Source of the DNA: Erythrobacter sp. ANT-B3C2
GTDB taxonomy: Bacteria; Pseudomonadota; Alphaproteobacteria; Sphingomonadales; Sphingomonadaceae
DNA: 64,000 bases
NCBI GenBank assembly: GCA_001683845.1
Contig: LXQI01000006.1
Coordinates: 1-64,000, forward strand
Direction of reading: 5' to 3'
Shown here: positions 1-64,000 of the stretch, piece after piece
Numbering within the stretch: the first letter of the stretch is position 1
Layout: every line of letters starts with the position of its first letter
The notes under the pieces: model-generated
What the model saw: the letters and a program-made list of their open reading frames with translations, nothing else
Databases searched by the model: none
Told to the model about the DNA's origin: nothing
Program-made: the position numbers and the translations under genes

Positions 1-2
1 TC

Positions 3-47
3 TTCTCCGCCATCGCGCTCGACGCCACCGTCATCCTCTGGCTCTGA
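3..47 (+). CDS. C-terminal end of a truncated CDS entering from the left edge (FSAIALDATVILWL*)
   Basis: Open frame to a TGA at 45-47; hydrophobic C-terminus; too short to identify. Confidence 0.4.
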   Translation, partial: FSAIALDATVILWL

Positions 48-662
48 GCAACGAGTCCTGACCCTAGGCTTCCCAGCCGCAGCACAAAAGCATTCGCCGC
101 TCTCTTCAAGCGGCTCTGCCATCGCCCGCGAGGGCACAGCCTAAAACCACAGGCCAGCGCCGATGACCCCACAGGCAGAGCGTACTACAACGTCGCCGCT
201 CCGACGATCGCGCAGCCGCCTTGTCATGATGCCAGCCACGTGCAGTTGGCCTGTCTAAACCAAAAAGCCGAGACTGAAGCTCATGGGAACGATTTTCAAT
301 GGCACTTTCAAGTCCATGAAAATGGCGATTGAACGGTCCGAACAGCCCAATGATGGCGACGGCAATGGGAACCTGCGCTCACCAGCGTCCGGCGATTGCT
401 GCTCCCAGCACCGGCACGGAGGCGGCTATTCCAGCTCGGCCGCCGGAAATTACGTCCCGCGACCCTGTCACGCTGCCAAGGGCCATTATTGTCCGGAGAA
501 CGATCGCAGCAGGATTGACCATAGGCGGCCCAGGTAAGCGCCCCAAGGGCCGACCCCAACCATCGCCAACAGAGGGTCGGGAAAGTAGTTCAAGCAGTGG
601 GACCCCTTTGCACTGTGGCATCAAATGCGCCATGCTGAACTAAATTTCGCGTTGGAAAGGTT

Positions 663-1481
663 ATGACAGTGCGCAAGATTGCATTGGCGGCGGCGTTGAC
701 CATGGTAGCGGCGCCGGGGCTTGGGCACGACGTTTGGCTGCAGCCGCGGCAATTCTCGATTGCCGCGCCAGCTGCGGTCCCGATCGAGATGTTCGTGGGC
801 CACGGTACCTCACGCGACCGCTGGGGGGTGTCAGAGGACCGGGTTGTCCTCTTCCGGACTATCGGCCCTGACGGCGTGATCGACCGCAAGCGCAGCCTCA
901 CGATGGGTAACCCGCGAGGCGATGCCACGGTACGATTCGAGCGTGCCGGCGGATACCTCGTCCTACTGCAATCAAGCTCGGCATTTAGCGGGCTGCCTGC
1001 GCGTCGGTTTAATGACTATGTCGCTGAGGAGGGGATCACGCCGATTGCCGCCGACCGGCGGCGCCGGGCCCTACAGGACACCGAAGGCCGCGAGAACTAC
1101 AGTCGCCGCGCGAAGGCGATCGTCCAGGTCGGCCCGGTCGACCGGGCGTCGATCGAGCGGGTAATCCGGCCGGCCGGCCAATCACTGGAGATCGTGCCGG
1201 GGCGCCACCCCATGGCCTTGGGCAAGGACCGGCGCCTCCCCGTGCGCGTGCTGTACCGGGGCCGTCCGCTGAGCGGCACGCTCGTCAAGATCACCAACCT
1301 TGCCGCAGATTCGACGCCTGTTGCCACTCGCCGCACCGGAGCTGACGGGCGAGCGGTGTTTCCGATGCCATGGGCAGGGCAGTGGCAGATGAACGTGGTG
1401 TGGGCCTCACCGCTGGAGAACGATCCGCGAGCGAATTACGATACAACTTTCGCGAGCCTGACTTTCGCCACGATCAGGTAG
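663..1481 (+). CDS. DUF4198-like periplasmic protein
   Basis: Signal peptide followed by 'GHDVWLQPRQFSI'; C-terminal 'ADGRAVFPMPWAGQWQMNVVWASP' as in DUF4198 proteins. Confidence 0.7.
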   Translation: MTVRKIALAAALTMVAAPGLGHDVWLQPRQFSIAAPAAVPIEMFVGHGTSRDRWGVSEDRVVLFRTIGPDGVIDRKRSLTMGNPRGDATVRFERAGGYLVLLQSSSAFSGLPARRFNDYVAEEGITPIAADRRRRALQDTEGRENYSRRAKAIVQVGPVDRASIERVIRPAGQSLEIVPGRHPMALGKDRRLPVRVLYRGRPLSGTLVKITNLAADSTPVATRRTGADGRAVFPMPWAGQWQMNVVWASPLENDPRANYDTTFASLTFATIR

Positions 1482-1490
1482 CCAAACGGT

Positions 1491-3530
1491 CTAATAGACT
1501 CCGTCGATCTCGCTTGGCAGGCGCGCTTGGGGCGGGTTCAGCAGGAGGCTAGGCTCGTACTCAAGCTGGCTTTCGGCAGCGCGAATGCGATCATACTTGA
1601 CCTCGGCAGCATCCGCAACGGACGTGCTATCCCGCAAAATCGTCGGCTTTAGGAACACGAACAACGTACGCCGGGTCGTGCTTTCGCGGCGGCTTTTGAA
1701 AAGCTCGCCGATGATCGGGAGGTCGCCGAGCACGGGCACCTGACTGCGAACCTGCAGCTGGTCGTCGCTGATCAATCCGCCGAGTACGATGGTCTGTCCG
1801 TCATCCGCGAGCACCGTGGTCCGGATTAAGCGGCGGTTGGTGATGAGATCGGCAGCGCCCGCGACCGCGCCCACTAGTGACGAAACCTCCTGGCTGACCT
1901 CGAGCCGTACTGTGTCGCCTTCATGGACCCGAGGGATAACCCGCAAAGTGATACCGACGTCTGCCCGCTCGATGGTGGTGAAGGGCGTCGTCGTGTTCCC
2001 ATCGGTCGCAAAGCTGCCGGTACGGAAGGGCACGTTCTGACCGACTACGATCTCAGCGGGCTGGTTGTCGAGTGTGGTGATGCTGGGGGTCGACAGCAAA
2101 TTGGCGCGGCTGGATTGTCCCAGCGCCTGGACCAGAACCCCGAAGTCGCCCCGACTGCCGATGTTGCCGGTAAACCCCTCTGAAATGCCGGCAGCGATGG
2201 GCGCACCGATAATGGCCAGGATTTGACGCAGTGACACGCCGATGTTGCTGAACGACGTCCCGGCGCCGTTGACCACCCCATCCGCGGCTGCACCAAGGCC
2301 CAGTTGGATGCCGAGTTGTTCGGACCGGTCGCCGGTGATCTCGACGATGGCGGCCTCGATCATCACCTGTGGCCGACGCACGTCGAGCTCTGCAATCAGC
2401 GGTTCTAGCGCGGCCACTTCCCCGGGCGAGCCGCGAACAACGATCGCGTTGAGCTCCGGAGCCGCTTGCACGGCTAGGGTGTTAGTGGCGAAACCGGCCT
2501 GACCTCCGCCTGCATCGTCGGGGAACATCGTGCTCGAAGGGCTTTCGGCCCCTCTGACCGCGGGGTTGTCGGTCAGAGTGGCAAATCCGCCTGCCGGGGA
2601 GGTGACCCCGCGAACGGGATTGGCCCCGGACCGGGCTTCGTTCGAGATCCTGCCGCTCAGGGTGCGGGCAACCGGATTGTTGGCTGCCTGCTCGCCCCCC
2701 ATCAGCCCGCTCAGGATCGCGGTGACGGCCTCGGCGTCGTTGTAGCGCAGCCGGAACACGCGGGTGACCGGTGCTGTGCCGCTTGGGCGATCAAGCACCC
2801 GCGCGATCCGGCGCGCTTCCGCAATCGCGCGCGTATCGCCCCGCACGAGGACGATGTTGCTACGCTCGTCAGCCACGGCCCGCGGACCGCCCCCCTCGCC
2901 TTCCCCAAGCACGCTTTCTATGGCCGCAGCGACATCGCGAGCAGCGGCATTTTCGAGCGTGATCGTGCTGACCCCCGGGCTGCTGCCGCCGCCATCGAGG
3001 CTACGGGCCAGGCTTTCGATACGCGCGACGTTGTCCGCGTAATCCGTGACGACAATGGCGTTAGGATTGGTGACCGGCTCAACACTGCCAAAGGCGGCGG
3101 CGATCGGCCGAAAAATGCGCGCCGCGGCTTCCGGCGAGAGCGTGCGCAGACGGATGAGCCGTGTGACCACCTGCCCCGTTGCCGCGCCTGTACTGGGTTC
3201 GCGGGCAGCGGTTGCTTGAGGAACGACGCGCCAGGCGCGACCCGAGCGAACGACCGCAAAGCCCTGGCCTCGCAATACGGAAACGAACAGTTCCCAAACG
3301 CCGCCGGGCGTCAGCGGTGTTGCCGAGGTGACATTGACCCTTCCGCTGACGCTGGGGTCCAAGATGATGGTCCGACCACTAATTCGTGACACCTGCTGAG
3401 CGACGTCGGCGATGTCTACATCGCGCATATTGACGACCACATCGGCCGGCTCCGCCTGCTGGGCGGCAACGGGCATTCCCAAGGCCATGATGATGGCCAG
3501 CGATGTGGTCCAATGGAAGATGGATTTCAT
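1491..3530 (-). CDS. gspD: Type II secretion system secretin GspD
   Basis: Signal peptide, N-domains (VNMRDVDIADVAQQVSRISGRTIILDPSVSGRVNV), secretin core (PQVMIEAAIVEITGDRSEQLGIQ...VPVLGDLPIIGELFKSR). Confidence 0.96.
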   Translation of the reverse strand: MKSIFHWTTSLAIIMALGMPVAAQQAEPADVVVNMRDVDIADVAQQVSRISGRTIILDPSVSGRVNVTSATPLTPGGVWELFVSVLRGQGFAVVRSGRAWRVVPQATAAREPSTGAATGQVVTRLIRLRTLSPEAAARIFRPIAAAFGSVEPVTNPNAIVVTDYADNVARIESLARSLDGGGSSPGVSTITLENAAARDVAAAIESVLGEGEGGGPRAVADERSNIVLVRGDTRAIAEARRIARVLDRPSGTAPVTRVFRLRYNDAEAVTAILSGLMGGEQAANNPVARTLSGRISNEARSGANPVRGVTSPAGGFATLTDNPAVRGAESPSSTMFPDDAGGGQAGFATNTLAVQAAPELNAIVVRGSPGEVAALEPLIAELDVRRPQVMIEAAIVEITGDRSEQLGIQLGLGAAADGVVNGAGTSFSNIGVSLRQILAIIGAPIAAGISEGFTGNIGSRGDFGVLVQALGQSSRANLLSTPSITTLDNQPAEIVVGQNVPFRTGSFATDGNTTTPFTTIERADVGITLRVIPRVHEGDTVRLEVSQEVSSLVGAVAGAADLITNRRLIRTTVLADDGQTIVLGGLISDDQLQVRSQVPVLGDLPIIGELFKSRRESTTRRTLFVFLKPTILRDSTSVADAAEVKYDRIRAAESQLEYEPSLLLNPPQARLPSEIDGVY

Positions 3531-3540
3531 GCAGGTGACC

Positions 3541-4395
3541 CTAACGGAATGGAACAGTGAGAGAAATTGGCTGACCGTTACGGAGTAGCTCGACGCGAGC
3601 GGTGCCGCTGGACATGGCCCGTGCCATGACCTCGCGCTCGTTAGTGGCGCTGGTAACGGCTGTGCCGTTGACTCGCTGGATGATGTCGCCGGCTCGGATG
3701 CCCGCGTTCAACATAGCGGGGGGAGGCGATACGCCGATCCGAAATCCTGTTTCCCCAGCGCTGGCTTGCGGCGGCGCGCCAACCGGTGCCGGCGGAGCTG
3801 CGCGCGAAGGGGTAAGGCCCTGCGTCGAGGGCGGGATGAGCGCGCGTATGCCGTCTACCCCGTTGGCAGCGGGTGGCGGTGCTGCGGGGGCCGTTTGATT
3901 GAACACCGGCTGCAATGCCGATGCGCCGGATGGAGCCTGGGCTCCGGTAACAGGCGCGCCGTTGCTCTCCGGGTTGAACCCGATCGTCTGGAGCCCATCG
4001 GGCATCCGCAAAGTGATCTGTTCTGCTGCGATGGACTCAATGACTCCGCCGCCTACGACCGAGCCGATGCCGTAGTTCGCGACCTTGCCGTCAGCCGTCG
4101 CGAGCAGCACCACCGAGGCTTCCATCGGCCGCGCGAGAAAGATCGCTTTCAGGCGCACCGCTCCTTCGCTGGTGGCTGAGCCGGTCACCAACACGGCGGT
4201 TCCGAACGGTGCCATTGCGACGAGGGGTGCAATGTCGACAGCGCGGCCGCCGCGCGCCACGACGGGCGCAGCAGCCGGCCCAATGCCCGGATCGCCCGTC
4301 AGCCGCCAAGTGAAGTTCGCAAGCGCCAGAGCGACTGAGGCGACGACTGCGCCCGTAAAGATATCGACACTTAACCTGGCTTGGCGCGGCGTCAT
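3541..4395 (-). CDS. gspC: T2SS inner-membrane protein GspC with C-terminal PDZ-like region
   Basis: Single N-terminal TM, HR region, C-terminal 'AGIRAGDIIQRVNGTAVTS'; adjacent to gspD. Confidence 0.9.
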   Translation of the reverse strand: MTPRQARLSVDIFTGAVVASVALALANFTWRLTGDPGIGPAAAPVVARGGRAVDIAPLVAMAPFGTAVLVTGSATSEGAVRLKAIFLARPMEASVVLLATADGKVANYGIGSVVGGGVIESIAAEQITLRMPDGLQTIGFNPESNGAPVTGAQAPSGASALQPVFNQTAPAAPPPAANGVDGIRALIPPSTQGLTPSRAAPPAPVGAPPQASAGETGFRIGVSPPPAMLNAGIRAGDIIQRVNGTAVTSATNEREVMARAMSSGTARVELLRNGQPISLTVPFR

Positions 4396-4781
4396 TGGGT
4401 AATTGTTCCCCGATCAACGAAGCCGCGCAAGGTCACAATCGGGGTCGGCTCGCCTGCTGCGCTCACCCGGATAGCAGCCAGCAGCAGATCGGGATCTTCG
4501 CTCGCCCCCAATGTTGTTCGCACGCGCCAGCGCCAGCCCAGCATTTCGACCTCAGCGACCGATCCACTCGAGCCCAGCGAAGCTTCGGCCAGGGCATTTT
4601 CAGCTACCCACTGCGCCGCGGCACGCCGCTCGAGTGCGTACATTGTATCTATGTGGGACTCCACAGCGCGAACTAGGCTCACCGCAGCAATACCCAGGAT
4701 GACCAACGCAATCATTGCCTCGATCAGGCTAAAACCATCCTGTCCCGCAGTTTGCTTGCTCACCACAAAATCTCGGATCAC
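4392..4781 (-). CDS. gspI: T2SS minor pseudopilin GspI
   Basis: Prepilin motif 'G-FSLIEAMIALVILGIAAVSL'; overlaps gspC start. Confidence 0.9.
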   Translation of the reverse strand: MIRDFVVSKQTAGQDGFSLIEAMIALVILGIAAVSLVRAVESHIDTMYALERRAAAQWVAENALAEASLGSSGSVAEVEMLGWRWRVRTTLGASEDPDLLLAAIRVSAAGEPTPIVTLRGFVDRGTITQ

Positions 4782-5287
4782 GAGGCAGCGGGAGTGGCTG
4801 AAAGCAGGCGGGCGGTCATGCCGTCAAACACCACCGTCCACTTACGCTTGTCCTGGGTGATGGTCAGCGTGAACCCTTGCCCGGAGGTGTCTGCACCCAA
4901 GGGCAGTAGATCGCTCGCCTCGCTCGTTTGCAAGAATATTCCCGCCGGCAGCGCATGTTGCTTTGCCGTCGCGCTTCCAACCTCGGCTCGCCACTCTCCG
5001 CTCTGTTCGTCCCACTCGAGAAAAGCATAGCCCTCCTTGGCGACGGTCAAGGCAAGCGGGCTGCCCCCTATCATCGCCTGATCTGCCGCGAGTTGCAATC
5101 TGGCCTCAAGCCGCTTCGCTTCGAGCCTACCGTCCGCGCCATCACCGGAGCCAACGGCCAATACCGAGAGCGAAGTCACGATCGCGATGATCGCGAGCAC
5201 GACCAGAATCTCGATCAGGGTCATACCCTGTTCGGATGCGGAATGCCGTCTCCTGCGGCCTTGCCCCGTGCTCGCTGCTGCTGTCAC
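4778..5287 (-). CDS. gspH: T2SS minor pseudopilin GspH
   Basis: Prepilin motif 'G-MTLIEILVVLAIIAIVTSLSV'. Confidence 0.9.
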   Translation of the reverse strand: MTAAASTGQGRRRRHSASEQGMTLIEILVVLAIIAIVTSLSVLAVGSGDGADGRLEAKRLEARLQLAADQAMIGGSPLALTVAKEGYAFLEWDEQSGEWRAEVGSATAKQHALPAGIFLQTSEASDLLPLGADTSGQGFTLTITQDKRKWTVVFDGMTARLLSATPAAS

Positions 5288-5799
5288 CGACCGGAGATCT
5301 GGATATCCCCATCCAATCCCTCGCCCCCCGGTTCCCCATCCTTCCCAAACGACATGATCTCGAACGCCGCACCGTTTTTTCCGGGAGAACTATAATTGTA
5401 GGGGCGGCCCCAAGGGTCTGTCGGAACCTGATCGAGGTAACCGCCCGGCGACCAGTTCGCCGGCACCGGGGCAGCCGTTGGCCGCGACGACAGCGCCGCC
5501 AGCCCCTGCTGCGTGCTGGGGTAATCGCCGTTATCGAGGCGGTACATCTTTAAGGCGGCGGAGATGGTCCTGAGATCTGTATTTGCAACGGCCACCCGCG
5601 CTTGGTCTGGACGCCCGATGACATTGGGCACAATCAGCGCGGCCACTAAAGCGATGATGGCCAGCACGACGATCATCTCAATCAGCGTCAGGCCCGCCTG
5701 GCCGGCAGGCACTGCAAGCGGGCGGGTCGCAGTGCCTGCCGAGGCAGCGCAACCAGAGCAGTTTTTGCATAAGCAAATCGGATTTGGCGTTCGGCACAT
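5284..5799 (-). CDS. gspG: T2SS major pseudopilin GspG (in-frame GTG at about 5712 is an alternative start)
   Basis: 'G-LTLIEMIVVLAIIALVAALIVPNVIGRPDQARVAVANTDLRTISAALKMYRLDNGDYPSTQQGL...DPWGRPYNY'. Confidence 0.95.
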   Translation of the reverse strand: MCRTPNPICLCKNCSGCAASAGTATRPLAVPAGQAGLTLIEMIVVLAIIALVAALIVPNVIGRPDQARVAVANTDLRTISAALKMYRLDNGDYPSTQQGLAALSSRPTAAPVPANWSPGGYLDQVPTDPWGRPYNYSSPGKNGAAFEIMSFGKDGEPGGEGLDGDIQISGR

Positions 5800-5821
5800 A
5801 GGTTCGTTATATACGTCGGGA

Positions 5822-6985
5822 ATGGAAAATCCACCGGGCCCCTTATCGAATGCGCCAAATGCGGGCGCTTTCCGCGAACCCTCACCTTTGCGTACGGCGG
5901 GGGGAATTTGGTCGCTGGAGGACGATCATCTCGCCAGCATCGAGCAATTCGGGTCCGACCTCTCGGTCGTGCTGGTGCGCACCGAACACGTGTTGATTAT
6001 AACGGCTCAACTCCCGCCCATTGCGAGCATGGCACGGCGGCGGGCAGCCCTGCCCTTTGCAATCGAGGATCGGATCGCCGAACCGCTCGATGAAGTCCAC
6101 GTTGCATTAGGTGCGGAAGTCGCGCCTCATACCTTTATTGTCGGGGTCGTTCGGCATGAGCTTATGCGGCAGTGGGTCTTGCGGCTGGCAGAAGCAGGGC
6201 TCGACCGTGCAGCATTGGTGCCTGATGCACTCTCGCTGCCAGTCCCCGGTCCCGACACTTGGTCGGTCGACCTCGCTGGCGAGCGAGCGATGGTCCGCTT
6301 GCCGGATGGAACCGGCTTTGCCATGCCGTTGGCTCTGTTCACGTCCGCCTGGGAAGCCAATGGGAAGCCGCATGCGATCGCCTATGGCGATACCTTGCCG
6401 CCGCAAATGGAAGCGGCCCGGACGGAATTGGAGGTGGAGCCGCTCGCACACCGCTTGCTGGTTCCTGCACTGGACCTCCGACAGGGTCCGTATGCGCGGC
6501 CCCGCAAGCCCGTCGACCCACTATGGAGGCGCATTGCGTTCGTAACGGCAACCGGCGCTCTTGCTCACGCCACGATCGCCACCGGCGATACCCTCGCACT
6601 GAGCCACATAGCAGGCGAGCGTGAAACCGAAGTTCGCGCACTCGCCGCGACGGTTCAGCCGTCGCTCGTACTTGACCCGGAACTGAGCACGACGGTTAAA
6701 TCGCTTGCGCCAGCCAGTCAGGCCACCGCTGCGCCGAGCCAGTTCCTGATCCTGATTGACCGAACAGGCGCCGCACTGACCGCGGTCGATATTCCCGTTC
6801 TCTGGCGCTCGGTCGCCTTCGATCAGGCTGTAGGCACACTCACAATCGCGGTCGAGACAAGCGATATCGCCGGGCTCCAAAGGGTGTTGCAAGCGCTTAC
6901 CGCCGCGGGGTTAACGGTCCAGCCGGGGGCCGCAACGACCGACCAGGGCAGTGCTATCGGCAGCTTCACAGTGCTTGCCGGATGA
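5822..6985 (+). CDS. gspL: T2SS protein GspL
   Basis: ATG at 5822 in frame with ORF 5564-6985; actin-like cytoplasmic region, TM, periplasmic ferredoxin-like C-terminus; followed by gspM. Confidence 0.85.
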   Translation: MENPPGPLSNAPNAGAFREPSPLRTAGGIWSLEDDHLASIEQFGSDLSVVLVRTEHVLIITAQLPPIASMARRRAALPFAIEDRIAEPLDEVHVALGAEVAPHTFIVGVVRHELMRQWVLRLAEAGLDRAALVPDALSLPVPGPDTWSVDLAGERAMVRLPDGTGFAMPLALFTSAWEANGKPHAIAYGDTLPPQMEAARTELEVEPLAHRLLVPALDLRQGPYARPRKPVDPLWRRIAFVTATGALAHATIATGDTLALSHIAGERETEVRALAATVQPSLVLDPELSTTVKSLAPASQATAAPSQFLILIDRTGAALTAVDIPVLWRSVAFDQAVGTLTIAVETSDIAGLQRVLQALTAAGLTVQPGAATTDQGSAIGSFTVLAG

Positions 6986-7482
6986 TCGTCGAACGGTTCT
7001 CCCTGGCCCCGCTCGAGCCATACTGGGGCCGGACCCGCATCTGGTGGAGCGAGCGGAGCCGTCGCGAGCAAATTTTGATTGGTGCCTTTCTGGCCATTTC
7101 CATACTGACCTTGCTGATTGTGGCCGTGATCGCTCCACTTCACCAAGTACGCGAGGAGGCACGTGCCGACATCCGAAATGCTGCCATCCTGGAAGCGCGC
7201 CTGCGGGGCGCCGGGCCAGATCTGGCTCTGGCCGCGACGGTCAGAAGCGGCACGGCATCAGCCATCCTTGCTGACAGTGCAGCGGCTGCAAGTCTGGGGA
7301 TCGAGCGAATGGAGCCGGAAGGTGGCAACACCCGCGTCGTGTTGAGTGATGCGCCGTTCGAGCAAGTTATGCGCTGGATCGCGAACATTGAGCAAACCAG
7401 CCGGCTACGCGTGCGCGAGGCGGACATCGAACGCAAGGGCGCCGCGGGCATCGTCAGTGCCTCCATCGTGGTAGAGGGTTGA
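6982..7482 (+). CDS. gspM: T2SS protein GspM
   Basis: N-terminal 'WWSERSRREQILIGAFLAISILTLLIVAVIAPL' typical of GspM; overlaps gspL and gspE. Confidence 0.88.
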   Translation: MIVERFSLAPLEPYWGRTRIWWSERSRREQILIGAFLAISILTLLIVAVIAPLHQVREEARADIRNAAILEARLRGAGPDLALAATVRSGTASAILADSAAAASLGIERMEPEGGNTRVVLSDAPFEQVMRWIANIEQTSRLRVREADIERKGAAGIVSASIVVEG

Positions 7483-9008
7483 TGCAGGAGCCACTGGATC
7501 TCGCCACCCTGCGAGCACCCGAAACGCTGGTGCCGCGCCCTCCGGAACGAGTGACGAGCCTGAGCTATTCCTTCGCTCGCGAGTGCGGCGCGCTGGTACG
7601 TCAGGAAGGGGACGCTCTGGTGTGCGTCCATCGAACCGATGCTGGGCTGCAGAGCTTGCTCGAGGTACAGCGACTTTATGGTTGCAGCCGCTGGGAAGCG
7701 GTTGATGATCAAACGTTTGAGAAGATCCTTCAGGCCGTGTATCGCGAAAGTGCGAGCGTGGCCGCCGACATTGATACGCCGGACGATCTCGACCTGCTGT
7801 CGCTGGCCGACAGCGCGGCCGAGGTTGACGACCTCCTCGACACGCGCGACGATTCGCCAGTCATCCGTCTGATCAATGCGCTGCTGCTGCAAGCAATTCG
7901 GGAACGGGCCTCCGACATCCACATCGAGACGCAGGAGCGCAGGCTCATCGTCCGTTTCCGCATTGACGGTGTGCTGCGCGAGGTGATCGAACCCAAGCGT
8001 GCGCTCGCGCAATTGCTAGTCAGCCGGATTAAGGTGATGGCGCGGCTGGATATCGCCGAGAAACGCATTCCCCAGGATGGCCGGGTGACCCTGAGGATTG
8101 GGGGTCACGATATTGACGTGCGCGTGTCGACCATGCCCACACAGCACGGCGAGCGTGTGGTGATGCGATTGCTCGACCGGGGCTCGGTCGAGCTTGATCT
8201 GGTGGCACTGGGCATGAACTCGCGGGATGCCGCTTTGCTCGAGCGGCTGCTGGCACGGCCAAATGGCATGCTCTTGGTGAGCGGCCCGACCGGCTCGGGC
8301 AAGACGACGACACTTTATGCCGCGCTCAACAGTCTAAATGATCGGCGGCGCAACATCATGACCGTCGAGGACCCGATCGAGTATGAACTGGAGGGCATCG
8401 CTCAAACTCAGGTAAATTCACGCATCGACATGAGCTTCGCACGTGGCCTGCGCGCTATTTTGCGACAGGACCCCGACGTAATCATGGTCGGCGAGATTCG
8501 TGACCGGGAAACTGCCGAGGTCGCGCTGCAAGCGAGTATGACCGGGCACCTTGTACTCTCCACGCTGCACACCAATTCAGCGGTCGGAAGTATTACTCGG
8601 CTGATTGACATCGGGGTGGAGCGGTATCTGCTTGCACCGATGCTGATCGGGCTTCTCGCGCAGCGACTCGTGCGCAAGTTGTGTCCAAAGTGTCGAGTCG
8701 AAGGTGTCGCTAGCGCGAGCGAGGCGAGCCTGCTCGACGGGGCAATCGTCGAGGGGGCCACCGTGTGGCGCTCGGCAGGATGCGGCGTCTGTCACAACGA
8801 GGGCTATCGCGGACGCACCGGGCTCTATGAGCTTGTTCCTATTAATCGCGATCTCGAATCGCTGATCCACGAGGGTGCGTCCGAGGCGAAACTGGTCGAT
8901 GCCGCGCGAGCCCTCAGCCCCTCACTGCTCGCTGACGGGGCCGCTAAGATACAAACGGGTGTTACGACCGTCGCTGAAGTTGCACGCGTGGTCAGGGAAG
9001 TAGACTGA
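7479..9008 (+). CDS. gspE: T2SS ATPase GspE
   Basis: Walker A 'LLVSGPTGSGKTTTLYAAL', Asp/Walker B 'RAILRQDPDVIMVGEIRDRETAEVALQASMTGHLVLSTLHTN', CxxC metal site 'KLCPKC...CGVCHNEGYRGRTGLYE'. Confidence 0.97.
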   Translation: MMQEPLDLATLRAPETLVPRPPERVTSLSYSFARECGALVRQEGDALVCVHRTDAGLQSLLEVQRLYGCSRWEAVDDQTFEKILQAVYRESASVAADIDTPDDLDLLSLADSAAEVDDLLDTRDDSPVIRLINALLLQAIRERASDIHIETQERRLIVRFRIDGVLREVIEPKRALAQLLVSRIKVMARLDIAEKRIPQDGRVTLRIGGHDIDVRVSTMPTQHGERVVMRLLDRGSVELDLVALGMNSRDAALLERLLARPNGMLLVSGPTGSGKTTTLYAALNSLNDRRRNIMTVEDPIEYELEGIAQTQVNSRIDMSFARGLRAILRQDPDVIMVGEIRDRETAEVALQASMTGHLVLSTLHTNSAVGSITRLIDIGVERYLLAPMLIGLLAQRLVRKLCPKCRVEGVASASEASLLDGAIVEGATVWRSAGCGVCHNEGYRGRTGLYELVPINRDLESLIHEGASEAKLVDAARALSPSLLADGAAKIQTGVTTVAEVARVVREVD

Positions 9009-9012
9009 GCCT

Positions 9013-10254
9013 GTGCCGGCGTATTCCTATCAGGCAATCGACCCTGCCGGAAAGTCTAAGAGGGGTATCATCGAGGCGAGTACGGTGTCGGGCGCCCGGC
9101 AGGCACTTCGCGAGCGAGCGCTACTGCCGCTGTCCGTTGTCGCCACGCATCGATCCGAAGCCGCGAAGGGCAGCGTTGCGGACGGTGGTCCACTCCAGTG
9201 GCTGCGCAGCCGTCGCTCGATTTCCAGTCGCGCCCTATCGACCGCGACCAGGCAGCTTGCGACGCTGATCGGAAGTGATGTGCGGATCGAGGAAGCGCTG
9301 CGACTGGTCGCAGGGCAGGCTGAGAACGCTGTGCTGAAATCTATTCTGCTCGACGTGCGCGCCGCGGTGCTGGAAGGCTCCAGCTTCGCGAGGGGGCTTG
9401 CTCGCCATCAGCAGGCGTTTCCCCAGTATTTCAGAGCGTCCATCGAGGCGGGCGAACGCTCGGGCCGGGTTCCGGAAGTGCTGTCTTACCTCGCCGATTT
9501 TGTCGAGGCCCGGCATCGCGCGAACCAGAAAATCCGGCTTGCTCTGCTTTACCCCGCCTTGTTGGCGCTTATTTCGGCGTCGATGATGACGTTGATGATG
9601 ATTTATGTCGTGCCCGACATCGTCAGGGTTTTTGAGTCGCGCGGATCGGACTTGCCGCTCCTGACCAGGTTGCTGATCGCCTTTAGTGCGTTCCTCTCTA
9701 ACTTTGGACTGGTGATGCTCGGCCTACTGATTGTAGCTACGGTTTTTGCCCGGCGCGAACTGGCCCGTCCAGAACGACGACTGGCATTCGATCGTGCCGT
9801 CGCGACGCGCCGGCCAATGGCAAAGTTCAGCCGCCAAGCAAATTCGGCCCGCTTCGCCGCGACGCTGGCCACGCTTGTGCAAAGCCGGGTCCCATTGCTC
9901 GATGCGCTGATAGCGGCCGCGGCCGTGATCCCCAATCGCTACACGCAAAGGCAGGCGGAAAGGGTCGCGGCTCGCGTGCGCGAAGGGGACAGCGTGCACC
10001 GCGCGATGGCCGAAGCAGCAATCTTCCCATCGATGCTGGTGGCCATCGTCGCCAGTGGCGAGACAGGGGGGCAATTGGGCCCTGCCCTGGGCCGGGCTGC
10101 GGCCGAGCTCGACCGCGACGTCGAGGCGCAGGTCGCGGTGATCGTATCGCTGGTGGAACCGGCCGTGCTGCTACTAATGGGCGGGCTGGTGTTGCTGATG
10201 GTCATGGCCATCCTGCTGCCGATTATAGGTCTGAACGATTTGGCTATCTCCTAA
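9013..10254 (+). CDS. gspF: T2SS inner-membrane protein GspF
   Basis: 'MPAYSYQAIDPAGKSKRGIIEASTVSGARQALRE', two T2SSF repeats and three TMs. Confidence 0.96.
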   Translation: MPAYSYQAIDPAGKSKRGIIEASTVSGARQALRERALLPLSVVATHRSEAAKGSVADGGPLQWLRSRRSISSRALSTATRQLATLIGSDVRIEEALRLVAGQAENAVLKSILLDVRAAVLEGSSFARGLARHQQAFPQYFRASIEAGERSGRVPEVLSYLADFVEARHRANQKIRLALLYPALLALISASMMTLMMIYVVPDIVRVFESRGSDLPLLTRLLIAFSAFLSNFGLVMLGLLIVATVFARRELARPERRLAFDRAVATRRPMAKFSRQANSARFAATLATLVQSRVPLLDALIAAAAVIPNRYTQRQAERVAARVREGDSVHRAMAEAAIFPSMLVAIVASGETGGQLGPALGRAAAELDRDVEAQVAVIVSLVEPAVLLLMGGLVLLMVMAILLPIIGLNDLAIS

Positions 10255-10272
10255 GCCGCGGTTTCTTCCCGA

Positions 10273-11049
10273 TCATTCGATCTTCGTGTCATAGCGCAGA
10301 CCTGCAAAGAAAGGGACGTAGCGTACCGCAGCGGCCGTCGGCCACAGGCTTAACGCGCCGTTGGGCGCCAAACGGACCTCGAGCAGGCGCTCGCGGGTAC
10401 CGATGGCGGTCGTTGACCCGGCACTTGTGGTTGCATTCGGCGCGATGGAGAAGGTTGACGCCGGCAGCTCGGCAGCCGGGGATGCCCCTACTTTCAGGAA
10501 ACAGGTTGCCGGAGACAGCCGAAGCGAACCCTCTGCCATTTGCGAGGCCCCGCCAAGCACAAGCCGTTCGAAGTCGACTTCGGCAAGAAAGCGGCAGTCG
10601 ACCGGCAGGTTCGGGGCGAACGCCGCCAGCATGCCGTCGTCCAGCTGACCCGAGACATTGCGAAAACGGAATGAGCTCCCAGCCTTTGTCGCCAATCCAG
10701 CAAGGTCGGTGCCGCCGCCCGTCATGCGGAAGTCGGCGCTGAAGCTCAGCTCTGCGACAGAGGCAATCGGCGCGAAGTTCCACTCGATCCGCATGGTCGA
10801 CGCGATGACGGCCTCGCCGTTCCAGATTGTCCCGCCGACCCGCAGTCTGTCGCTTTCCGGCAAGACCATGCGAGCGGGAATTAGCGCGATCAAGCCAATC
10901 AGATATGCTATCGCTGCCGTAGCGACGAATATGGTTCTTCGCCTGCGGATCTGGCGCCGCACCACTGGGGTTTGCTGTGATGCTAATGGATCGACGTCTG
11001 CTGCTGCGATCCGTGCCGTCAGTCCTGGTTGCATCATCTGTTCCATCAC
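10273..11049 (-). CDS. gspN: T2SS protein GspN (start uncertain; in-frame GTG near 10969 possible)
   Basis: N-terminal TM 'IFVATAAIAYLIGLIALIPARMVL'; GspN-type beta-rich periplasmic domain; syntenic in a gsp locus. Confidence 0.75.
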   Translation of the reverse strand: MMEQMMQPGLTARIAAADVDPLASQQTPVVRRQIRRRRTIFVATAAIAYLIGLIALIPARMVLPESDRLRVGGTIWNGEAVIASTMRIEWNFAPIASVAELSFSADFRMTGGGTDLAGLATKAGSSFRFRNVSGQLDDGMLAAFAPNLPVDCRFLAEVDFERLVLGGASQMAEGSLRLSPATCFLKVGASPAAELPASTFSIAPNATTSAGSTTAIGTRERLLEVRLAPNGALSLWPTAAAVRYVPFFAGLRYDTKIE

Positions 11050-12038
11050 TGTGGACGCCGGCTCACGCGGCCCGAGCGAATCTCCCGGCCGCGCTGCTCA
11101 TCCCGAAGAGCGGACCGCACGCCGCGCTTGGCCGCAGCATGGAACGAGCAGCGATCATGGCGCAAGGCGAAAGCGACAGCAGGGCGCTAATGGTCTACGA
11201 CACCGGAGGGAATCCTGCTGGCGCAGCAGTTGCCGCTCGATCCGCTCGGCGGGCTGGCGCGGCCGTTATTCTGGGTCCCGTTTTTTCGGCCGAGGTGCCG
11301 GCGGTGCTTGCGATTGTCGGATCCGGGCTGCCGGTGGTGACATTCAGCAACGACCTCGCGCTGCTGGAACGGGGCGCGTTCTTGCTCGGCATCACAGCTG
11401 GGCAGGTCGTTGCCGCGATTTTGGCTTATGCAGCCCGGCGGGGCGTCCGCCGCATCGCTATTGGCGGATCGCCCGATACGTGGGGAGAGCAGGCCCGTGC
11501 TGCAGCTATGATCAGCGCAAGCTCGTTGGGATTGAGCAGCTATTTGCTACCTGCAGGAGAGCTGAAGCAACTGGGTCCGGCCGCAAGCTCATCGGAAGAC
11601 GCCCTGCCCGATGCCGTACTGATGACGAGCGCGGCGGACATGCTGTCAATGGCGCCCGCCGCCGCTGCCCAAGGGGTGCAGCTGCTGGGCTCGCCTTTAG
11701 ATCTGGATCTCGACCCCGATGAGTTGCGCGTGCTCGATGGCGCGTGGCTTGCCGCACCCGATCCGGCGCGTTTCGCCGGCTTTGCCCGCACGTTCGAGGA
11801 TCGCAACGGCTCGCCTCCTGGAACTATCGCCGGGCTCGCGTTTGATGCGGTAAACATCGTTCAGCAGGTGCGGCTTGGCGGCGGTTTGGACCGTTCGGGC
11901 ATTCTCGCCGCCGATGGATTTAGGGCGGTTTGCGGCGATGTACGCTTCCGCGATAACGGCAGCGCAGCTCGTGCTTTAGCCATCCTAACGGTGGCGAATG
12001 GCGGCCTCCGAACGGTCGCTGCTGCGGCCATGGTGTAA
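10977..12038 (+). CDS. Periplasmic-binding-fold protein (LppC / branched-chain amino acid binding-like) embedded in the gsp locus
   Basis: 'LPAALLIPKSGPHAALGRSMERAAIMAQ', 'GGNPAGAAVAARSARRAGAAVILGPVFSAEVPAV', 'GLAFDAVNIV'; RR-containing signal 'MDRRLLLRSVPSVLVASS'. Confidence 0.75.
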   Translation: MMLMDRRLLLRSVPSVLVASSVPSLWTPAHAARANLPAALLIPKSGPHAALGRSMERAAIMAQGESDSRALMVYDTGGNPAGAAVAARSARRAGAAVILGPVFSAEVPAVLAIVGSGLPVVTFSNDLALLERGAFLLGITAGQVVAAILAYAARRGVRRIAIGGSPDTWGEQARAAAMISASSLGLSSYLLPAGELKQLGPAASSSEDALPDAVLMTSAADMLSMAPAAAAQGVQLLGSPLDLDLDPDELRVLDGAWLAAPDPARFAGFARTFEDRNGSPPGTIAGLAFDAVNIVQQVRLGGGLDRSGILAADGFRAVCGDVRFRDNGSAARALAILTVANGGLRTVAAAAMV

Positions 12039-12048
12039 GCGCACAAGT

Positions 12049-12579
12049 ATGACGGCTGCAACGCGGCGAGCGATCTCAGCCGACAGCGGGTTTACACTGA
12101 TCGAGCTGTTGGTGGCGCTCGCGCTGTTTGCCTTGATCTCTCTGGCAGGAGTCAGTCTGATCGAAACAACCCTCGGTGTGCAGCAGCGGACCGACGGACG
12201 CTCTGAGCGCCTGGCCGAAATCCAGCGGGCGCTATACCTCGTTACCGTGGACCTTGAACAGCTGACCGCCGGCCCCCTGCCCGATCCGGCAATGCTAAGC
12301 TTCCAGCGCGCGAGCAGCGGCGGCGACTATTCTGTGAGCTATTATCTGGCAGACGGGGCCGTGCACCGTGTCGCGGCCGGAACAGACAGGATCATACTAT
12401 CGAACATCTCGGTGGTCGAGTGGCGGTTCTTCAAGAATGGCGCCTGGACTGACCAACCCTCGTCTCAAGAAGCTCCACAACGGCCGAGCGGCGTCGAGCT
12501 TGTGCTGCAGTTGGACCGGAGCACGGCATTTGTCGGGGGCACCCTGCGGCGGGTCATTGAGCTGCCCGCCGAGCCATGA
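12049..12579 (+). CDS. gspJ: T2SS minor pseudopilin GspJ
   Basis: 'G-FTLIELLVALALFALISLAGVSLIETTLGVQQRTDGRSERLAEIQRALYLVTVDLEQL'. Confidence 0.92.
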   Translation: MTAATRRAISADSGFTLIELLVALALFALISLAGVSLIETTLGVQQRTDGRSERLAEIQRALYLVTVDLEQLTAGPLPDPAMLSFQRASSGGDYSVSYYLADGAVHRVAAGTDRIILSNISVVEWRFFKNGAWTDQPSSQEAPQRPSGVELVLQLDRSTAFVGGTLRRVIELPAEP

Positions 12580-13463
12580 TTCACTTGCCAGCTGACAACC
12601 CAAACTCGCGCAAGGGCCGCGAGCAGGGCATGATCCTGATTAACGTGCTGGTTATAGTGATGCTGGCTACATCCGTGCTCACTATCATGCTCGTCGCCGA
12701 GGAGAGCCATCTCGAGCGCAGCTTCCGGCTGCGGGCAGCTGCGCAGGCTATGGCGTATGCCCGTGGCGGCGAACTTTCGGCCATTGTCGCGCTGCGCCGC
12801 GATCTGGCTGCCGGGAACACCGCCGATAGTCTGGACGAGCCGTGGGCGAACATCAACGACCAAAGCGTCGCCATCGAAGGTGGACAGTTCACCTTCGCCG
12901 TGGTTGACGCTCAGGCACGCTTTAACCTGAATTCGCTGATCCGTCGCGATGTTGCGTCTCGTTCGACGCTGGACCAGGTTGTTCTGGCCGCACAGCTATC
13001 GGGCGATGTGGCGGAACGGATCGCAATACTTATTGAATTTGGAGGGCCGATCAATGACCTAACCGACCTTCAGGTCATCGGCTTAGACCACCGTGAACTT
13101 TCCCGGCTGGCGCAGTTCTCCACAGCCCTGCCCACGCCGACCGATGTTAACCTCAATACTGCAAGTGAGGACCTGATCGCGATCCTGCTGGGAAATCCGG
13201 CGGCCGCCCGCACGCTAGTAGGCATGAGGAACCGCACAGGAGGACTCCATTCGGCATCTTTCGCATCTGCATCGATTCTCCTTCCGCCGGGAGGTACCCT
13301 GACGTCGGAGTACTTCTGGTCGCGCGCCAAGGTGACGATGGGCGAAACCTCTCAACAGCTCACCAGTCTCCTACACCGAAGGGTCGTGGATGGAACGCCG
13401 CAGGTAGTAGCCATGAGGAGATGGCGGGGAACTCCGCCAGTGCAGGCTCCGACGCTAAATTAG
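12576..13463 (+). CDS. gspK: T2SS minor pseudopilin GspK
   Basis: 'G-MILINVLVIVMLATSVLTIML'; 'NLNTASEDLIAILLGNPAAARTLVGMRN' GspK core. Confidence 0.92.
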   Translation: MIHLPADNPNSRKGREQGMILINVLVIVMLATSVLTIMLVAEESHLERSFRLRAAAQAMAYARGGELSAIVALRRDLAAGNTADSLDEPWANINDQSVAIEGGQFTFAVVDAQARFNLNSLIRRDVASRSTLDQVVLAAQLSGDVAERIAILIEFGGPINDLTDLQVIGLDHRELSRLAQFSTALPTPTDVNLNTASEDLIAILLGNPAAARTLVGMRNRTGGLHSASFASASILLPPGGTLTSEYFWSRAKVTMGETSQQLTSLLHRRVVDGTPQVVAMRRWRGTPPVQAPTLN

Positions 13464-13503
13464 CCTAACCGGCGGGCACAGGCGGAACCGTGCCTTAGCA
13501 AGA

Positions 13504-13534
13504 ACAAGGGCGGCGCATGGTGCGCCGCCCTTGT
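13504..13534. terminator. Perfect 14-bp inverted repeat with 3-nt loop between convergent gspK and the lipoprotein gene
   Basis: ACAAGGGCGGCGCA-TGG-TGCGCCGCCCTTGT read directly; sits between two 3' ends. Confidence 0.85.
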
Positions 13535-13537
13535 CGA

Positions 13538-13837
13538 TCAGGTCACTCCGTTGTCCAGCGGATCACTTGCAGGAGCCAGCGGCGGCACGCTGGAAGCGGT
13601 TGGATCCACAGGTTCGCCCGTTGCCGGAGCATTGAAGATTGCTGCAAACGCAGATCCGAACATGCTCTGAAACGTTCCGGCGACCGGGGGCGGCGTGGGG
13701 CTTGGAGTTGCTGTAGGTGGTGGAGGGTTGTCACGGTCGTTCCCTCCACCGCCACAAGCTGCCAGCGAACTGGCGAGAACGACGCTTCCGCCGAGCCTCA
13801 GCATGGTTTTCATGCGCATGGTGCCAATTCCTTTCAT
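13538..13837 (-). CDS. Small putative lipoprotein, Pro/Thr-rich
   Basis: Signal with lipobox-like 'LASSLAACGGGG'; start overlaps the stop of the DUF4331 gene (TGATG). Confidence 0.6.
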   Translation of the reverse strand: MKGIGTMRMKTMLRLGGSVVLASSLAACGGGGNDRDNPPPPTATPSPTPPPVAGTFQSMFGSAFAAIFNAPATGEPVDPTASSVPPLAPASDPLDNGVT

Positions 13838-15495
13838 CAGGGCTGCGCAGGCTTGGCGGCAGCCGCGTCGCGGGCCGAATTCGGCGAACCCGGGATCGGC
13901 GTGTTCAGGTACGGGAACCCGGGCCGCAGATCACGTGCCGAAATGGGCGCGCCATCCGTGAAGGGCACATTGCCGACCGGAGCATTTTCCGGCTTGCACA
14001 AGCCAAGGTCGGTTGGTGTGCCATTAATCGGGACAGGGTGACAGAGCCGTCCCATTGCAACCCGCAGCACAATATCGATAATGTCATCACCCGGACGGCG
14101 CCCGTTCGGGAAGCCGGCAAGGTCGTCCGCCACAACACCGAGGTTTTTCTGGCTTGCGCGCGGTGTCGGCGCGATGGCGGTATTCAACCGAAGCATTTCC
14201 GACGCAGTGACTCTCGCCTGCCTATTCAAGGACGTAATCCCTGTCAAAAACGTCGCAACCAGATCGTTCCGCGGGAAGTTATTCGGGGCAAGATTAGCGA
14301 TATTGGTGCCCAGCGTTGCATTGACGGGACCCCGGAACAGGCTGTCGAGAATGGCCGGGAATGTTGGATTGGTAACGAAATCGGCCAGCGCGGCATCCCC
14401 CATCGGCTCTGCCGCGTTAAACAGATCCTTTCTGTTCAATCCGATCACCACTTCGTTGGTCAGCGGCATGCCAAGTCTGGAGACCTGCACGAATGCTCCG
14501 CCATCGACTGTCGGCATGCTGTAAGTCGGCGTGGGATCCAGTATCCGAGCCTGTGGCAAGCTTGCCGTCGACCACGCGCCGATGACACCGTTGCCCGAAC
14601 CGGTAAGGCAGGAAATCGGCAGTTCGAGAGCGATGCTCGTAATATTGTACTCGCCAACCAGAGAGTCATTCTCGCGGCTCTGGGTAATCCCGCCCGGGAA
14701 ACCACCACCATCATTGGCGAACGGAGCACTGTCGCCTTCAATCGGCACGTAGTTCACCAGATCAAAAGTTTCCCCCAGGTTGAACGCAAAAGCTTCCTCA
14801 CGCTGTCCGACGAACATTCGACCGCCCGCTGAACAACCGGGGACGCTGACGTTGTACATGAACTGGTTCGCGTAAGCTTCGTACGTTGGCACCGTCTTGT
14901 TGCCAATATTGTCGATCGGCTTGGGAAAGCTGGTTCCGCCGCCAGCTGAATTGGTGATGCTCGCGCGGGTACCACTGCGCCGGTCACCGGAAATCTGCGT
15001 AACAGTATAGGATTCGAGTTCGTTCTGGTTCGGATCCTCTGGTGCGGTTATAGGACCAACGGCCCGGAGCGGAACGGTGACGTCCTTCCCCCCAATATTG
15101 AGCGCAATCCCGTTCCCGCCGCGAAGCGAGTTCGTGAACCTGAATGAATAGGTCAGGTTCTCGACGGCATCCCCATCATTGTCGATGTGGATTTCGTAAA
15201 GAGCGTCCGGGTCCATCGTAAAATAGCTCGGTCCAGAGCCCGGGAACTGAATGGGTTGGAAGTTGGCGATGATCGTTACAAAATCCTCACGTCCCGGCTC
15301 ATAGCTGCGAAACATGTAAAAATCGGTGTTATCTACCTTCGGATATTTAGAAATGTTGGGAGCCTCACGATGGCTCGAGGCGATCGTCGCGCCGCTCGGG
15401 ATGACGCACATCGCGCCCGCTGCGGTTCCCAATGCAAGCTTTCTTAAAGTAGACATGTCCATACTCCTAATTACTATAGATTTCCGGCAGTGCAT
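13837..15495 (-). CDS. DUF4331 domain-containing secreted protein
   Basis: 'SSHREAPNISKYPKVDNTDFYMFRSYEPGREDFVTIIANFQPIQFPGSGPSYFTMDPDALYEIHIDNDGDAVENLTY'. Confidence 0.9.
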   Translation of the reverse strand: MHCRKSIVIRSMDMSTLRKLALGTAAGAMCVIPSGATIASSHREAPNISKYPKVDNTDFYMFRSYEPGREDFVTIIANFQPIQFPGSGPSYFTMDPDALYEIHIDNDGDAVENLTYSFRFTNSLRGGNGIALNIGGKDVTVPLRAVGPITAPEDPNQNELESYTVTQISGDRRSGTRASITNSAGGGTSFPKPIDNIGNKTVPTYEAYANQFMYNVSVPGCSAGGRMFVGQREEAFAFNLGETFDLVNYVPIEGDSAPFANDGGGFPGGITQSRENDSLVGEYNITSIALELPISCLTGSGNGVIGAWSTASLPQARILDPTPTYSMPTVDGGAFVQVSRLGMPLTNEVVIGLNRKDLFNAAEPMGDAALADFVTNPTFPAILDSLFRGPVNATLGTNIANLAPNNFPRNDLVATFLTGITSLNRQARVTASEMLRLNTAIAPTPRASQKNLGVVADDLAGFPNGRRPGDDIIDIVLRVAMGRLCHPVPINGTPTDLGLCKPENAPVGNVPFTDGAPISARDLRPGFPYLNTPIPGSPNSARDAAAAKPAQP

Positions 15496-15522
15496 TTCGC
15501 ATTAATCTGAAGTCCGTAGCCA

Positions 15523-16278
15523 TCAGGGCCCAGAGAACAATAAAGATCTCTTCTCTGCCTCAGTCACTACGCTGACTCTGCTATCCGATAATTCATCCAT
15601 CGCAAATTTGGACTGGGCGCTGTCCAATACCTGTTGCCACGTCCAATCGCCAGAACCGAGCGCGAGTACCGTCGTCTCTCCGGCAATAGATAGGTAGATC
15701 AGCCTTGGCCCACCCTGTATTTGGGAGCGACAAGCCTCCGATGAAGCCTCGATGGTCGTCGCAATCGTGATCATGATGGCGTCGACCGCCGCTTTGGAGA
15801 GTTGCTGATCCGGCTCGACCCATGTTTGGCTCCAAAGCGCTATCGCGTTCGCCACCGAGCGCCGGCTCTGGGGAATGGACGGAATCTCTCGTTGTACTTG
15901 CTGACTGATCTGCAGCGCAACCTGGACCGGGTAAGTAAGGTCGCACCTGCCCGCCGCCTGCATATCCGCATACTCGAGCAACCCAATCACGGTGGTGGAC
16001 ACCTCCGGTCGCTCGATCACGGGAGGAGGAACCACCTCCGGTTGGGGGGGCGTGGGTTCTACCTCCCGCGGTTGCGGCACGCTGTCCGGGTCCGGAGCCG
16101 GGGGACCCGGCTCTGTAACGTCGAAGGTGGCAATCGCTTGCTTGGGAGGCTCCTCTAGTCCTGTCGTCCTCGTCAGAGCCAACACGAGAAACAGAGCATG
16201 CAAACCCACGGCCGCTGACGCCGCGCCCATGCGCCCCCGGGCGCCTTGGCCCCCGTAGCGTTCGGTCAGGGCGGCCAT
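15523..16278 (-). CDS. Hypothetical protein with TonB-like N-terminus (TM plus Pro-rich linker)
   Basis: 'AASAAVGLHALFLVLALTRT' TM followed by 'PGPPAPDPDSVPQPREVEPTPPQPEVVPPPVIERPE'. Confidence 0.55.
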   Translation of the reverse strand: MAALTERYGGQGARGRMGAASAAVGLHALFLVLALTRTTGLEEPPKQAIATFDVTEPGPPAPDPDSVPQPREVEPTPPQPEVVPPPVIERPEVSTTVIGLLEYADMQAAGRCDLTYPVQVALQISQQVQREIPSIPQSRRSVANAIALWSQTWVEPDQQLSKAAVDAIMITIATTIEASSEACRSQIQGGPRLIYLSIAGETTVLALGSGDWTWQQVLDSAQSKFAMDELSDSRVSVVTEAEKRSLLFSGP

Positions 16279-16390
16279 TCATCATGCCCCCGTCCTGAAT
16301 GCAAACGACGGGCAGCTCTCCTGCAGCCCGCGCTTATCGCATCCCTGCTCAATCTGCACGCCGTGTCGCCCCGACAGGCTATAAGGTCGT

Positions 16391-18358
16391 TCAGAACGCA
16401 AGGCGCGCGCCTGCAGTTATGGCATGAATTTCACGCCCGCCGTTAAAGTCAAACTGAGCCTCATAATCGAAAACGACAGCGAAGGGCCCACCACCAGTCA
16501 CGTCGAGTGAGGCACCCGCATTGTAATAATCGCGGTCGAATGCAGTCCCGGTAAACGGAAAGGAGCCTGTTCCGATCGAATTGGAAAGGAAATTGGCAGT
16601 AATGATAGCGGGATCGTCCCGGAACTCATGATACCAGCCGCCGCGTATCTCGGGCCGAAAAACGACATTGCCGTCGCTGACTCCAAAGCCGAGCCGCGCG
16701 CCGACATTACTGCGGAGGGACTCCCGCTCCTGACGAAGGACGTTCAGCGCCGCGACCGAACCCCCGGCTTCGCTGAACCCGTCGATTTTGACCTCAGCGT
16801 AGCGGATAGCCGCAAACGGTTCGAATCTCACTGCGCCCAATGCGATCGACAGACCGGCACTAGCCCCACCAGCCCAAACCTCTCCGTCAGTCTGCCCGGT
16901 CGGCTGTGCCGAGAAGCCACCGAATGATAGCGAGCGCGTCAGATCGAATTTAACATCGGTGTAGCTTCCCCATGCATCGAGAAACACCGGACCGAGCGAA
17001 GCCGTGCCGTAAACGCCTGTAAACCAACTCTCAACCCCGCTCCGCTGGCTTAACGGAGTGAGTCGTACTGCCGAATTGCTGTATCCGCCGAAAACACCCA
17101 GCGCCGATGCCTCACCAATCCTGACATCGAGGCCGCCGAGCCCATGAAAACCATGAAAGTCAAATTCAGGGCGATCCACAGCCTGTTCGAAGCTACCTTC
17201 GCGACCGCCGCCGGCGATCCAGGCGCCGACCCGCCCCTGGCTATCGAGCATTGCAGTCGAGCCGTCAGGCATTATGCCGCCACCGCGCACAGATCGTGCA
17301 TACCGCAGGATTGTCGTCTCGCTCACTTCTGCAGCGTTTAACGCAATCTCCGTCAACGGAGAGAAGGCGGCGGGGGATAAAGCGCTCAGGGCCGCTGATT
17401 GAGCCCCCGGCGTGGCGAACAAGTTGTCGATCCCGTTGAGGAGAGCTAGCGTATCGCCCCTGGGGATGCCGACAAACTGGTCGATCTGCCCACCAACAGC
17501 GACTTGGTTGGCAGTAGTCCCCATCGTGGCGAACGGCGCCAGAGCAATGGCCAGGCCTTCGTAAAGCATGTTGCCGCCCAGAGCGCCAATCAATGTGGCA
17601 GCACCAGTGGTCAGGTTGATGCTGTAAAGCGATGTCACCCGCGTGCCCGGGCTGGTCATCGTCGCAAGCGCCGTGCCTTCGCGGCTAATGTCAAACCCGA
17701 CGTTTCCAAGCGTGGTAACGTTCGTGGAACCCACCGAGAACAGCGTCCCGGTGTTCGGCCCGGCCGTCGCGTTACCCTGGGTCGCCAGCTGCGCCGGCGC
17801 AAGCGCCCCGCGCGTATCAATAACGTAAAGCGTCGTCGAGGTCGCCCCAACGACAGGATTGGTGTAGGCCGCACCAGCAACGTTCACGATCGCGCCGGAA
17901 AGAGGATCCCCGGCCGCATAGGCGAGCGTGCCATCCACGGCGACCAGCGCCCCCGTGTCAGGATGAACCCGAAAGTTTTGACGGGTCTGCGTAACAACCC
18001 GAAGGCGATCCACTGTCGGATTGAAATCGAAGCCAACGCCTCCAATAGTCGGCGTTGCCGGCGTAGCGCCCACCTTTGTCGCCGCGCCCGTTCGGGTGTT
18101 CACGACATAAAGCTGCCCCACGTTACTCATCGCATAAAGAACACGAGGCGAGGACGAACGATAATCTATGGCCGCGATCGTGGTAAGCGGGTCGAGGCCA
18201 GTGACAGCAACCGACGAAACAACCACTCCAGGCGCAGTCGCCTGGAACGTGACGATCGTGTTGCCGTCCCTCACGGTCTGAACCGTTTGGGCCTGAGCTC
18301 CCGAAAAGGCAGTAACCAAAGCCACTGCAGCGACACCAACCAGCCAACGTTGAATCAT
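16391..18358 (-). CDS. DUF4394 domain protein with C-terminal autotransporter beta-barrel
   Basis: DUF4394-like repeats ('LYVVNTRTGAATKVG','GVGFDFNPTVDRLRVVT'), C-terminal barrel ending 'ITAGARLAF'. Confidence 0.85.
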   Translation of the reverse strand: MIQRWLVGVAAVALVTAFSGAQAQTVQTVRDGNTIVTFQATAPGVVVSSVAVTGLDPLTTIAAIDYRSSSPRVLYAMSNVGQLYVVNTRTGAATKVGATPATPTIGGVGFDFNPTVDRLRVVTQTRQNFRVHPDTGALVAVDGTLAYAAGDPLSGAIVNVAGAAYTNPVVGATSTTLYVIDTRGALAPAQLATQGNATAGPNTGTLFSVGSTNVTTLGNVGFDISREGTALATMTSPGTRVTSLYSINLTTGAATLIGALGGNMLYEGLAIALAPFATMGTTANQVAVGGQIDQFVGIPRGDTLALLNGIDNLFATPGAQSAALSALSPAAFSPLTEIALNAAEVSETTILRYARSVRGGGIMPDGSTAMLDSQGRVGAWIAGGGREGSFEQAVDRPEFDFHGFHGLGGLDVRIGEASALGVFGGYSNSAVRLTPLSQRSGVESWFTGVYGTASLGPVFLDAWGSYTDVKFDLTRSLSFGGFSAQPTGQTDGEVWAGGASAGLSIALGAVRFEPFAAIRYAEVKIDGFSEAGGSVAALNVLRQERESLRSNVGARLGFGVSDGNVVFRPEIRGGWYHEFRDDPAIITANFLSNSIGTGSFPFTGTAFDRDYYNAGASLDVTGGGPFAVVFDYEAQFDFNGGREIHAITAGARLAF

Positions 18359-18536
18359 AATCGCTTACCCCACCTGTTTGCTTGAAACCGCTAATTGTCG
18401 GTTTGAGTGCCGGCAAGCGTCGGTGTCAATGTTCTTTACGACGCCCGGCGAGGGAAGGATGCAAGGGCGGCTAAATAATTGTGATAGCTGCGGTTCAGCC
18501 CAGGGCTTGCTCACCGACGTTGGGAGGATTGCTGAC

Positions 18537-19304
18537 ATGCCTCCACTGGAAAGCGTTTGGCCGATCGCGTCGCCGGGGCTGCACGCCGCCTTGGGTCTGT
18601 CCCTCGGTCTAGTCGTCGGAAGCTACCTTGCAACGGTCTTCGTTCGATGGCCCGAAGGGGACACCGCCGCAGGCTTTTCAAGGTCACGTTGCGACAGCTG
18701 CGGCCGTCAGCTTCGTTGGTACGAGATCGTGCCATTGCTCTCGTTCTTCGTACTGCAGGGCCGGTGCCGTTCCTGTCAGGCACGCATTGGCCGAACGCAT
18801 CTCGTTTTCGAACTCCTGTGCGGCGCGGCCGGAGCGTTCCTTTTTGCTTCAGGCAACGCGGGCTTGGCACCCATCATCTGGCTGTTAATCGCACTAGCCT
18901 TCTTCGACGCGACTTATTTTTGGCTGCCCAACGCTCTCGTGATCGCACTGGGCCTAGCTTCTATCTTGGCACCACCGTGGCAGGAGGACTCCTCCTACGT
19001 AGCACGGCTCTGGGGCGGGGCAATCGGCTTTACTTCGCTCTGGTTCATCTCAGCGGCACATCGATCTGTCCGCAAACGAGAGGGGCTTGGCCGAGGCGAT
19101 GCAAAGATGTTTGGGGCAATTGGCTTGTGGACTGGTCTTCTCGGCCTGCCGACACTGCTGCTCTTGGCCTGCCTGATTGGGCTTGTAGACGCGCTACGGC
19201 GGCTAACAGGCGGGGCAGACGCGCGCACTGTTCATCTTCCTTTCGGGACGTACTTGGCTGTCGGGACAATCATGATGGTACTGCTGAAATCGCAAATTGC
19301 ATGA
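18537..19304 (+). CDS. gspO: Prepilin peptidase (A24 family, GspO/PilD-like)
   Basis: 'GSYLATVFVRWP', CxxC pairs 'RCDSCGRQLRWYEIVPLLSFFVLQGRCRSCQARIG', 'FDATYFWLPN', 'GLGRGDAKMFGAIG' catalytic GxGD-type motif; start approximate. Confidence 0.92.
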   Translation: MPPLESVWPIASPGLHAALGLSLGLVVGSYLATVFVRWPEGDTAAGFSRSRCDSCGRQLRWYEIVPLLSFFVLQGRCRSCQARIGRTHLVFELLCGAAGAFLFASGNAGLAPIIWLLIALAFFDATYFWLPNALVIALGLASILAPPWQEDSSYVARLWGGAIGFTSLWFISAAHRSVRKREGLGRGDAKMFGAIGLWTGLLGLPTLLLLACLIGLVDALRRLTGGADARTVHLPFGTYLAVGTIMMVLLKSQIA

Positions 19305-19373
19305 AACTAGCAGGCTGAGCTGCAGCCGGTTCTAGGGACATCGGGATAAGGTGCTTCGGGACCGGAGGGTATA

Positions 19374-20491
19374 ATGCCACGGCTGTTGTTCCGCCGAGAG
19401 TTCAAGCTCGGATCGGTGAAGCTGGCACGAGAGCGCAGGGTGTCGGTAGCGCAGGCCGCTCGCGATTGGGACCTGCATGAGAAGGTGCTGCGCAACTGAG
19501 TTCGCAGCCACGAGGCTGACCGGGGATCGGCATTGCACGGCAACGGCGTGATAAGTCCGATGAGCAGGAGATTGAGCGGCTGCGCCGTGAGTTTGCCAGA
19601 ATGAAGGCGGAGCGTGACATGTAAAAAAGAATTGCGCCGGCCTACTTTCCGAACGGCTCGCTATGAAGATCGCCTTCGGTGCGAAGCACCGGGGGATCTG
19701 GCCGGTATCGTGGATCTGCGAAGCACTCGAAGTTCCGCGCAGCGGCTTTCATGCCTGGCTGATCCGGGCACCCAGCGCGCGCGCCCGCAGCGACGAGGAG
19801 TTCGGTGCCAGGGTCCCCGCAAGCTTCATCTCCAGCTATCGGATGTACGATGCGCGCCGCGCCTGGCACGATCTTTTAGCCGGAGGGCCTTCATGCAGCG
19901 TGCATAGTGACGAGCGGCTGATGCGTGTTCACAGCCTGAAGGCCCGTCTACGGCGTCGCGGGCTGCCGAACGAACACGGCATACGCTCAGTTATCGCCGA
20001 CAACGTGCTCGATCGCCAGTTCACGGCCGGCACCCGACCAGAAGTGGATCGCCGACTTCACTTACATCTGGACCGCCGAAGAATGGCCGTACGCCGCCGC
20101 GGTGATCGACCTGTCCTCAAGTGGTCGGCTGTCGATGAGCGATACCATGACGGCTCGTCACCGACGCGCTGATGATGGCGATCTGGCGGCAGGGCAAGCC
20201 CGGTACGCTACTGCATCACTCCGACCAGGGTTAGCGAATATATTAGCGAGCAGTTCCAGCGGCCGATGGCCGCCAACGGCGTCACCTCCTCGATGAGCCG
20301 GTCAGGCAACATCTGAGCTCTTCTCTTCACTGAAGACCGGAACGGATCGCGCGAAAACCTACCGCACGCGCAACCACGCAAGGCAGGACGTGTTCGATTA
20401 CATCGAGCGCTTCTACAAACCCATGCCCATGCACTCGATCCTGAGCTATCTTAGCCCCTTGGACCTCGAGCGGCGGGCGCAGGTAGCTTAA
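19374..20491 (+). mobile_element. Decayed IS3-family element (orfA/orfB remnants with multiple frameshifts and stops)
   Basis: orfA 'MPRLLFRREFKLGSVKLARERRVSVAQAARDWDLHEKVLRN*'; orfB 'KHRGIWPVSWICEALEVPRSGFHAWLIRAPSARARSDEE', 'SVIADNVLDRQFTA', C-terminal 'VFDYIERFYKPMPMHSILSYLSPLDLERRAQVA'. Confidence 0.88.
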
Positions 20492-20639
20492 CCCGATGGC
20501 CGCGAGTCTGGCAGCAGCTCCCATAGCGTGTTCCCCACTGCGCATCTTCATAATTCTTGTTTTCAGCCTCGCGCCTTGAACCGGGCGCCCGATTATTGTA
20601 GCTTTCCCCAAAGGGTCTGCTGCACTAATAACGAATGAA

Positions 20640-21863
20640 GTGCGAGATTCCCTCACCAGCATAGCCTTCAATGCACTCGATCGTAGGGGCGCGACTTACA
20701 GCCTGTGCAACTTGCAGGCACTCGGCTCAACGCTCAATCCAAGTTTTCTTTCTAAACACTCGGTAGCCCCGCTGAATTTAATCGATGGTGTTCTGACCGT
20801 CGGCATGGTCGATGTGGAGGACCACCAGGCCATCGCAGCACTAAAGTTCGCAACCGGGCTCGAGATCGCACCGGTCCCGATGCAGCGGCGAGACGTTCAC
20901 CGGCGCCTGGCCTCGATCCACCCAACGCAAGCCCCTGCTTCTCTTTGTTCATCTTCTCCGCAGCGCAAGGTGGACCCTACTCGAGGCGAGCTCACGCTCA
21001 CACTGCCACAGGGCATCGTGGCGTACAACGGTGCGAGCTTAGTCGACCTTGTCGGCGATTGGCTCGGATCACGGCCGCGAGCAGAGGCGCCGCTAGTGTG
21101 GTTGGGCCGGTTGCTGGCGGCAGGTTTCACGCCGGCCGAAGCCGGAACCATCATAACTCAGGCACATGGCCGAGGCGTTTGCTTGCCGGCCGGCGACTTG
21201 GCAGCGGCTGAGGGGCTGAGCAAAGGCCAGAACCTCGAGGCGGCCCTTGCGCAAGCCGCTGTTTCGCCGTGGCTCAAGTTCGCACTGGCATGCGCCCATG
21301 AAGGGGCGGACCAGGCCACGATCGTTGTGAAGCTGTCCGACTGTGAAGCTGCGATGGCCCACGGGCGCAGCGAAGCACGGAGGCTGGTCTTGGAGCTTGC
21401 CGCCTGGACAGTCCCGGCGCTGATCGCGTGGCGAAGCATCTCGCTGTCCGCCTGCGCGTTGATCGCGGCGGGGATCGTATTGATCTGGGTCAACATTCGC
21501 GCCGTTGTTCGTGATCGACCAAACAACGATGTGGTTCGGGCGGCCGTCCTAGAGATCATCTCTGCCCTTGCCCGACTCGGCATGCTGGACTCAGTGGCAA
21601 TCAGGATTGGTCTCGTTCGCTTGAACTCGCTGGCGCCCACGTGGGGCCAACTGCCCGACGAACGCGAAGGCCTAGCGCGCGCGCTGGCTTTACCGCCCCT
21701 CACGGCGGCACTGCTTGAGCGCGGCGATTTGGCAGAGGCAGCGGCTCGCACCGCATATCAGTGCCGTGAGCGCGCGAAGCAGATCCTCGAGCGAACACGC
21801 TGGCTGGTCCGGTGCTCCGGCATCCTGCTGGTGGGCACCGCGACCACCCTGTTGCTCACCTGA
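20640..21863 (+). CDS. Fusion of GspE N-terminal (MshEN-like) domain to a divergent GspF-like membrane protein
   Basis: N-term 'FLSKHSVAPLNLIDGVLTVGMVDVEDHQAIAALKFATGLEIAPVPMQRRDVHRRLASIHP'; then T2SSF-like 'LVWLGRLLAAGFTPAEAGTIITQAHGRG...LAAAEGLSKGQNLEAALAQ', central TMs, second repeat and C-terminal TM. GTG start; no Walker motifs. Confidence 0.7.
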   Translation: MRDSLTSIAFNALDRRGATYSLCNLQALGSTLNPSFLSKHSVAPLNLIDGVLTVGMVDVEDHQAIAALKFATGLEIAPVPMQRRDVHRRLASIHPTQAPASLCSSSPQRKVDPTRGELTLTLPQGIVAYNGASLVDLVGDWLGSRPRAEAPLVWLGRLLAAGFTPAEAGTIITQAHGRGVCLPAGDLAAAEGLSKGQNLEAALAQAAVSPWLKFALACAHEGADQATIVVKLSDCEAAMAHGRSEARRLVLELAAWTVPALIAWRSISLSACALIAAGIVLIWVNIRAVVRDRPNNDVVRAAVLEIISALARLGMLDSVAIRIGLVRLNSLAPTWGQLPDEREGLARALALPPLTAALLERGDLAEAAARTAYQCRERAKQILERTRWLVRCSGILLVGTATTLLLT

Positions 21864-22981
21864 TGGAAACAGGCATCGTGGCACTGCGGATAGACCGGGA
21901 GGGCTTCGTCGCCTTGCGCGACGAGGCCGAAATTTTCGTCATCAGGCGCGGCGATCCGGCGGATTGGGAGGTGGTCCGCAGGCTCGCCGTAGGGCAGCGC
22001 TGGCTGGCTGTCCATGTCCCTGACTGGGCCGCGCTGCAGGTCGCCCTGCCGGCGCGGACGCGCAAACGTCGCGAATTGCGGGAAATGCTGCGCGATGCCG
22101 CTCCGGTGCTGCCAGAGGAGCTTGTATGGACCAGCCCGCGGTCGCTTGATGATGGCAAGGCGGGCGTATCGGTCGTACGCCGCCTTTGGCTTGATGATCA
22201 TTGCGTGGAAGTCGAAACAGAGATGCCGATGGCGCTGCACGTCATTGTCGAGCCGACAGGAGATCCGCTTCGCTACCGATCGCCCGCCGTCCGCCTCCGC
22301 AACAGGCTGACGGCCACGATCGTCTCGGGATCGCTCTTGGTCAGCGCCATCGCGCTGGCCCTGACCGCCAGAGGCACGCCGCCTTCCGAACAACTGCTCG
22401 GGTTTACCGGACTGGGCGCTACGCCGAGCGTGTCGGCGACTCTGCTGAAGCTGGGCTTCAGCGCGCCGGCAGGGACTCGTCTTGTGGCCATCTCAGCCGA
22501 CCCCTCCGGCAGTGTCGCCCTCGAACTTGATGCCCCTGATCCTAACATCGTGCATCGGGTAATGGCCGGCCAGCGCTCGCTCGGTCGATGGACGCAGACC
22601 CGCCAAGTTCGCCGCGCCGACGCCAGCTACCGAGTGACTTACCGCGCCAGCCCTGTTGGCACAGTTCGCGGCCACCACCTCGTCCTGCCGTTGGCTGCCC
22701 GCTCGCCTGGGGAAGCGATTACACTTGCAACCAGCATTCTCAGCGAGCATGCGCGCGCCGGAAGGGTCGAACTGCAGCTCACACGAGGCTCGGCAAGCGC
22801 CAGCAACCCGCTCGTCTTCGGCGTCTCCCTGGCCGGCCCACAAGCAAGCGTCCTGGCGCTGGCGGATCGGATCCAAAGTGGCACGCCTGCAATCCGGATC
22901 GACAACTGGCGGCTGCAGCCCGACCCCACTGGAGTGCGCCTCACAGGCGCTCTGGTGGTCCCGTGGATGCTTGAGCCTTGA
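21863..22981 (+). CDS. GspL-like/GspM-like single polypeptide (cytoplasmic domain, one TM, two periplasmic ferredoxin-like regions)
   Basis: ATG overlaps the preceding TGA; TM 'LTATIVSGSLLVSAIALALTA'; C-terminal 'FGVSLAGPQASVLALADRIQSGTPAIRIDNWRLQPDPTGVRLTGALVVPW' resembles the GspM periplasmic region. Confidence 0.55.
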   Translation: METGIVALRIDREGFVALRDEAEIFVIRRGDPADWEVVRRLAVGQRWLAVHVPDWAALQVALPARTRKRRELREMLRDAAPVLPEELVWTSPRSLDDGKAGVSVVRRLWLDDHCVEVETEMPMALHVIVEPTGDPLRYRSPAVRLRNRLTATIVSGSLLVSAIALALTARGTPPSEQLLGFTGLGATPSVSATLLKLGFSAPAGTRLVAISADPSGSVALELDAPDPNIVHRVMAGQRSLGRWTQTRQVRRADASYRVTYRASPVGTVRGHHLVLPLAARSPGEAITLATSILSEHARAGRVELQLTRGSASASNPLVFGVSLAGPQASVLALADRIQSGTPAIRIDNWRLQPDPTGVRLTGALVVPWMLEP

Positions 22982-23403
22982 GCAAAAGAACTCATCTCTG
23001 GCTAAGAAGCCTTGCGCTCGCGCAGGCGGCGCTGGCGATCGCGTTGACGTGGGCCTGGCGAGACGCCGAGCCGAGGATGTTTGGACCCACGACGGCCATG
23101 GTGCCGGTGCTCCCCCCCGGAGCCGCAGTCACAAGCTTGCCGCCGCTCTTTCCGGCCTTTACTCCGCCGATGGACACGCTGTTCGACGGCACCCCCGCCC
23201 CGGGCGCTCCTGAACTTATCGGGATCGCAGGACGGCTGCCGGACGATGCCGAGATTCTGGTGCGGACGCCAGAAAGCGGCACCGTGGCGCTCAAGATTGG
23301 CGAAAGTACGCTTGGCTGGACCGTAGTCGAGGTTTCACTAAATGGTGTGCTGTTCGAGAAGGATGGCCTGCGGAGCTTGGTCGCTCTCGAGGTTAATCGC
23401 TGA
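22978..23403 (+). CDS. GspC HR-domain/PilP-like small inner-membrane protein
   Basis: TTG start overlapping the preceding stop; N-terminal TM; C-terminal 'LIGIAGRLPDDAEILVRTPESGTVALKIGESTLGWTVVEVSLNGVLFEKDGLRSLVALEV' matches HR-domain pattern. Confidence 0.6.
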   Translation: MSKRTHLWLRSLALAQAALAIALTWAWRDAEPRMFGPTTAMVPVLPPGAAVTSLPPLFPAFTPPMDTLFDGTPAPGAPELIGIAGRLPDDAEILVRTPESGTVALKIGESTLGWTVVEVSLNGVLFEKDGLRSLVALEVNR

Positions 23404-23475
23404 ACCGGTAGTTCCGGTGATCAGGGACCTAGTCAAAATGCGCGACAAGGCGTGGCATCGCGCCGACGAGTAGCG

Positions 23476-24015
23476 CTACGACCAGCAGTCAGCTGGTCCT
23501 TGCAGATCCAAGAAGAACGGATCATCGAACAGGCCGGCGCGGACCATCACCCCGTCCTCCGCCGGGTTCGTCTCGACGAAGCCCTCGATCGGACCGTTGG
23601 TGCCGGAAACGTTCACCACCTGCACGCCAAATTCACCCTCCGCGGCGCGCGGGCCGAAACGGATTTGAAACGGTGTTTCCACGCTCGTGCGGCTGGGCGC
23701 ATTGGAGATGTTGATCGTGTGAAGCACGTCGGGATCGTAGGTGACCGGCTGGCTGGCCGCCTGCGGACCGGCGAAGGTCAGTACCAGGTTCACCATCTCG
23801 TCGGTGTACCAGGCATAGAGATCGGCAAGATCGGCCGGGCGATCGGGCTTGGGCGTGGGATCGACCGCAGGGTCGGTACGGCCCGGCGGATTGAGGTGGT
23901 CGGCGGCCGTGAGGCCCAGCCCGGCACCGACAGGGTCGCGCAGGCGGCCAGCCCGATTGCGCCCGCTCCTGCCCTCTCCCCGTCTGCCGTGCTTTTGCAG
24001 CCGCATCATCAGCAT
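23476..24015 (-). pseudogene. Truncated and probably frameshifted DUF4331 paralogue
   Basis: 'ADHLNPPGRTDPAVDPTPKPDRPADLADLYAWYTDEMVNLVLTFAGPQ...FDDPFFLDLQG' then premature end; signal-peptide-like sequence 'AGAIGLAACATLSVPGWA' lies in a different frame. Confidence 0.7.
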
Positions 24016-24160
24016 CGCCGGGCTCGCTTTGGTGCGAGCAGCAAATCACATCAAGCGCAGCCTGACTTGCGAAAGCCAATATGCCAGGAAAAAAGGGTCT
24101 CGCCGTGCGTTGTAGGTTATTAGTGGATGTCTGGGCGCGCAATAGGATGCTTTCGACGAG

Positions 24161-24718
24161 ATGAATCGCGGGCTTGCCGAGGACCTGGCTGCCGAGCTGG
24201 AGGCGGTCGCGCTCGGCGACATGGAGGCGATGCGCCGATTGCACGATGCAACCTGCCACAAGCTATTTGCCGTCTGCCTTTCCATCGTCAACGACCGTGA
24301 GGCCTCCCAGGACGTCCTGCAGGAGGTGTATATCAAGGTCTGGAACCGGGCGCAGGGCTTCGACAGGGCTCGCGGCCTGCCGCTGGCTTGGCTGGCGATG
24401 ATGGCGCGTAATAGCGCGATCGACTGGCTTCGTGCGCAATCCCGGCAGCGCCGCACCAGCGAGCAGGTGGCGCTGGAACTGATCTCCGATGATGGCGAGC
24501 CGGTCGACGAGCAGCTCGCACGCCAGCAACAGGCGGCGCAGGCGATCAACTCGATGGAGGAGCTCGACACGGCTTCGCACGCCATGATCCATGACGCCTT
24601 CATTGGGGGCCTCAGCTATTCGGAGGTGGCCGAGAGTCGCGGCATGCCGCTCGGCACGGTCAAGAGTCGTATCCGCCGTGGGTTGCTGCAGATGCGGCAA
24701 AGCATGGTCAGTGATTGA
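24161..24718 (+). CDS. ECF-family RNA polymerase sigma factor
   Basis: Region 2 'SQDVLQEVYIKVWNRAQGFDRARGLPLAWLAMMARNSAIDWLRAQSRQ'; region 4 'GGLSYSEVAESRGMPLGTVKSRIRRGLLQMRQSM'. Confidence 0.95.
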   Translation: MNRGLAEDLAAELEAVALGDMEAMRRLHDATCHKLFAVCLSIVNDREASQDVLQEVYIKVWNRAQGFDRARGLPLAWLAMMARNSAIDWLRAQSRQRRTSEQVALELISDDGEPVDEQLARQQQAAQAINSMEELDTASHAMIHDAFIGGLSYSEVAESRGMPLGTVKSRIRRGLLQMRQSMVSD

Positions 24719-25520
24719 CCGCGTCTCCCTTTCCGAGGAACGGCAGACGCTCGCCGCCGAACTGGCGCTCGGCCTGCTGGAACGCGTCGAGCGGCTTGAG
24801 GCCGAGCGCCTGCGGTTCGAGCATGCGCACTTTGCCGATGAGGTCGAGCGCTGGGAGGCGCACGCGGCCGGTTGGGTGGCCGATCTGCCGCCGACGGAAG
24901 CGCCTGCCAGCAGCTGGACGCGGGTAGAGGCGGCGCTCGGTCGGCAGCAGCTGGGCGAGCCGATGGCGCCGGCACCTGCGCAAAGCTCTGACCCCGGCCA
25001 AGGTTGGCAGTTCGCGGCGATGGCTGCCTCGCTGGCCGCCGTGCTGTTCGCCGGATTGTGGCTGACCCAAAGCGGAGACACAGACCCGGCCGACGAGGGC
25101 TTGCTGCGGGCCGAGGCGCCGCGCTTCCCGACCGAGACGCTCAGCGTCGCCCAGATCAGCGGAAAGGATGGCGCCGACTGGCTGGTGAGCGCCGCCTATG
25201 ACGAGGCGGAGGGCACGCTGTACCTGCGGCTGAACGCCATCGAGGGCGGAGACCGGGTGCCCGAATTGTGGGTGATCGGCCCGGCGGGCGTGCCGCGCTC
25301 GCTCGGCTTTGCCGAAGAGAGCGGCTCCCAGGTGATCGTTCTCACCCCAGAGCTTCAGCAGCAGATGATCGCGGGAAGCACGCTGGCCGTCTCGCTGGAG
25401 GAGCCGGCCGCGCAGCCCAGCGATGCTCCTGCCGGGCCAATTTTGGGCACGGCCGTCCTGGCGCCACTGGTCGCTGATGCCGGGCCGACCGGTGCCGCCG
25501 CTGGGGGCGCCACCGGCTGA
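24711..25520 (+). CDS. Anti-sigma factor (RskA-like)
   Basis: GTG start overlapping the sigma gene; TM 'FAAMAASLAAVLFAGLWL'; 'LNAIEGGDRVPELWVIGPAGVPRSLGF'. Confidence 0.88.
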   Translation: MIDRVSLSEERQTLAAELALGLLERVERLEAERLRFEHAHFADEVERWEAHAAGWVADLPPTEAPASSWTRVEAALGRQQLGEPMAPAPAQSSDPGQGWQFAAMAASLAAVLFAGLWLTQSGDTDPADEGLLRAEAPRFPTETLSVAQISGKDGADWLVSAAYDEAEGTLYLRLNAIEGGDRVPELWVIGPAGVPRSLGFAEESGSQVIVLTPELQQQMIAGSTLAVSLEEPAAQPSDAPAGPILGTAVLAPLVADAGPTGAAAGGATG

Positions 25521-25544
25521 CCTCCGGAACGCGGAGTGAGGCCG

Positions 25545-26074
25545 GGATACGGGCACCCGCCACACCGACGGGGACGAGGCGGCTGTCTTCCACCCAGCAG
25601 TCGGCATAGACGTAGGCTCGCGCCCTGCCGGTCTTCAACCTGCGACCCCGTGGACCGCGATCGAGCCGCGGAATCGTGTGGGTCGGCGAGAGCTTCTGCC
25701 GCGCGCCCAGATGATCGTAGCGAAACAGGCCCAACCGCACGAATCCGGCCGGCCGCGTGTCGTTCAGCTGCGGCAGGACGAAGAGAGCAACCAGATTAGG
25801 TGCGACGCCATGGCCAGCAGCCGCTCGCGCTCGCGGCGGGCTGCGCTATCTCGAATATAGCGAGTTCCGGCTAGTGCGTGAGGCGCTGATCCAGCCTGGT
25901 GCTGGCCGAGGAGGTGTGCTGCGCCAGTTCCTCCTGCTCCACCAGCAGCCCCCGCAGACCGCGCCCAGCGGCATCGCGCGCTATGCCCCCGCCGTTGATG
26001 CCGCCGCCGACGAAGAGGAGATCGAATGGTTCATCGGAGGGGGCGGAGGCGGAGCCGCCTGTTGGGTCGTGCAT
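25545..26074 (-). pseudogene. glpD: glpD (glycerol-3-phosphate dehydrogenase) remnant with internal inversion and frameshift
   Basis: Minus strand 'FDLLFVGGGINGGGIARDAAGRGLRGLLVEQEELAQHTSSASTRL' and 'RLGLFRYDHLGARQKLSPTHTIPRLDRGPRGRRLKTGRARAYVYADCWVEDSRLV'; plus strand 25835-25891 'GGLRYLEYSEFRLVREALI'. Confidence 0.9.
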
Positions 26075-26365
26075 CCCAGGGCTTTCATGCGGCGCGGCCG
26101 ATCGGCGCGCGGTGGCTCGCAATGAGGGAAACCCGGCCATTGGCGAGGCTCTGGCACGGGTGCTTTTTCGCCAAAGCGGGGCGGTGGGGCGGAACGGACT
26201 GCGCGCCGATCACGCCCGTCGGCCGCGGTTCCCGATTTCCGTGCTCCCAACTTCAGAAGAACGATCAGACGTTACCGATGCTGAACAGGTTGGTGGCCAT
26301 CAGCACCTTCGATACCGCGATCAGCAGGATGCGAGGCTGCACCCACGCCGCCACTGCAGGCAGCC

Positions 26366-27283
26366 CTAATGCTTCGTGCCCGGCTTGAGGTGGAGCAGGC
26401 CGGCGACGACCGCACCCGCAGCGAGGCCGACGATCCCGGCGCAGATCGCGGTGACCAGCCACTCCACGATCGCTGATCCGCCGCCGATCGCCAGTGCGGC
26501 GTGATGGATCGCCTCCTCCAGCCCGGCCAAGCCGAACTCGGCAAGGCCATGAACGAGAATGCCGCCGCCCACCCACAGCATCGCCGCGGTGCCGATCAGC
26601 GCCAGCGCCTTCAGCAGCACCGGCATCGAACGGACCAGCGCGCGGCCCAGCGTGGCGACGGTTCCGTCCTTCTGCATCATGTGCAGCCCAACATCGTCCA
26701 TCTTCACGATCACGGCGACCACGCCATAGACCACGACCGTCACCGCGAGCCCGACCAGCGCCAGCGCGGCGGCCTGCTCGGCCAGCGTGTTGTCGATCAG
26801 CTCGTTGAGCGTGATGACCATGATCTCGGTCGACAGGATGAAGTCGGTGCGGATCGCGCTGCCGACCTGGCGGGCTTCCAGTTCCGCCGGATCGGTGATC
26901 TGGGCGACCTCCTTGATCGCCGAGCGGCCGCTCAGCGACTTGATGATCTTCTCCGCGCCCTCGAAACTCAGGTACAAACCGCCGACCATTAGGATCGGCA
27001 CCAATGCCCAAGGCGCAAAGGCGCTGAGCAGCAGCGCTGCGGGCAAGATGAAGAGCAGCTTGTTGCGCAGCGAGCCGATCGCGATCTTGGCGATGATCGG
27101 CAGTTCTCGCTCGGGCGGCAGGCCGACGACATAGCCCGGCGTCACCGCCGCGTCGTCGATCACGACCCCCACGGTTTTGGTACCGGCCTTGCCGGCGGCC
27201 GCGGCGATATCATCCGCCGACGCCGCTGCCAGCCGGGCCAGCGCGGCGACATCGTCCAGGAGTGCTAGCAAGCCGCCGGCCAT
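26366..27283 (-). CDS. DUF808 (YedI-like) inner-membrane protein
   Basis: 'MAGGLLALLDDVAALARLAAASADDIAAAAGKAGTKTVGVVIDDAAVTPGYVVGLPPERELPII'. Confidence 0.93.
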   Translation of the reverse strand: MAGGLLALLDDVAALARLAAASADDIAAAAGKAGTKTVGVVIDDAAVTPGYVVGLPPERELPIIAKIAIGSLRNKLLFILPAALLLSAFAPWALVPILMVGGLYLSFEGAEKIIKSLSGRSAIKEVAQITDPAELEARQVGSAIRTDFILSTEIMVITLNELIDNTLAEQAAALALVGLAVTVVVYGVVAVIVKMDDVGLHMMQKDGTVATLGRALVRSMPVLLKALALIGTAAMLWVGGGILVHGLAEFGLAGLEEAIHHAALAIGGGSAIVEWLVTAICAGIVGLAAGAVVAGLLHLKPGTKH

Positions 27284-27391
27284 CGATGATTCCCTATCTG
27301 TGGGCCGCTGGATTTACTGCCGCTGCTCCCCACGTCCAGTGGCGGTTTCGCGGTTTGCGCCGGATCCGGCCCGGATCGGCCCTGCGCCTGC

Positions 27392-27703
27392 CTATGATGG
27401 GGAAGAGAGAACGGTGCCGGCGGGATTTTCCGTCTCGCCGATCGCCGCATAGAGCGAGATGAACGAACCGGCGAGAGCCGCTTCGCTATCGATCAGCGAC
27501 TGGCGGCTGCTGATCAGCTGGCGCTGCGCATCGAGCACATCGAACAGCGTGGTCAGCCCTTCGCGGTACAGCGCGTTGGATTGCTCGAAGGCGCGTTCGC
27601 TCTCGATGATCGCCTGTTCCAGATCTGCGCTGCGATCCGAATAGGCCTCGATGCCGACCAGCGCATTCTCGACCTCGGCCAGCACCACCAGGATCGACTG
27701 ATC
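27392..27703 (-). pseudogene. C-terminal fragment of a TolC/OprM-type outer-membrane efflux protein
   Basis: 'QSILVVLAEVENALVGIEAYSDRSADLEQAIIESERAFEQSNALYREGLTTLFDVLDAQRQLISSRQSLIDSEAALAGSFISLYAAIG'. Confidence 0.88.
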
Positions 27704-28677
27704 AGCACCTCGCGCACTGAGATTTTGATGAACTCGGCATCGTCGGAGATGACCCGTATGTTGATATCCGCAAAGCGCTGGTCGGCGCGCTCGGCCGCCG
27801 CGCGCACCGCATCGGAAATCTCGATTGTGTTCGATCCTGCCTGCCGGATCACGCCCAGGCCGATCACCGGCTCTCCGTTCAGCCGCACGAAGCTGGTCGC
27901 ATCGGCCGGGGCGAAATAGGCCTCGGCCACGTCGCCCACCCGGGTCGCATCGCGAATGATCACATCCTTGATCAATTCGGGCGTGCCGGCAGTGGCTTCG
28001 GCGCGCACAATCAATTCCTGCACGTTCGAGCGAAAGCTGCCCACCGGCACATCGAACGGCGCCCCGCCCAGTGCGTCGGCCACGTCGGAGATCGTCAGGC
28101 CGAAGCGGTTCAGCCGCTGTGGGTTTATCGCCACGCGCAATTGCTGCGGGCGCGAGCCGAATTGGTCGATACTGGCCACGCCGTCAGCGGTCAGCAGTGC
28201 GGGCACGATGTCGTTGTCGACAATCTGGGTCAGCGCCGCGACATCGTAGACCTCGCTGGAAACGGCCAGCGTCATGATCGAGGAGGCATCCGCGTCGGCC
28301 TTGACCACGCGGACCTGCTCCACCCGGTCGGGCAGTTCGCGAGTGACCCGGCTGACCGCCTCGCGGATATCGGCTGCGGCGACATCCAGATTGGTACCGG
28401 GGTTGAACTCGATGCGGATGCGCGAGCTGTTTTCCTCGCTGGAGGAGCGGATCTCGCGCACGCCGCTCACGCGTGCCGCCGCATCCTCCAGGACGCTGGT
28501 CACTTCGGTGTCCATCGTCTCCGGAGCGGCACCCGGGAAGGTGGCGCTCACGGTGACGATCGGCCGGTCAACATTGGGCAATTCGCGCACCTCGACCCCG
28601 TAGAAGGCGGCGATGCCGGCCATCACCATCAGCAGGTTCAGGACCACGATCAGCAGCGGCCGCTTGACCGCCAGCAT
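27704..28677 (-). pseudogene. N-terminal third of an RND efflux pump (AcrB family), 3' part deleted
   Basis: 'MLAVKRPLLIVVLNLLMVMAGIAAFYGVEVRELPNVDRPIVTVSATFPGAAPETMDTEVTSVLEDA...' collapsing after 'IKISVREVLIS' at the junction with the OMF fragment. Confidence 0.9.
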
Positions 28678-28712
28678 CGGCAGGTCGTTGGCTTCCTCGG
28701 TCAGCTTCCGGC

Positions 28713-29791
28713 TCAGCTTCCGGCTCCCGGTGCGGAGGCTGGTCGTACCTGCACCTGACGCGGCGCTTGGCGCATCGGCTGCACCAGTTCGACCCGCTGG
28801 CCTTCGCGGACCTTCTGCACGCCTCGATGATGACCAGGTCCGTGGGGCGCAGCGCCGCATCGATCAGCGCCATTCCGTCGCGGCGCGCGGCGATGGTGAG
28901 CGGCACCCGCTCGGCCAGGCCTTCGCGAACCACCCACATGTACGATCCCTCGCCGCCCCAGACGATCGCCTGCTCGGGTACCGCCGGGCGGGTTTCGCCT
29001 GCGCCTTGGAACTGCACGCGAAAGCTCATGCCGGGGCGCAGCCGGTCGTCGGAATTATCGACTTGGGTGCGCACGGTGTAGCTGCGCTGGTCGGAGGCGA
29101 TTGCACTCCCGACGGCGGTCACCCGCCCCCGAATGGTGCGGCCCGGATCGGAGAAGGGCGTCACGCTTACCACGCTTCCGGGGTCGAGTCGGGCAAAGGC
29201 GCTCTCCGGGGCCGGGAACTCGACGAACAGCACGCCGCGCCGATCGAGCTGAGCGATCACCGTATCCGGGCCGATGCGGTCACCCACATCGATATCGGTC
29301 AGGCCGATATGGCCGGAGAACGGCGCCCGCACCGTACGGTCGGCCAGCACGGCCTGCGCTTGTTCCAGCGCCACCCTGGCCGAGGCCAGCGCGGTTTCCC
29401 CGGCCTCGATCTGGCTGTCGGAGATCGCGCCCGTGTCCTCGATCCGGCGGTACCGGGCAAGCAATTGAGAGGCTTCCTGCACCTGCACCTGCGCCAGGTC
29501 CACGGCCAGCTGCTCGCGCCGCCGGTCGAGCACCACCAGCGGGGCGCCCTGCCGCACGTAATCGCCAGGCGAGAAATTAACCGAGCGGACCTGCCCCGCG
29601 CTTTCGGGATATAACTGGGCCGAGGTCTGCGCGCGGGCGGAGCCGACCGCCTCGATCTGCAGCTGCTCGTCGAGCATCTGCGGGCGTTCCGCCACCACCG
29701 CCACTGGTGCGCGCGGGGTCTTCTTGGGCTCGCCAGCGCACCCTGCTGCAATGACGAGAGACGACAGGGTAAGCAGGGAACAGCGTCGCAT
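28713..29791 (-). pseudogene. RND membrane-fusion (HlyD-type) lipoprotein with C-terminal frameshift
   Basis: 'LTLSSLVIAAGCAGEPKK' lipobox; 'YPESAGQVRSVNFSPGDYVRQGAPLVVLDRR'; frame switches near 28825 from 'DLVIIEA' to 'VQKVREGQRVELVQPMRQAPRQ'. Confidence 0.85.
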
Positions 29792-29923
29792 GCGCGCTCC
29801 TTGCCCGAGCACTTGCGGCAATACCAGTCGCACAATTGTATCGCGTGCAAGGCAACGCCGCCTTCTCGCCCGCGCCTTGTTGAAGAGCGCGTCCGTGCTC
29901 GCCGGAGCCTATTCTGGAGCGCC

Positions 29924-30814
29924 TCAGCAGCGGGCGATCAGGGCGTCGAGCATCCAGGTGCTGGCCGGCCCGGGCCGGCTGTCTTTCCGCCAGAGTGCAT
30001 GGAGCGTGTAATTTACCCCAGCGGCCTCCGGGATCGACAGCGCCCGCAGCCGGCCGGCGGCGAGATCATCCTTAACAACATGGCGTGGCATGTTGCCCCA
30101 GCCGATCCCCTCCAGCAGCAGCGCGTGCTTGGCCCCCAGATCCGCTAGCCGCCAAGTGCGCGGGCTGAGGACCGAGAACTCGCGACCTTCGGTGAGCGGC
30201 GAGCGGTCGGTCAGCACCAGCTGTAGGTGCTGCCGCGTTTCACCCGGTGCAATCGCCGCAAGCTGGGCGAGGCTGTGCGAAGGCGCGGCCACCGGCACCA
30301 GCTCGACGCTGCCGACCGCCCGGCGCTCCAATTCCGGCAAATCGAGAATGTCGGGCCCGGCAATCGCGAGATCGGCCCGCTTGTCCAGTACCAGCGCCGC
30401 CACCGCTCCGAGCGCCTCGACGTGCAGCCGCAGATTGACGGTCGGGAAGGCTTCCTGGAACTCGCGCAACACACCCGCGATGGTGCTGCTCGGGACCATC
30501 ACGTCCACCGCCAGCGCAACTTCGGTCTCCAGCCCCTGCCGCACGCCCCGGGCCCGCGCCAGCAAGCCATCGGTCTCGTCGATCACCGCGCGGGCATCGG
30601 CCAGCAGCGCCCGCCCGGGCTCGGTCAGTTCGGGTCGCCGCGAGCCCCTGCGGTTGAACAGCGAAAGGCCGAGCTGCGCTTCGAGCGCGCCGATCCCGTA
30701 GCTGACCACCGAGAGCGCCCGCCCGAGCTTGCGCGCGGCCCGCTTGAAGCTGCCCTCATCCGCCACAGCGATGAAGATGCGCAGCTGGTCGAGCGTGGGC
30801 TGGCCGATCTCCAC
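29924..30814 (-). CDS. LysR-family transcriptional regulator
   Basis: 'LDQLRIFIAVADEGSFKRAARKLGRALSVVSYGIGALEAQLGLSLFNRRGSRRPELTEPGRALL'. Confidence 0.95.
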   Translation of the reverse strand: MEIGQPTLDQLRIFIAVADEGSFKRAARKLGRALSVVSYGIGALEAQLGLSLFNRRGSRRPELTEPGRALLADARAVIDETDGLLARARGVRQGLETEVALAVDVMVPSSTIAGVLREFQEAFPTVNLRLHVEALGAVAALVLDKRADLAIAGPDILDLPELERRAVGSVELVPVAAPSHSLAQLAAIAPGETRQHLQLVLTDRSPLTEGREFSVLSPRTWRLADLGAKHALLLEGIGWGNMPRHVVKDDLAAGRLRALSIPEAAGVNYTLHALWRKDSRPGPASTWMLDALIARC

Positions 30815-30915
30815 CGTTCAACTCCGTCGATCAACATGAGCGTCTTTATCCCGGTTTTGCATCCAGTCTGCAAGCGCCACATGGGCATCAACCAAACACA
30901 CGGAGGCAACTGGCC

Positions 30916-31614
30916 ATGATCGAACGAAGAGCATTCGAAAGCCTCGGCACAGCCAATCACGGTTGGCTTGATGCCCATCACCATTTCTCCTTCGCCGAAT
31001 ACCACGAGCTGAGCCGCACCAACTGGGGCCAGCTGCGCGTCTGGAACGACGACATCATTGCCGCCAAGTCCGGCTTTCCGCCGCACCCGCATAGCGACAT
31101 GGAAATCATCACCTATGTCCGCAAAGGCGCGATCACCCATCAGGACAGCCTGGGCAACACAGGGCGGACCGAGGCCGGCGACGTCCAGGTGATGTCTGCC
31201 GGAAGCGGGGTGACTCACGCCGAATACAACATGGAGGACGAGCCCACTCAGATCTTCCAGATCTGGATCATCCCCGACCAGCGCGGCGGTGAGCCGAGCT
31301 GGGGCGCACGGCCGTTTCCCAAGGGCGACCGGACCGGCCGCTTCGTTACCCTCGCTTCGGGCTTCGCGGCCGACGAGGGCAGCCTCCCGATCCGCACCCA
31401 GGCGCGGGTGCTGAGGGCCAGCCTGAAGGCCGGCGAAACGGTGAGCTACGACACCACCGCCGACCGACACCTCTATCTGGTGCCCGCCACCGGCAAGGTC
31501 CGGATCGGAGACGTGGAGTTCAGCGCCCGCGACGGCGCCGCGATCACCGGGCTGAACCAGATCGCGGTGACTGCTCTGGAAGATAGCGAATTGGTCATGG
31601 TCGACGCGCGCTAG
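30916..31614 (+). CDS. Pirin-family protein (YhhW/quercetinase-like)
   Basis: 'HHHFSFAEYHELSRTNWGQLRVWNDDIIAAKSGFPPHPHSDMEIITYVRKGAITHQDSLGN...MSAGSGVTHAEYN'. Confidence 0.95.
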   Translation: MIERRAFESLGTANHGWLDAHHHFSFAEYHELSRTNWGQLRVWNDDIIAAKSGFPPHPHSDMEIITYVRKGAITHQDSLGNTGRTEAGDVQVMSAGSGVTHAEYNMEDEPTQIFQIWIIPDQRGGEPSWGARPFPKGDRTGRFVTLASGFAADEGSLPIRTQARVLRASLKAGETVSYDTTADRHLYLVPATGKVRIGDVEFSARDGAAITGLNQIAVTALEDSELVMVDAR

Positions 31615-31682
31615 GCAGCGCCCAACCCGCCGGTGAGCCGCGACCTTTCGGCTCGCCGTCTCGAAAGAAACGGAGAACAGCA

Positions 31683-32261
31683 ATGTCACAGCCCTACAAG
31701 GTCGGCGTGCTCGTCGGCAGCCTGCGCCGCGAATCGATCAATCGGAAGGCGGCCCAGGCGCTCGCCCAACTGGCACCGGACGGTCTTGCACTGGACATCA
31801 TCGAGATCGGCGATCTGCCGTTCTACGACGAGGATGTCGAAAAAGCCGGCGCGCCCGAGCCATGGACCCGGTTCCGCAAGCAGGTTGCCGGGTCCGACGC
31901 GATCCTGTTCGTCAGCCCCGAGTACAACCGCTCGGTGCCCGCTGTGCTCAAGAACGCAATCGACGTTGGCTCCCGCCCCTACGGCAGCAGCGCATGGGCC
32001 AAGAAGCCGGCGGCCGTGATGACCCTTTCGCCAGGCGCGTTGGGCGGCTTTGGCGCCAACCATCATTTGCGGCAATCGCTGGTGTTCCTCGACATGCCAG
32101 TGCTCCAGCAGCCTGAAGCTTATGTTGGCGGTGGATTCACCCTGTTCGGGGAGACCGGCGATTTGGTGGCGGAGGACAAGACGGTGTTCTTCCAGAGCTT
32201 CATCGACGCCTTTGCAGCCTGGATCGAGCGCACTGCGGCCGAGCCGAAAGCTACCGCGTGA
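31683..32261 (+). CDS. NADPH-dependent FMN reductase family protein
   Basis: 'KVGVLVGSLRRESINRKAAQAL', 'DAILFVSPEYNRSVPAVLKNAIDVGSRPYGSSAWAKKPAAVMTLSPGALGGFGA'. Confidence 0.95.
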   Translation: MSQPYKVGVLVGSLRRESINRKAAQALAQLAPDGLALDIIEIGDLPFYDEDVEKAGAPEPWTRFRKQVAGSDAILFVSPEYNRSVPAVLKNAIDVGSRPYGSSAWAKKPAAVMTLSPGALGGFGANHHLRQSLVFLDMPVLQQPEAYVGGGFTLFGETGDLVAEDKTVFFQSFIDAFAAWIERTAAEPKATA

Positions 32262-32500
32262 CGGCCTGCCGTCATTTCGGCCACACTTCACACCGATAAT
32301 ACCGGCAGCATCGCACGCAGGGCACCTCGCCAGAACACCGCCATGCCGCTAAGGCTGCCCCCTGACGCCCGCCGGCCCCGGCCGGCGGCGCGTCGGTGGG
32401 TCGCTGATCGAGGTTCCTGCTGCAATCGTTCCACTCACCGGATGCGACGCTGATCGAGCGGATCCGCGACAATTTCGGGCGCCGCGCGGTCGGAATTACC

Positions 32501-33214
32501 GTGGCTTTGGCGCTGGAGGTATTGATCCTTCTGCTGCTGCTGACGCTCGGAACCTCCGATGCCGGACGCGAGCAGCGTGGCCCAACGCTCACCACCATCG
32601 ACGCGAGCCCGCCGGCGCAGGAGCCGGTTGAGGACCCCGAACCCGAGCCGGCGCCCAGCGATCCTGAACCGCAGCCGAGCGCCGCACAGCCGCAACCGAC
32701 CTTGCCGGAGCCGAACCTGTCCGTGGACCCGGCGCCGAGCCCGCCCGCCATCGTCCCGCTGCGCCCGCAACAACCGGCCCCAGCCGTCACAGCGTCACCC
32801 AGCCCGCAACAACCGGGGGCCGCGCCGCAAACGGTTCTGGGCCCCGTGCAGGGCCCGCCGGTGGGGCCCGCCGACCGGGGCGCAGGGGCGGATACTGAAA
32901 TTGTGGGAACGGCCCCCAATGGCGAGCCGCTCTACGCCGCTGCCTGGTATCGGCGGCCCTATCCCGACGAATTGCGGGGCTATCTGTCCACGGCGAGCGG
33001 ACCCGGATGGGGCCTGATCGCCTGCCGCACGGTTGCGGAATACAGGGTGGAGGACTGCGTTGCGCTGGAAGAATCGCCCCGGGGCTCGAACATTTCGCGC
33101 TCGGTGCTAGCCGCGTCCTGGCAGTTCCGGGTTCGCCCGCCGCGCGTGGGCGGTCGCTCGCTGGTAGGAACCTGGGTGAGGATCCGGATCGATTACGATC
33201 TGCGCTCGCGCTAG
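32501..33214 (+). CDS. Hypothetical TM plus Pro-rich protein (TonB-like architecture); start may lie upstream
   Basis: Leu-rich TM then long Pro/Glu/Ala linker and C-terminal globular region 'LYAAAWYRRPYPDELRGYLSTASGPGWGLIACRTVAEYRVEDCV'. Confidence 0.6.
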   Translation: MALALEVLILLLLLTLGTSDAGREQRGPTLTTIDASPPAQEPVEDPEPEPAPSDPEPQPSAAQPQPTLPEPNLSVDPAPSPPAIVPLRPQQPAPAVTASPSPQQPGAAPQTVLGPVQGPPVGPADRGAGADTEIVGTAPNGEPLYAAAWYRRPYPDELRGYLSTASGPGWGLIACRTVAEYRVEDCVALEESPRGSNISRSVLAASWQFRVRPPRVGGRSLVGTWVRIRIDYDLRSR

Positions 33215-33579
33215 CCGGCCCTCCCGCACCGTGTGCGGAAGTTCGGCGCGGTATGATCGTCTGTTCAAATACTAGCGGGCAGACTGCTGGGCTGTTTGGC
33301 GGAGGCAGATTGGCTAAGCAGCGCATCTGATATTTGGAGAGCCCACCCTTATCGAACGGCAGAGCAGGCCAAGATCATCACCGACCATTTCGCCGAAGGC
33401 CATGGTGGCATCCGCGCCTCCGCGGTGGCACCACCTCGGGCCGGTGATCCACGGCTACACGAAGCGACCCGGGCGCAGCTCCCGCTCGTTTGGCACGGCC
33501 CATGTTGTGGCAGGCAATGGTCCCGAGCGCCGATCCGGCGGGCCAGTTCCAGACCAGTCCGCCGATCTGCCCAATCGGC

Positions 33580-34950
33580 TTACGGGAGAAACAGACCGGC
33601 AAGCGCAGCGCTCATCAGATTGGCCAGCGAGCCCGCCGCCAGAGCCTTGAGGCCGAGCCGGGCGATCACCGGGCGCTGGTTGGGCGCAAGGCCGCCGGTC
33701 ACCGCCATCTGGATGGCGATCGAACTGAAATTGGCGAAGCCGCACAAGGCAAAGGTCACAATCGCCTGACTGCGCGCCGAGAGTGCGCCCGGCTCTAGCG
33801 CCCGCAAATCGATAAAGGCGACAAATTCGTTCAACACGATCTTGGTGCCGAACAGCCCGCCGGCCACCCGCGCCTCCTGCCAATCGACCCCAATCAGGAA
33901 CATCATCGGCGCGAACACCCAGCCGACTAGCCCCTGAAAGGTAAGGCCCGAAACACCGAACAGCTCGCCCACACCGCCCAATATGCCATTGGCGAGCGCG
34001 ACCAGCGCGACGAAGGCGAGCACCATCGCGCCCACCGCCACTGCCAGCCGCACGCCAGTCTGCGCTCCTTGAGCGGCCGCTTCGATGATGTTGGCCGGAT
34101 GCGAGCCGGGCTCGAAGTTCTGCGCCACTTCCACCTCGTGCGCCGGCACACCGCCCTCGGTGATCGCCGCCGGGCCCTCCGCGCTGATGCGGGCCTGCGG
34201 CAGGTTCAACTCGGCTTCGGACAGGGCTGGAGCGGCTTCGTGCGGGTCGGGCATGATGATCTTGGCCATCAGGATGCCGCCCGGTGCGGACATGAACGCG
34301 GCCGCCAGCAGGAACGGCAGATAGGCCTCGCCCAGCAACCCGGCATAGGCCGCCAGGATCGTGCCCGCCACGCCGGCCATGCCCACACTCATCAGCGTGA
34401 ACAGCCGCGAAGGCGACAGTGCCGCGAGATAAGGCCGCACCACCAGCGGGCTTTCCGACTGGCCCACGAAAATGTTGGCCGCCGCACCCATCGCCTCGAC
34501 CTGGCTGATCCCCGTGACCCAGGCGATCGCACCGCCCACCCAGCGCACAAGCCGCTGCATCACGCCAAGATGGTAAAGGATCGACACCAGCGCCGCGAAG
34601 AAGATGATCACCGGCAGCGCGCCCAGCGCAAAAGTGTTGGTGAACGGGTTGTCTGCCGGGGCACCGAACAGGAAGGCGGTCCCCTCGTCGGCATAGGAGA
34701 GCAGCGCGGCAACGCCGTCGGCCATGGTTTGGATCGCCGCCTGCCCCCAAGGTACCCGCAGCACCAGCAGGGCGATCCCGGCCTGGAGTGCAAAGGCGGG
34801 GACCACGCTGCGCAGCCTGATCTGCCGCCTGGCGCTCGACAGCGCGAAGGCGATGAGCAAGATGGCTGCAATGCCCGCGATGCCAATCAAATTATCCTGC
34901 ACGAGCCCCCCGCCGCATCGAATCGAGCGCGCTCCCCATCGCCCAACCAC
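33580..34950 (-). CDS. Concentrative nucleoside transporter (NupC family); start approximate
   Basis: 'FLFGAPADNPFTNTFALGALPVIIFFAALVSILYHLGVMQRLVRWVGGAIAWVTGISQVEAMGAAANIFVGQSESPLVVRPYL', C-terminal 'FALCGFANFSSIAIQ'. Confidence 0.95.
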   Translation of the reverse strand: MVGRWGARSIRCGGGLVQDNLIGIAGIAAILLIAFALSSARRQIRLRSVVPAFALQAGIALLVLRVPWGQAAIQTMADGVAALLSYADEGTAFLFGAPADNPFTNTFALGALPVIIFFAALVSILYHLGVMQRLVRWVGGAIAWVTGISQVEAMGAAANIFVGQSESPLVVRPYLAALSPSRLFTLMSVGMAGVAGTILAAYAGLLGEAYLPFLLAAAFMSAPGGILMAKIIMPDPHEAAPALSEAELNLPQARISAEGPAAITEGGVPAHEVEVAQNFEPGSHPANIIEAAAQGAQTGVRLAVAVGAMVLAFVALVALANGILGGVGELFGVSGLTFQGLVGWVFAPMMFLIGVDWQEARVAGGLFGTKIVLNEFVAFIDLRALEPGALSARSQAIVTFALCGFANFSSIAIQMAVTGGLAPNQRPVIARLGLKALAAGSLANLMSAALAGLFLP

Positions 34951-35025
34951 GGGGCAAGGTCAAAGTGCGACCGGCTGGCACGCATCCTGCTTTCCTTTTG
35001 CCGGCTCCGCCCATACCGACATCAA

Positions 35026-35709
35026 ATGACGACGCTTTCCGCACCCACTATCCCCCGTTCCCTGTTCGTTTTTGGGCTGCTGTACGGCGGCATGATCTGC
35101 ATCGCCGGCGTGCTCGGGGCCAAACAGGTGGCCATCGGCCCACTGGCGGTGGAGGCGGGTATCTTCCCCTTCCTACTGCTGGTGGCGATCTCCAGCTCGG
35201 TGGCCGCTGTGTTCGGCCGTTCAACGGCGGACCAGCTGGTGCGCTACGGCTTCGTGCCGCTGGTGGCCGCGATCGTCCTCACGGCGCTGGTGCTGCGCCT
35301 CCCGACCGACCAGGGAATGTACGAGCCCGCGAAGGAGGCCTTCCCCATCATTCTGGGACAGACGTGGCGGCTGATGGCGGCCGGGATCATCGCCTACGGG
35401 ATTTCGATGACGCTCAACGTCTATCTCTTCGCGCGACTTACTCGCGGAGGCGTGCGGCTGCTCGCGGTGCGAGGGGCCATTGCCTCGGTCCTGAGCCAGG
35501 TGGTAGATACGGTGATCTTCATCACCGTCGCATTCTACGCGGTGCGGCCGATCGGCGATTTGATTCTTGGCCAAGCTTTGGCCAAGGTTGTGCTCTCGAT
35601 CGTTTTCGTCCCTCCGGTGATCCAGTTGCTGGTCTTCGTGGCGCGCCGGCTCGATGCGCCGAACGGCAAGGCGGCGTGGAACGAAGACGTATCGAGCCGG
35701 CAAGTCTGA
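35026..35709 (+). CDS. yhhQ: Queuosine precursor transporter (VUT/YhhQ family)
   Basis: 'LLYGGMICIAGVLGAKQVAIGPLAVEAGIFPFLLLVAISS', 'AIASVLSQVVDTVIFITVAFYA'; ATG at 35026 in frame. Confidence 0.88.
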   Translation: MTTLSAPTIPRSLFVFGLLYGGMICIAGVLGAKQVAIGPLAVEAGIFPFLLLVAISSSVAAVFGRSTADQLVRYGFVPLVAAIVLTALVLRLPTDQGMYEPAKEAFPIILGQTWRLMAAGIIAYGISMTLNVYLFARLTRGGVRLLAVRGAIASVLSQVVDTVIFITVAFYAVRPIGDLILGQALAKVVLSIVFVPPVIQLLVFVARRLDAPNGKAAWNEDVSSRQV

Positions 35710-35721
35710 GAGGCGATCGGC

Positions 35722-37452
35722 CTAGAACCGCAACCCGAGCGCTGCACCTCCTAGAAAATAGCAGAACAGCGTGATCAGCGCGATCCCCACCAGATTGAGC
35801 ACGATGCCGCCGCGGGCCATATCGGCAATGGTGACCGCCCCCGTGCTGAAGACGATCGCATTGGGCGGCGTGCCCACCGGCAGCATGAAGGCGCAGGTGG
35901 CGGCGAAGGCAGCCGGGATCAGCAGCGTCAATGGATCGGCGCCGATGCCCAGCGCCACCCCGCCAAGAATCGGAATGAATGTGGCGGCTGTGGCGGTGTT
36001 GCTGGTGACCTCGGTGAGGAACAGGACGATCGCGACCACCGCGGCCACCAGCAGCACGGTCGGCAGAGTGCCCAGCCCGCTCACCTGCACCCCGAACCAG
36101 GCGTCAAGCCCGGTGGCGGCGACCGCGCTGGCCAGGCTCAATCCCCCGCCGAACAGCAGCAGGACCCCCCAGGGCAGCCCGTCCTCCGCATCCTTCCAGT
36201 CGAGCACCATCTCCCGCCGGCCACGGCCCGGCAGAACGAACATCGCAACTCCAGCGGCTATGGCGACGGCGGTGTCGTCCATCTGCCCGAACCAGCCGAG
36301 ATCGCGGGCCAGCCCCGGGATGCTGGAAAGCAGGCCGGGCGCCACCCACAGGAAGGCTGCCGCGCAGAACACGAGCGACACCACCTTCTCGCCCTGGCTG
36401 AATGGGCCCAGCTTGCGGATTTCTTGGTCAATCATCCCCCGCCCGCCGGGCACCTCGTCGAGATCGAAGCGATAGAGCAACCGGGTCATCAGCACCCAGC
36501 CAATGAGAATGAAGGTGAAGGCCAGCGGCACACCCAGCAGCATCCAATCAAGAAAGCCGATCTCGATGCCCAGCTCGGTTGCCGCATAACCGGCGATGAT
36601 GGCGTTGGGCGGGCTGCCCAAGAGTGTGCCCAACCCGCCCAGGCTGGCGGACCATGCGATCGCCAGCATCAGGCAGATGGCAAAGCGCCGGATGTTCTCA
36701 TCGGGCACGGGATCGATCTGGCCGGGCCGGTGCGCTGTCCCGGCGCCAGCGCCTTCGCCCGCCTCCGCCCTTATCCGATCGCTAACCAACGCGATCACCG
36801 AAAGGCCGATCGGCAGCATCATCAACGTGGTCGCGGTATTGGACACCCACATCGAGAGGAAGCCGGTGGACAGCATCAGCCCCAGCACGATCTGCTGTGG
36901 CGAGGTCCCCACACGTCTTAGTGTGAGCAGCGCAATACGCCGGTGCAGGTTCCACTTCTCCATCGCGATCGCGATGAGAAAGCCGCCCAGGAACAGGAAG
37001 ACGATCGAGCTCGCATAGGGCGCGGTACTCTCCGCCACGGTCAGCTCTGTGAACATGGGCAACAGGACGATGGGGAGCAGCGAGGTAGCCGCCAGCGGGA
37101 TCGCCTCGGTCATCCACCAAACTGCCATCAGCGCTGCGACAGCCGCCACATAGGCCGCTTCCGGAGAAATGTTCTCGGCCCCGCTCAGCGCCAGCCAGAC
37201 CGCCAGCCCGGCCAGCGGCCCGAGCAGGCGCAACGTCCAGGTCAGGCGGGCCGAGCGCCGGCCCGCCGGGGCGTTCCCGGAGAAATCCTCGAACTCGCCC
37301 TGCTGTCGCACCTCGTCAGACACGCCCTCTCCGCTCCGCCTTTTGGAAGGTGCTAGCATCAACCTCCCGGCTCGATCCCCACTTTCCTTGGGAGCCCGGG
37401 CTCCTGTCCCGGCTGATGACTTGAGAACGCCCCGAAGGTCGGCTCGTGACAA
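35722..37452 (-). CDS. SLC13/DASS family anion permease; start approximate
   Basis: 'VWWMTEAIPLAATSLLPIVLLPMF', 'FLFLGGFLIAIAMEKWNLHRRIAL', 'SNTATAATFIPILGGVA', 'FMLPVGTPPNAIVFSTG'. Confidence 0.95.
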   Translation of the reverse strand: MSRADLRGVLKSSAGTGARAPKESGDRAGRLMLAPSKRRSGEGVSDEVRQQGEFEDFSGNAPAGRRSARLTWTLRLLGPLAGLAVWLALSGAENISPEAAYVAAVAALMAVWWMTEAIPLAATSLLPIVLLPMFTELTVAESTAPYASSIVFLFLGGFLIAIAMEKWNLHRRIALLTLRRVGTSPQQIVLGLMLSTGFLSMWVSNTATTLMMLPIGLSVIALVSDRIRAEAGEGAGAGTAHRPGQIDPVPDENIRRFAICLMLAIAWSASLGGLGTLLGSPPNAIIAGYAATELGIEIGFLDWMLLGVPLAFTFILIGWVLMTRLLYRFDLDEVPGGRGMIDQEIRKLGPFSQGEKVVSLVFCAAAFLWVAPGLLSSIPGLARDLGWFGQMDDTAVAIAAGVAMFVLPGRGRREMVLDWKDAEDGLPWGVLLLFGGGLSLASAVAATGLDAWFGVQVSGLGTLPTVLLVAAVVAIVLFLTEVTSNTATAATFIPILGGVALGIGADPLTLLIPAAFAATCAFMLPVGTPPNAIVFSTGAVTIADMARGGIVLNLVGIALITLFCYFLGGAALGLRF

Positions 37453-37488
37453 TCGCGCCGTACCGGCGAACGAACAGGGGACGCCTGC

Positions 37489-38856
37489 CTAGATGGACGC
37501 GTTCCGCGCTAAGCCTAAGCCGCTGCTCGGCAGGTTCAACCGCTGCTCGACCATCGAGCGCACGTCGACGCGCGCCTTGAGCCGGGCCGCCAGCAGGGCG
37601 GTGCCGCTGATCTTGCGCAGGACGAACAGGACATCGACCGGGGGCAGGTGCCAGCTTTCCTTGTCGGCCGCGATGTCCATCCCTTCCTCCCGCAGCGCGC
37701 CCACGAAGCGGCGGTCGGCAAAATCGAACGGACCCGGGCGGTTGAGCTCGCCCAGGATCACGTCGGTCATCCGGTTGATGCGCGTTCCATGGCGGGCCAC
37801 CGCCGCCGAACTCACGAAGCCTGCCGCAACGGCCGCCTCCCGGATCTCGTCGCGCTGGCCGGCCAGCCCGGCCTGCAACAGCCGGCGGTAGCCTTGCACC
37901 GTCGCCGGATTGACCGTGCGCGCAGCGCCAAAATCAAGCAGCACCAGCCGCCCCGTGTCGGGCTGGTAGCGGTAATTGGCAAAGTTGGGATCGGTTTGCA
38001 TCACCCCGAATTCGAACAGCTCGCGCAGCACCAGATCGATCAGCAACGCCATGGTCTTATCGCGAACGGCCTGCGGGGCGCTCTCCAAAGTCTCGACCGG
38101 CTGGCCGGCAACGAAGCTCATTGCCAGCACGCGGTCGGTGGTGAACTCGCGCTCCAGCTGCGGTACAACCATGTCAGGCGCATCGGCCAGCAACTCGCCG
38201 AACAGCACCATCTGCGCGCCCTCACGCTCGTAATCCGCCTCTTCGGCCAACTGACGCTTAGCCTCGGCGAGCAGTGGCGCGATCTCCAGCTCGCGGGGCA
38301 ACAGACCCGATATCCTCAGCAGCGTTGCCACATTGTCGACATCGGCGTCGATGCTTTCGCGCACGCCGGGATATTGCACCTTGATCGCCAGTTCACGCCC
38401 ATCGCGGCTGATGGCGCGGTGCACCTGGCCGATCGAAGCGGCGGCCATCGGGTGCGGCTCGAAATGCTCGAAGCGCGTGCGCCAGTCCTTGCCCCAATGC
38501 TGTGCCAGCACCTGCTTGAGCTGGGCCGGCGGCATGTGATGCGCATCCTCCCGCAACCGCCCCATGATCTGGGTGAGCTCGGCGGGCAGCATGTCGCCGG
38601 CATCCATCGAAATCATCTGCCCCAGTTTCATCGCCGCACCGCGCAGGTGCGACAGGCGATCTACCATCGTGCCCATATTTCCCGGCGTCAGCAGCATGTC
38701 GCGCATTCGCGGCCGCTCCCCGGCCGCCAACCTGCGCACGCCCTCGGCCATCATTCCGCCCGCGACGCCGCCCGCCAACCGCCCGAACTGGCCGAAGCGC
38801 GAGAGGCGCCCGCGCGGCACCTGGCGCCCGCGCGAGGCGTAATAGTCGTCGCTCAC
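37489..38856 (-). CDS. ABC1/AarF (UbiB-like) atypical kinase family protein
   Basis: 'LRGAAMKLGQMISMDAGDMLPAELTQIMGRLREDAHHMPPAQLKQVL', 'AAASIGQVHRAISRDGRELAIKVQYPGVRESIDADVDN', 'VLLDFGAARTV'; GTG start overlapping the DUF427 stop. Confidence 0.95.
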   Translation of the reverse strand: MSDDYYASRGRQVPRGRLSRFGQFGRLAGGVAGGMMAEGVRRLAAGERPRMRDMLLTPGNMGTMVDRLSHLRGAAMKLGQMISMDAGDMLPAELTQIMGRLREDAHHMPPAQLKQVLAQHWGKDWRTRFEHFEPHPMAAASIGQVHRAISRDGRELAIKVQYPGVRESIDADVDNVATLLRISGLLPRELEIAPLLAEAKRQLAEEADYEREGAQMVLFGELLADAPDMVVPQLEREFTTDRVLAMSFVAGQPVETLESAPQAVRDKTMALLIDLVLRELFEFGVMQTDPNFANYRYQPDTGRLVLLDFGAARTVNPATVQGYRRLLQAGLAGQRDEIREAAVAAGFVSSAAVARHGTRINRMTDVILGELNRPGPFDFADRRFVGALREEGMDIAADKESWHLPPVDVLFVLRKISGTALLAARLKARVDVRSMVEQRLNLPSSGLGLARNASI

Positions 38857-39347
38857 CAGAAGCGGCTTCCGGGCACGCCCTTGAATGGCCCGGCGAGCCC
38901 GCCGGTGATCCACCCGCCATAGAACCCGCCAGGCTGAGGAATGACGGCCTCCCCATCCACGCTGCAACGGTCGAACGGCGCCGCGTAGAAAGCCACGTGG
39001 TCACGCAGCATCGCGAACGGCGCACTCGGGTCCGGATAGCTCCAGCCGACGCGCGGGATAACTATTTCGCCGACGACGACATCCCAATAGCGTGCCACAC
39101 CCTTCCATTCGCAGAACGAACTGCCCGGAGCTTCTCGCAGCACGCCGGGCGCGATATCTGCCGGCGGGATGTAATAGCTGGGCGGATGGCTGGTTTCGAG
39201 CGTGCGGATGCTGGCGCGCGTATCGGCGATGACCGTGCCCGCATGCTCGATGACGATATGTGCGTCTGTCGGCTCGGCAATAGCCGGCCGCGGAAAAGCC
39301 CAAACGCTCTCCTGCCCCGGAGTCACCGGATCGGGCCGCGGCCTCAT
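38853..39347 (-). CDS. DUF427 domain-containing protein
   Basis: 'HIVIEHAGTVIADTRASIRTLETSHPPSYYIPPADIAPGVLREAPGSSFCEWKGVARYWDV...GWSYPDPSAPFAMLRDHVAFYA'. Confidence 0.95.
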   Translation of the reverse strand: MRPRPDPVTPGQESVWAFPRPAIAEPTDAHIVIEHAGTVIADTRASIRTLETSHPPSYYIPPADIAPGVLREAPGSSFCEWKGVARYWDVVVGEIVIPRVGWSYPDPSAPFAMLRDHVAFYAAPFDRCSVDGEAVIPQPGGFYGGWITGGLAGPFKGVPGSRFW

Positions 39348-39590
39348 GCGGGCTTCTCGATCTTGGAGGGGTGAAGCAGGCAAAGCGTCAGTCGAAGCAT
39401 GGCCTGAATATGGGGCCACACTGCGCTTTTGCACCTCCCCGCACCAACGATCCGTCATCGCCCCCCGCTCGGCTCCCTTTCTGCCTCTGCAGCCGCTTGC
39501 CACGCAGGGCTGTCTAAGCGCCTGGCTCCCGCCTAAAGGCAGGCGCGGATCCCGGCACCCGACGGCGGTGTCTTCATTTCGAGGTCAAAA

Positions 39591-40442
39591 TTGCGTGATC
39601 GCCTGAAAGTTGTGCTGCAACACGCGCTGCCCAAGCGGGGCCTGACCACCATTGCCGGCCGCGTTGCCGGTGCGCGGGGCGGTGCGATGACCACTCGCCT
39701 GATCCGCTGGTTCGTGCGCCGCTACGGCGTCGACATGAACGAGGCGGAAAATCCCGACATCACCAGCTACACCAGCTTCAACCACTTCTTCACCCGCCCG
39801 CTTAAGCCCGGCCTGCGCCCGCTGGCGCCGGCCGATTTCGTCTCCCCGGTGGACGGTGCGATTAGCCAGTTCGGCGCGATCGACGATCAGCACATCCTGC
39901 AGGCCAAGGGGCATCGCTTCACCACCACCGAACTGCTCGGCGGCGATCGCACGCTGGCGGCCCGGTTCCGCCACGGCAGCTTCGCCAATCTCTATCTCTC
40001 GCCCAAGGACTACCACCGCCTGCACATGCCGTGCGATGGCCGGCTCACGCGCATGATCCACGTGCCGGGCGCGCTGTTCTCGGTAAACCCGGTTACCGCG
40101 CGCGGCGTACCCAACCTGTTTGCCCGCAACGAGCGCGTGGTGTGCCTGTTCGGTTCGCCGGAACACGGGCCTTTCGCAATGGTGCTGGTTGGCGCGACCA
40201 TCGTCGGCAGCATGGCAACCGTGTGGCACGGGGTGGTCAATCCCGTGCGCACCGGCAATACTGCCCAATGGACCTATGCCGAACGGGAGATCGTGCTCGC
40301 CAAGGGAGAGGAAATGGGCCGCTTCCTGCTCGGCTCGACCATCGTGATGCTGTTCGGGCCAGGCACTATCGCCTTCAACCCGGACTGGGCGCCCGAACGC
40401 CCGGTGCGCCTCGGCGAGTCAATGGGCAACCGTCCGGCCTGA
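39591..40442 (+). CDS. psd: Phosphatidylserine decarboxylase proenzyme
   Basis: 'FNHFFTRPLKPGLRPL', 'SPVDGAISQFGAIDDQHILQAKGHRFTT', 'YHRLHMPCDGRLTRMIHVPG', processing motif 'LGSTIVMLFGPG'. Confidence 0.97.
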   Translation: MRDRLKVVLQHALPKRGLTTIAGRVAGARGGAMTTRLIRWFVRRYGVDMNEAENPDITSYTSFNHFFTRPLKPGLRPLAPADFVSPVDGAISQFGAIDDQHILQAKGHRFTTTELLGGDRTLAARFRHGSFANLYLSPKDYHRLHMPCDGRLTRMIHVPGALFSVNPVTARGVPNLFARNERVVCLFGSPEHGPFAMVLVGATIVGSMATVWHGVVNPVRTGNTAQWTYAEREIVLAKGEEMGRFLLGSTIVMLFGPGTIAFNPDWAPERPVRLGESMGNRPA

Positions 40443-40506
40443 GCGCCCACGGCAGTGACGCGAGCAGGCGGCCGCCCTCATCACCGCCCGAGAGCGTTCA
40501 CCGCCG

Positions 40507-43500
40507 TTAGTTGCCCGCCGCCTCCTCCCACCAATAGGGCGCGCGAACCCGCTCGCCGGTGACGATCTCGTTCATCGTCATCGCATCGTAGGCCCGGCCG
40601 CCGAGCACGACGGTTTCGACGCATTCAGTGTTGCGGATGTTCTCCAGCGGATCGCCGGCGAGGATCACCAGGTCGGCCAGCTTGCCGGGCTGTAGCGATC
40701 CGATCTCGCGGTCCATGCCCAGCGAGCGGGCGGGCACGATGGTCGCCGCGCGCAGCGCCTCCATCGGTGTCATTCCGCCGCGCACGAACGACCAGATCTC
40801 CCAATGCGTGTCGATCCCCGCCTGCTGACCATGTCCGCCAACCGCCACTTCCACGCCCCGCTTGGCCAGCTTGACGGCCTCGCGCGCGATTTCGTCGTCG
40901 ACGAATTCCTCCTCTGGCGCAGTGGTCCGCCGGGCGGTCTGCGCGCGCAGGATCGCCGGCGGTGTGTGCGCCGCCAGCAGCGGCTGCTCCCATACGTTGG
41001 TCGCCTGCCGCCAGTAGGGGTCACCCGCCAGCCCGCCATAGCCGACTACCAGCGTGGGCGTGTAATTGGTCTCAGACTGGCCGAAGAACTGCAGCACATC
41101 CTCGTAGATCACCATCACCGGGATATTGTGCTCCAGCGTGGAGTTGCCATCGGCGATCAGGTTCATGTCCATGCCGAACAGCGATCCGCCTTCGGCCACC
41201 ACAAGCATGTTCTCCTGCCGCGCGGCCTCCACCACCATCTGCCGCTGGTCGCGGCGGGGCTGGTTGTAGTTCTTCACGCTCAGCGCGCCCTCCGCCTTGA
41301 GCCGTCGCACGTGGCCCAGCGCATCCTCCAGCGTGTCGATCTGCGCATAGGCATAGGGGTTGCGCGCGCCGTAAATGATCCGCCCTGTGGAGAAGATGCG
41401 CGGCGCCACGATCATGCCGGTGCGCTGCATGTCTTCCGCGACGAAGACCGTGGTGTCGCTCGACGGGTTGTGGATGGTCGTAGTGCCCAGCGCCAATATC
41501 TGCAGCAGCTGCCAGCTCTGTTGCGGCACAGTTTCGTCGGCCGAATAGCCACCATGCGCATGCGCATCGATCAACCCGGGGATGATGGTGCGCCCGGTAC
41601 CATCGATGGTCGGCGTGCCGGCCGGGTACGTGATCGCGGCGGTCGGGCCGATCGCTGCGATCCGGTGGCCATCGATCAGGATGGTGCCGTTTTCGATGAT
41701 CCCACCGTCGCCGCCCGCCTCAGCGGTGCCTGCCATGGTGATGATGCGCGCGCCGGTGATCGCCAGCATCCCTTCGCGCCGCTCCGCTGGAACTGTGCGC
41801 AGCAGCGAGACACCGGTGCTTGGCGGCTCATAACTCGCGCGTTCCACACCCATTGCCTCGTCCTCGCCCCCACCTCCATCTGGGCCCGGCGGGGCAGAGG
41901 CGAACAGCTCAGAAAGCGGGGCCGTGTAGAATGTGGGGCCCATTGACCAGTGCAGCCGCTCTCCGTCGCCAGACCAGTGCACGTAATCTGCACCCGCTGC
42001 CGAGACCTCGATCACCGGCAGGCTTTTCGTCGTGGCGGAGATCGTCACCGCCTGCCCACCTGGCATCAGCGGCATGGCGTAAGCGTCGTAATTCTCGGTG
42101 AAGGCGAAGTGCCTGCCTGAGGGCGACACCGTGTAGCCGGTCACCAGTTCGCCCTTTGCGTGGGTCCGCTCGTCCTGTCCATTGAGATCGGTGGAAACGA
42201 GCACCTGCGCCCCGCCCTCCGAGCCCGTCATGTAGATGCGCGCGTTGTCCGCGCCGAAATGCGGGCGCGCCCGCTCGCGGCTCAGCAACACCGGCTCGCC
42301 GCCCTCAGCATCGACACGATAGACGCCGGGGTTCTCGCTGTAGCCGGGCGCGGTGAGATAGCCACCCCTGCCCTTCTCGAACACGATCGCCCCACCATCG
42401 GGCGAGAAGCGGGGCCGGGCATAATGGCCCGGCTGGCGGGTGACGACCTCGCCCCGCCCCCCTTCGGCACCGATGGTGCGGATCTCGCCCAGCCCCGCAT
42501 CGGTCCAACGCACATAGACGATCCGCCGCCCATCGCGTGACCAGCTCGGGAACAGTTCCTGCGCCGCTTCATCGCTGGTCAGCCGCCGCATCGCCCCGCC
42601 ACCGGCGGGCATGGTGTAGAGCTTGCCAAGGCTCTCGAACACCATCGTGCGCCCATTGGGCGAGACCTCGGCAAAGCGCGGGGTGGTCAGCTCAACCTGC
42701 GCCGCGTCCACCGGGATTACCGGATGTGTTGCATCGGCGATGCCGCGCGTATCCCCGATTGCGAAGGGAATCACCGCCTCGCCCGTGCCATCCGCATCGA
42801 TCCGGCGGATCTTGCCACCCGCCCAGAACAGGATCGAGCGGCTGTCGGGTGTCCAGGCCATGTTCGGGTACACACCGGTCACCGCCCAGGTCTCCTGCAC
42901 GTCCTTGTCGAGCGCATCGTAGATCCGCCGCTCGGCGCCGGTGGTGAGATCCTTCACGAAGAGGCGCGATTGCGTGGCCTCGCGCCGTACGAAGGCGATC
43001 ATCGTCCCGTCGGGTGAGGGCGCGGGCCGCACCGCGCCGCCATAGCCGCTGACCGCGGTGGTCACCTCGCCACTGGCCAGGTCGTAGCGCTCGATATTGA
43101 ACAGGTCCTGGTTGGAATCCTGAGCATATTCGAAGATCGGGCCGGGGCTGATGTTACGCGTGTAGTAGATCGCGCTGCCGTCGGGCGCATAGACCGGCTC
43201 GCCCAGTTCCTTCTGGTGCTGCTCGTTCGGCCGCTCCACCAGCGCGATCCCGTCCCCGCCGGAAACGTGGTAGAGCCACACCTCTCCTGTGCCGAGCGAG
43301 CGGCCGGTGGTGAAGTGCTTCTTGGCCGCGACGAACTGCCCGTCGGGCGACCAAGTCGGCTGGTTGAGCAGGCGGAACTGCTCCTTCGTCAGTTGGCGCT
43401 TGTCCGAGCCGTCGGCATTCATGATCCAGATATTGTCGCCCCCGCCCCGGTCCGAGGTGAAGGCGATGCGGGTGCCATCGGGAGAAAAACGCGGATGCAC

Positions 43501-43983
43501 CTCCCACGCCAACCCCTCAGCGATGCGCGTCGGCGCGCCGCCGCTGAGCGGCATGGTGTAGATGTCGCCCAGAAGCGCGAAGGCGAGCATCCGCCCGTCC
43601 GGCGACACGTCGAGGTCCATCCAGGTGCCCTCGTCCACGCGGATTGGCACCTGGGTGATCGTGGCGCCCGGCGGATTGTTGACGTCCCACTTGGGTGCGT
43701 CCTCCTCCCCGGCACCGTCCTCGGCGACCGCCGGAATTCCCGGAGCGGTCTCCGCCGTCTGGCCGGGTGCCGGATCGAGCGGCGGAACCTCGCGGGTGTT
43801 CGCATCCTCCGGCGCCTCGGTCTCCTCGACGGGGTCGGGCTGCACCTGCGGCGCCTGCGCCAGCGCAGAACCGGAATGAACGAGGAGAGCGGCGAGGCTC
43901 ACAAGCACAGGAAGTTTACGGATCACGAAAGCCTTTCCGCTGCAGGATCTCTGCATCCTTACCGCTGCGCCCGATCTGTGCAA
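40507..43983 (-). CDS. Large amidohydrolase with N-terminal TolB-like WD40 propeller
   Basis: Repeated 'SPDGTRIAFTSDRGGGDNIWIMNADGSDKRQLT' propeller units; C-terminal 'GTGRTIIPGLIDAHAHGGYSADE...PARSLGMDREIGSLQPGKLADLVIL'. Confidence 0.93.
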   Translation of the reverse strand: MHRSGAAVRMQRSCSGKAFVIRKLPVLVSLAALLVHSGSALAQAPQVQPDPVEETEAPEDANTREVPPLDPAPGQTAETAPGIPAVAEDGAGEEDAPKWDVNNPPGATITQVPIRVDEGTWMDLDVSPDGRMLAFALLGDIYTMPLSGGAPTRIAEGLAWEVHPRFSPDGTRIAFTSDRGGGDNIWIMNADGSDKRQLTKEQFRLLNQPTWSPDGQFVAAKKHFTTGRSLGTGEVWLYHVSGGDGIALVERPNEQHQKELGEPVYAPDGSAIYYTRNISPGPIFEYAQDSNQDLFNIERYDLASGEVTTAVSGYGGAVRPAPSPDGTMIAFVRREATQSRLFVKDLTTGAERRIYDALDKDVQETWAVTGVYPNMAWTPDSRSILFWAGGKIRRIDADGTGEAVIPFAIGDTRGIADATHPVIPVDAAQVELTTPRFAEVSPNGRTMVFESLGKLYTMPAGGGAMRRLTSDEAAQELFPSWSRDGRRIVYVRWTDAGLGEIRTIGAEGGRGEVVTRQPGHYARPRFSPDGGAIVFEKGRGGYLTAPGYSENPGVYRVDAEGGEPVLLSRERARPHFGADNARIYMTGSEGGAQVLVSTDLNGQDERTHAKGELVTGYTVSPSGRHFAFTENYDAYAMPLMPGGQAVTISATTKSLPVIEVSAAGADYVHWSGDGERLHWSMGPTFYTAPLSELFASAPPGPDGGGGEDEAMGVERASYEPPSTGVSLLRTVPAERREGMLAITGARIITMAGTAEAGGDGGIIENGTILIDGHRIAAIGPTAAITYPAGTPTIDGTGRTIIPGLIDAHAHGGYSADETVPQQSWQLLQILALGTTTIHNPSSDTTVFVAEDMQRTGMIVAPRIFSTGRIIYGARNPYAYAQIDTLEDALGHVRRLKAEGALSVKNYNQPRRDQRQMVVEAARQENMLVVAEGGSLFGMDMNLIADGNSTLEHNIPVMVIYEDVLQFFGQSETNYTPTLVVGYGGLAGDPYWRQATNVWEQPLLAAHTPPAILRAQTARRTTAPEEEFVDDEIAREAVKLAKRGVEVAVGGHGQQAGIDTHWEIWSFVRGGMTPMEALRAATIVPARSLGMDREIGSLQPGKLADLVILAGDPLENIRNTECVETVVLGGRAYDAMTMNEIVTGERVRAPYWWEEAAGN

Positions 43984-44398
43984 CCTGCCCAGCCGCCAAT
44001 CCGCTGCCGGGCCGCCGGATCATGCCGGGTCGGCACGCGCCGCGCGGCAGGGAGAGAAGCTGTGGGGCGCGCGATCTTGACCCAGTGTGGGGCTTCATAG
44101 CCGCTGCCATGCCGATGGCCGGAGCAACGTTGAGAATGAGAATAGCCGCGGGTACACGGCGCTGGGGAGGAAATGTCATAAGATTGTTAGCGGGCTGCCC
44201 AACCGGCAGTTTTGCGCCCGATCGAGGCCTTCCATCCAGATCAACATGCGCTCGCACCCTACCCCTGTCTCTATGCGACAGCATTCATCGTAAAACCCAG
44301 CGACCAGCGCGGGCGAAAGGCCGCCAACGGGAGCCCGGCAAGGCCAAGGATGGGCGCATCGGATCCGGCACCCGCACACGCACACGCGTCAGCATGCG

Positions 44399-45595
44399 CT
44401 ACCGTTGCGGTTGGCGGAGCAGCGGCAGCACCCGCTTGAGCGGCAGCGCCTCGACCGTGCCGCGATGGCCGGTGACGGTCTCGGCCGAGAACATAGCGTT
44501 CAGCACCGCCTCTTCCGTCGCCTCGGCGACGGCCTGGAATGCCGCGCTCATCCGGTCGTTCCGCAGGTCGGCGATCTGCAACACTTGCATGCTCGGGGCT
44601 GCTCCATCACGCCGCACAGCAGCCGCGGTGGAGAATGCTATCGCATAATCGCCCGACCCGTGGGAAAAGGACGATCCGGTACGGGCGATCCCCGCAAAAG
44701 CCCGAGCGGCCAACCGGCGCAGGTTCCGATCGGAAAGCGGTGCGTCCGTGGCTATTACAATGATCACAGTACCATCGGCGCGGCGCTCCTCCACCTCCTG
44801 CTTGAGGTCGTAGCGGCCGAGCGCGGGGCCGACAGGCACGCCATCCACCGTCAGCATGCCGCCGTAATTCGCCTGCACCAGCACACCCACCGTCCAACCG
44901 CCGAGGGATGCGGGCAACCGGCGGGATGACGAGCCGATGCCGCCCTTCCAGCCAAACGCAATCGTCCCCGTACCGGCGCCCACATTGCCCTGTGCCACGG
45001 GGCCCTCGGCGGCGATCTCGATTGCGCGGCGCGCATCGGCGATGCGGACGTGGCGGCCGCGAATGTCGTTCAGGAAGCCATCATTGGTTTCCCCCACCAC
45101 CGCGTTGACCGACTGCACCTCCTCGTTGCCGGGCTGCGCCAGGGTCCATTCGATCGCGGCCGCCATCGCTTCTGCGACGGAGAGCGTATTGGTCAGCAGG
45201 ATGGGCGTCTCGATCTCGCCAAGTTCCTCCACCTGCGTGGAGCCGGCGAACTTGCCGAAACCGTTGGCAACGGCCAGCCCCGCCGGCACCTTCGCGCGGA
45301 ACAGATTGCCACCAAGGGGCAAAACGGCGGTGACAACGGTGTGAATGTCGCGCGCGCACGCGATCGTGACCTGCCCCACCCGCACGCCGGGCACATCGGT
45401 GATCGCGTTCAGCGGGCCCGGCGGCAGAACGCCAATCTTAACGCCGGCGCGCCGCGCCGCACCTTCCGTGCCGGCTTGCCCGGCCGTCCCCAGCATCAGC
45501 AGCGCCGCCCCCCCTGCAAGCCATTTGCGCAGAACGGAATTGCCCTCATGCCCCACAATCGATCCGGCTCCCGAAGCCGCTCGCTGCCGAGGCAT
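44399..45595 (-). CDS. P1-family peptidase (DmpA-like aminopeptidase)
   Basis: 'GPLNAITDVPGVRVGQVTI', 'NGFGKFAGSTQVEELGEIETPILLTNTLSVAEAM', 'GNVGAGTGTIAFGWKGGIGSSSR'. Confidence 0.95.
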   Translation of the reverse strand: MPRQRAASGAGSIVGHEGNSVLRKWLAGGAALLMLGTAGQAGTEGAARRAGVKIGVLPPGPLNAITDVPGVRVGQVTIACARDIHTVVTAVLPLGGNLFRAKVPAGLAVANGFGKFAGSTQVEELGEIETPILLTNTLSVAEAMAAAIEWTLAQPGNEEVQSVNAVVGETNDGFLNDIRGRHVRIADARRAIEIAAEGPVAQGNVGAGTGTIAFGWKGGIGSSSRRLPASLGGWTVGVLVQANYGGMLTVDGVPVGPALGRYDLKQEVEERRADGTVIIVIATDAPLSDRNLRRLAARAFAGIARTGSSFSHGSGDYAIAFSTAAAVRRDGAAPSMQVLQIADLRNDRMSAAFQAVAEATEEAVLNAMFSAETVTGHRGTVEALPLKRVLPLLRQPQR

Positions 45596-45959
45596 GCGTG
45601 CCCCTGCCTCCAGCGAAGCCACCAACCTGATCTTGCGCCAGCCAAAGCGGCCTGTCCAGATCGGCGCAGGCGCGTGGCTGGCCAAATGCCATGCCGGTCC
45701 GATCCCTCGGGACTGGAAGTCACGCAGCCGACCACCCGCGCGTTGGCCCCTCTTCGACCAGCGTGATGGCTTCGATGACCCTGCCCATAATGGTGAGCTT
45801 GATATCAATCACCTGAGATCGGCCAAAGGGGCGGCACTCCGCGACGGGCGGGTTCAACTCCTCTCGGTGGCAATTGCCAGCCGTTCAATATCAGCCCCGA
45901 ACCGGGCTTAAAATGGGATCGACGATCTTTCGTGCTGCCGCTCGATCACCCGCATTGCC

Positions 45960-46305
45960 AGCAGCCGCGTTTCGACCTGCTGGCCGACCGCGACCCTGAA
46001 AAGGCACCGCGTGCAAAAGGGGGTGGAGAGGAGCGCCATGGCCCCGGGCGTGGCGATGCCGAGGGTCATCTCATTCGGCCTGCGCGCAACAGCCGGCGCA
46101 CCGAGCGTGGCACCCGCGCTCCGCCCGACGTTTTGCGCCTCCATCCCAAGGGGCACATTTCACCGTGTTGCGCCCGGCACAGGCCGGCATCAACGCCTGC
46201 AGTTCTGCCGTGGTGGCATCGTTCTCCACCGCCTTTCCGTTCCGCCGCGACGGCAGCCGTTGTGGTCTTGACGTTCTCGCCATAGCGATGACGGAGTGCG
46301 TCCTT
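45960..46305 (-). pseudogene. Remnant of a dipeptide epimerase (dgcA-like)
   Basis: Minus-strand 'AELQALMPACAGRNTVKCAPWD.GAKR' resembles 'ALLPPGAARNALDCALWDLEAK'; 'TLGIATPGAMA' in another frame. Confidence 0.5.
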
Positions 46306-46309
46306 ATGC

Positions 46310-47257
46310 CGACATTCTCTCCAAAATCGGGCCCAGGGACATTGTCATCGGGTCGAGACAGGGCAGGCCCAGCGCGTCCCGTGTTTCGCAGCACAGCCGG
46401 GCCGCGGCATCGGGCGACAACCTGGACGTGTTCATCGAGACCGACCGCCAGCACCGAAGGACTGGTCACCCGTGCCACCCACAAGTTCGCCTCCAGGCAC
46501 TCGCCAAGATCGGGCAGCCGTAATGGGCCAGGTTGCGCAACTGAGGGCGCGAGGAATCGTGGCACAGCACCAGCGCCGTAGGTCGCGCGCCGTGCAGGGA
46601 GCCCTGCCCTTCAATCAAGTCTCAGCCGTCATCTTCCCGCGCGGGCGCAAGCTTCTCGATCGCGCCGGCGATGAAGTTCGCCACCACTGAATTAAGCGGC
46701 ACGCCCTCGCCCGCGACCAGAATGCCGGTCTGTCCGGTCGCGCGAACCGGGCCTCGACACCGCGTTCACGCAACCCTCGGTAAGGCGAAGGGTGGTGTAC
46801 ATCTTGCCGACCGAGCAATCGGTGCCGACCGCCAGCAGCCGCTTGCCCGCCCGCCGCTTGCCGTTGCCCATCGGAAGATCCGGCCACGGATCCCGCACGT
46901 CGTGTAGAAGCCGACCGTGTCGCTGCGCTCCGGCCGCAAGTCGCGATTCGTCGCGCAGGCGCTGGTGCAGGCCGATGCGGAGGTCCAGCCCCCCTCCAGC
47001 GCGGCAACCGCGTCGTCGAGAGTGCCGCTGTCGAAGGTGCCGCCCGAATTGGGGATGCCGAGTGCCAATGTCTTCGCCCCCGCACTCACAGCTTGTTGGA
47101 AATCCTTGCGCGGCAGGCCCAGCGTAAGCGGGCTATCATCGTGTCGAAACTCGCCCATGCAGGCTTCAGGACCGAACACCGCCAAGCCGCCCGAAGTCTT
47201 GATGTCGAACTCATTCGAGGTTCGACCGATATAGGGCAGATATGGAGTGGCGATCAC
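46310..47257 (-). pseudogene. DUF1611 (dgcN-like) pseudogene with several frameshifts
   Basis: 'YLPYIGRTSNEFDIKTSGGLAVFGPEACMGEFRHDDSPLTLGLPRKDFQQAVSAGAKTLALGIPNSGGTFD', then other frames 'AGKRLLAVGTDCSVGKMYTTL' and 'LRLPDLGECLEANLWVARVTSPSVLAVGL'. Confidence 0.8.
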
Positions 47258-47479
47258 CTGGTGGGCCCTTGGCTTATTCGCAGGGTCCTGAGCATACCAG
47301 ATCGTCCCGCGGCAAGGCGATAGCAGCCGCCGCGCGCCTCATAGCTGGAGTCTATGCCGGTGCTCCGGCGAATGCGACGGTCTCAAGCGGATCTTCAGTG
47401 CGGCAAGGTAAGGAAGGCACTCAAAAGAGGAGCTCACGAAACTATTCAGTGAGCTACTCAGGCCGTCAGCCGTCTTTAC

Positions 47480-50038
47480 TTATTTGGCATCCCAAAAATT
47501 TTTGATGTGTTGCGCAAGGTCAGTGGTATATGGCGCCCGCACTACATTCAGGTGACTGACACTGGTCTCGATGCGTTCAACCGGTCCCGTGAGCATCTGT
47601 CGCCAGCCCAGCATCTCGTCCATGTTGAGCAAACGGTTCACGCCCCGTTGTTCCTTGCACATCACCAACAAAGAGCGGCCGCCAAAAGGGCGGGGCTCGT
47701 GCCTCAACGCGGCCTGAAGATGCCTCTGGGCCAAAAGGCGATCAGGCGCGGGCACCCAGGAGGGAAGGGCCGCTGGCGCCTGGCGCAGCCAATATGATTT
47801 GAGGCTATCACGATAGCCCAGCGCGCGCCGCGCCGCCGCCCAAGGGCCATGCTTGGCCCGAACCTGTCTCCATTTCTGATGCGCCCACGTTGCTGAGGTT
47901 CGGATCCCGTGGCGTGACCAGGCATGCGGAGCATCGATCAGCACAAGCGAGACTTGCTCCCCCTCAGCGTGCAAACGGCGAGCCAATTCCTGGGCGGATC
48001 GGCCGCTGAACGAGTAGCCCGCTATCCGGTAAGGACCGGCTCGCTGGTGTTTACGGATCGCCGCGATGTAACCCTCCATCAGCAGGTCGAGCGAAGGCCG
48101 GGCGATCAATTCGTCGGCAGCCGGTCCAATCGTCAACCCATACACCGGCTGATCGGGCGCCAGCTCCCGCGCCAATGAGAAGAAGCTGAGCGGGCGGCCG
48201 TAGACATCAGGCAAGCAGTAGATCGGGGGCGCCGTGCCGTTGCCCTGAAGGACCGTCAGAAAGCCGGCCGACCGCTCGTGTTGCAAGATCTCGTGCATGA
48301 GGCGGGGCGTTGACGCCTGCGCGATCAGTGCCGGTGAGACGGGCTGACCGAGGACAGCCTCAAGCCGAAGCGCCACGTTCACCGCATGAAGAGAATCCCC
48401 GCCCAGCTCGAAGAAATCATCGTCCGGGCCCACTGCAGCCAAAGCGAGCTCGGCTGCGATAATTTCCGCCGCGGCACGGGCAATTGGGGGGAAATCGGCA
48501 GAATCGGACGACTGTCGCTTCGCGCTGATTGCGGGAAGCGCCCTGCGATCGATTTTGTCCGAAAGGGTCAGCGGCAGACTTGCCTCCAGGTGAACCCGGT
48601 CGGGCAACATGTGCCCCGGCAGCCAGACACGGAGCTGCTGGCGAAGCCTGGGAAGCTGCACGTCCTCGAGTTCGTCGCCCGCAAGGTACGCCACGAGCCG
48701 CTCGCGCCCCTGGTCGTCAGGAGCCATAGCTACCGCGGCCTGCCGCACGCCAGGCAGGCGCAGCAGCGCAGCCTCGATCTCGGCGGGTGCGATCCGAAAC
48801 CCGTTCCGCTTGATGAAATCCCCGTTTCGGCCGATGAACTCGATACCCTTCGTGCCCCATCGTGCGATGTCGCCCGTGCGATAAAGCCGAGCGCCGCGAA
48901 CCTGTGGATCGGGCAGGAAGCGCTCGGCGGTACGGACAGGGTCGTTCACATACCCACGGGCGAGCATCGGCCCTGCGATGTGGATTTCGCCCTCTTCGGT
49001 GCCTTCGACGTCCGTGCCATCCTCTCGGCGGATCCGGATTTCAGCATCACAGATCGGCCTGCCGAGCGGCGGGTCGCAGGACTCGGTCGGGGAGACAAGC
49101 GCGACGGTGGTGCAGGTGGTGGCTTCCGTCGGACCGTAATGGTTGTAGATTCGCTCGGTCTGGCTCGAGCGGTAAAGCGCTTGAACGAGGCCGATCGACA
49201 GCTTCTCGCCGCCGATGTTGATGACCCGTACGCTGTCCGGAATCGAACCGGCCTCGGCCATTTCGGCCAAGACCGACGGTACTGTGTTCAGCATTGTCGG
49301 CCGCTCGTCGCGCGCAAACGGCTCGATGGGGGTTTCCTTGAGCAGCACGGTTCCACCGGTGCTGAGCGGTGCAAAGATCTCGAAAACCGATGGGTCGAAA
49401 CAGATCGACGAGGCCGCTGCGACGCAGGCCAGCTCGCCATCGGGGAATTCGGCTGCAGCCCATGCGACGAAGGCCGTGGCGGTGTGCTCCAGCATCACTC
49501 CCTTCGGCTGACCGGTCGATCCCGACGTGTAGATCACGTACGCGAGTGATCGCGCATCGCCTGGCGCGCTGGGCCGGGTTGCGGGAAGGCCGGCGAGGCG
49601 CTTGCTCGCGTCTGCTAAGCTTAAGGTCGCGCCCTGGAAGTTCAACCCGGAGGGCAGCGATCCATCGGTGAGCAACACGGCGGCGCCGCTGTCTTCGATC
49701 ATGTAGCTTAGCCGCGCGACCGGATAGGCCGGGTCGAGTGGCAGGTATGCACCACCAGCCTTTAGGATGCCCAGAATGCCCGCGATCATGTCGGGCTGCC
49801 GTGGCATGCACAGCCCGACCAATGTCTCCGGTCCGACATCCAACGCCCGCAACGCATGCGCAATGCGGTTCGCCCGAGCATCCAGAGCCGCATAGCGGAC
49901 CGACCTGGAGCGATGCCGAATAGCGATCGCGTTCGGAAACAGCTGTGCCTGCCGCTCGAACGCCGCTTCGAGGCGATCCCCGGCAACTATTTGGAGCCCG
50001 TTGGGATCAGAGGTGGAGTGCCGGTCCTGTTCGTTCAC
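47480..50038 (-). CDS. Single-module NRPS-like enzyme: adenylation - carrier - thioesterase (A-T-TE)
   Basis: A3 'LAYVIYTSGSTGQPKGVMLEH', A4 'ICFDPSVFEIF', A5 'YNHYGPTEATT', A8 'FIGRNGDFIKRNGFRI', A10 'LTLSDKIDRRAL', T 'DDFFELGGDSLHAVNVALRLE', TE 'PYRIAGYSFSGRSAQELARRL'. Confidence 0.95.
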   Translation of the reverse strand: MNEQDRHSTSDPNGLQIVAGDRLEAAFERQAQLFPNAIAIRHRSRSVRYAALDARANRIAHALRALDVGPETLVGLCMPRQPDMIAGILGILKAGGAYLPLDPAYPVARLSYMIEDSGAAVLLTDGSLPSGLNFQGATLSLADASKRLAGLPATRPSAPGDARSLAYVIYTSGSTGQPKGVMLEHTATAFVAWAAAEFPDGELACVAAASSICFDPSVFEIFAPLSTGGTVLLKETPIEPFARDERPTMLNTVPSVLAEMAEAGSIPDSVRVINIGGEKLSIGLVQALYRSSQTERIYNHYGPTEATTCTTVALVSPTESCDPPLGRPICDAEIRIRREDGTDVEGTEEGEIHIAGPMLARGYVNDPVRTAERFLPDPQVRGARLYRTGDIARWGTKGIEFIGRNGDFIKRNGFRIAPAEIEAALLRLPGVRQAAVAMAPDDQGRERLVAYLAGDELEDVQLPRLRQQLRVWLPGHMLPDRVHLEASLPLTLSDKIDRRALPAISAKRQSSDSADFPPIARAAAEIIAAELALAAVGPDDDFFELGGDSLHAVNVALRLEAVLGQPVSPALIAQASTPRLMHEILQHERSAGFLTVLQGNGTAPPIYCLPDVYGRPLSFFSLARELAPDQPVYGLTIGPAADELIARPSLDLLMEGYIAAIRKHQRAGPYRIAGYSFSGRSAQELARRLHAEGEQVSLVLIDAPHAWSRHGIRTSATWAHQKWRQVRAKHGPWAAARRALGYRDSLKSYWLRQAPAALPSWVPAPDRLLAQRHLQAALRHEPRPFGGRSLLVMCKEQRGVNRLLNMDEMLGWRQMLTGPVERIETSVSHLNVVRAPYTTDLAQHIKNFWDAK

Positions 50039-50108
50039 TGCCAGACCTTTGCCATTGCCCCAGCATGCGGGGCAGATCGGCCTTTAACCTCAACCGCTTA
50101 CCAAAGAC

Positions 50109-50792
50109 TTACGCAGTGGGGCCCGCCCTATCGGTCTGACGGGCAGTCAACAGCTTCTGGATGCGCGTGCGCCCGGACTCTCCGAAGCGCTCCTGGTAGC
50201 TTGCTAGGCACCTGGCGTCGTCAAGCATAAACGGCGCATCGAACAAGGTTATGCGCCGGATCCCGATGCATGTCACCGGCGTGCGGAGCGGACGAAAATC
50301 CGCATTGTGGATACCGGGTGCGGAACAATCCGGGTAGAACTCCCCGATCATCAGGTCCTGCTCGACAAAGGCGGGCTTCAGCTTCTTCTGCACCCGCTCG
50401 ATCAACGCTGGCCCAGTGTCCGTGGGGAGGCGCGGGAAGACAATGACGATCGAGCGATAGACCTCGATCTGGTTATCCTGGCTGACCGGGGATAGCGGGG
50501 GAAATGTGGCACGAAGCTGGTCGATCGCAAAGGTTAGACACTCCTCGTCGTCCCTATCGAGATCGCAACTGGTGATCTGAAGCAGACCGCTTTTCATGCC
50601 ACCCGCGGCGAACGGACACACGGCGCCCGGCCGACCGAGATCGGGATGTGCCGCAGTCAGGAATTGGGCAACGTAAAATGCGATCTTGCGAAGCGCTTCT
50701 GAATCCCGTGAGGCGTCCATATCGCTGGGGAGGCCACCGGACCCAGCGATCAGTTCACCGGGCGTGCGCAGTGGCCTGAACGCAAGAGGCAA
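50109..50792 (-). CDS. Conserved hypothetical protein (tentatively DUF6875-like) adjacent to the NRPS-like gene
   Basis: 'FLTAAHPDLGRPGAVCPFAAGGMKSGLLQITSCDLD' motif; same strand, about 70 nt upstream of the NRPS-like gene. Confidence 0.6.
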   Translation of the reverse strand: MPLAFRPLRTPGELIAGSGGLPSDMDASRDSEALRKIAFYVAQFLTAAHPDLGRPGAVCPFAAGGMKSGLLQITSCDLDRDDEECLTFAIDQLRATFPPLSPVSQDNQIEVYRSIVIVFPRLPTDTGPALIERVQKKLKPAFVEQDLMIGEFYPDCSAPGIHNADFRPLRTPVTCIGIRRITLFDAPFMLDDARCLASYQERFGESGRTRIQKLLTARQTDRAGPTA

Positions 50793-50885
50793 GCGCGCCG
50801 AGCCTGCACCGAAGGCAGGCAGCCCCGTGCTCTCCGTTTGGACGTCTGGATCAGAAATGCTGGAACCCTTTTGCGTAAGAGAAGG

Positions 50886-51206
50886 TCAGAAGGCGTCAGA
50901 TACGACGACTTTCTCTAACAATGCATCGGCCACATCACAGCAGGTTAACGGAACGTCAAACACCGCACCGATTTGCTCCTTGTTGATTCGAATGACTTGA
51001 AGCGTTCTTGGTCCCAATCCCGGGATTGACAACCGGATCTGGGCGTTAGGTTCGATGGGCACGGGGCAACGAAACAGAATACCATCGGTTGACATGTTCT
51101 GGAGCGTCACCTCCATGGCTCCATCGCGAGTTTCCAAAACACAGCAGATCTCTGCTTCGTGCCGTGCCGACCCTCTCCTCTCGGGGGTCCCGTCAAACTG
51201 CGTCAT
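50886..51206 (-). CDS. PilZ domain-containing protein
   Basis: 'ERRGSARHEAEICCVLETRDGAMEVTLQNMSTDGILFRCPVPIEPNAQIRLSIPGLG' (RxxxR...(D/N)xSxxG pattern). Confidence 0.85.
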   Translation of the reverse strand: MTQFDGTPERRGSARHEAEICCVLETRDGAMEVTLQNMSTDGILFRCPVPIEPNAQIRLSIPGLGPRTLQVIRINKEQIGAVFDVPLTCCDVADALLEKVVVSDAF

Positions 51207-51347
51207 GACACCGATCCAAAACTTTGCGCAACCGCTGATCCTTCTAGATGGCTAAGGCGCGAAGGCAATCAGGAACCGAATGGACGACATCCGGGGCGCG
51301 ACCCGGCCAAACATTCCAATGCGAGGGTATCCTCATCCGAACCCGGC

Positions 51348-52346
51348 TCAGCGCTCGATCGCGGGCCATCCGTCGCGCCAGATCAAGCGGTCGACAAGCA
51401 TGATCCGGCGCGAATTGACGTCGTCGCTCGGTGTGGTTCGCGGACGATCCGCGTCGACCGCGTGATAAAGGATGTGCGTGTTCCCACGTTCGTCCTCGAT
51501 CGTCGAGTTGTGCCCCGGAGCAATCCAGCCCGGAGTTGCGGCCAGAATAACGCCGCCATCATCCGGCTTAACCTCGAACGGTCCGGTGGCGCTTCGTGAC
51601 CGCGCGACCATCACTGCGTAATGGGCATTTGAGCCACAACAATTGTCGCCTGAAAAGAAGAGATAATACCAGCCATCACGCCGGATCACCCAGGCCGCCT
51701 CAACCAGCCTGCGGTAATTCGTAGGATCATCAGTCTCGATCACCTCGACAAGGGAGACCGGAGTACTGTCCGCTGCAAATGACATACGATCACTTGCGAG
51801 TTCCTGCACCTTGATAGGACCAAAACCTGAACCCCAATAAAGCAGGGGACGCCCGGTAGCAGGATCTTCAAACATCGTCGGATCGATATTGACAAAGCTC
51901 TCGCCACACAGGAGCGGGCGCCCCATGTCGACAAAAGGGCCTTCGGGACGCTCCGCGCTCGCAACTGCGAGGCACAATCCGCGGGTGCTGTCGGAAAGCG
52001 CGATATCCGGCTTAGCCGAATAATATAGCAGGTAGCGGTCCTCGTACCTGGCAACATGGGGCGCCCAGAAATCCTGGGTCTTGCTGGCCCATGCGGGTTT
52101 CGCCGGGAGCGCGTCGCCGCGATGCTCCCAGCGCACCAGGTCGCGTGATCTGGCTACCTGAATGTTGCGCATCACGCCGTTGAACTCGCCCTGGGTCGCG
52201 TAGGCGTAATAGAAGCCATCGCCGGCGCGAAGCACCGCCGGGTCGGGAAAGTTTGCATCGAGGGCCACTATCGGGCCAGTTGGGAGTGAGTTGGGCAGCG
52301 CTCCTGCGCACCCGGCCAGCAGCGCGGTCAGCAGTAATCCAAACAT
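51348..52346 (-). CDS. Glycoside hydrolase family 43 lipoprotein
   Basis: Lipobox 'LLTALLAGC'; 'ANFPDPAVLRAGDGFYYAYATQGEFNGVMRNIQVARSRDLVRWEHRGDALPAKPAWASKTQDFWAPHVARYEDRYLLYYSA'. Confidence 0.92.
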   Translation of the reverse strand: MFGLLLTALLAGCAGALPNSLPTGPIVALDANFPDPAVLRAGDGFYYAYATQGEFNGVMRNIQVARSRDLVRWEHRGDALPAKPAWASKTQDFWAPHVARYEDRYLLYYSAKPDIALSDSTRGLCLAVASAERPEGPFVDMGRPLLCGESFVNIDPTMFEDPATGRPLLYWGSGFGPIKVQELASDRMSFAADSTPVSLVEVIETDDPTNYRRLVEAAWVIRRDGWYYLFFSGDNCCGSNAHYAVMVARSRSATGPFEVKPDDGGVILAATPGWIAPGHNSTIEDERGNTHILYHAVDADRPRTTPSDDVNSRRIMLVDRLIWRDGWPAIER

Positions 52347-52606
52347 TCTTTTCACTGATCGGGCTCCTGTGAATTGGAAAAGGTCGGCCAATGGCATTGC
52401 AGCAAGTGTTGCCGGGCATCAGGCGGATCGACCCGAAGTGCGGCTGGTTTGCCGCAGCAGGGAAGGTTTGAAGCTCCAGCGCATTAAAATCTCATGCGCT
52501 CGTCACTTGCCCGGCACCATTGGCATCCGCACCCCTCGCTTGTCCGATCTGATTTGTATGATTATATGGCTCATGCGGCAAGCAGGATGCCGGCGAGGAG
52601 GAATTC

Positions 52607-53665
52607 GTGCGCGCGGTCCTTGGCTTACTATCCGGCCTGATGATGGCCCTGACTGCGACGACCGCGCTGGCTTGCGAGGCCGACCAACCGTTCGTGCCAG
52701 TGTTTCGTACGGATTTCCCCGATGCGATGATCATTTACGATGGGGGTGCGTTTCTCGCTTATGCCACCAATGCGCAGGGCGACCGGGCGAACATCCAAAT
52801 GGCGGGGTCGACTGATTTGGTGAATTGGGAACTGATCCAGGATGGAAGCCGCCTTCATGACGCAATGCCGGTTTTGCCGCCTTGGGCTATAAGGGGGCGG
52901 ACCTGGGCACCTGAAGTGATTAAGACCGCAGCTGGTTACGTCCTCCATTTCACTGCGCACGATCGTAAGAGTGATCTGCAATGCCTCGGCGCGGCGTTCA
53001 GTGCCGGCCCGCTTGGCCCTTTCGTATCGACCGCTACCGAGCCGCTGGTTTGCCAGACCGAACTTGGCGGGACGATCGACAGCCACCCCTTTCGCGATGC
53101 GGACGGCGAACTTTACCTCTATTACAAGAGCGATGCCAACAATCCCAAGTTCGGCAAGGACACCGATATTTTCGTTCAACGCTTGAGCCCCGATGCATTG
53201 TCGGTGGAAGGCGAACCCGTCGCGCTGCTGCGCAACGACGCCGCTTGGGAAGCTCACGTGATCGAGGCGCCCACCATGGTGCGCCGCGGGGACGGCTATG
53301 TCCTATTTTTCTCGGCCAACCACTTCGGCTGGGAAACACATCAGCGGCTCTCGCCCTATGCCATGGGCTATGCGCGGTGCTCCGGCCCCATGGGGCCGTG
53401 CACTGACGCGACGGCGAATCCAATACTGAACAGCTACAACGATCGTGACGCCGGGTGCTTGAGTGGCCCGGGTCATCAAAGCGTGTTCGCGGTGGGCGAA
53501 CGGCATTTCATCTCGTTCCACGCCTGGGCGGCAACAAAGGGTTGCAGACGGGCCGACAACGTCCGCCACCTGTATGTCGCGCCCCTGCTGTGGAATGGCG
53601 ATGCGCCCCGCCTGGGTATCAGTCTCAGGGCCGCTCAGAAGCCGCAGCGCACGCGCGCGCAATAA
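52607..53665 (+). CDS. Glycoside hydrolase family 43-like secreted protein
   Basis: 'DFPDAMIIYDGGAFLAYATNAQGDRANIQMAGSTDLVNWELI...WAPEVIKTAAGYVLHFTA'. Confidence 0.88.
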   Translation: MRAVLGLLSGLMMALTATTALACEADQPFVPVFRTDFPDAMIIYDGGAFLAYATNAQGDRANIQMAGSTDLVNWELIQDGSRLHDAMPVLPPWAIRGRTWAPEVIKTAAGYVLHFTAHDRKSDLQCLGAAFSAGPLGPFVSTATEPLVCQTELGGTIDSHPFRDADGELYLYYKSDANNPKFGKDTDIFVQRLSPDALSVEGEPVALLRNDAAWEAHVIEAPTMVRRGDGYVLFFSANHFGWETHQRLSPYAMGYARCSGPMGPCTDATANPILNSYNDRDAGCLSGPGHQSVFAVGERHFISFHAWAATKGCRRADNVRHLYVAPLLWNGDAPRLGISLRAAQKPQRTRAQ

Positions 53666-55172
53666 AGTCGGAGTGAGCCGGCATGCTCTCCGCCATCCGC
53701 CGATAGCTGAGCTGCATCCTGTCGAGAGCGTCGCTTGCGACAGCCGGATCAATTGCTTCCAATGCAGGCTCGGTCTGTGCGGGGACGATGCCCTGCCCGA
53801 GGAGAACCGACACCCAGCTAGCGGTGCCGAACAACTCGCGCCCCTCGCGGAACAGCCGTCCCTTGGTCCGCCAGAGTTCAAGCTTGTCGGCCAGGCTGCC
53901 CGGTATTGTCATCGTCCGGCATTGGTTCCAAAAGTCGGAATCATCGCGCTGCGTGGCCTTGTAGTGCAGTATAATAAAATCCCGGACGTCCTCAAACACA
54001 TCAGCCATCTGCCGATTGTATTCGTTGCGCTCAGCCGGATCGAAGCGGCGATCGGGGAATAGTGCCAACAACTTGGCGATCCCACTCTGGATGAAATGAA
54101 TGCTGGTCGATTCGAGCGGTTCGACGAACCCGCTCGACAGGCCAAGCGAAACAACGTTGCCATTCCATGCAAGGCGGCGGCGCCCGGCGGTGAAGGTCAG
54201 ATGGCGTGGTTCGGCAAGGAGCTCGCCTTCGAGGTTGTCGTGTAGCACCGCCTCGGCATCGCCGCGGCCCCAGTGCGCGCTTGAGTAGACCAAGCCGTTG
54301 CCCATCCGGTGCTGCAACGGAATACGCCATTGCCACCCAGCAGACCGCGCCGTCGACCGGGTGAATGGGTCCGGTGAGCCTCCGAGAGCGCATGGCGCCG
54401 CCACCGCCCGATCGCAGGGCAGCCAGTGGCTCCAATCCTCATATCCGGTCAGCAGCTTTTCTTCGATCAGCAGACCGCCAAACCCCGAACAGTCGATGTA
54501 CAGTTCACCGTTAATCGCGCGTCCATCCGTGAGCGTGACCGACTGCACGTGCCCGGTTTCGCCGTCGAGTGTCGCGTCGACTATTTTTCCTTCGACCCGT
54601 TGCACACCCTTGCGCTCTGCATGGCTTCGCAAGAAGCCTGCATAGAGGCCAGCGTCGAAATGAAAGGCGTATGCTAATTGCGACAATGGCAGCCGCCCTT
54701 CGGGCCCGGGGCGGGCGAACCGGCCCAACTCTGCCGCCACCGCACTCATGGACCAATGCGCGATGTTGGGCCTCTGCCGACGTTGCGCCTCCCTCAAATA
54801 GAGCTGATGAAAATGAACGCCGCGAAAGTCCTGCCCATGCGGACCGAAGGGGTGGAAGTACCGATCCCCGAGCCGCCCCCAATCCACGAATTCGATTCCC
54901 AGCTTGAAGGTGGCCTTCGTAGCAGCAAGGAACGTGTCCTCATTGATATCAAGCATCGAGTTGAAAGCAGCGATCGGTGGGATCGTCGCCTCGCCGACAC
55001 CAACGATTCCGATCTCATCCGATTCGACGAGAACGATTTTGATCGTCCGAATGTCGAGCAGCGTGGCGAGGGCCGATGCGGCCATCCACCCAGCGGTGCC
55101 GCCACCAACTATGACGACGCTCGTGATAGCGTGTTTGCTCACCCCTGGGTTATCGTTGCCTGCAGGGTGCAA
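53625..55172 (-). CDS. Tryptophan halogenase family (flavin-dependent) protein
   Basis: 'SVVIVGGGTAGWMAASALATLL', 'GIVGVGEATIPPIAAFNSMLDINEDTFLAATKATFKLGIEFVDWG', 'LSSGFVEPLESTSIHFIQSGI'. Confidence 0.95.
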   Translation of the reverse strand: MHPAGNDNPGVSKHAITSVVIVGGGTAGWMAASALATLLDIRTIKIVLVESDEIGIVGVGEATIPPIAAFNSMLDINEDTFLAATKATFKLGIEFVDWGRLGDRYFHPFGPHGQDFRGVHFHQLYLREAQRRQRPNIAHWSMSAVAAELGRFARPGPEGRLPLSQLAYAFHFDAGLYAGFLRSHAERKGVQRVEGKIVDATLDGETGHVQSVTLTDGRAINGELYIDCSGFGGLLIEEKLLTGYEDWSHWLPCDRAVAAPCALGGSPDPFTRSTARSAGWQWRIPLQHRMGNGLVYSSAHWGRGDAEAVLHDNLEGELLAEPRHLTFTAGRRRLAWNGNVVSLGLSSGFVEPLESTSIHFIQSGIAKLLALFPDRRFDPAERNEYNRQMADVFEDVRDFIILHYKATQRDDSDFWNQCRTMTIPGSLADKLELWRTKGRLFREGRELFGTASWVSVLLGQGIVPAQTEPALEAIDPAVASDALDRMQLSYRRMAESMPAHSDFIARACAAASERP

Positions 55173-55229
55173 CCGGCGACACGCCTGTCCGGGGCAACGA
55201 CAATCGTCGCAATGCCGCCTGAGCCCGGG

Positions 55230-57989
55230 TCAGAAGCGGAACCGGACCCCGGCCGAAAAGACCGATTCCTCAAAACGGACTAACAGCGGGAAGATTTCGG
55301 GCTCGCTGGGTACCCCGTCTGGATAATTCACGCGAACGATATCTGATTTGAACGGATCACCGAGGATGTTGGTCCAATCGAAAAACACGGTGAAGCTGTC
55401 GGTGACATCGTAGCTGCTTGACCAGTCCAGCCTGGACACGGGATTGCCTCGGCCTTGGAGAGTGAAGAAACCGTCGCGCTCGGCGCGGTCCGCTTCGGGA
55501 AAACTGCTTCGGTGATTGTACGCAAGTCGGGCTGTGAGCCGATCATCCTCGTACATGCCGACCAGATTGTAGGTCCACCGCGAGACGTCGGAAATGGGCG
55601 TGCGGAGCGTTGCGGCATTGGGTGCCCCCGGGGTCGGAGTGCAGGGCGCATCCGGGGTAGCCGGGCAAAAGAATCCGAACTCAGCTTCCGCGTCGATGAA
55701 TGTGACGTTCGCTTGCGCTCCGAAGCGACTGAAGATGCCGGGAAGGAAGTCGAAAAAGCCGGTTATCTGCGCTTCAAGCCCCTCGATCCGCGCTTCTCGC
55801 GTGTTGATCGGGCCCGAGATCACGAGCGGCAGGCCCGTTTCAGGGTCAAGTTCGGGGAACTGGAAAGCTCTATTGGCGATGAAGCCCTGCATGTCGCGGC
55901 GGAATATCCCTACCGAAGCAAAGCCGGAGCGCGAGAAATAATATTCGATTCCCGCATCGTAATTGTCAGATTCGAGTGGCTGAAGGAAGGGATTGCCCCC
56001 TGAGCCGGTGCGTACGCAATCTGTGGCAGTTGGCACACAGGCTGGCGGCGGTCCGAGCCGCAGCGCAGGATTGAGTTGGTCAAAGCCCGGCCGCGTGCGA
56101 GTTTGCGTGTACGCCGCGCGCAAGTGCCACTCCGGGGTTAGCCGAATCCGCAAGTTGGCGTTGGGCAGCCAGTCGGTATAATTGTTTCGGTAATCAACGG
56201 GCTCGGGGCCCGTAGTCGTGAAGATTGTACCTTCGACGTTGCTTTCGGTGCGAACCACGCGGAGGCCAAGAGAACCATCAATCGATATGCCACCCCCGGT
56301 TTCGACAGCATAATTCACCTGCGCATAGCCCGCGTATGACCGCTCGGTAATGTCAAAGGTCCGGCCCGGATCGTTGGGCGGTCCATCGAGCGAGCCGTCT
56401 CCGGTGCGGTCGATGTTGAACTGGCGAAGCTCTCGCAGATTGTTCTGGACGCTGTCGAAGGTCGGGCCGAACCAGCTGACAGGGAAAGGCGCATTCTTGT
56501 CACCCCGGAACCCGCTGGGCTGGAGCACGTAATCGAGCGGGACCTCGCTGATCGATATCCCCCGGTCGCGCAGGTTCCAGTAAAACGCTCCCGCTCGAGC
56601 CGACGCGTTGCGATCAACGAAGCGAGCGCCCCACTGGATGCTGGAAAGAAAATCCATTTCGGTCGGTTCGTAAGTGAAGTCTAGGCGCGCCTGCCAGTCG
56701 TCGCCGCCTGCGGTCAGATAATCTTCGAAGAAGCCGCGATAATTGTAGATACCCGGATCGTCGGTATCGAGCCCGCGGACCTGGAAGGTGGGGCCGGATC
56801 CGCCCGGCGCGCCCGTAAACCAATCGACCGAATAATCCTTGCGATTAATTTCATAGTCGACGCTTTCGGTGCGCAGGTCAAACGTGCTGTCGGTGCGCGC
56901 GATATCTGCCGTGATCAGCAGCGGGCCGGCATCCCAACGCCCACCTGTTGCAAATTGATAAGTGTTGGTATCGCGGCTGGTTGCGCCCTGAAAGCCCCAA
57001 GTGTGATTGCCAGGGCAGCAACCGGTGGGAATGTTGACCGTGCCGCTGACGATCTGGTTGCCGTCGAGCACGATGTTCTCGTACGAGCCGCCGCCCCACA
57101 GGGGTTGCGCCCACATCCGATCGGTCGCGCGTTCGCGATATCCCTGCCACAGACCTTCCACATAGAACTCGAGATCGGGTGACGGACGCCACTGGATGGC
57201 GCCGTTAATCGAGGGCCGCCAGCGCTCCGCCTCGGCATACTGAATTTCCGGCCAGTCGGGCGAGCGCGCGCCTGCAAGGTCGGCGATGAAGAAGCCGTGC
57301 CGCCGTATCGAATCCCGGTAGTGCATGCGCGTGTAAGAGACGTTGAGCAATGCGCCAAACTCGCCATCGCCCACATCCCAGCGGTCGCTTACCAGCAGTT
57401 GGGCGTTGGGTTCCAGGTCGCGCGACTGATTGGGGTATACTCCCCATACCGAACCCGCGATTTCACCATCAGCGAAGTCGAACGGCCGCCGCGAGCGCAC
57501 GTTGATGAGGCCGGCAATGCCGGGTTCCACGAGGTCGGCTGTCGATGTCTTGAAGGCCTCGATCGCACTGATCCCACCGGCTGGGAAATCCTGCAGCGCC
57601 ACCGATCGAGTTTCAGCGGTGAAGATCTCGCGACCGTTATAGGTGGTCGTGTAATTAAAGCGGTCGAGCCCGCGCAAGAGCACGCGGTTGGCCTCACCAC
57701 CCCTGCGCTCGACCTGAATGCCGGGGATGCGGGCAGCCGTATCGGAAACGGCGATATCGGGGAGCTTGCCGATGTCTTCGGCGACAACCGCATCGACGAT
57801 TTGTTCGGAATTGCGGCGGATGTTCTGCGCCGACTCCAGCGATCGACGTAGCCCGGTTACAACGATAGAGTTGTCGGGATCTTCGGCAATGGCCTCACCC
57901 TCCGCCGCGCTCTGCGCCAGGGCCGCGCCGGAACCCGCAGACAGCACGATCAGCGAAGCCGTGCAGCGAATGAATGTTCCGAAACGCAT
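55230..57989 (-). CDS. TonB-dependent receptor
   Basis: 'DNSIVVTGLRRSLESAQNIRRNSEQIVDAVVAEDIGKLPDIAVSDTAARIPGIQVERRGGEANRVLLRGLDRFN' plug; C-terminal 'SVFSAGVRFRF'. Confidence 0.96.
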   Translation of the reverse strand: MRFGTFIRCTASLIVLSAGSGAALAQSAAEGEAIAEDPDNSIVVTGLRRSLESAQNIRRNSEQIVDAVVAEDIGKLPDIAVSDTAARIPGIQVERRGGEANRVLLRGLDRFNYTTTYNGREIFTAETRSVALQDFPAGGISAIEAFKTSTADLVEPGIAGLINVRSRRPFDFADGEIAGSVWGVYPNQSRDLEPNAQLLVSDRWDVGDGEFGALLNVSYTRMHYRDSIRRHGFFIADLAGARSPDWPEIQYAEAERWRPSINGAIQWRPSPDLEFYVEGLWQGYRERATDRMWAQPLWGGGSYENIVLDGNQIVSGTVNIPTGCCPGNHTWGFQGATSRDTNTYQFATGGRWDAGPLLITADIARTDSTFDLRTESVDYEINRKDYSVDWFTGAPGGSGPTFQVRGLDTDDPGIYNYRGFFEDYLTAGGDDWQARLDFTYEPTEMDFLSSIQWGARFVDRNASARAGAFYWNLRDRGISISEVPLDYVLQPSGFRGDKNAPFPVSWFGPTFDSVQNNLRELRQFNIDRTGDGSLDGPPNDPGRTFDITERSYAGYAQVNYAVETGGGISIDGSLGLRVVRTESNVEGTIFTTTGPEPVDYRNNYTDWLPNANLRIRLTPEWHLRAAYTQTRTRPGFDQLNPALRLGPPPACVPTATDCVRTGSGGNPFLQPLESDNYDAGIEYYFSRSGFASVGIFRRDMQGFIANRAFQFPELDPETGLPLVISGPINTREARIEGLEAQITGFFDFLPGIFSRFGAQANVTFIDAEAEFGFFCPATPDAPCTPTPGAPNAATLRTPISDVSRWTYNLVGMYEDDRLTARLAYNHRSSFPEADRAERDGFFTLQGRGNPVSRLDWSSSYDVTDSFTVFFDWTNILGDPFKSDIVRVNYPDGVPSEPEIFPLLVRFEESVFSAGVRFRF

Positions 57990-58462
57990 CTGTCGTCCCC
58001 CAATGCAAGCCCGCATTTTCGGGTCTTCATTTCCTGATAAACTCGCAGACCAGCCGCGAGCAAGTGATTTATCAGACTTATCCTATCCCAAGGCCCCACC
58101 ACTCGGCAAAGCTACAGTCTTGTTGTCGCCAGATCGGATTGCGCCGCACTGGCGGTTTCTTGTGAGCCGCCTGCATGGCAGCGGCGTCGAAATGAATTGC
58201 CAGTCCCGGGCAAAAGCGATTGAGAGAAATCCGCCCCGCCGGGTGAGGCGCACCTTATCGGGGCCGAGCCACCGAACCATTCCCACCTCGCCCCACCCCA
58301 CCGAGCCGTCGTCTCTCACGATCTTGACATACAGCCCCCGCGCGGAATGGAATGTCTCATTTCACTTCATTTTCATGGAGCCTGTGACCTCGACAACGCG
58401 CATCTGCACTTTTATACGATAAATCGACCGCCGAAGGCGGACGCTGCTTTCCGGGACAATTA

Positions 58463-59338
58463 ATGATCTGGCATCAAGGCTTTATCGCGGTCGATTGGGG
58501 GACCACCAATCGCCGGGCCTACCGGGTCGAGCAAGATAGAAATGTGGACACTTTCGCCGACGATCTGGGTATACTGTCGGTACCAGCGGGCGGTTTCCCA
58601 AGTGCGGTTGAGGAAATCCGCAGCAAGCTCGGCGATCTGCCAATGCTGCTGGCCGGAATGGTCGGCTCTGACCGCGGCTGGCGCGAAGCGCCCTATGTCG
58701 AGTGTCCGGCCGGGCCGGCTGAACTGGCCGACCAGATCCTGTGGGTTGACTCGCGCACCGGTATTGTCCCCGGAGTTCGCCAGCGCGGCCAGTTTGGACC
58801 CGACGTTATGCGCGGCGAGGAAGTTCAGCTGATCGGCGGTGTGGCCGCCGGGTTTATCGCGCCTGACGCGCTGATTTGCCACCCGGGAACCCATGCGAAA
58901 TGGGTGGAGATGCAGTCAGGTCGGATTGCTCGGTTTCGGACCATGATGACCGGCGAAATGTTCGCCCTGCTACGCGAGCACAGCATCCTTGCCGAGGCCC
59001 TTGCAGGTGCCGCAGCAGCAGGTGCGGAGTTCGACGCTGGCGCAGCAGAAGCACTGGCTGGAGAGCCGCTGCTTTCCGCCCTGTTCCGCATTCGTGCTCG
59101 CGGGCTGCTCGAAGGTCGCAGCGGGGATGGCAGCTCGCGCGCCAGCGGCATCCTCATCGGCAGCGAGATTGCGGCGGCTCTGCGCGAGTTTTCGTCCAAG
59201 CCTGTAGCAGTGATGGGACGTACGGACCTGTGCGAACTCTACTCGCGCGCCTTGCACCTGGCAGGCCGCGGCAGCTCCAGCACTGACGGCCGTGAGGCCT
59301 TCCTGGCCGGAATAGCGGTGTTGACGAGGAACCTGTGA
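58463..59338 (+). CDS. dgoK: 2-dehydro-3-deoxygalactonokinase
   Basis: 'FIAVDWGTTNRRAYRVE', 'LAGMVGSDRGWREAPYVECPAG', 'GTHAKWVEMQSGRIARFRTMMTGEMFALLREHSIL'. Confidence 0.95.
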   Translation: MIWHQGFIAVDWGTTNRRAYRVEQDRNVDTFADDLGILSVPAGGFPSAVEEIRSKLGDLPMLLAGMVGSDRGWREAPYVECPAGPAELADQILWVDSRTGIVPGVRQRGQFGPDVMRGEEVQLIGGVAAGFIAPDALICHPGTHAKWVEMQSGRIARFRTMMTGEMFALLREHSILAEALAGAAAAGAEFDAGAAEALAGEPLLSALFRIRARGLLEGRSGDGSSRASGILIGSEIAAALREFSSKPVAVMGRTDLCELYSRALHLAGRGSSSTDGREAFLAGIAVLTRNL

Positions 59339-59964
59339 TGGAAGCATTGGCTGAATTTCAGCGGCATTTCGCAGCCTGCCCGCTAATTGCAATCCTCCGC
59401 GGCCTCACTCCGGACGATGCAGTGGACATTGGGGAGGCTTTGATCGACGGCGGGATCCGGATTATCGAGATCCCGCTTAACTCACCCGATCCCTTCGGCT
59501 CGATAGCAAGGCTGAGCGCTGCACTGGGCGAACGAGCCTCGATCGGCGCCGGAACGGTCCTTGACCCGGCGCAGGTAGCGCGGGTTGCGCAGGCCGGTGG
59601 CGGGATTATCGTCTCTCCCAATGCCAACCCCATGGTCGTCGGCCAGACGGTCGCGGCCGGGCTGGTTTCAGTACCGGGCTACTTCAGCCCGACGGAAGCC
59701 TTTGCCGCACTGGCCGCGGGCGCGCATGCGCTGAAACTGTTCCCGGCCGAGGCCGCGGGACCGTCGGTAGTCAAGGCGCAGCGCGCGGTGCTTCCGCCCG
59801 AAGTGCCCCTCATCGTGGTGGGCGGTGTAACCCCTGATCTCCTCTCCGGCTATTTGAAGGCCGGGGCGAGCGGCTTCGGCCTCGGGGGCGGGCTTTACCG
59901 CCCTGGCGACAGCGCAGATGACGTCCGCCGCCGCGCGCAGACTTTCGTGGCCGCCCTCGCATGA
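59335..59964 (+). CDS. dgoA: 2-dehydro-3-deoxy-6-phosphogalactonate aldolase
   Basis: 'PLIAILRGLTPDDAVDIGEALIDGGIRIIEIPLNSPDPFGSIARLS', 'IGAGTVLDPAQVARVAQAGGGIIVSPNANP', 'LKLFPAEAAGP'. Confidence 0.95.
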   Translation: MMEALAEFQRHFAACPLIAILRGLTPDDAVDIGEALIDGGIRIIEIPLNSPDPFGSIARLSAALGERASIGAGTVLDPAQVARVAQAGGGIIVSPNANPMVVGQTVAAGLVSVPGYFSPTEAFAALAAGAHALKLFPAEAAGPSVVKAQRAVLPPEVPLIVVGGVTPDLLSGYLKAGASGFGLGGGLYRPGDSADDVRRRAQTFVAALA

Positions 59965-60803
59965 CGATCCGCATCGCACTTGTGGGGTTCTGCAATATCG
60001 CGCGTGAGCATCGTCCTGCTATCAGCACCGACCAGCGCTATTGCCTTTCCGCATTTATAACGCGTGGTGGCGATCCAAGAACGGGCGTCCTGTACTTCGA
60101 AGATGTGGCGGCGATGCTTGCGGCGAGGCCCAGAGAATTGGACGCTATCGCACTTTGCGCGCTTCCCGCGGTCCGATATTCGATTTCATGCGAGGCGATA
60201 GCGGCAGGTTTGGGCGTTCTGCTCGAAAAGCCGACCAGAGTGACGCTGGGCGAGATCCACGAGATCGAGCGACTGGCGCGCACTGCGGACACGCCGCTTT
60301 ATACCGCCTGGCGTTCACGGCATGCTCCCGGCTTCGCGAAAGCGGCTCTGGCACTGGCCGGACGAGAGATAAGCAGTGTGCAGATCGCCTGGCTGGAGGA
60401 CGTGCGGAAATGGCATTCGGGCCAGCAGTGGATCTGGCAGGCAGGAGGGTTCGGGGTCTTCGATCTTGGTATCGACGCGTTGTCGATCGTCAGCCAAATC
60501 CTTCCGTGTCCTCTCCTAATCGACAAAGCACGCCGCTGGCGAGCGACCGGCGGCGAGCAATGGTCGATCGGGGTGACCACGTCATCGGGCACCAAGGTGG
60601 ATCTTCAAAGGGGTGGTGAACGGCTGAGCATCCATGGTGAACCGCAGGTGCTTCCGATGCGGAGGGGCTATCCGTCCATCTACAACCATTCCTCGGCCAA
60701 ACAGCGCGACCGCTTGGTCGATGTCGATTCGGAACCCTTGTGCATTGCGGCGGATGCATTTCCGTGCGGTCACCGCGAAACCGTCGGAGCATTCGTCGAA
60801 TGA
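59961..60803 (+). CDS. Gfo/Idh/MocA family oxidoreductase, probable D-galactose 1-dehydrogenase
   Basis: 'IRIALVGFCNIAREHRPAIS', 'GLGVLLEKPTRVTLGEIHEIERLA', 'VFDLGIDALSIV'; operonic with dgoK/dgoA. Confidence 0.88.
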   Translation: MTIRIALVGFCNIAREHRPAISTDQRYCLSAFITRGGDPRTGVLYFEDVAAMLAARPRELDAIALCALPAVRYSISCEAIAAGLGVLLEKPTRVTLGEIHEIERLARTADTPLYTAWRSRHAPGFAKAALALAGREISSVQIAWLEDVRKWHSGQQWIWQAGGFGVFDLGIDALSIVSQILPCPLLIDKARRWRATGGEQWSIGVTTSSGTKVDLQRGGERLSIHGEPQVLPMRRGYPSIYNHSSAKQRDRLVDVDSEPLCIAADAFPCGHRETVGAFVE

Positions 60804-61546
60804 GCGAGGGCACAGGAGCTACCATGAGGAAACCTGCTGCCGAGGCGAGCAGCCGCGATGGGCGCAATCTCACTTATGGGATGCTCGACCGGATCGGGCG
60901 AGCGATCGTCACCGGCGTCTATGATGATAAGCCCTTCCCGACCGAGGCCTATCTCGCCACCGAATCCGGGGTCAGTCGCTCGGTTGTTCGTGAGGCGGTC
61001 AAGATGCTTGGGGCCAAGGGATTGCTGACCGCGCGTCCTCGCAAAGGCACGATGATCCGGGCCGCCCGCTACTGGAACCTGTTCGATCCTGACGTGCTGC
61101 GATGGGTCCTTGAACGCAAGTTTTCGCTCGAATTGCTGCGCCACTTCACTGAATTGCGCATCGCGATCGAGCCGGCTGGCGCCTCGCTCGCCGCGCGTAC
61201 ACACGATGAGGATGAGCTTGCCCTGATCTCAACCGGCTACGCGCGGATGGTCGCTGCCGAAGCTGGCGCCGATGATCCGCTCAACGCCGACATTGCCTTC
61301 CATGTCGCCATTCTGGAAGCCAGCGGTAATCCCTTCTACCGGCAGTTCCGCGATCTTGTCGAAACTGCCCTGCGCACCTCGATCCGCTTCACAAATCGCT
61401 TTAAAGGCAGGACTGCAGACCTCGAGCAGCACCGCGAGGTGCTTGAAGCGATCAAGCGCCGCGATGCCGCGGGGGCCGGCACGGCGATGGCTGCGCTGAT
61501 TGTCGATGTCCAGGCGCTTATCGCTGCCGCAGAACAGGGAAGCTGA
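60800..61546 (+). CDS. GntR/FadR-family transcriptional regulator
   Basis: 'FPTEAYLATESGVSRSVVREAVKMLGAKGLLTARPRKGTMIRAARYWNLFDPDVLRW' wHTH plus FCD domain. Confidence 0.95.
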   Translation: MSEGTGATMRKPAAEASSRDGRNLTYGMLDRIGRAIVTGVYDDKPFPTEAYLATESGVSRSVVREAVKMLGAKGLLTARPRKGTMIRAARYWNLFDPDVLRWVLERKFSLELLRHFTELRIAIEPAGASLAARTHDEDELALISTGYARMVAAEAGADDPLNADIAFHVAILEASGNPFYRQFRDLVETALRTSIRFTNRFKGRTADLEQHREVLEAIKRRDAAGAGTAMAALIVDVQALIAAAEQGS

Positions 61547-61548
61547 CG

Positions 61549-61720
61549 TGGAATATATCGCGGATAGGGCAGCCGTTCTGGGCAAGGGCCCAGCCTTCGA
61601 TCGAACGCAGACAAGCGCTCTGCTGGTTCGACATCGTCCCGGGTAAGCTCTTCTGCTTCGCTTCCAATTACACCGAAGTGGTCCACTTGGAGCAGACGTC
61701 TGGTCCACTTGGAGCAGACG
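61549..61720 (+). pseudogene. SMP-30/gluconolactonase-family pseudogene (5' fragment, frameshifted); endpoints approximate
   Basis: 'EYIADRAAVLGKGPAFDRTQTSAL' in one frame, 'WFDIVPGKLFCFAS' in another; no further homologous sequence. Confidence 0.75.
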
Positions 61721-61721
61721 T
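61679..61721. repeat. Two tandem copies (21 nt each, 22-bp period) of TGGTCCACTTGGAGCAGACGT
   Basis: Identical copies at 61679-61699 and 61701-61721 read directly. Confidence 0.95.
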
Positions 61722-61955
61722 TGTTTCCAATCGTACTCCATGCGGGCGGCAGCTTCTTCGGTTAGAGTCTAAGCGGGCTGGTGACAATCTCATCCGATTC
61801 CATCATGTCGCCGCTCGTCCACCTTGTATCTGCTTAGCCGGTGAACCGCTTCTGCGAAGGGAGGGGTCGACCGCACTGGGCGACTCTGGGCGGGAACCAT
61901 GAACCGCACCGAAGCAAGTGCCAGAAAAAATGCGGCCAGTCGTCTGCCGCACCGC

Positions 61956-63260
61956 TTAGAGCATCTGCGACAGCAATTCATTAACTCGCCGCTCGGCGTC
62001 TTCCAGCGCCGTGTCGACCGGCTTCAGGCCCGTCACCGCAGCTTCGATCTCCTCGGCGAGCAAACCCTGGATAGCCGATTGTCTCTGCACATATGCTGGC
62101 AACTGCCCGCCCGTCGCCGCCATCGCCGCGATGTCGCCGCGATGCGGGAGCGCCTCAAACTGCGGCAGGTCGAGTACCGACTTGAACGCGGGCAGATGCC
62201 CGGTGCGGGTCCAGTCGTAATTGCGTTCAGCCAGAAAACCGAGAAAACGCGAGATGGCGCGGAGCTCGGGATCCGACCGCTTGCGCTTGGGCATGATCCA
62301 AGCGTGACCATCCACGAAAGCGGCGGGGCGGCCATACAGCGACGGGTAGGGCATGACAGCGTAGGAATTATAGAGCGGCCTTCCGGGGGTCCGGGCCTCT
62401 TCCTCATATGGTCCGATCATCCAGGTGCCGACCGGGAAGATCCCCCCCTCGCCATTGGTAAACGCCTGCGTGGCGGCGGAAAAGTCCTGGCTGCGTGTGG
62501 TGAGCCCATCAGCATGAATCGTGCGCAAGAGTTTGACAATTTCGCGCGCCCGGGGCGTGTTGATCCGGATGGTCCGGGCGTCGGGAAAGATCTGCGCATC
62601 CTGCGCCAGCAAGTAAGTATAGAGATTGCGGACATGCGTGGCCGGGTCGTTGACCTGCGCCTGGATCAAATAGGGCTTGCCGGTCGCTGCACGGAAGTGC
62701 CTGGCATGATCGAGGAGTTGTTCGGGCGATTCCGGGAGAATCGGCCGGCCCTCGCGCATCAGGCCCGCCTCCGCCATCAATGCGGTGTTGATATGGAACA
62801 GGCCCCCGACCGTGTCCCACGGCATGGCATAGATTTGGCCGTCCTTGATCACCCCCGCGCGGCCAGCGGCGGTGAAATCCTCGGCCGTGATCCCCGCCTG
62901 CGCCAGCAAACCGTCCATGGGATCCAGCAGCCCCCGGGCCTGATAATCGGAAATGACCGACTGATGCATGGTCACCAGGTCGGGCGGATCGCCAGCGGCG
63001 AATTGGGCCGAAAGCTGCGGATAGCCAGGCCAGGCAACGACGTTGATCTTAACCCGCACGTCGGGGTTTGCGGCCTCGAATGCGTTAATCATCGTCATCA
63101 AGATACCGCACTCGCTCTCCGCCGTGGCAACGTCGGTGGAAGTGCCATACACCGCGCCGCATTCGCCGAAAAAGCGCTGCACCACGATGGTCGTGCGGTC
63201 GTCGGTCTGGAGGCAGCCGGAAAGCAGCAAGGCTGCGAGCATGATCATCGCGCGCCTCAT
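61956..63260 (-). CDS. Extracellular solute-binding protein (family 1), sugar ABC transporter lipoprotein
   Basis: Lipobox 'AALLLSGC'; 'FEAANPDVRVKINVVAWPGYPQLSAQFAAGDPPDLVTMHQS', 'PVGTWMIGPY'. Confidence 0.93.
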   Translation of the reverse strand: MRRAMIMLAALLLSGCLQTDDRTTIVVQRFFGECGAVYGTSTDVATAESECGILMTMINAFEAANPDVRVKINVVAWPGYPQLSAQFAAGDPPDLVTMHQSVISDYQARGLLDPMDGLLAQAGITAEDFTAAGRAGVIKDGQIYAMPWDTVGGLFHINTALMAEAGLMREGRPILPESPEQLLDHARHFRAATGKPYLIQAQVNDPATHVRNLYTYLLAQDAQIFPDARTIRINTPRAREIVKLLRTIHADGLTTRSQDFSAATQAFTNGEGGIFPVGTWMIGPYEEEARTPGRPLYNSYAVMPYPSLYGRPAAFVDGHAWIMPKRKRSDPELRAISRFLGFLAERNYDWTRTGHLPAFKSVLDLPQFEALPHRGDIAAMAATGGQLPAYVQRQSAIQGLLAEEIEAAVTGLKPVDTALEDAERRVNELLSQML

Positions 63261-63997
63261 CGCACTGCGGCCCCCGCCATCGCGCGCACGATCTGCTTCT
63301 GGAACAGCACATACACGACCAGGATCGGGATAGAGGCGAACACGGCCTGCGCCATCAGGAAGCCCAGCCCGCTGGTTTGCGCGTAATTCATCTGCGAGGA
63401 AGCTAGCCCCACCGTCAGGGTGAAACGATCACTGGTAGTCGCCGAGATCAACGGCCACCAATAATCGTTCCACGAGCCGAGGAAGGTGAACACGCCGAGG
63501 GTTGCCTGCGCTGGGAGGGTGAGCGGCAACAGCACTTTCCAGAACAGCGTGAATCTTGACGCACCGTCGAGCATTGCTGCCTCATCCAGCTCTACCGGAA
63601 TGGCGCGAAAATACTGCGTCATGAAGAACACCCCGAACGGCGCGACCAGCCCCGGTAGCATCAGACCGGGGTATGAATTGTGAAGTCCGAGTTGGGCGAA
63701 CAGTTGATGGCGGGGCAGGATCACCGCCTGCTCCGGAATGGCAAGCCCGATCAGCACCAGCGCCAACAACGTTCTGCGAAACGGGAATTGCAAACGAGCG
63801 AAGCCATAGCCCGCGAGCGAGCACAGGATCAGCACCCCCGCGGTCGTGCCGAGTGACACGATAAGGCTGTTTAGAAGCCAGCGCGGAACCAGCGAGGCGG
63901 CGAGGATCGCATGGTAGTTCTCCAGCGTATAGGGCGGGGAGAAGGCTGCCGCACTGTCGCGCATCAGTTCCGAATTGCTCTTCAGCGAAAGGAGCAA
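63257..63997 (-). CDS. Carbohydrate ABC transporter permease (MalG-like), truncated at the right edge
   Basis: 'YTLENYHAIL...WLLNSLIVSLGTTAGVLILCSLAGYGFARLQFPFRRTLLAL', 'EAAMLDGASRFTLFWKVLLPLTLPAQATLGVFTFLGSWNDYWWPLI'. Confidence 0.95.
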   Translation of the reverse strand: MLLSLKSNSELMRDSAAAFSPPYTLENYHAILAASLVPRWLLNSLIVSLGTTAGVLILCSLAGYGFARLQFPFRRTLLALVLIGLAIPEQAVILPRHQLFAQLGLHNSYPGLMLPGLVAPFGVFFMTQYFRAIPVELDEAAMLDGASRFTLFWKVLLPLTLPAQATLGVFTFLGSWNDYWWPLISATTSDRFTLTVGLASSQMNYAQTSGLGFLMAQAVFASIPILVVYVLFQKQIVRAMAGAAVR

Positions 63998-64000
63998 GGT

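Follow-up and report, generated by a model that had tools for sequence, protein, structure and literature searches.

Three overlapping genes of Erythrobacter sp. ANT-B3C2 (positions 20640-23403 of the window, the 64,000-nucleotide stretch of DNA analyzed here) encode a variant of the GspC-GspL-GspM (CLM) platform of the type II secretion system (T2SS), not a complete T2SS. The module is conserved and inherited together with the canonical T2SS in most surveyed sphingomonads that have one, and its L-, M- and C-like parts are most similar to those of a different, Xps-like T2SS lineage. On balance, we somewhat favor the view that the trio is a CLM platform of Xps type, orphaned from its own machine, that now serves the canonical T2SS as an accessory. 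An earlier note on this DNA had called the set undescribed; in agreement, a literature search limited to open-licence PMC papers found no account of sphingomonads with an orphan CLM set.

Why would a second platform matter? A stoichiometry mismatch has been discussed for the T2SS (PMC11981180); how its six motor subunits are matched to the platform proteins and to a fifteen-fold secretin, and how the machine chooses its substrates, are open questions. A clade in which most machines inherit a second, motor-less CLM set is a natural test that separates platform functions from motor coupling. Moreover, a conserved component is being overlooked when T2SS genes are annotated in the genomes of this large environmental clade.

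Composition and surroundings of the trio

We refer to the genes of the window trio as T1, T2 and T3 and to their separate-gene homologs elsewhere as X1, X2 and X3, where T2 corresponds to X1 plus X2 and T3 to X3. All three genes lie on the forward strand and have intact reading frames: T1 (20640..21863; 407 amino acids, GTG start), T2 (21863..22981; 372 amino acids) and T3 (22978..23403; 141 amino acids, TTG start). They overlap at TGATG (21861-21865) and TTGA (22978-22981), exactly as the earlier note had it. Their codon-position GC (0.68/0.52/0.70 for T1) resembles that of the adjoining gsp genes and is unlike that of the IS region. A pattern scan of T1 detected no Walker A motif, Pfam found MshEN alone in this protein, and neither ORF reading nor Pfam revealed a secretin or pseudopilins among T1-T3, in keeping with the proposed lack of an ATPase and a secretin.

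The predicted prepilin peptidase gene upstream is indeed present on the same strand (gspO, 18378..19304, start codon uncertain; Peptidase_A24, E 2e-15), and gspO is also the same-strand neighbor of X1 in another genome (L079). Between gspO and T1 sits a degenerate insertion (approximately 19614..20460, forward strand), whose assignment to the IS3 type comes from a single HTH_21 match (E 2.4e-6), no open transposase frame being found within it; to that extent the IS3 remnant anticipated at this site is supported. Two genes for DUF4331 proteins, both on the reverse strand (13840-15495 and 23479-24015, the second one shorter), flank the gspO-trio region. Past the second of these follow genes for an ECF sigma factor (24161-24718) and an RskA-like anti-sigma factor, and a reverse-strand gene that combines DUF4394 and an autotransporter beta-domain in one chain (16394-18358) adjoins gspO.

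The canonical T2SS of the window comprises, on the reverse strand, gspD (1491..3530), which encodes the secretin, and gspC (3541..4395; T2SSC and PDZ by Pfam). On the forward strand it comprises gspL (5834..6985; T2SSL, E 7.8e-21), gspM (6982..7482; T2SSM, E 2.3e-25), gspE for the ATPase, with a match to the GSPE_N1E domain (7479..9008), and gspF (9013..10254; T2SSF, E 5e-49). A putative periplasmic ABC substrate-binding protein gene (10977-12038) lies inside this cluster between putative gspN and gspJ; it occurs in many sphingomonad T2SS loci and is absent from most Brevundimonas ones.

T1 begins with an MshEN (GspE N1-type) domain (residues 30-94; 20727..20921), recognized by Pfam with an E-value of 1.9e-9 and 37.8 bits against a curated cut-off of 23.1. 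Its second part (residues 152-407; 21093..21860) appears to consist of two helical bundles and hydrophobic helices; GspF/PilC proteins have a pair of homologous cytoplasmic helical bundles and three transmembrane helices. An AlphaFold model of T1, built from two sequences and of low confidence (mean pLDDT 49), was compared with known structures by Foldseek. The N-domains of XpsE, PilB and MshE were retrieved with probabilities of 0.99-1.00, and the part of this low-confidence model that follows MshEN matched 2whn, the N-domain of PilC (TM-score 0.64 on target, probability 0.69). Among 16 control profiles, GspF scored best against residues 140-407 (25 versus at most 19 for the others, and 9 for the reversed sequence), a match that is not significant alone (probability 3-6%). 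We regard the second part, on weak sequence support, as a putative divergent GspF/PilC-like membrane region. T1 would thus carry one copy of each fold type found in GspE N-domain/MshEN and GspF/PilC proteins; unlike these, it is a single fused chain without an ATPase. The earlier description of gene 1, MshEN joined to a divergent GspF-like region without Walker motifs, is borne out, with the GspF half drawn from the low-confidence model.

T2 starts with what appears to be a shortened Xps-like GspL cytoplasmic part (residues 1-140; 21863..22282), assigned by hhalign and of low model confidence: from residue 52 onward, T2 aligns with Xps-like GspL at 98.6% in this profile comparison. The sole transmembrane helix (residues 141-169; 22283..22369) was placed by model and hydropathy. 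It is followed by two periplasmic ferredoxin-like domains, the first in the position of GspL/PilN (residues 189-262; 22427..22648; model, Foldseek and profiles) and the second in that of GspM/PilO (residues 282-366; 22706..22960; model and Foldseek). Both have the order alpha-beta-beta-alpha-beta-beta and were modelled confidently from an alignment of X1 rows alone, a joint alignment of T2 with X1 and X2 sequences having misplaced X1 and not been used. Foldseek related them to PilO, EpsM, EpsL and XcpY with probabilities of 0.95-1.00 and E-values >0.05, and, for the second domain, T2SSM_b matches were seen among homologs. GspL and GspM in one chain, as had been suggested for gene 2, is what these data describe.

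Profile comparison identifies T3 as a GspC-type HR protein without a PDZ domain. For gene 3, the proposed HR domain stands; the proposed transmembrane segment is less clear, the N-terminal hydrophobic stretch of T3 being weak in this respect (Kyte-Doolittle <1.5). A homolog matched the GspC model NF041515. Sequence searches of the PDB gave only a weak GspC match with X3 (7oio, E 0.14) and nothing informative with X2. Held-out T2 and T3 were recovered by the orphan profiles X1 (8.9e-10), X2 (1e-19) and X3 (6e-21). The earlier note would have abandoned its idea had genes 2 and 3 been unlike GspL, GspM and GspC; similarity was found at the levels of both structure and profile.

Probable descent from an Xps-like T2SS

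Could the trio have arisen from the canonical genes next to it? It is not a rearranged copy of the adjacent gspE/F/L/M/C; profiles and gene order point to a different source. In hhalign comparisons, orphan X1, X2 and X3 match the Xps-like L, M and C profiles with probabilities of 98.6, 99.1 and 99.6%, as opposed to 12, 13 and 92.5% for the canonical ones, the first two values being close to background and the last a moderate similarity. On these values, an origin by duplication of the neighboring canonical gspLMC was rejected. The canonical proteins share with the module the HR domain, ferredoxin-like periplasmic domains and single transmembrane helices; they differ by the PDZ domain of GspC and the complete T2SSL cytoplasmic domain of GspL.

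A second, Xps-like T2SS with the gene order E-F-G-H-I-..-L-M-C-D and a GspE that bears MshEN is present in other Sphingomonadaceae genomes. The order and the overlaps were read in five loci (L066-L068, L070, L072), and in these full systems the E-F, L-M and M-C pairs overlap already. The NCBI XpsM model recognizes their GspM at 7.9e-14, slightly short of the cut-off of this model. T1 (E N-domain and F), T2 (L and M) and T3 (C) reproduce this order minus the motor domain, the pseudopilins and the secretin. One genome (G135) harbors a canonical and a full Xps-like T2SS at distant sites, so the two can coexist, and we infer that a state with both systems came before the orphan module. Full Xps-like systems (L066-L068, L070, L072, L074-L078) are spread over several genera of the Sphingomonadaceae, and most of the genomes concerned have no canonical one.

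The trio resembles the XpsC-XpsL-XpsM set of Xanthomonas (PMC11981180) in its L-M-C order after E-F and pseudopilins, in an HR-type C without PDZ, and in the ferredoxin-like periplasmic domains of L and M; GspE of the Xps-like relatives likewise bears MshEN, and profile similarity is highest to the Xps-like L, M and C proteins of this family. Unlike the Xps platform, the trio lacks a motor domain, pseudopilins and a secretin; L is fused to M and the E N-domain to F, the L cytoplasmic domain is reduced or lost, and the module adjoins another, canonical T2SS. With PilN-PilO-PilP of type IV pili, the trio shares the periplasmic fold of T2 (PilO being a high-probability match) and the HR/PilP relation; it differs in that its operon contains neither PilM nor pilus genes and stands in a T2SS context. 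Set against a complete T2SS, the trio is missing an ATPase, a secretin and pseudopilins of its own. With an Xps-type CLM set it shares closest L, M and C profiles, the order (E-F)-(L-M)-C and an HR-bearing C.

An ancestral Xps-like E-F-G-H-I-..-L-M-C-D system may thus have shed its secretin and pseudopilins, along with the motor part of E, in the window lineage, where the E N-domain would have been joined to F (T1) and L to M (T2), with C left alone (T3) and the order kept. In most other sphingomonads, only L-M-C would be left, each encoded by a small gene of its own, and the cytoplasmic domain of L would be largely or entirely missing.

Conservation and co-inheritance with the canonical T2SS

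The usual form of the module elsewhere is three small genes, X1-X2-X3, in which the L-like cytoplasmic domain is mostly or wholly gone: this GspE-binding domain of GspL appears partial in T2, and most X1 have short N-terminal regions. In one lineage (L024, L027, L118, L122), the first ~50 residues of X1 read like a putative GspF N-terminus. Full-length T1 was found only in the window organism and Alteripontixanthobacter muriae, so that the E-F fusion, which the earlier note took as the form of the set, is exceptional. Other T1 matches (G032, G303 and others) were set aside as MshEN-only, in frames of 546-703 amino acids that read as real ATPases.

We surveyed 47 sphingomonad/caulobacter GspD loci with >=2.5 kb of downstream sequence. 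X2/X3 are present at 31 of them, and at 24 of these 31 it runs convergently to gspD at a distance of <=1.6 kb; in the window organism, with its IS remnant upstream, the trio no longer adjoins gspD. Across 299 Sphingomonadaceae genomes, with canonical GspL as T2SS marker, X3 occurs in 19 of the 23 that encode this protein and in 1 of the 276 that do not (Fisher 3e-25), the lone exception being a match at a contig edge. In all 19 carriers, X3 is on the same contig as the T2SS, within ~25 kb, and the other four genomes of the window organism's genus have neither T2SS nor trio. The idea that the set is conserved beside a full T2SS is upheld by both samples. A single-protein search across the family matched 12 genomes, one of them falsely; the match in L029 was rejected, as the gene reads as cox11/ctaG-like. 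A pattern scan of genome contigs for T2 gave no match, T2 being too divergent for such a scan, and no plasmid copies of the module were found.

Nearly all carriers fall into a single Sphingomonadaceae clade of the GspD tree (94% SH-aLRT), in which there are a few losses or relocations. S. oleivorans and S. flavalba were scored as lacking the module on this tree, yet have it ~24 and 15 kb from gspL. Among the Caulobacteraceae, Allosphingosinicella and Polymorphobacter relatives the module is absent or not scorable, and the Caulobacteraceae T2SS loci without it indicate that it is not part of every related machine. X2 and X3 distances correlate with those of GspD (r 0.86) as do those of canonical GspM (0.86) and GspL (0.82). 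The X2 and X3 tree repeats groupings of the GspD tree; for example, the window falls with A. muriae, the GspD proteins of the two being sisters, beside S. natans and S. vulcanisoli. A contig labelled Bacillus sp. 2B10 (L140) has a sphingomonad GspD, a case of probable contamination or mislabelling.

Possible roles and selection

In the T2SS, GspL and GspM pair by their ferredoxin-like domains, and the N-domain of GspE docks on GspL. Assembly of the CLM proteins and binding of the GspC HR domain to the N0 domain of GspD are established (PMC3169554, PMC11981180). By analogy, X1 and X2 would form a ferredoxin-domain heterodimer with the HR domain, anchored in the inner membrane, and the HR domain of T3/X3 would dock on N0 of the canonical GspD (1491..3530), beside canonical GspC-L-M. 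The role of the module could then be that of an accessory scaffold or that of an adaptor dedicated to some of the substrates, and its faster evolution would be in line with the latter. T1 of the window organism might stand in for E and F, seated without a motor on the cytoplasmic part of T2. More tentatively, sphingomonad T2SS may carry two CLM sets of different origin on one GspD ring, as hetero-oligomers, with T1 completing the second set in the window organism.

An accessory role is favored because the module is strictly inherited with the canonical T2SS. The name 'mini-T2SS' in the earlier note suggests a stand-alone secretion route, for which no evidence was found. The absence of the motor-binding domain from most X1 speaks against a self-contained machine with a motor and against a pseudopilus driven by the module. 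Thus the domains and the conserved set of the earlier reading hold, while the E-F form as the typical one and the stand-alone route do not; nor does a canonical source. Along the lines of that note, the trio might be a complete alternative platform which replaces GspC/L/M in some machines, borrows GspE, GspF, the pseudopilins and GspD, and handles dedicated substrates. L-, M- and C-like parts are all there, the module adjoins gspD, and its faster evolution fits substrate adaptation; yet most X1, without the GspE-binding domain, cannot themselves recruit the motor, and T1 has no ATPase and occurs beyond the window organism only in A. muriae. We judge this replacement unlikely.

Might the trio regulate the canonical system instead, T1 and T2 filling GspE/GspL or GspD docking sites to damp or switch it as a motor-less decoy? 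T1 does have MshEN without a motor, and docking of the GspE N-domain on GspL is established for the T2SS, but T1 is confined to two genomes, and cross-docking is doubtful as T1 carries MshEN where the canonical GspE has GSPE_N1E. Nor does T1 match the c-di-GMP motif family NF053729, which one Xps-like GspE matches below the family cut-off, and a c-di-GMP switch via T1 was rejected on this ground. A regulatory role seems quite improbable.

Returning to the orphaned platform as an accessory, what does selection tell us? The median dN/dS of 14 close pairs is 0.45 for X1, 0.31 for X2 and 0.22 for X3, against 0.05-0.14 for canonical gsp genes; these pairs share species and are not independent, and the values describe relatives only, the sole close partner of the window copy being ~31% identical. 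The module exceeds canonical C/L/M in this ratio by a factor of two to four, and E by more. X1-X3 of the relatives are under purifying selection: with dN/dS below 1 and above that of canonical gsp genes, the module is constrained, less so than these.

The elevated ratio would also suit a functionless relic, left over from an earlier Xps-like T2SS and decaying as selection relaxed. So would the fusions, the disappearance of the cytoplasmic domain and most partners, and the IS remnant beside the window copy. We consider such a relic rather unlikely, however: X2/X3, which seem to have arisen early in the Sphingomonadaceae clade, have remained open in many genera, with few losses on the GspD tree, dN/dS is well below 1, the module co-occurs and co-diverges with the canonical T2SS, and the window trio has a coding-type GC pattern. 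A sporadic pseudogene was rejected on the locus survey and the distribution on the GspD tree; where the earlier note had feared a sporadic decaying duplicate without synteny, the neighborhood survey found synteny kept.

In two pairs of loci (L146/L147 and L158/L160), the T2SS core is mostly 83-100% identical and X1-X3 just 51-74%. Their dS is raised as well, so that the module may have been exchanged between alleles or may be evolving very rapidly.
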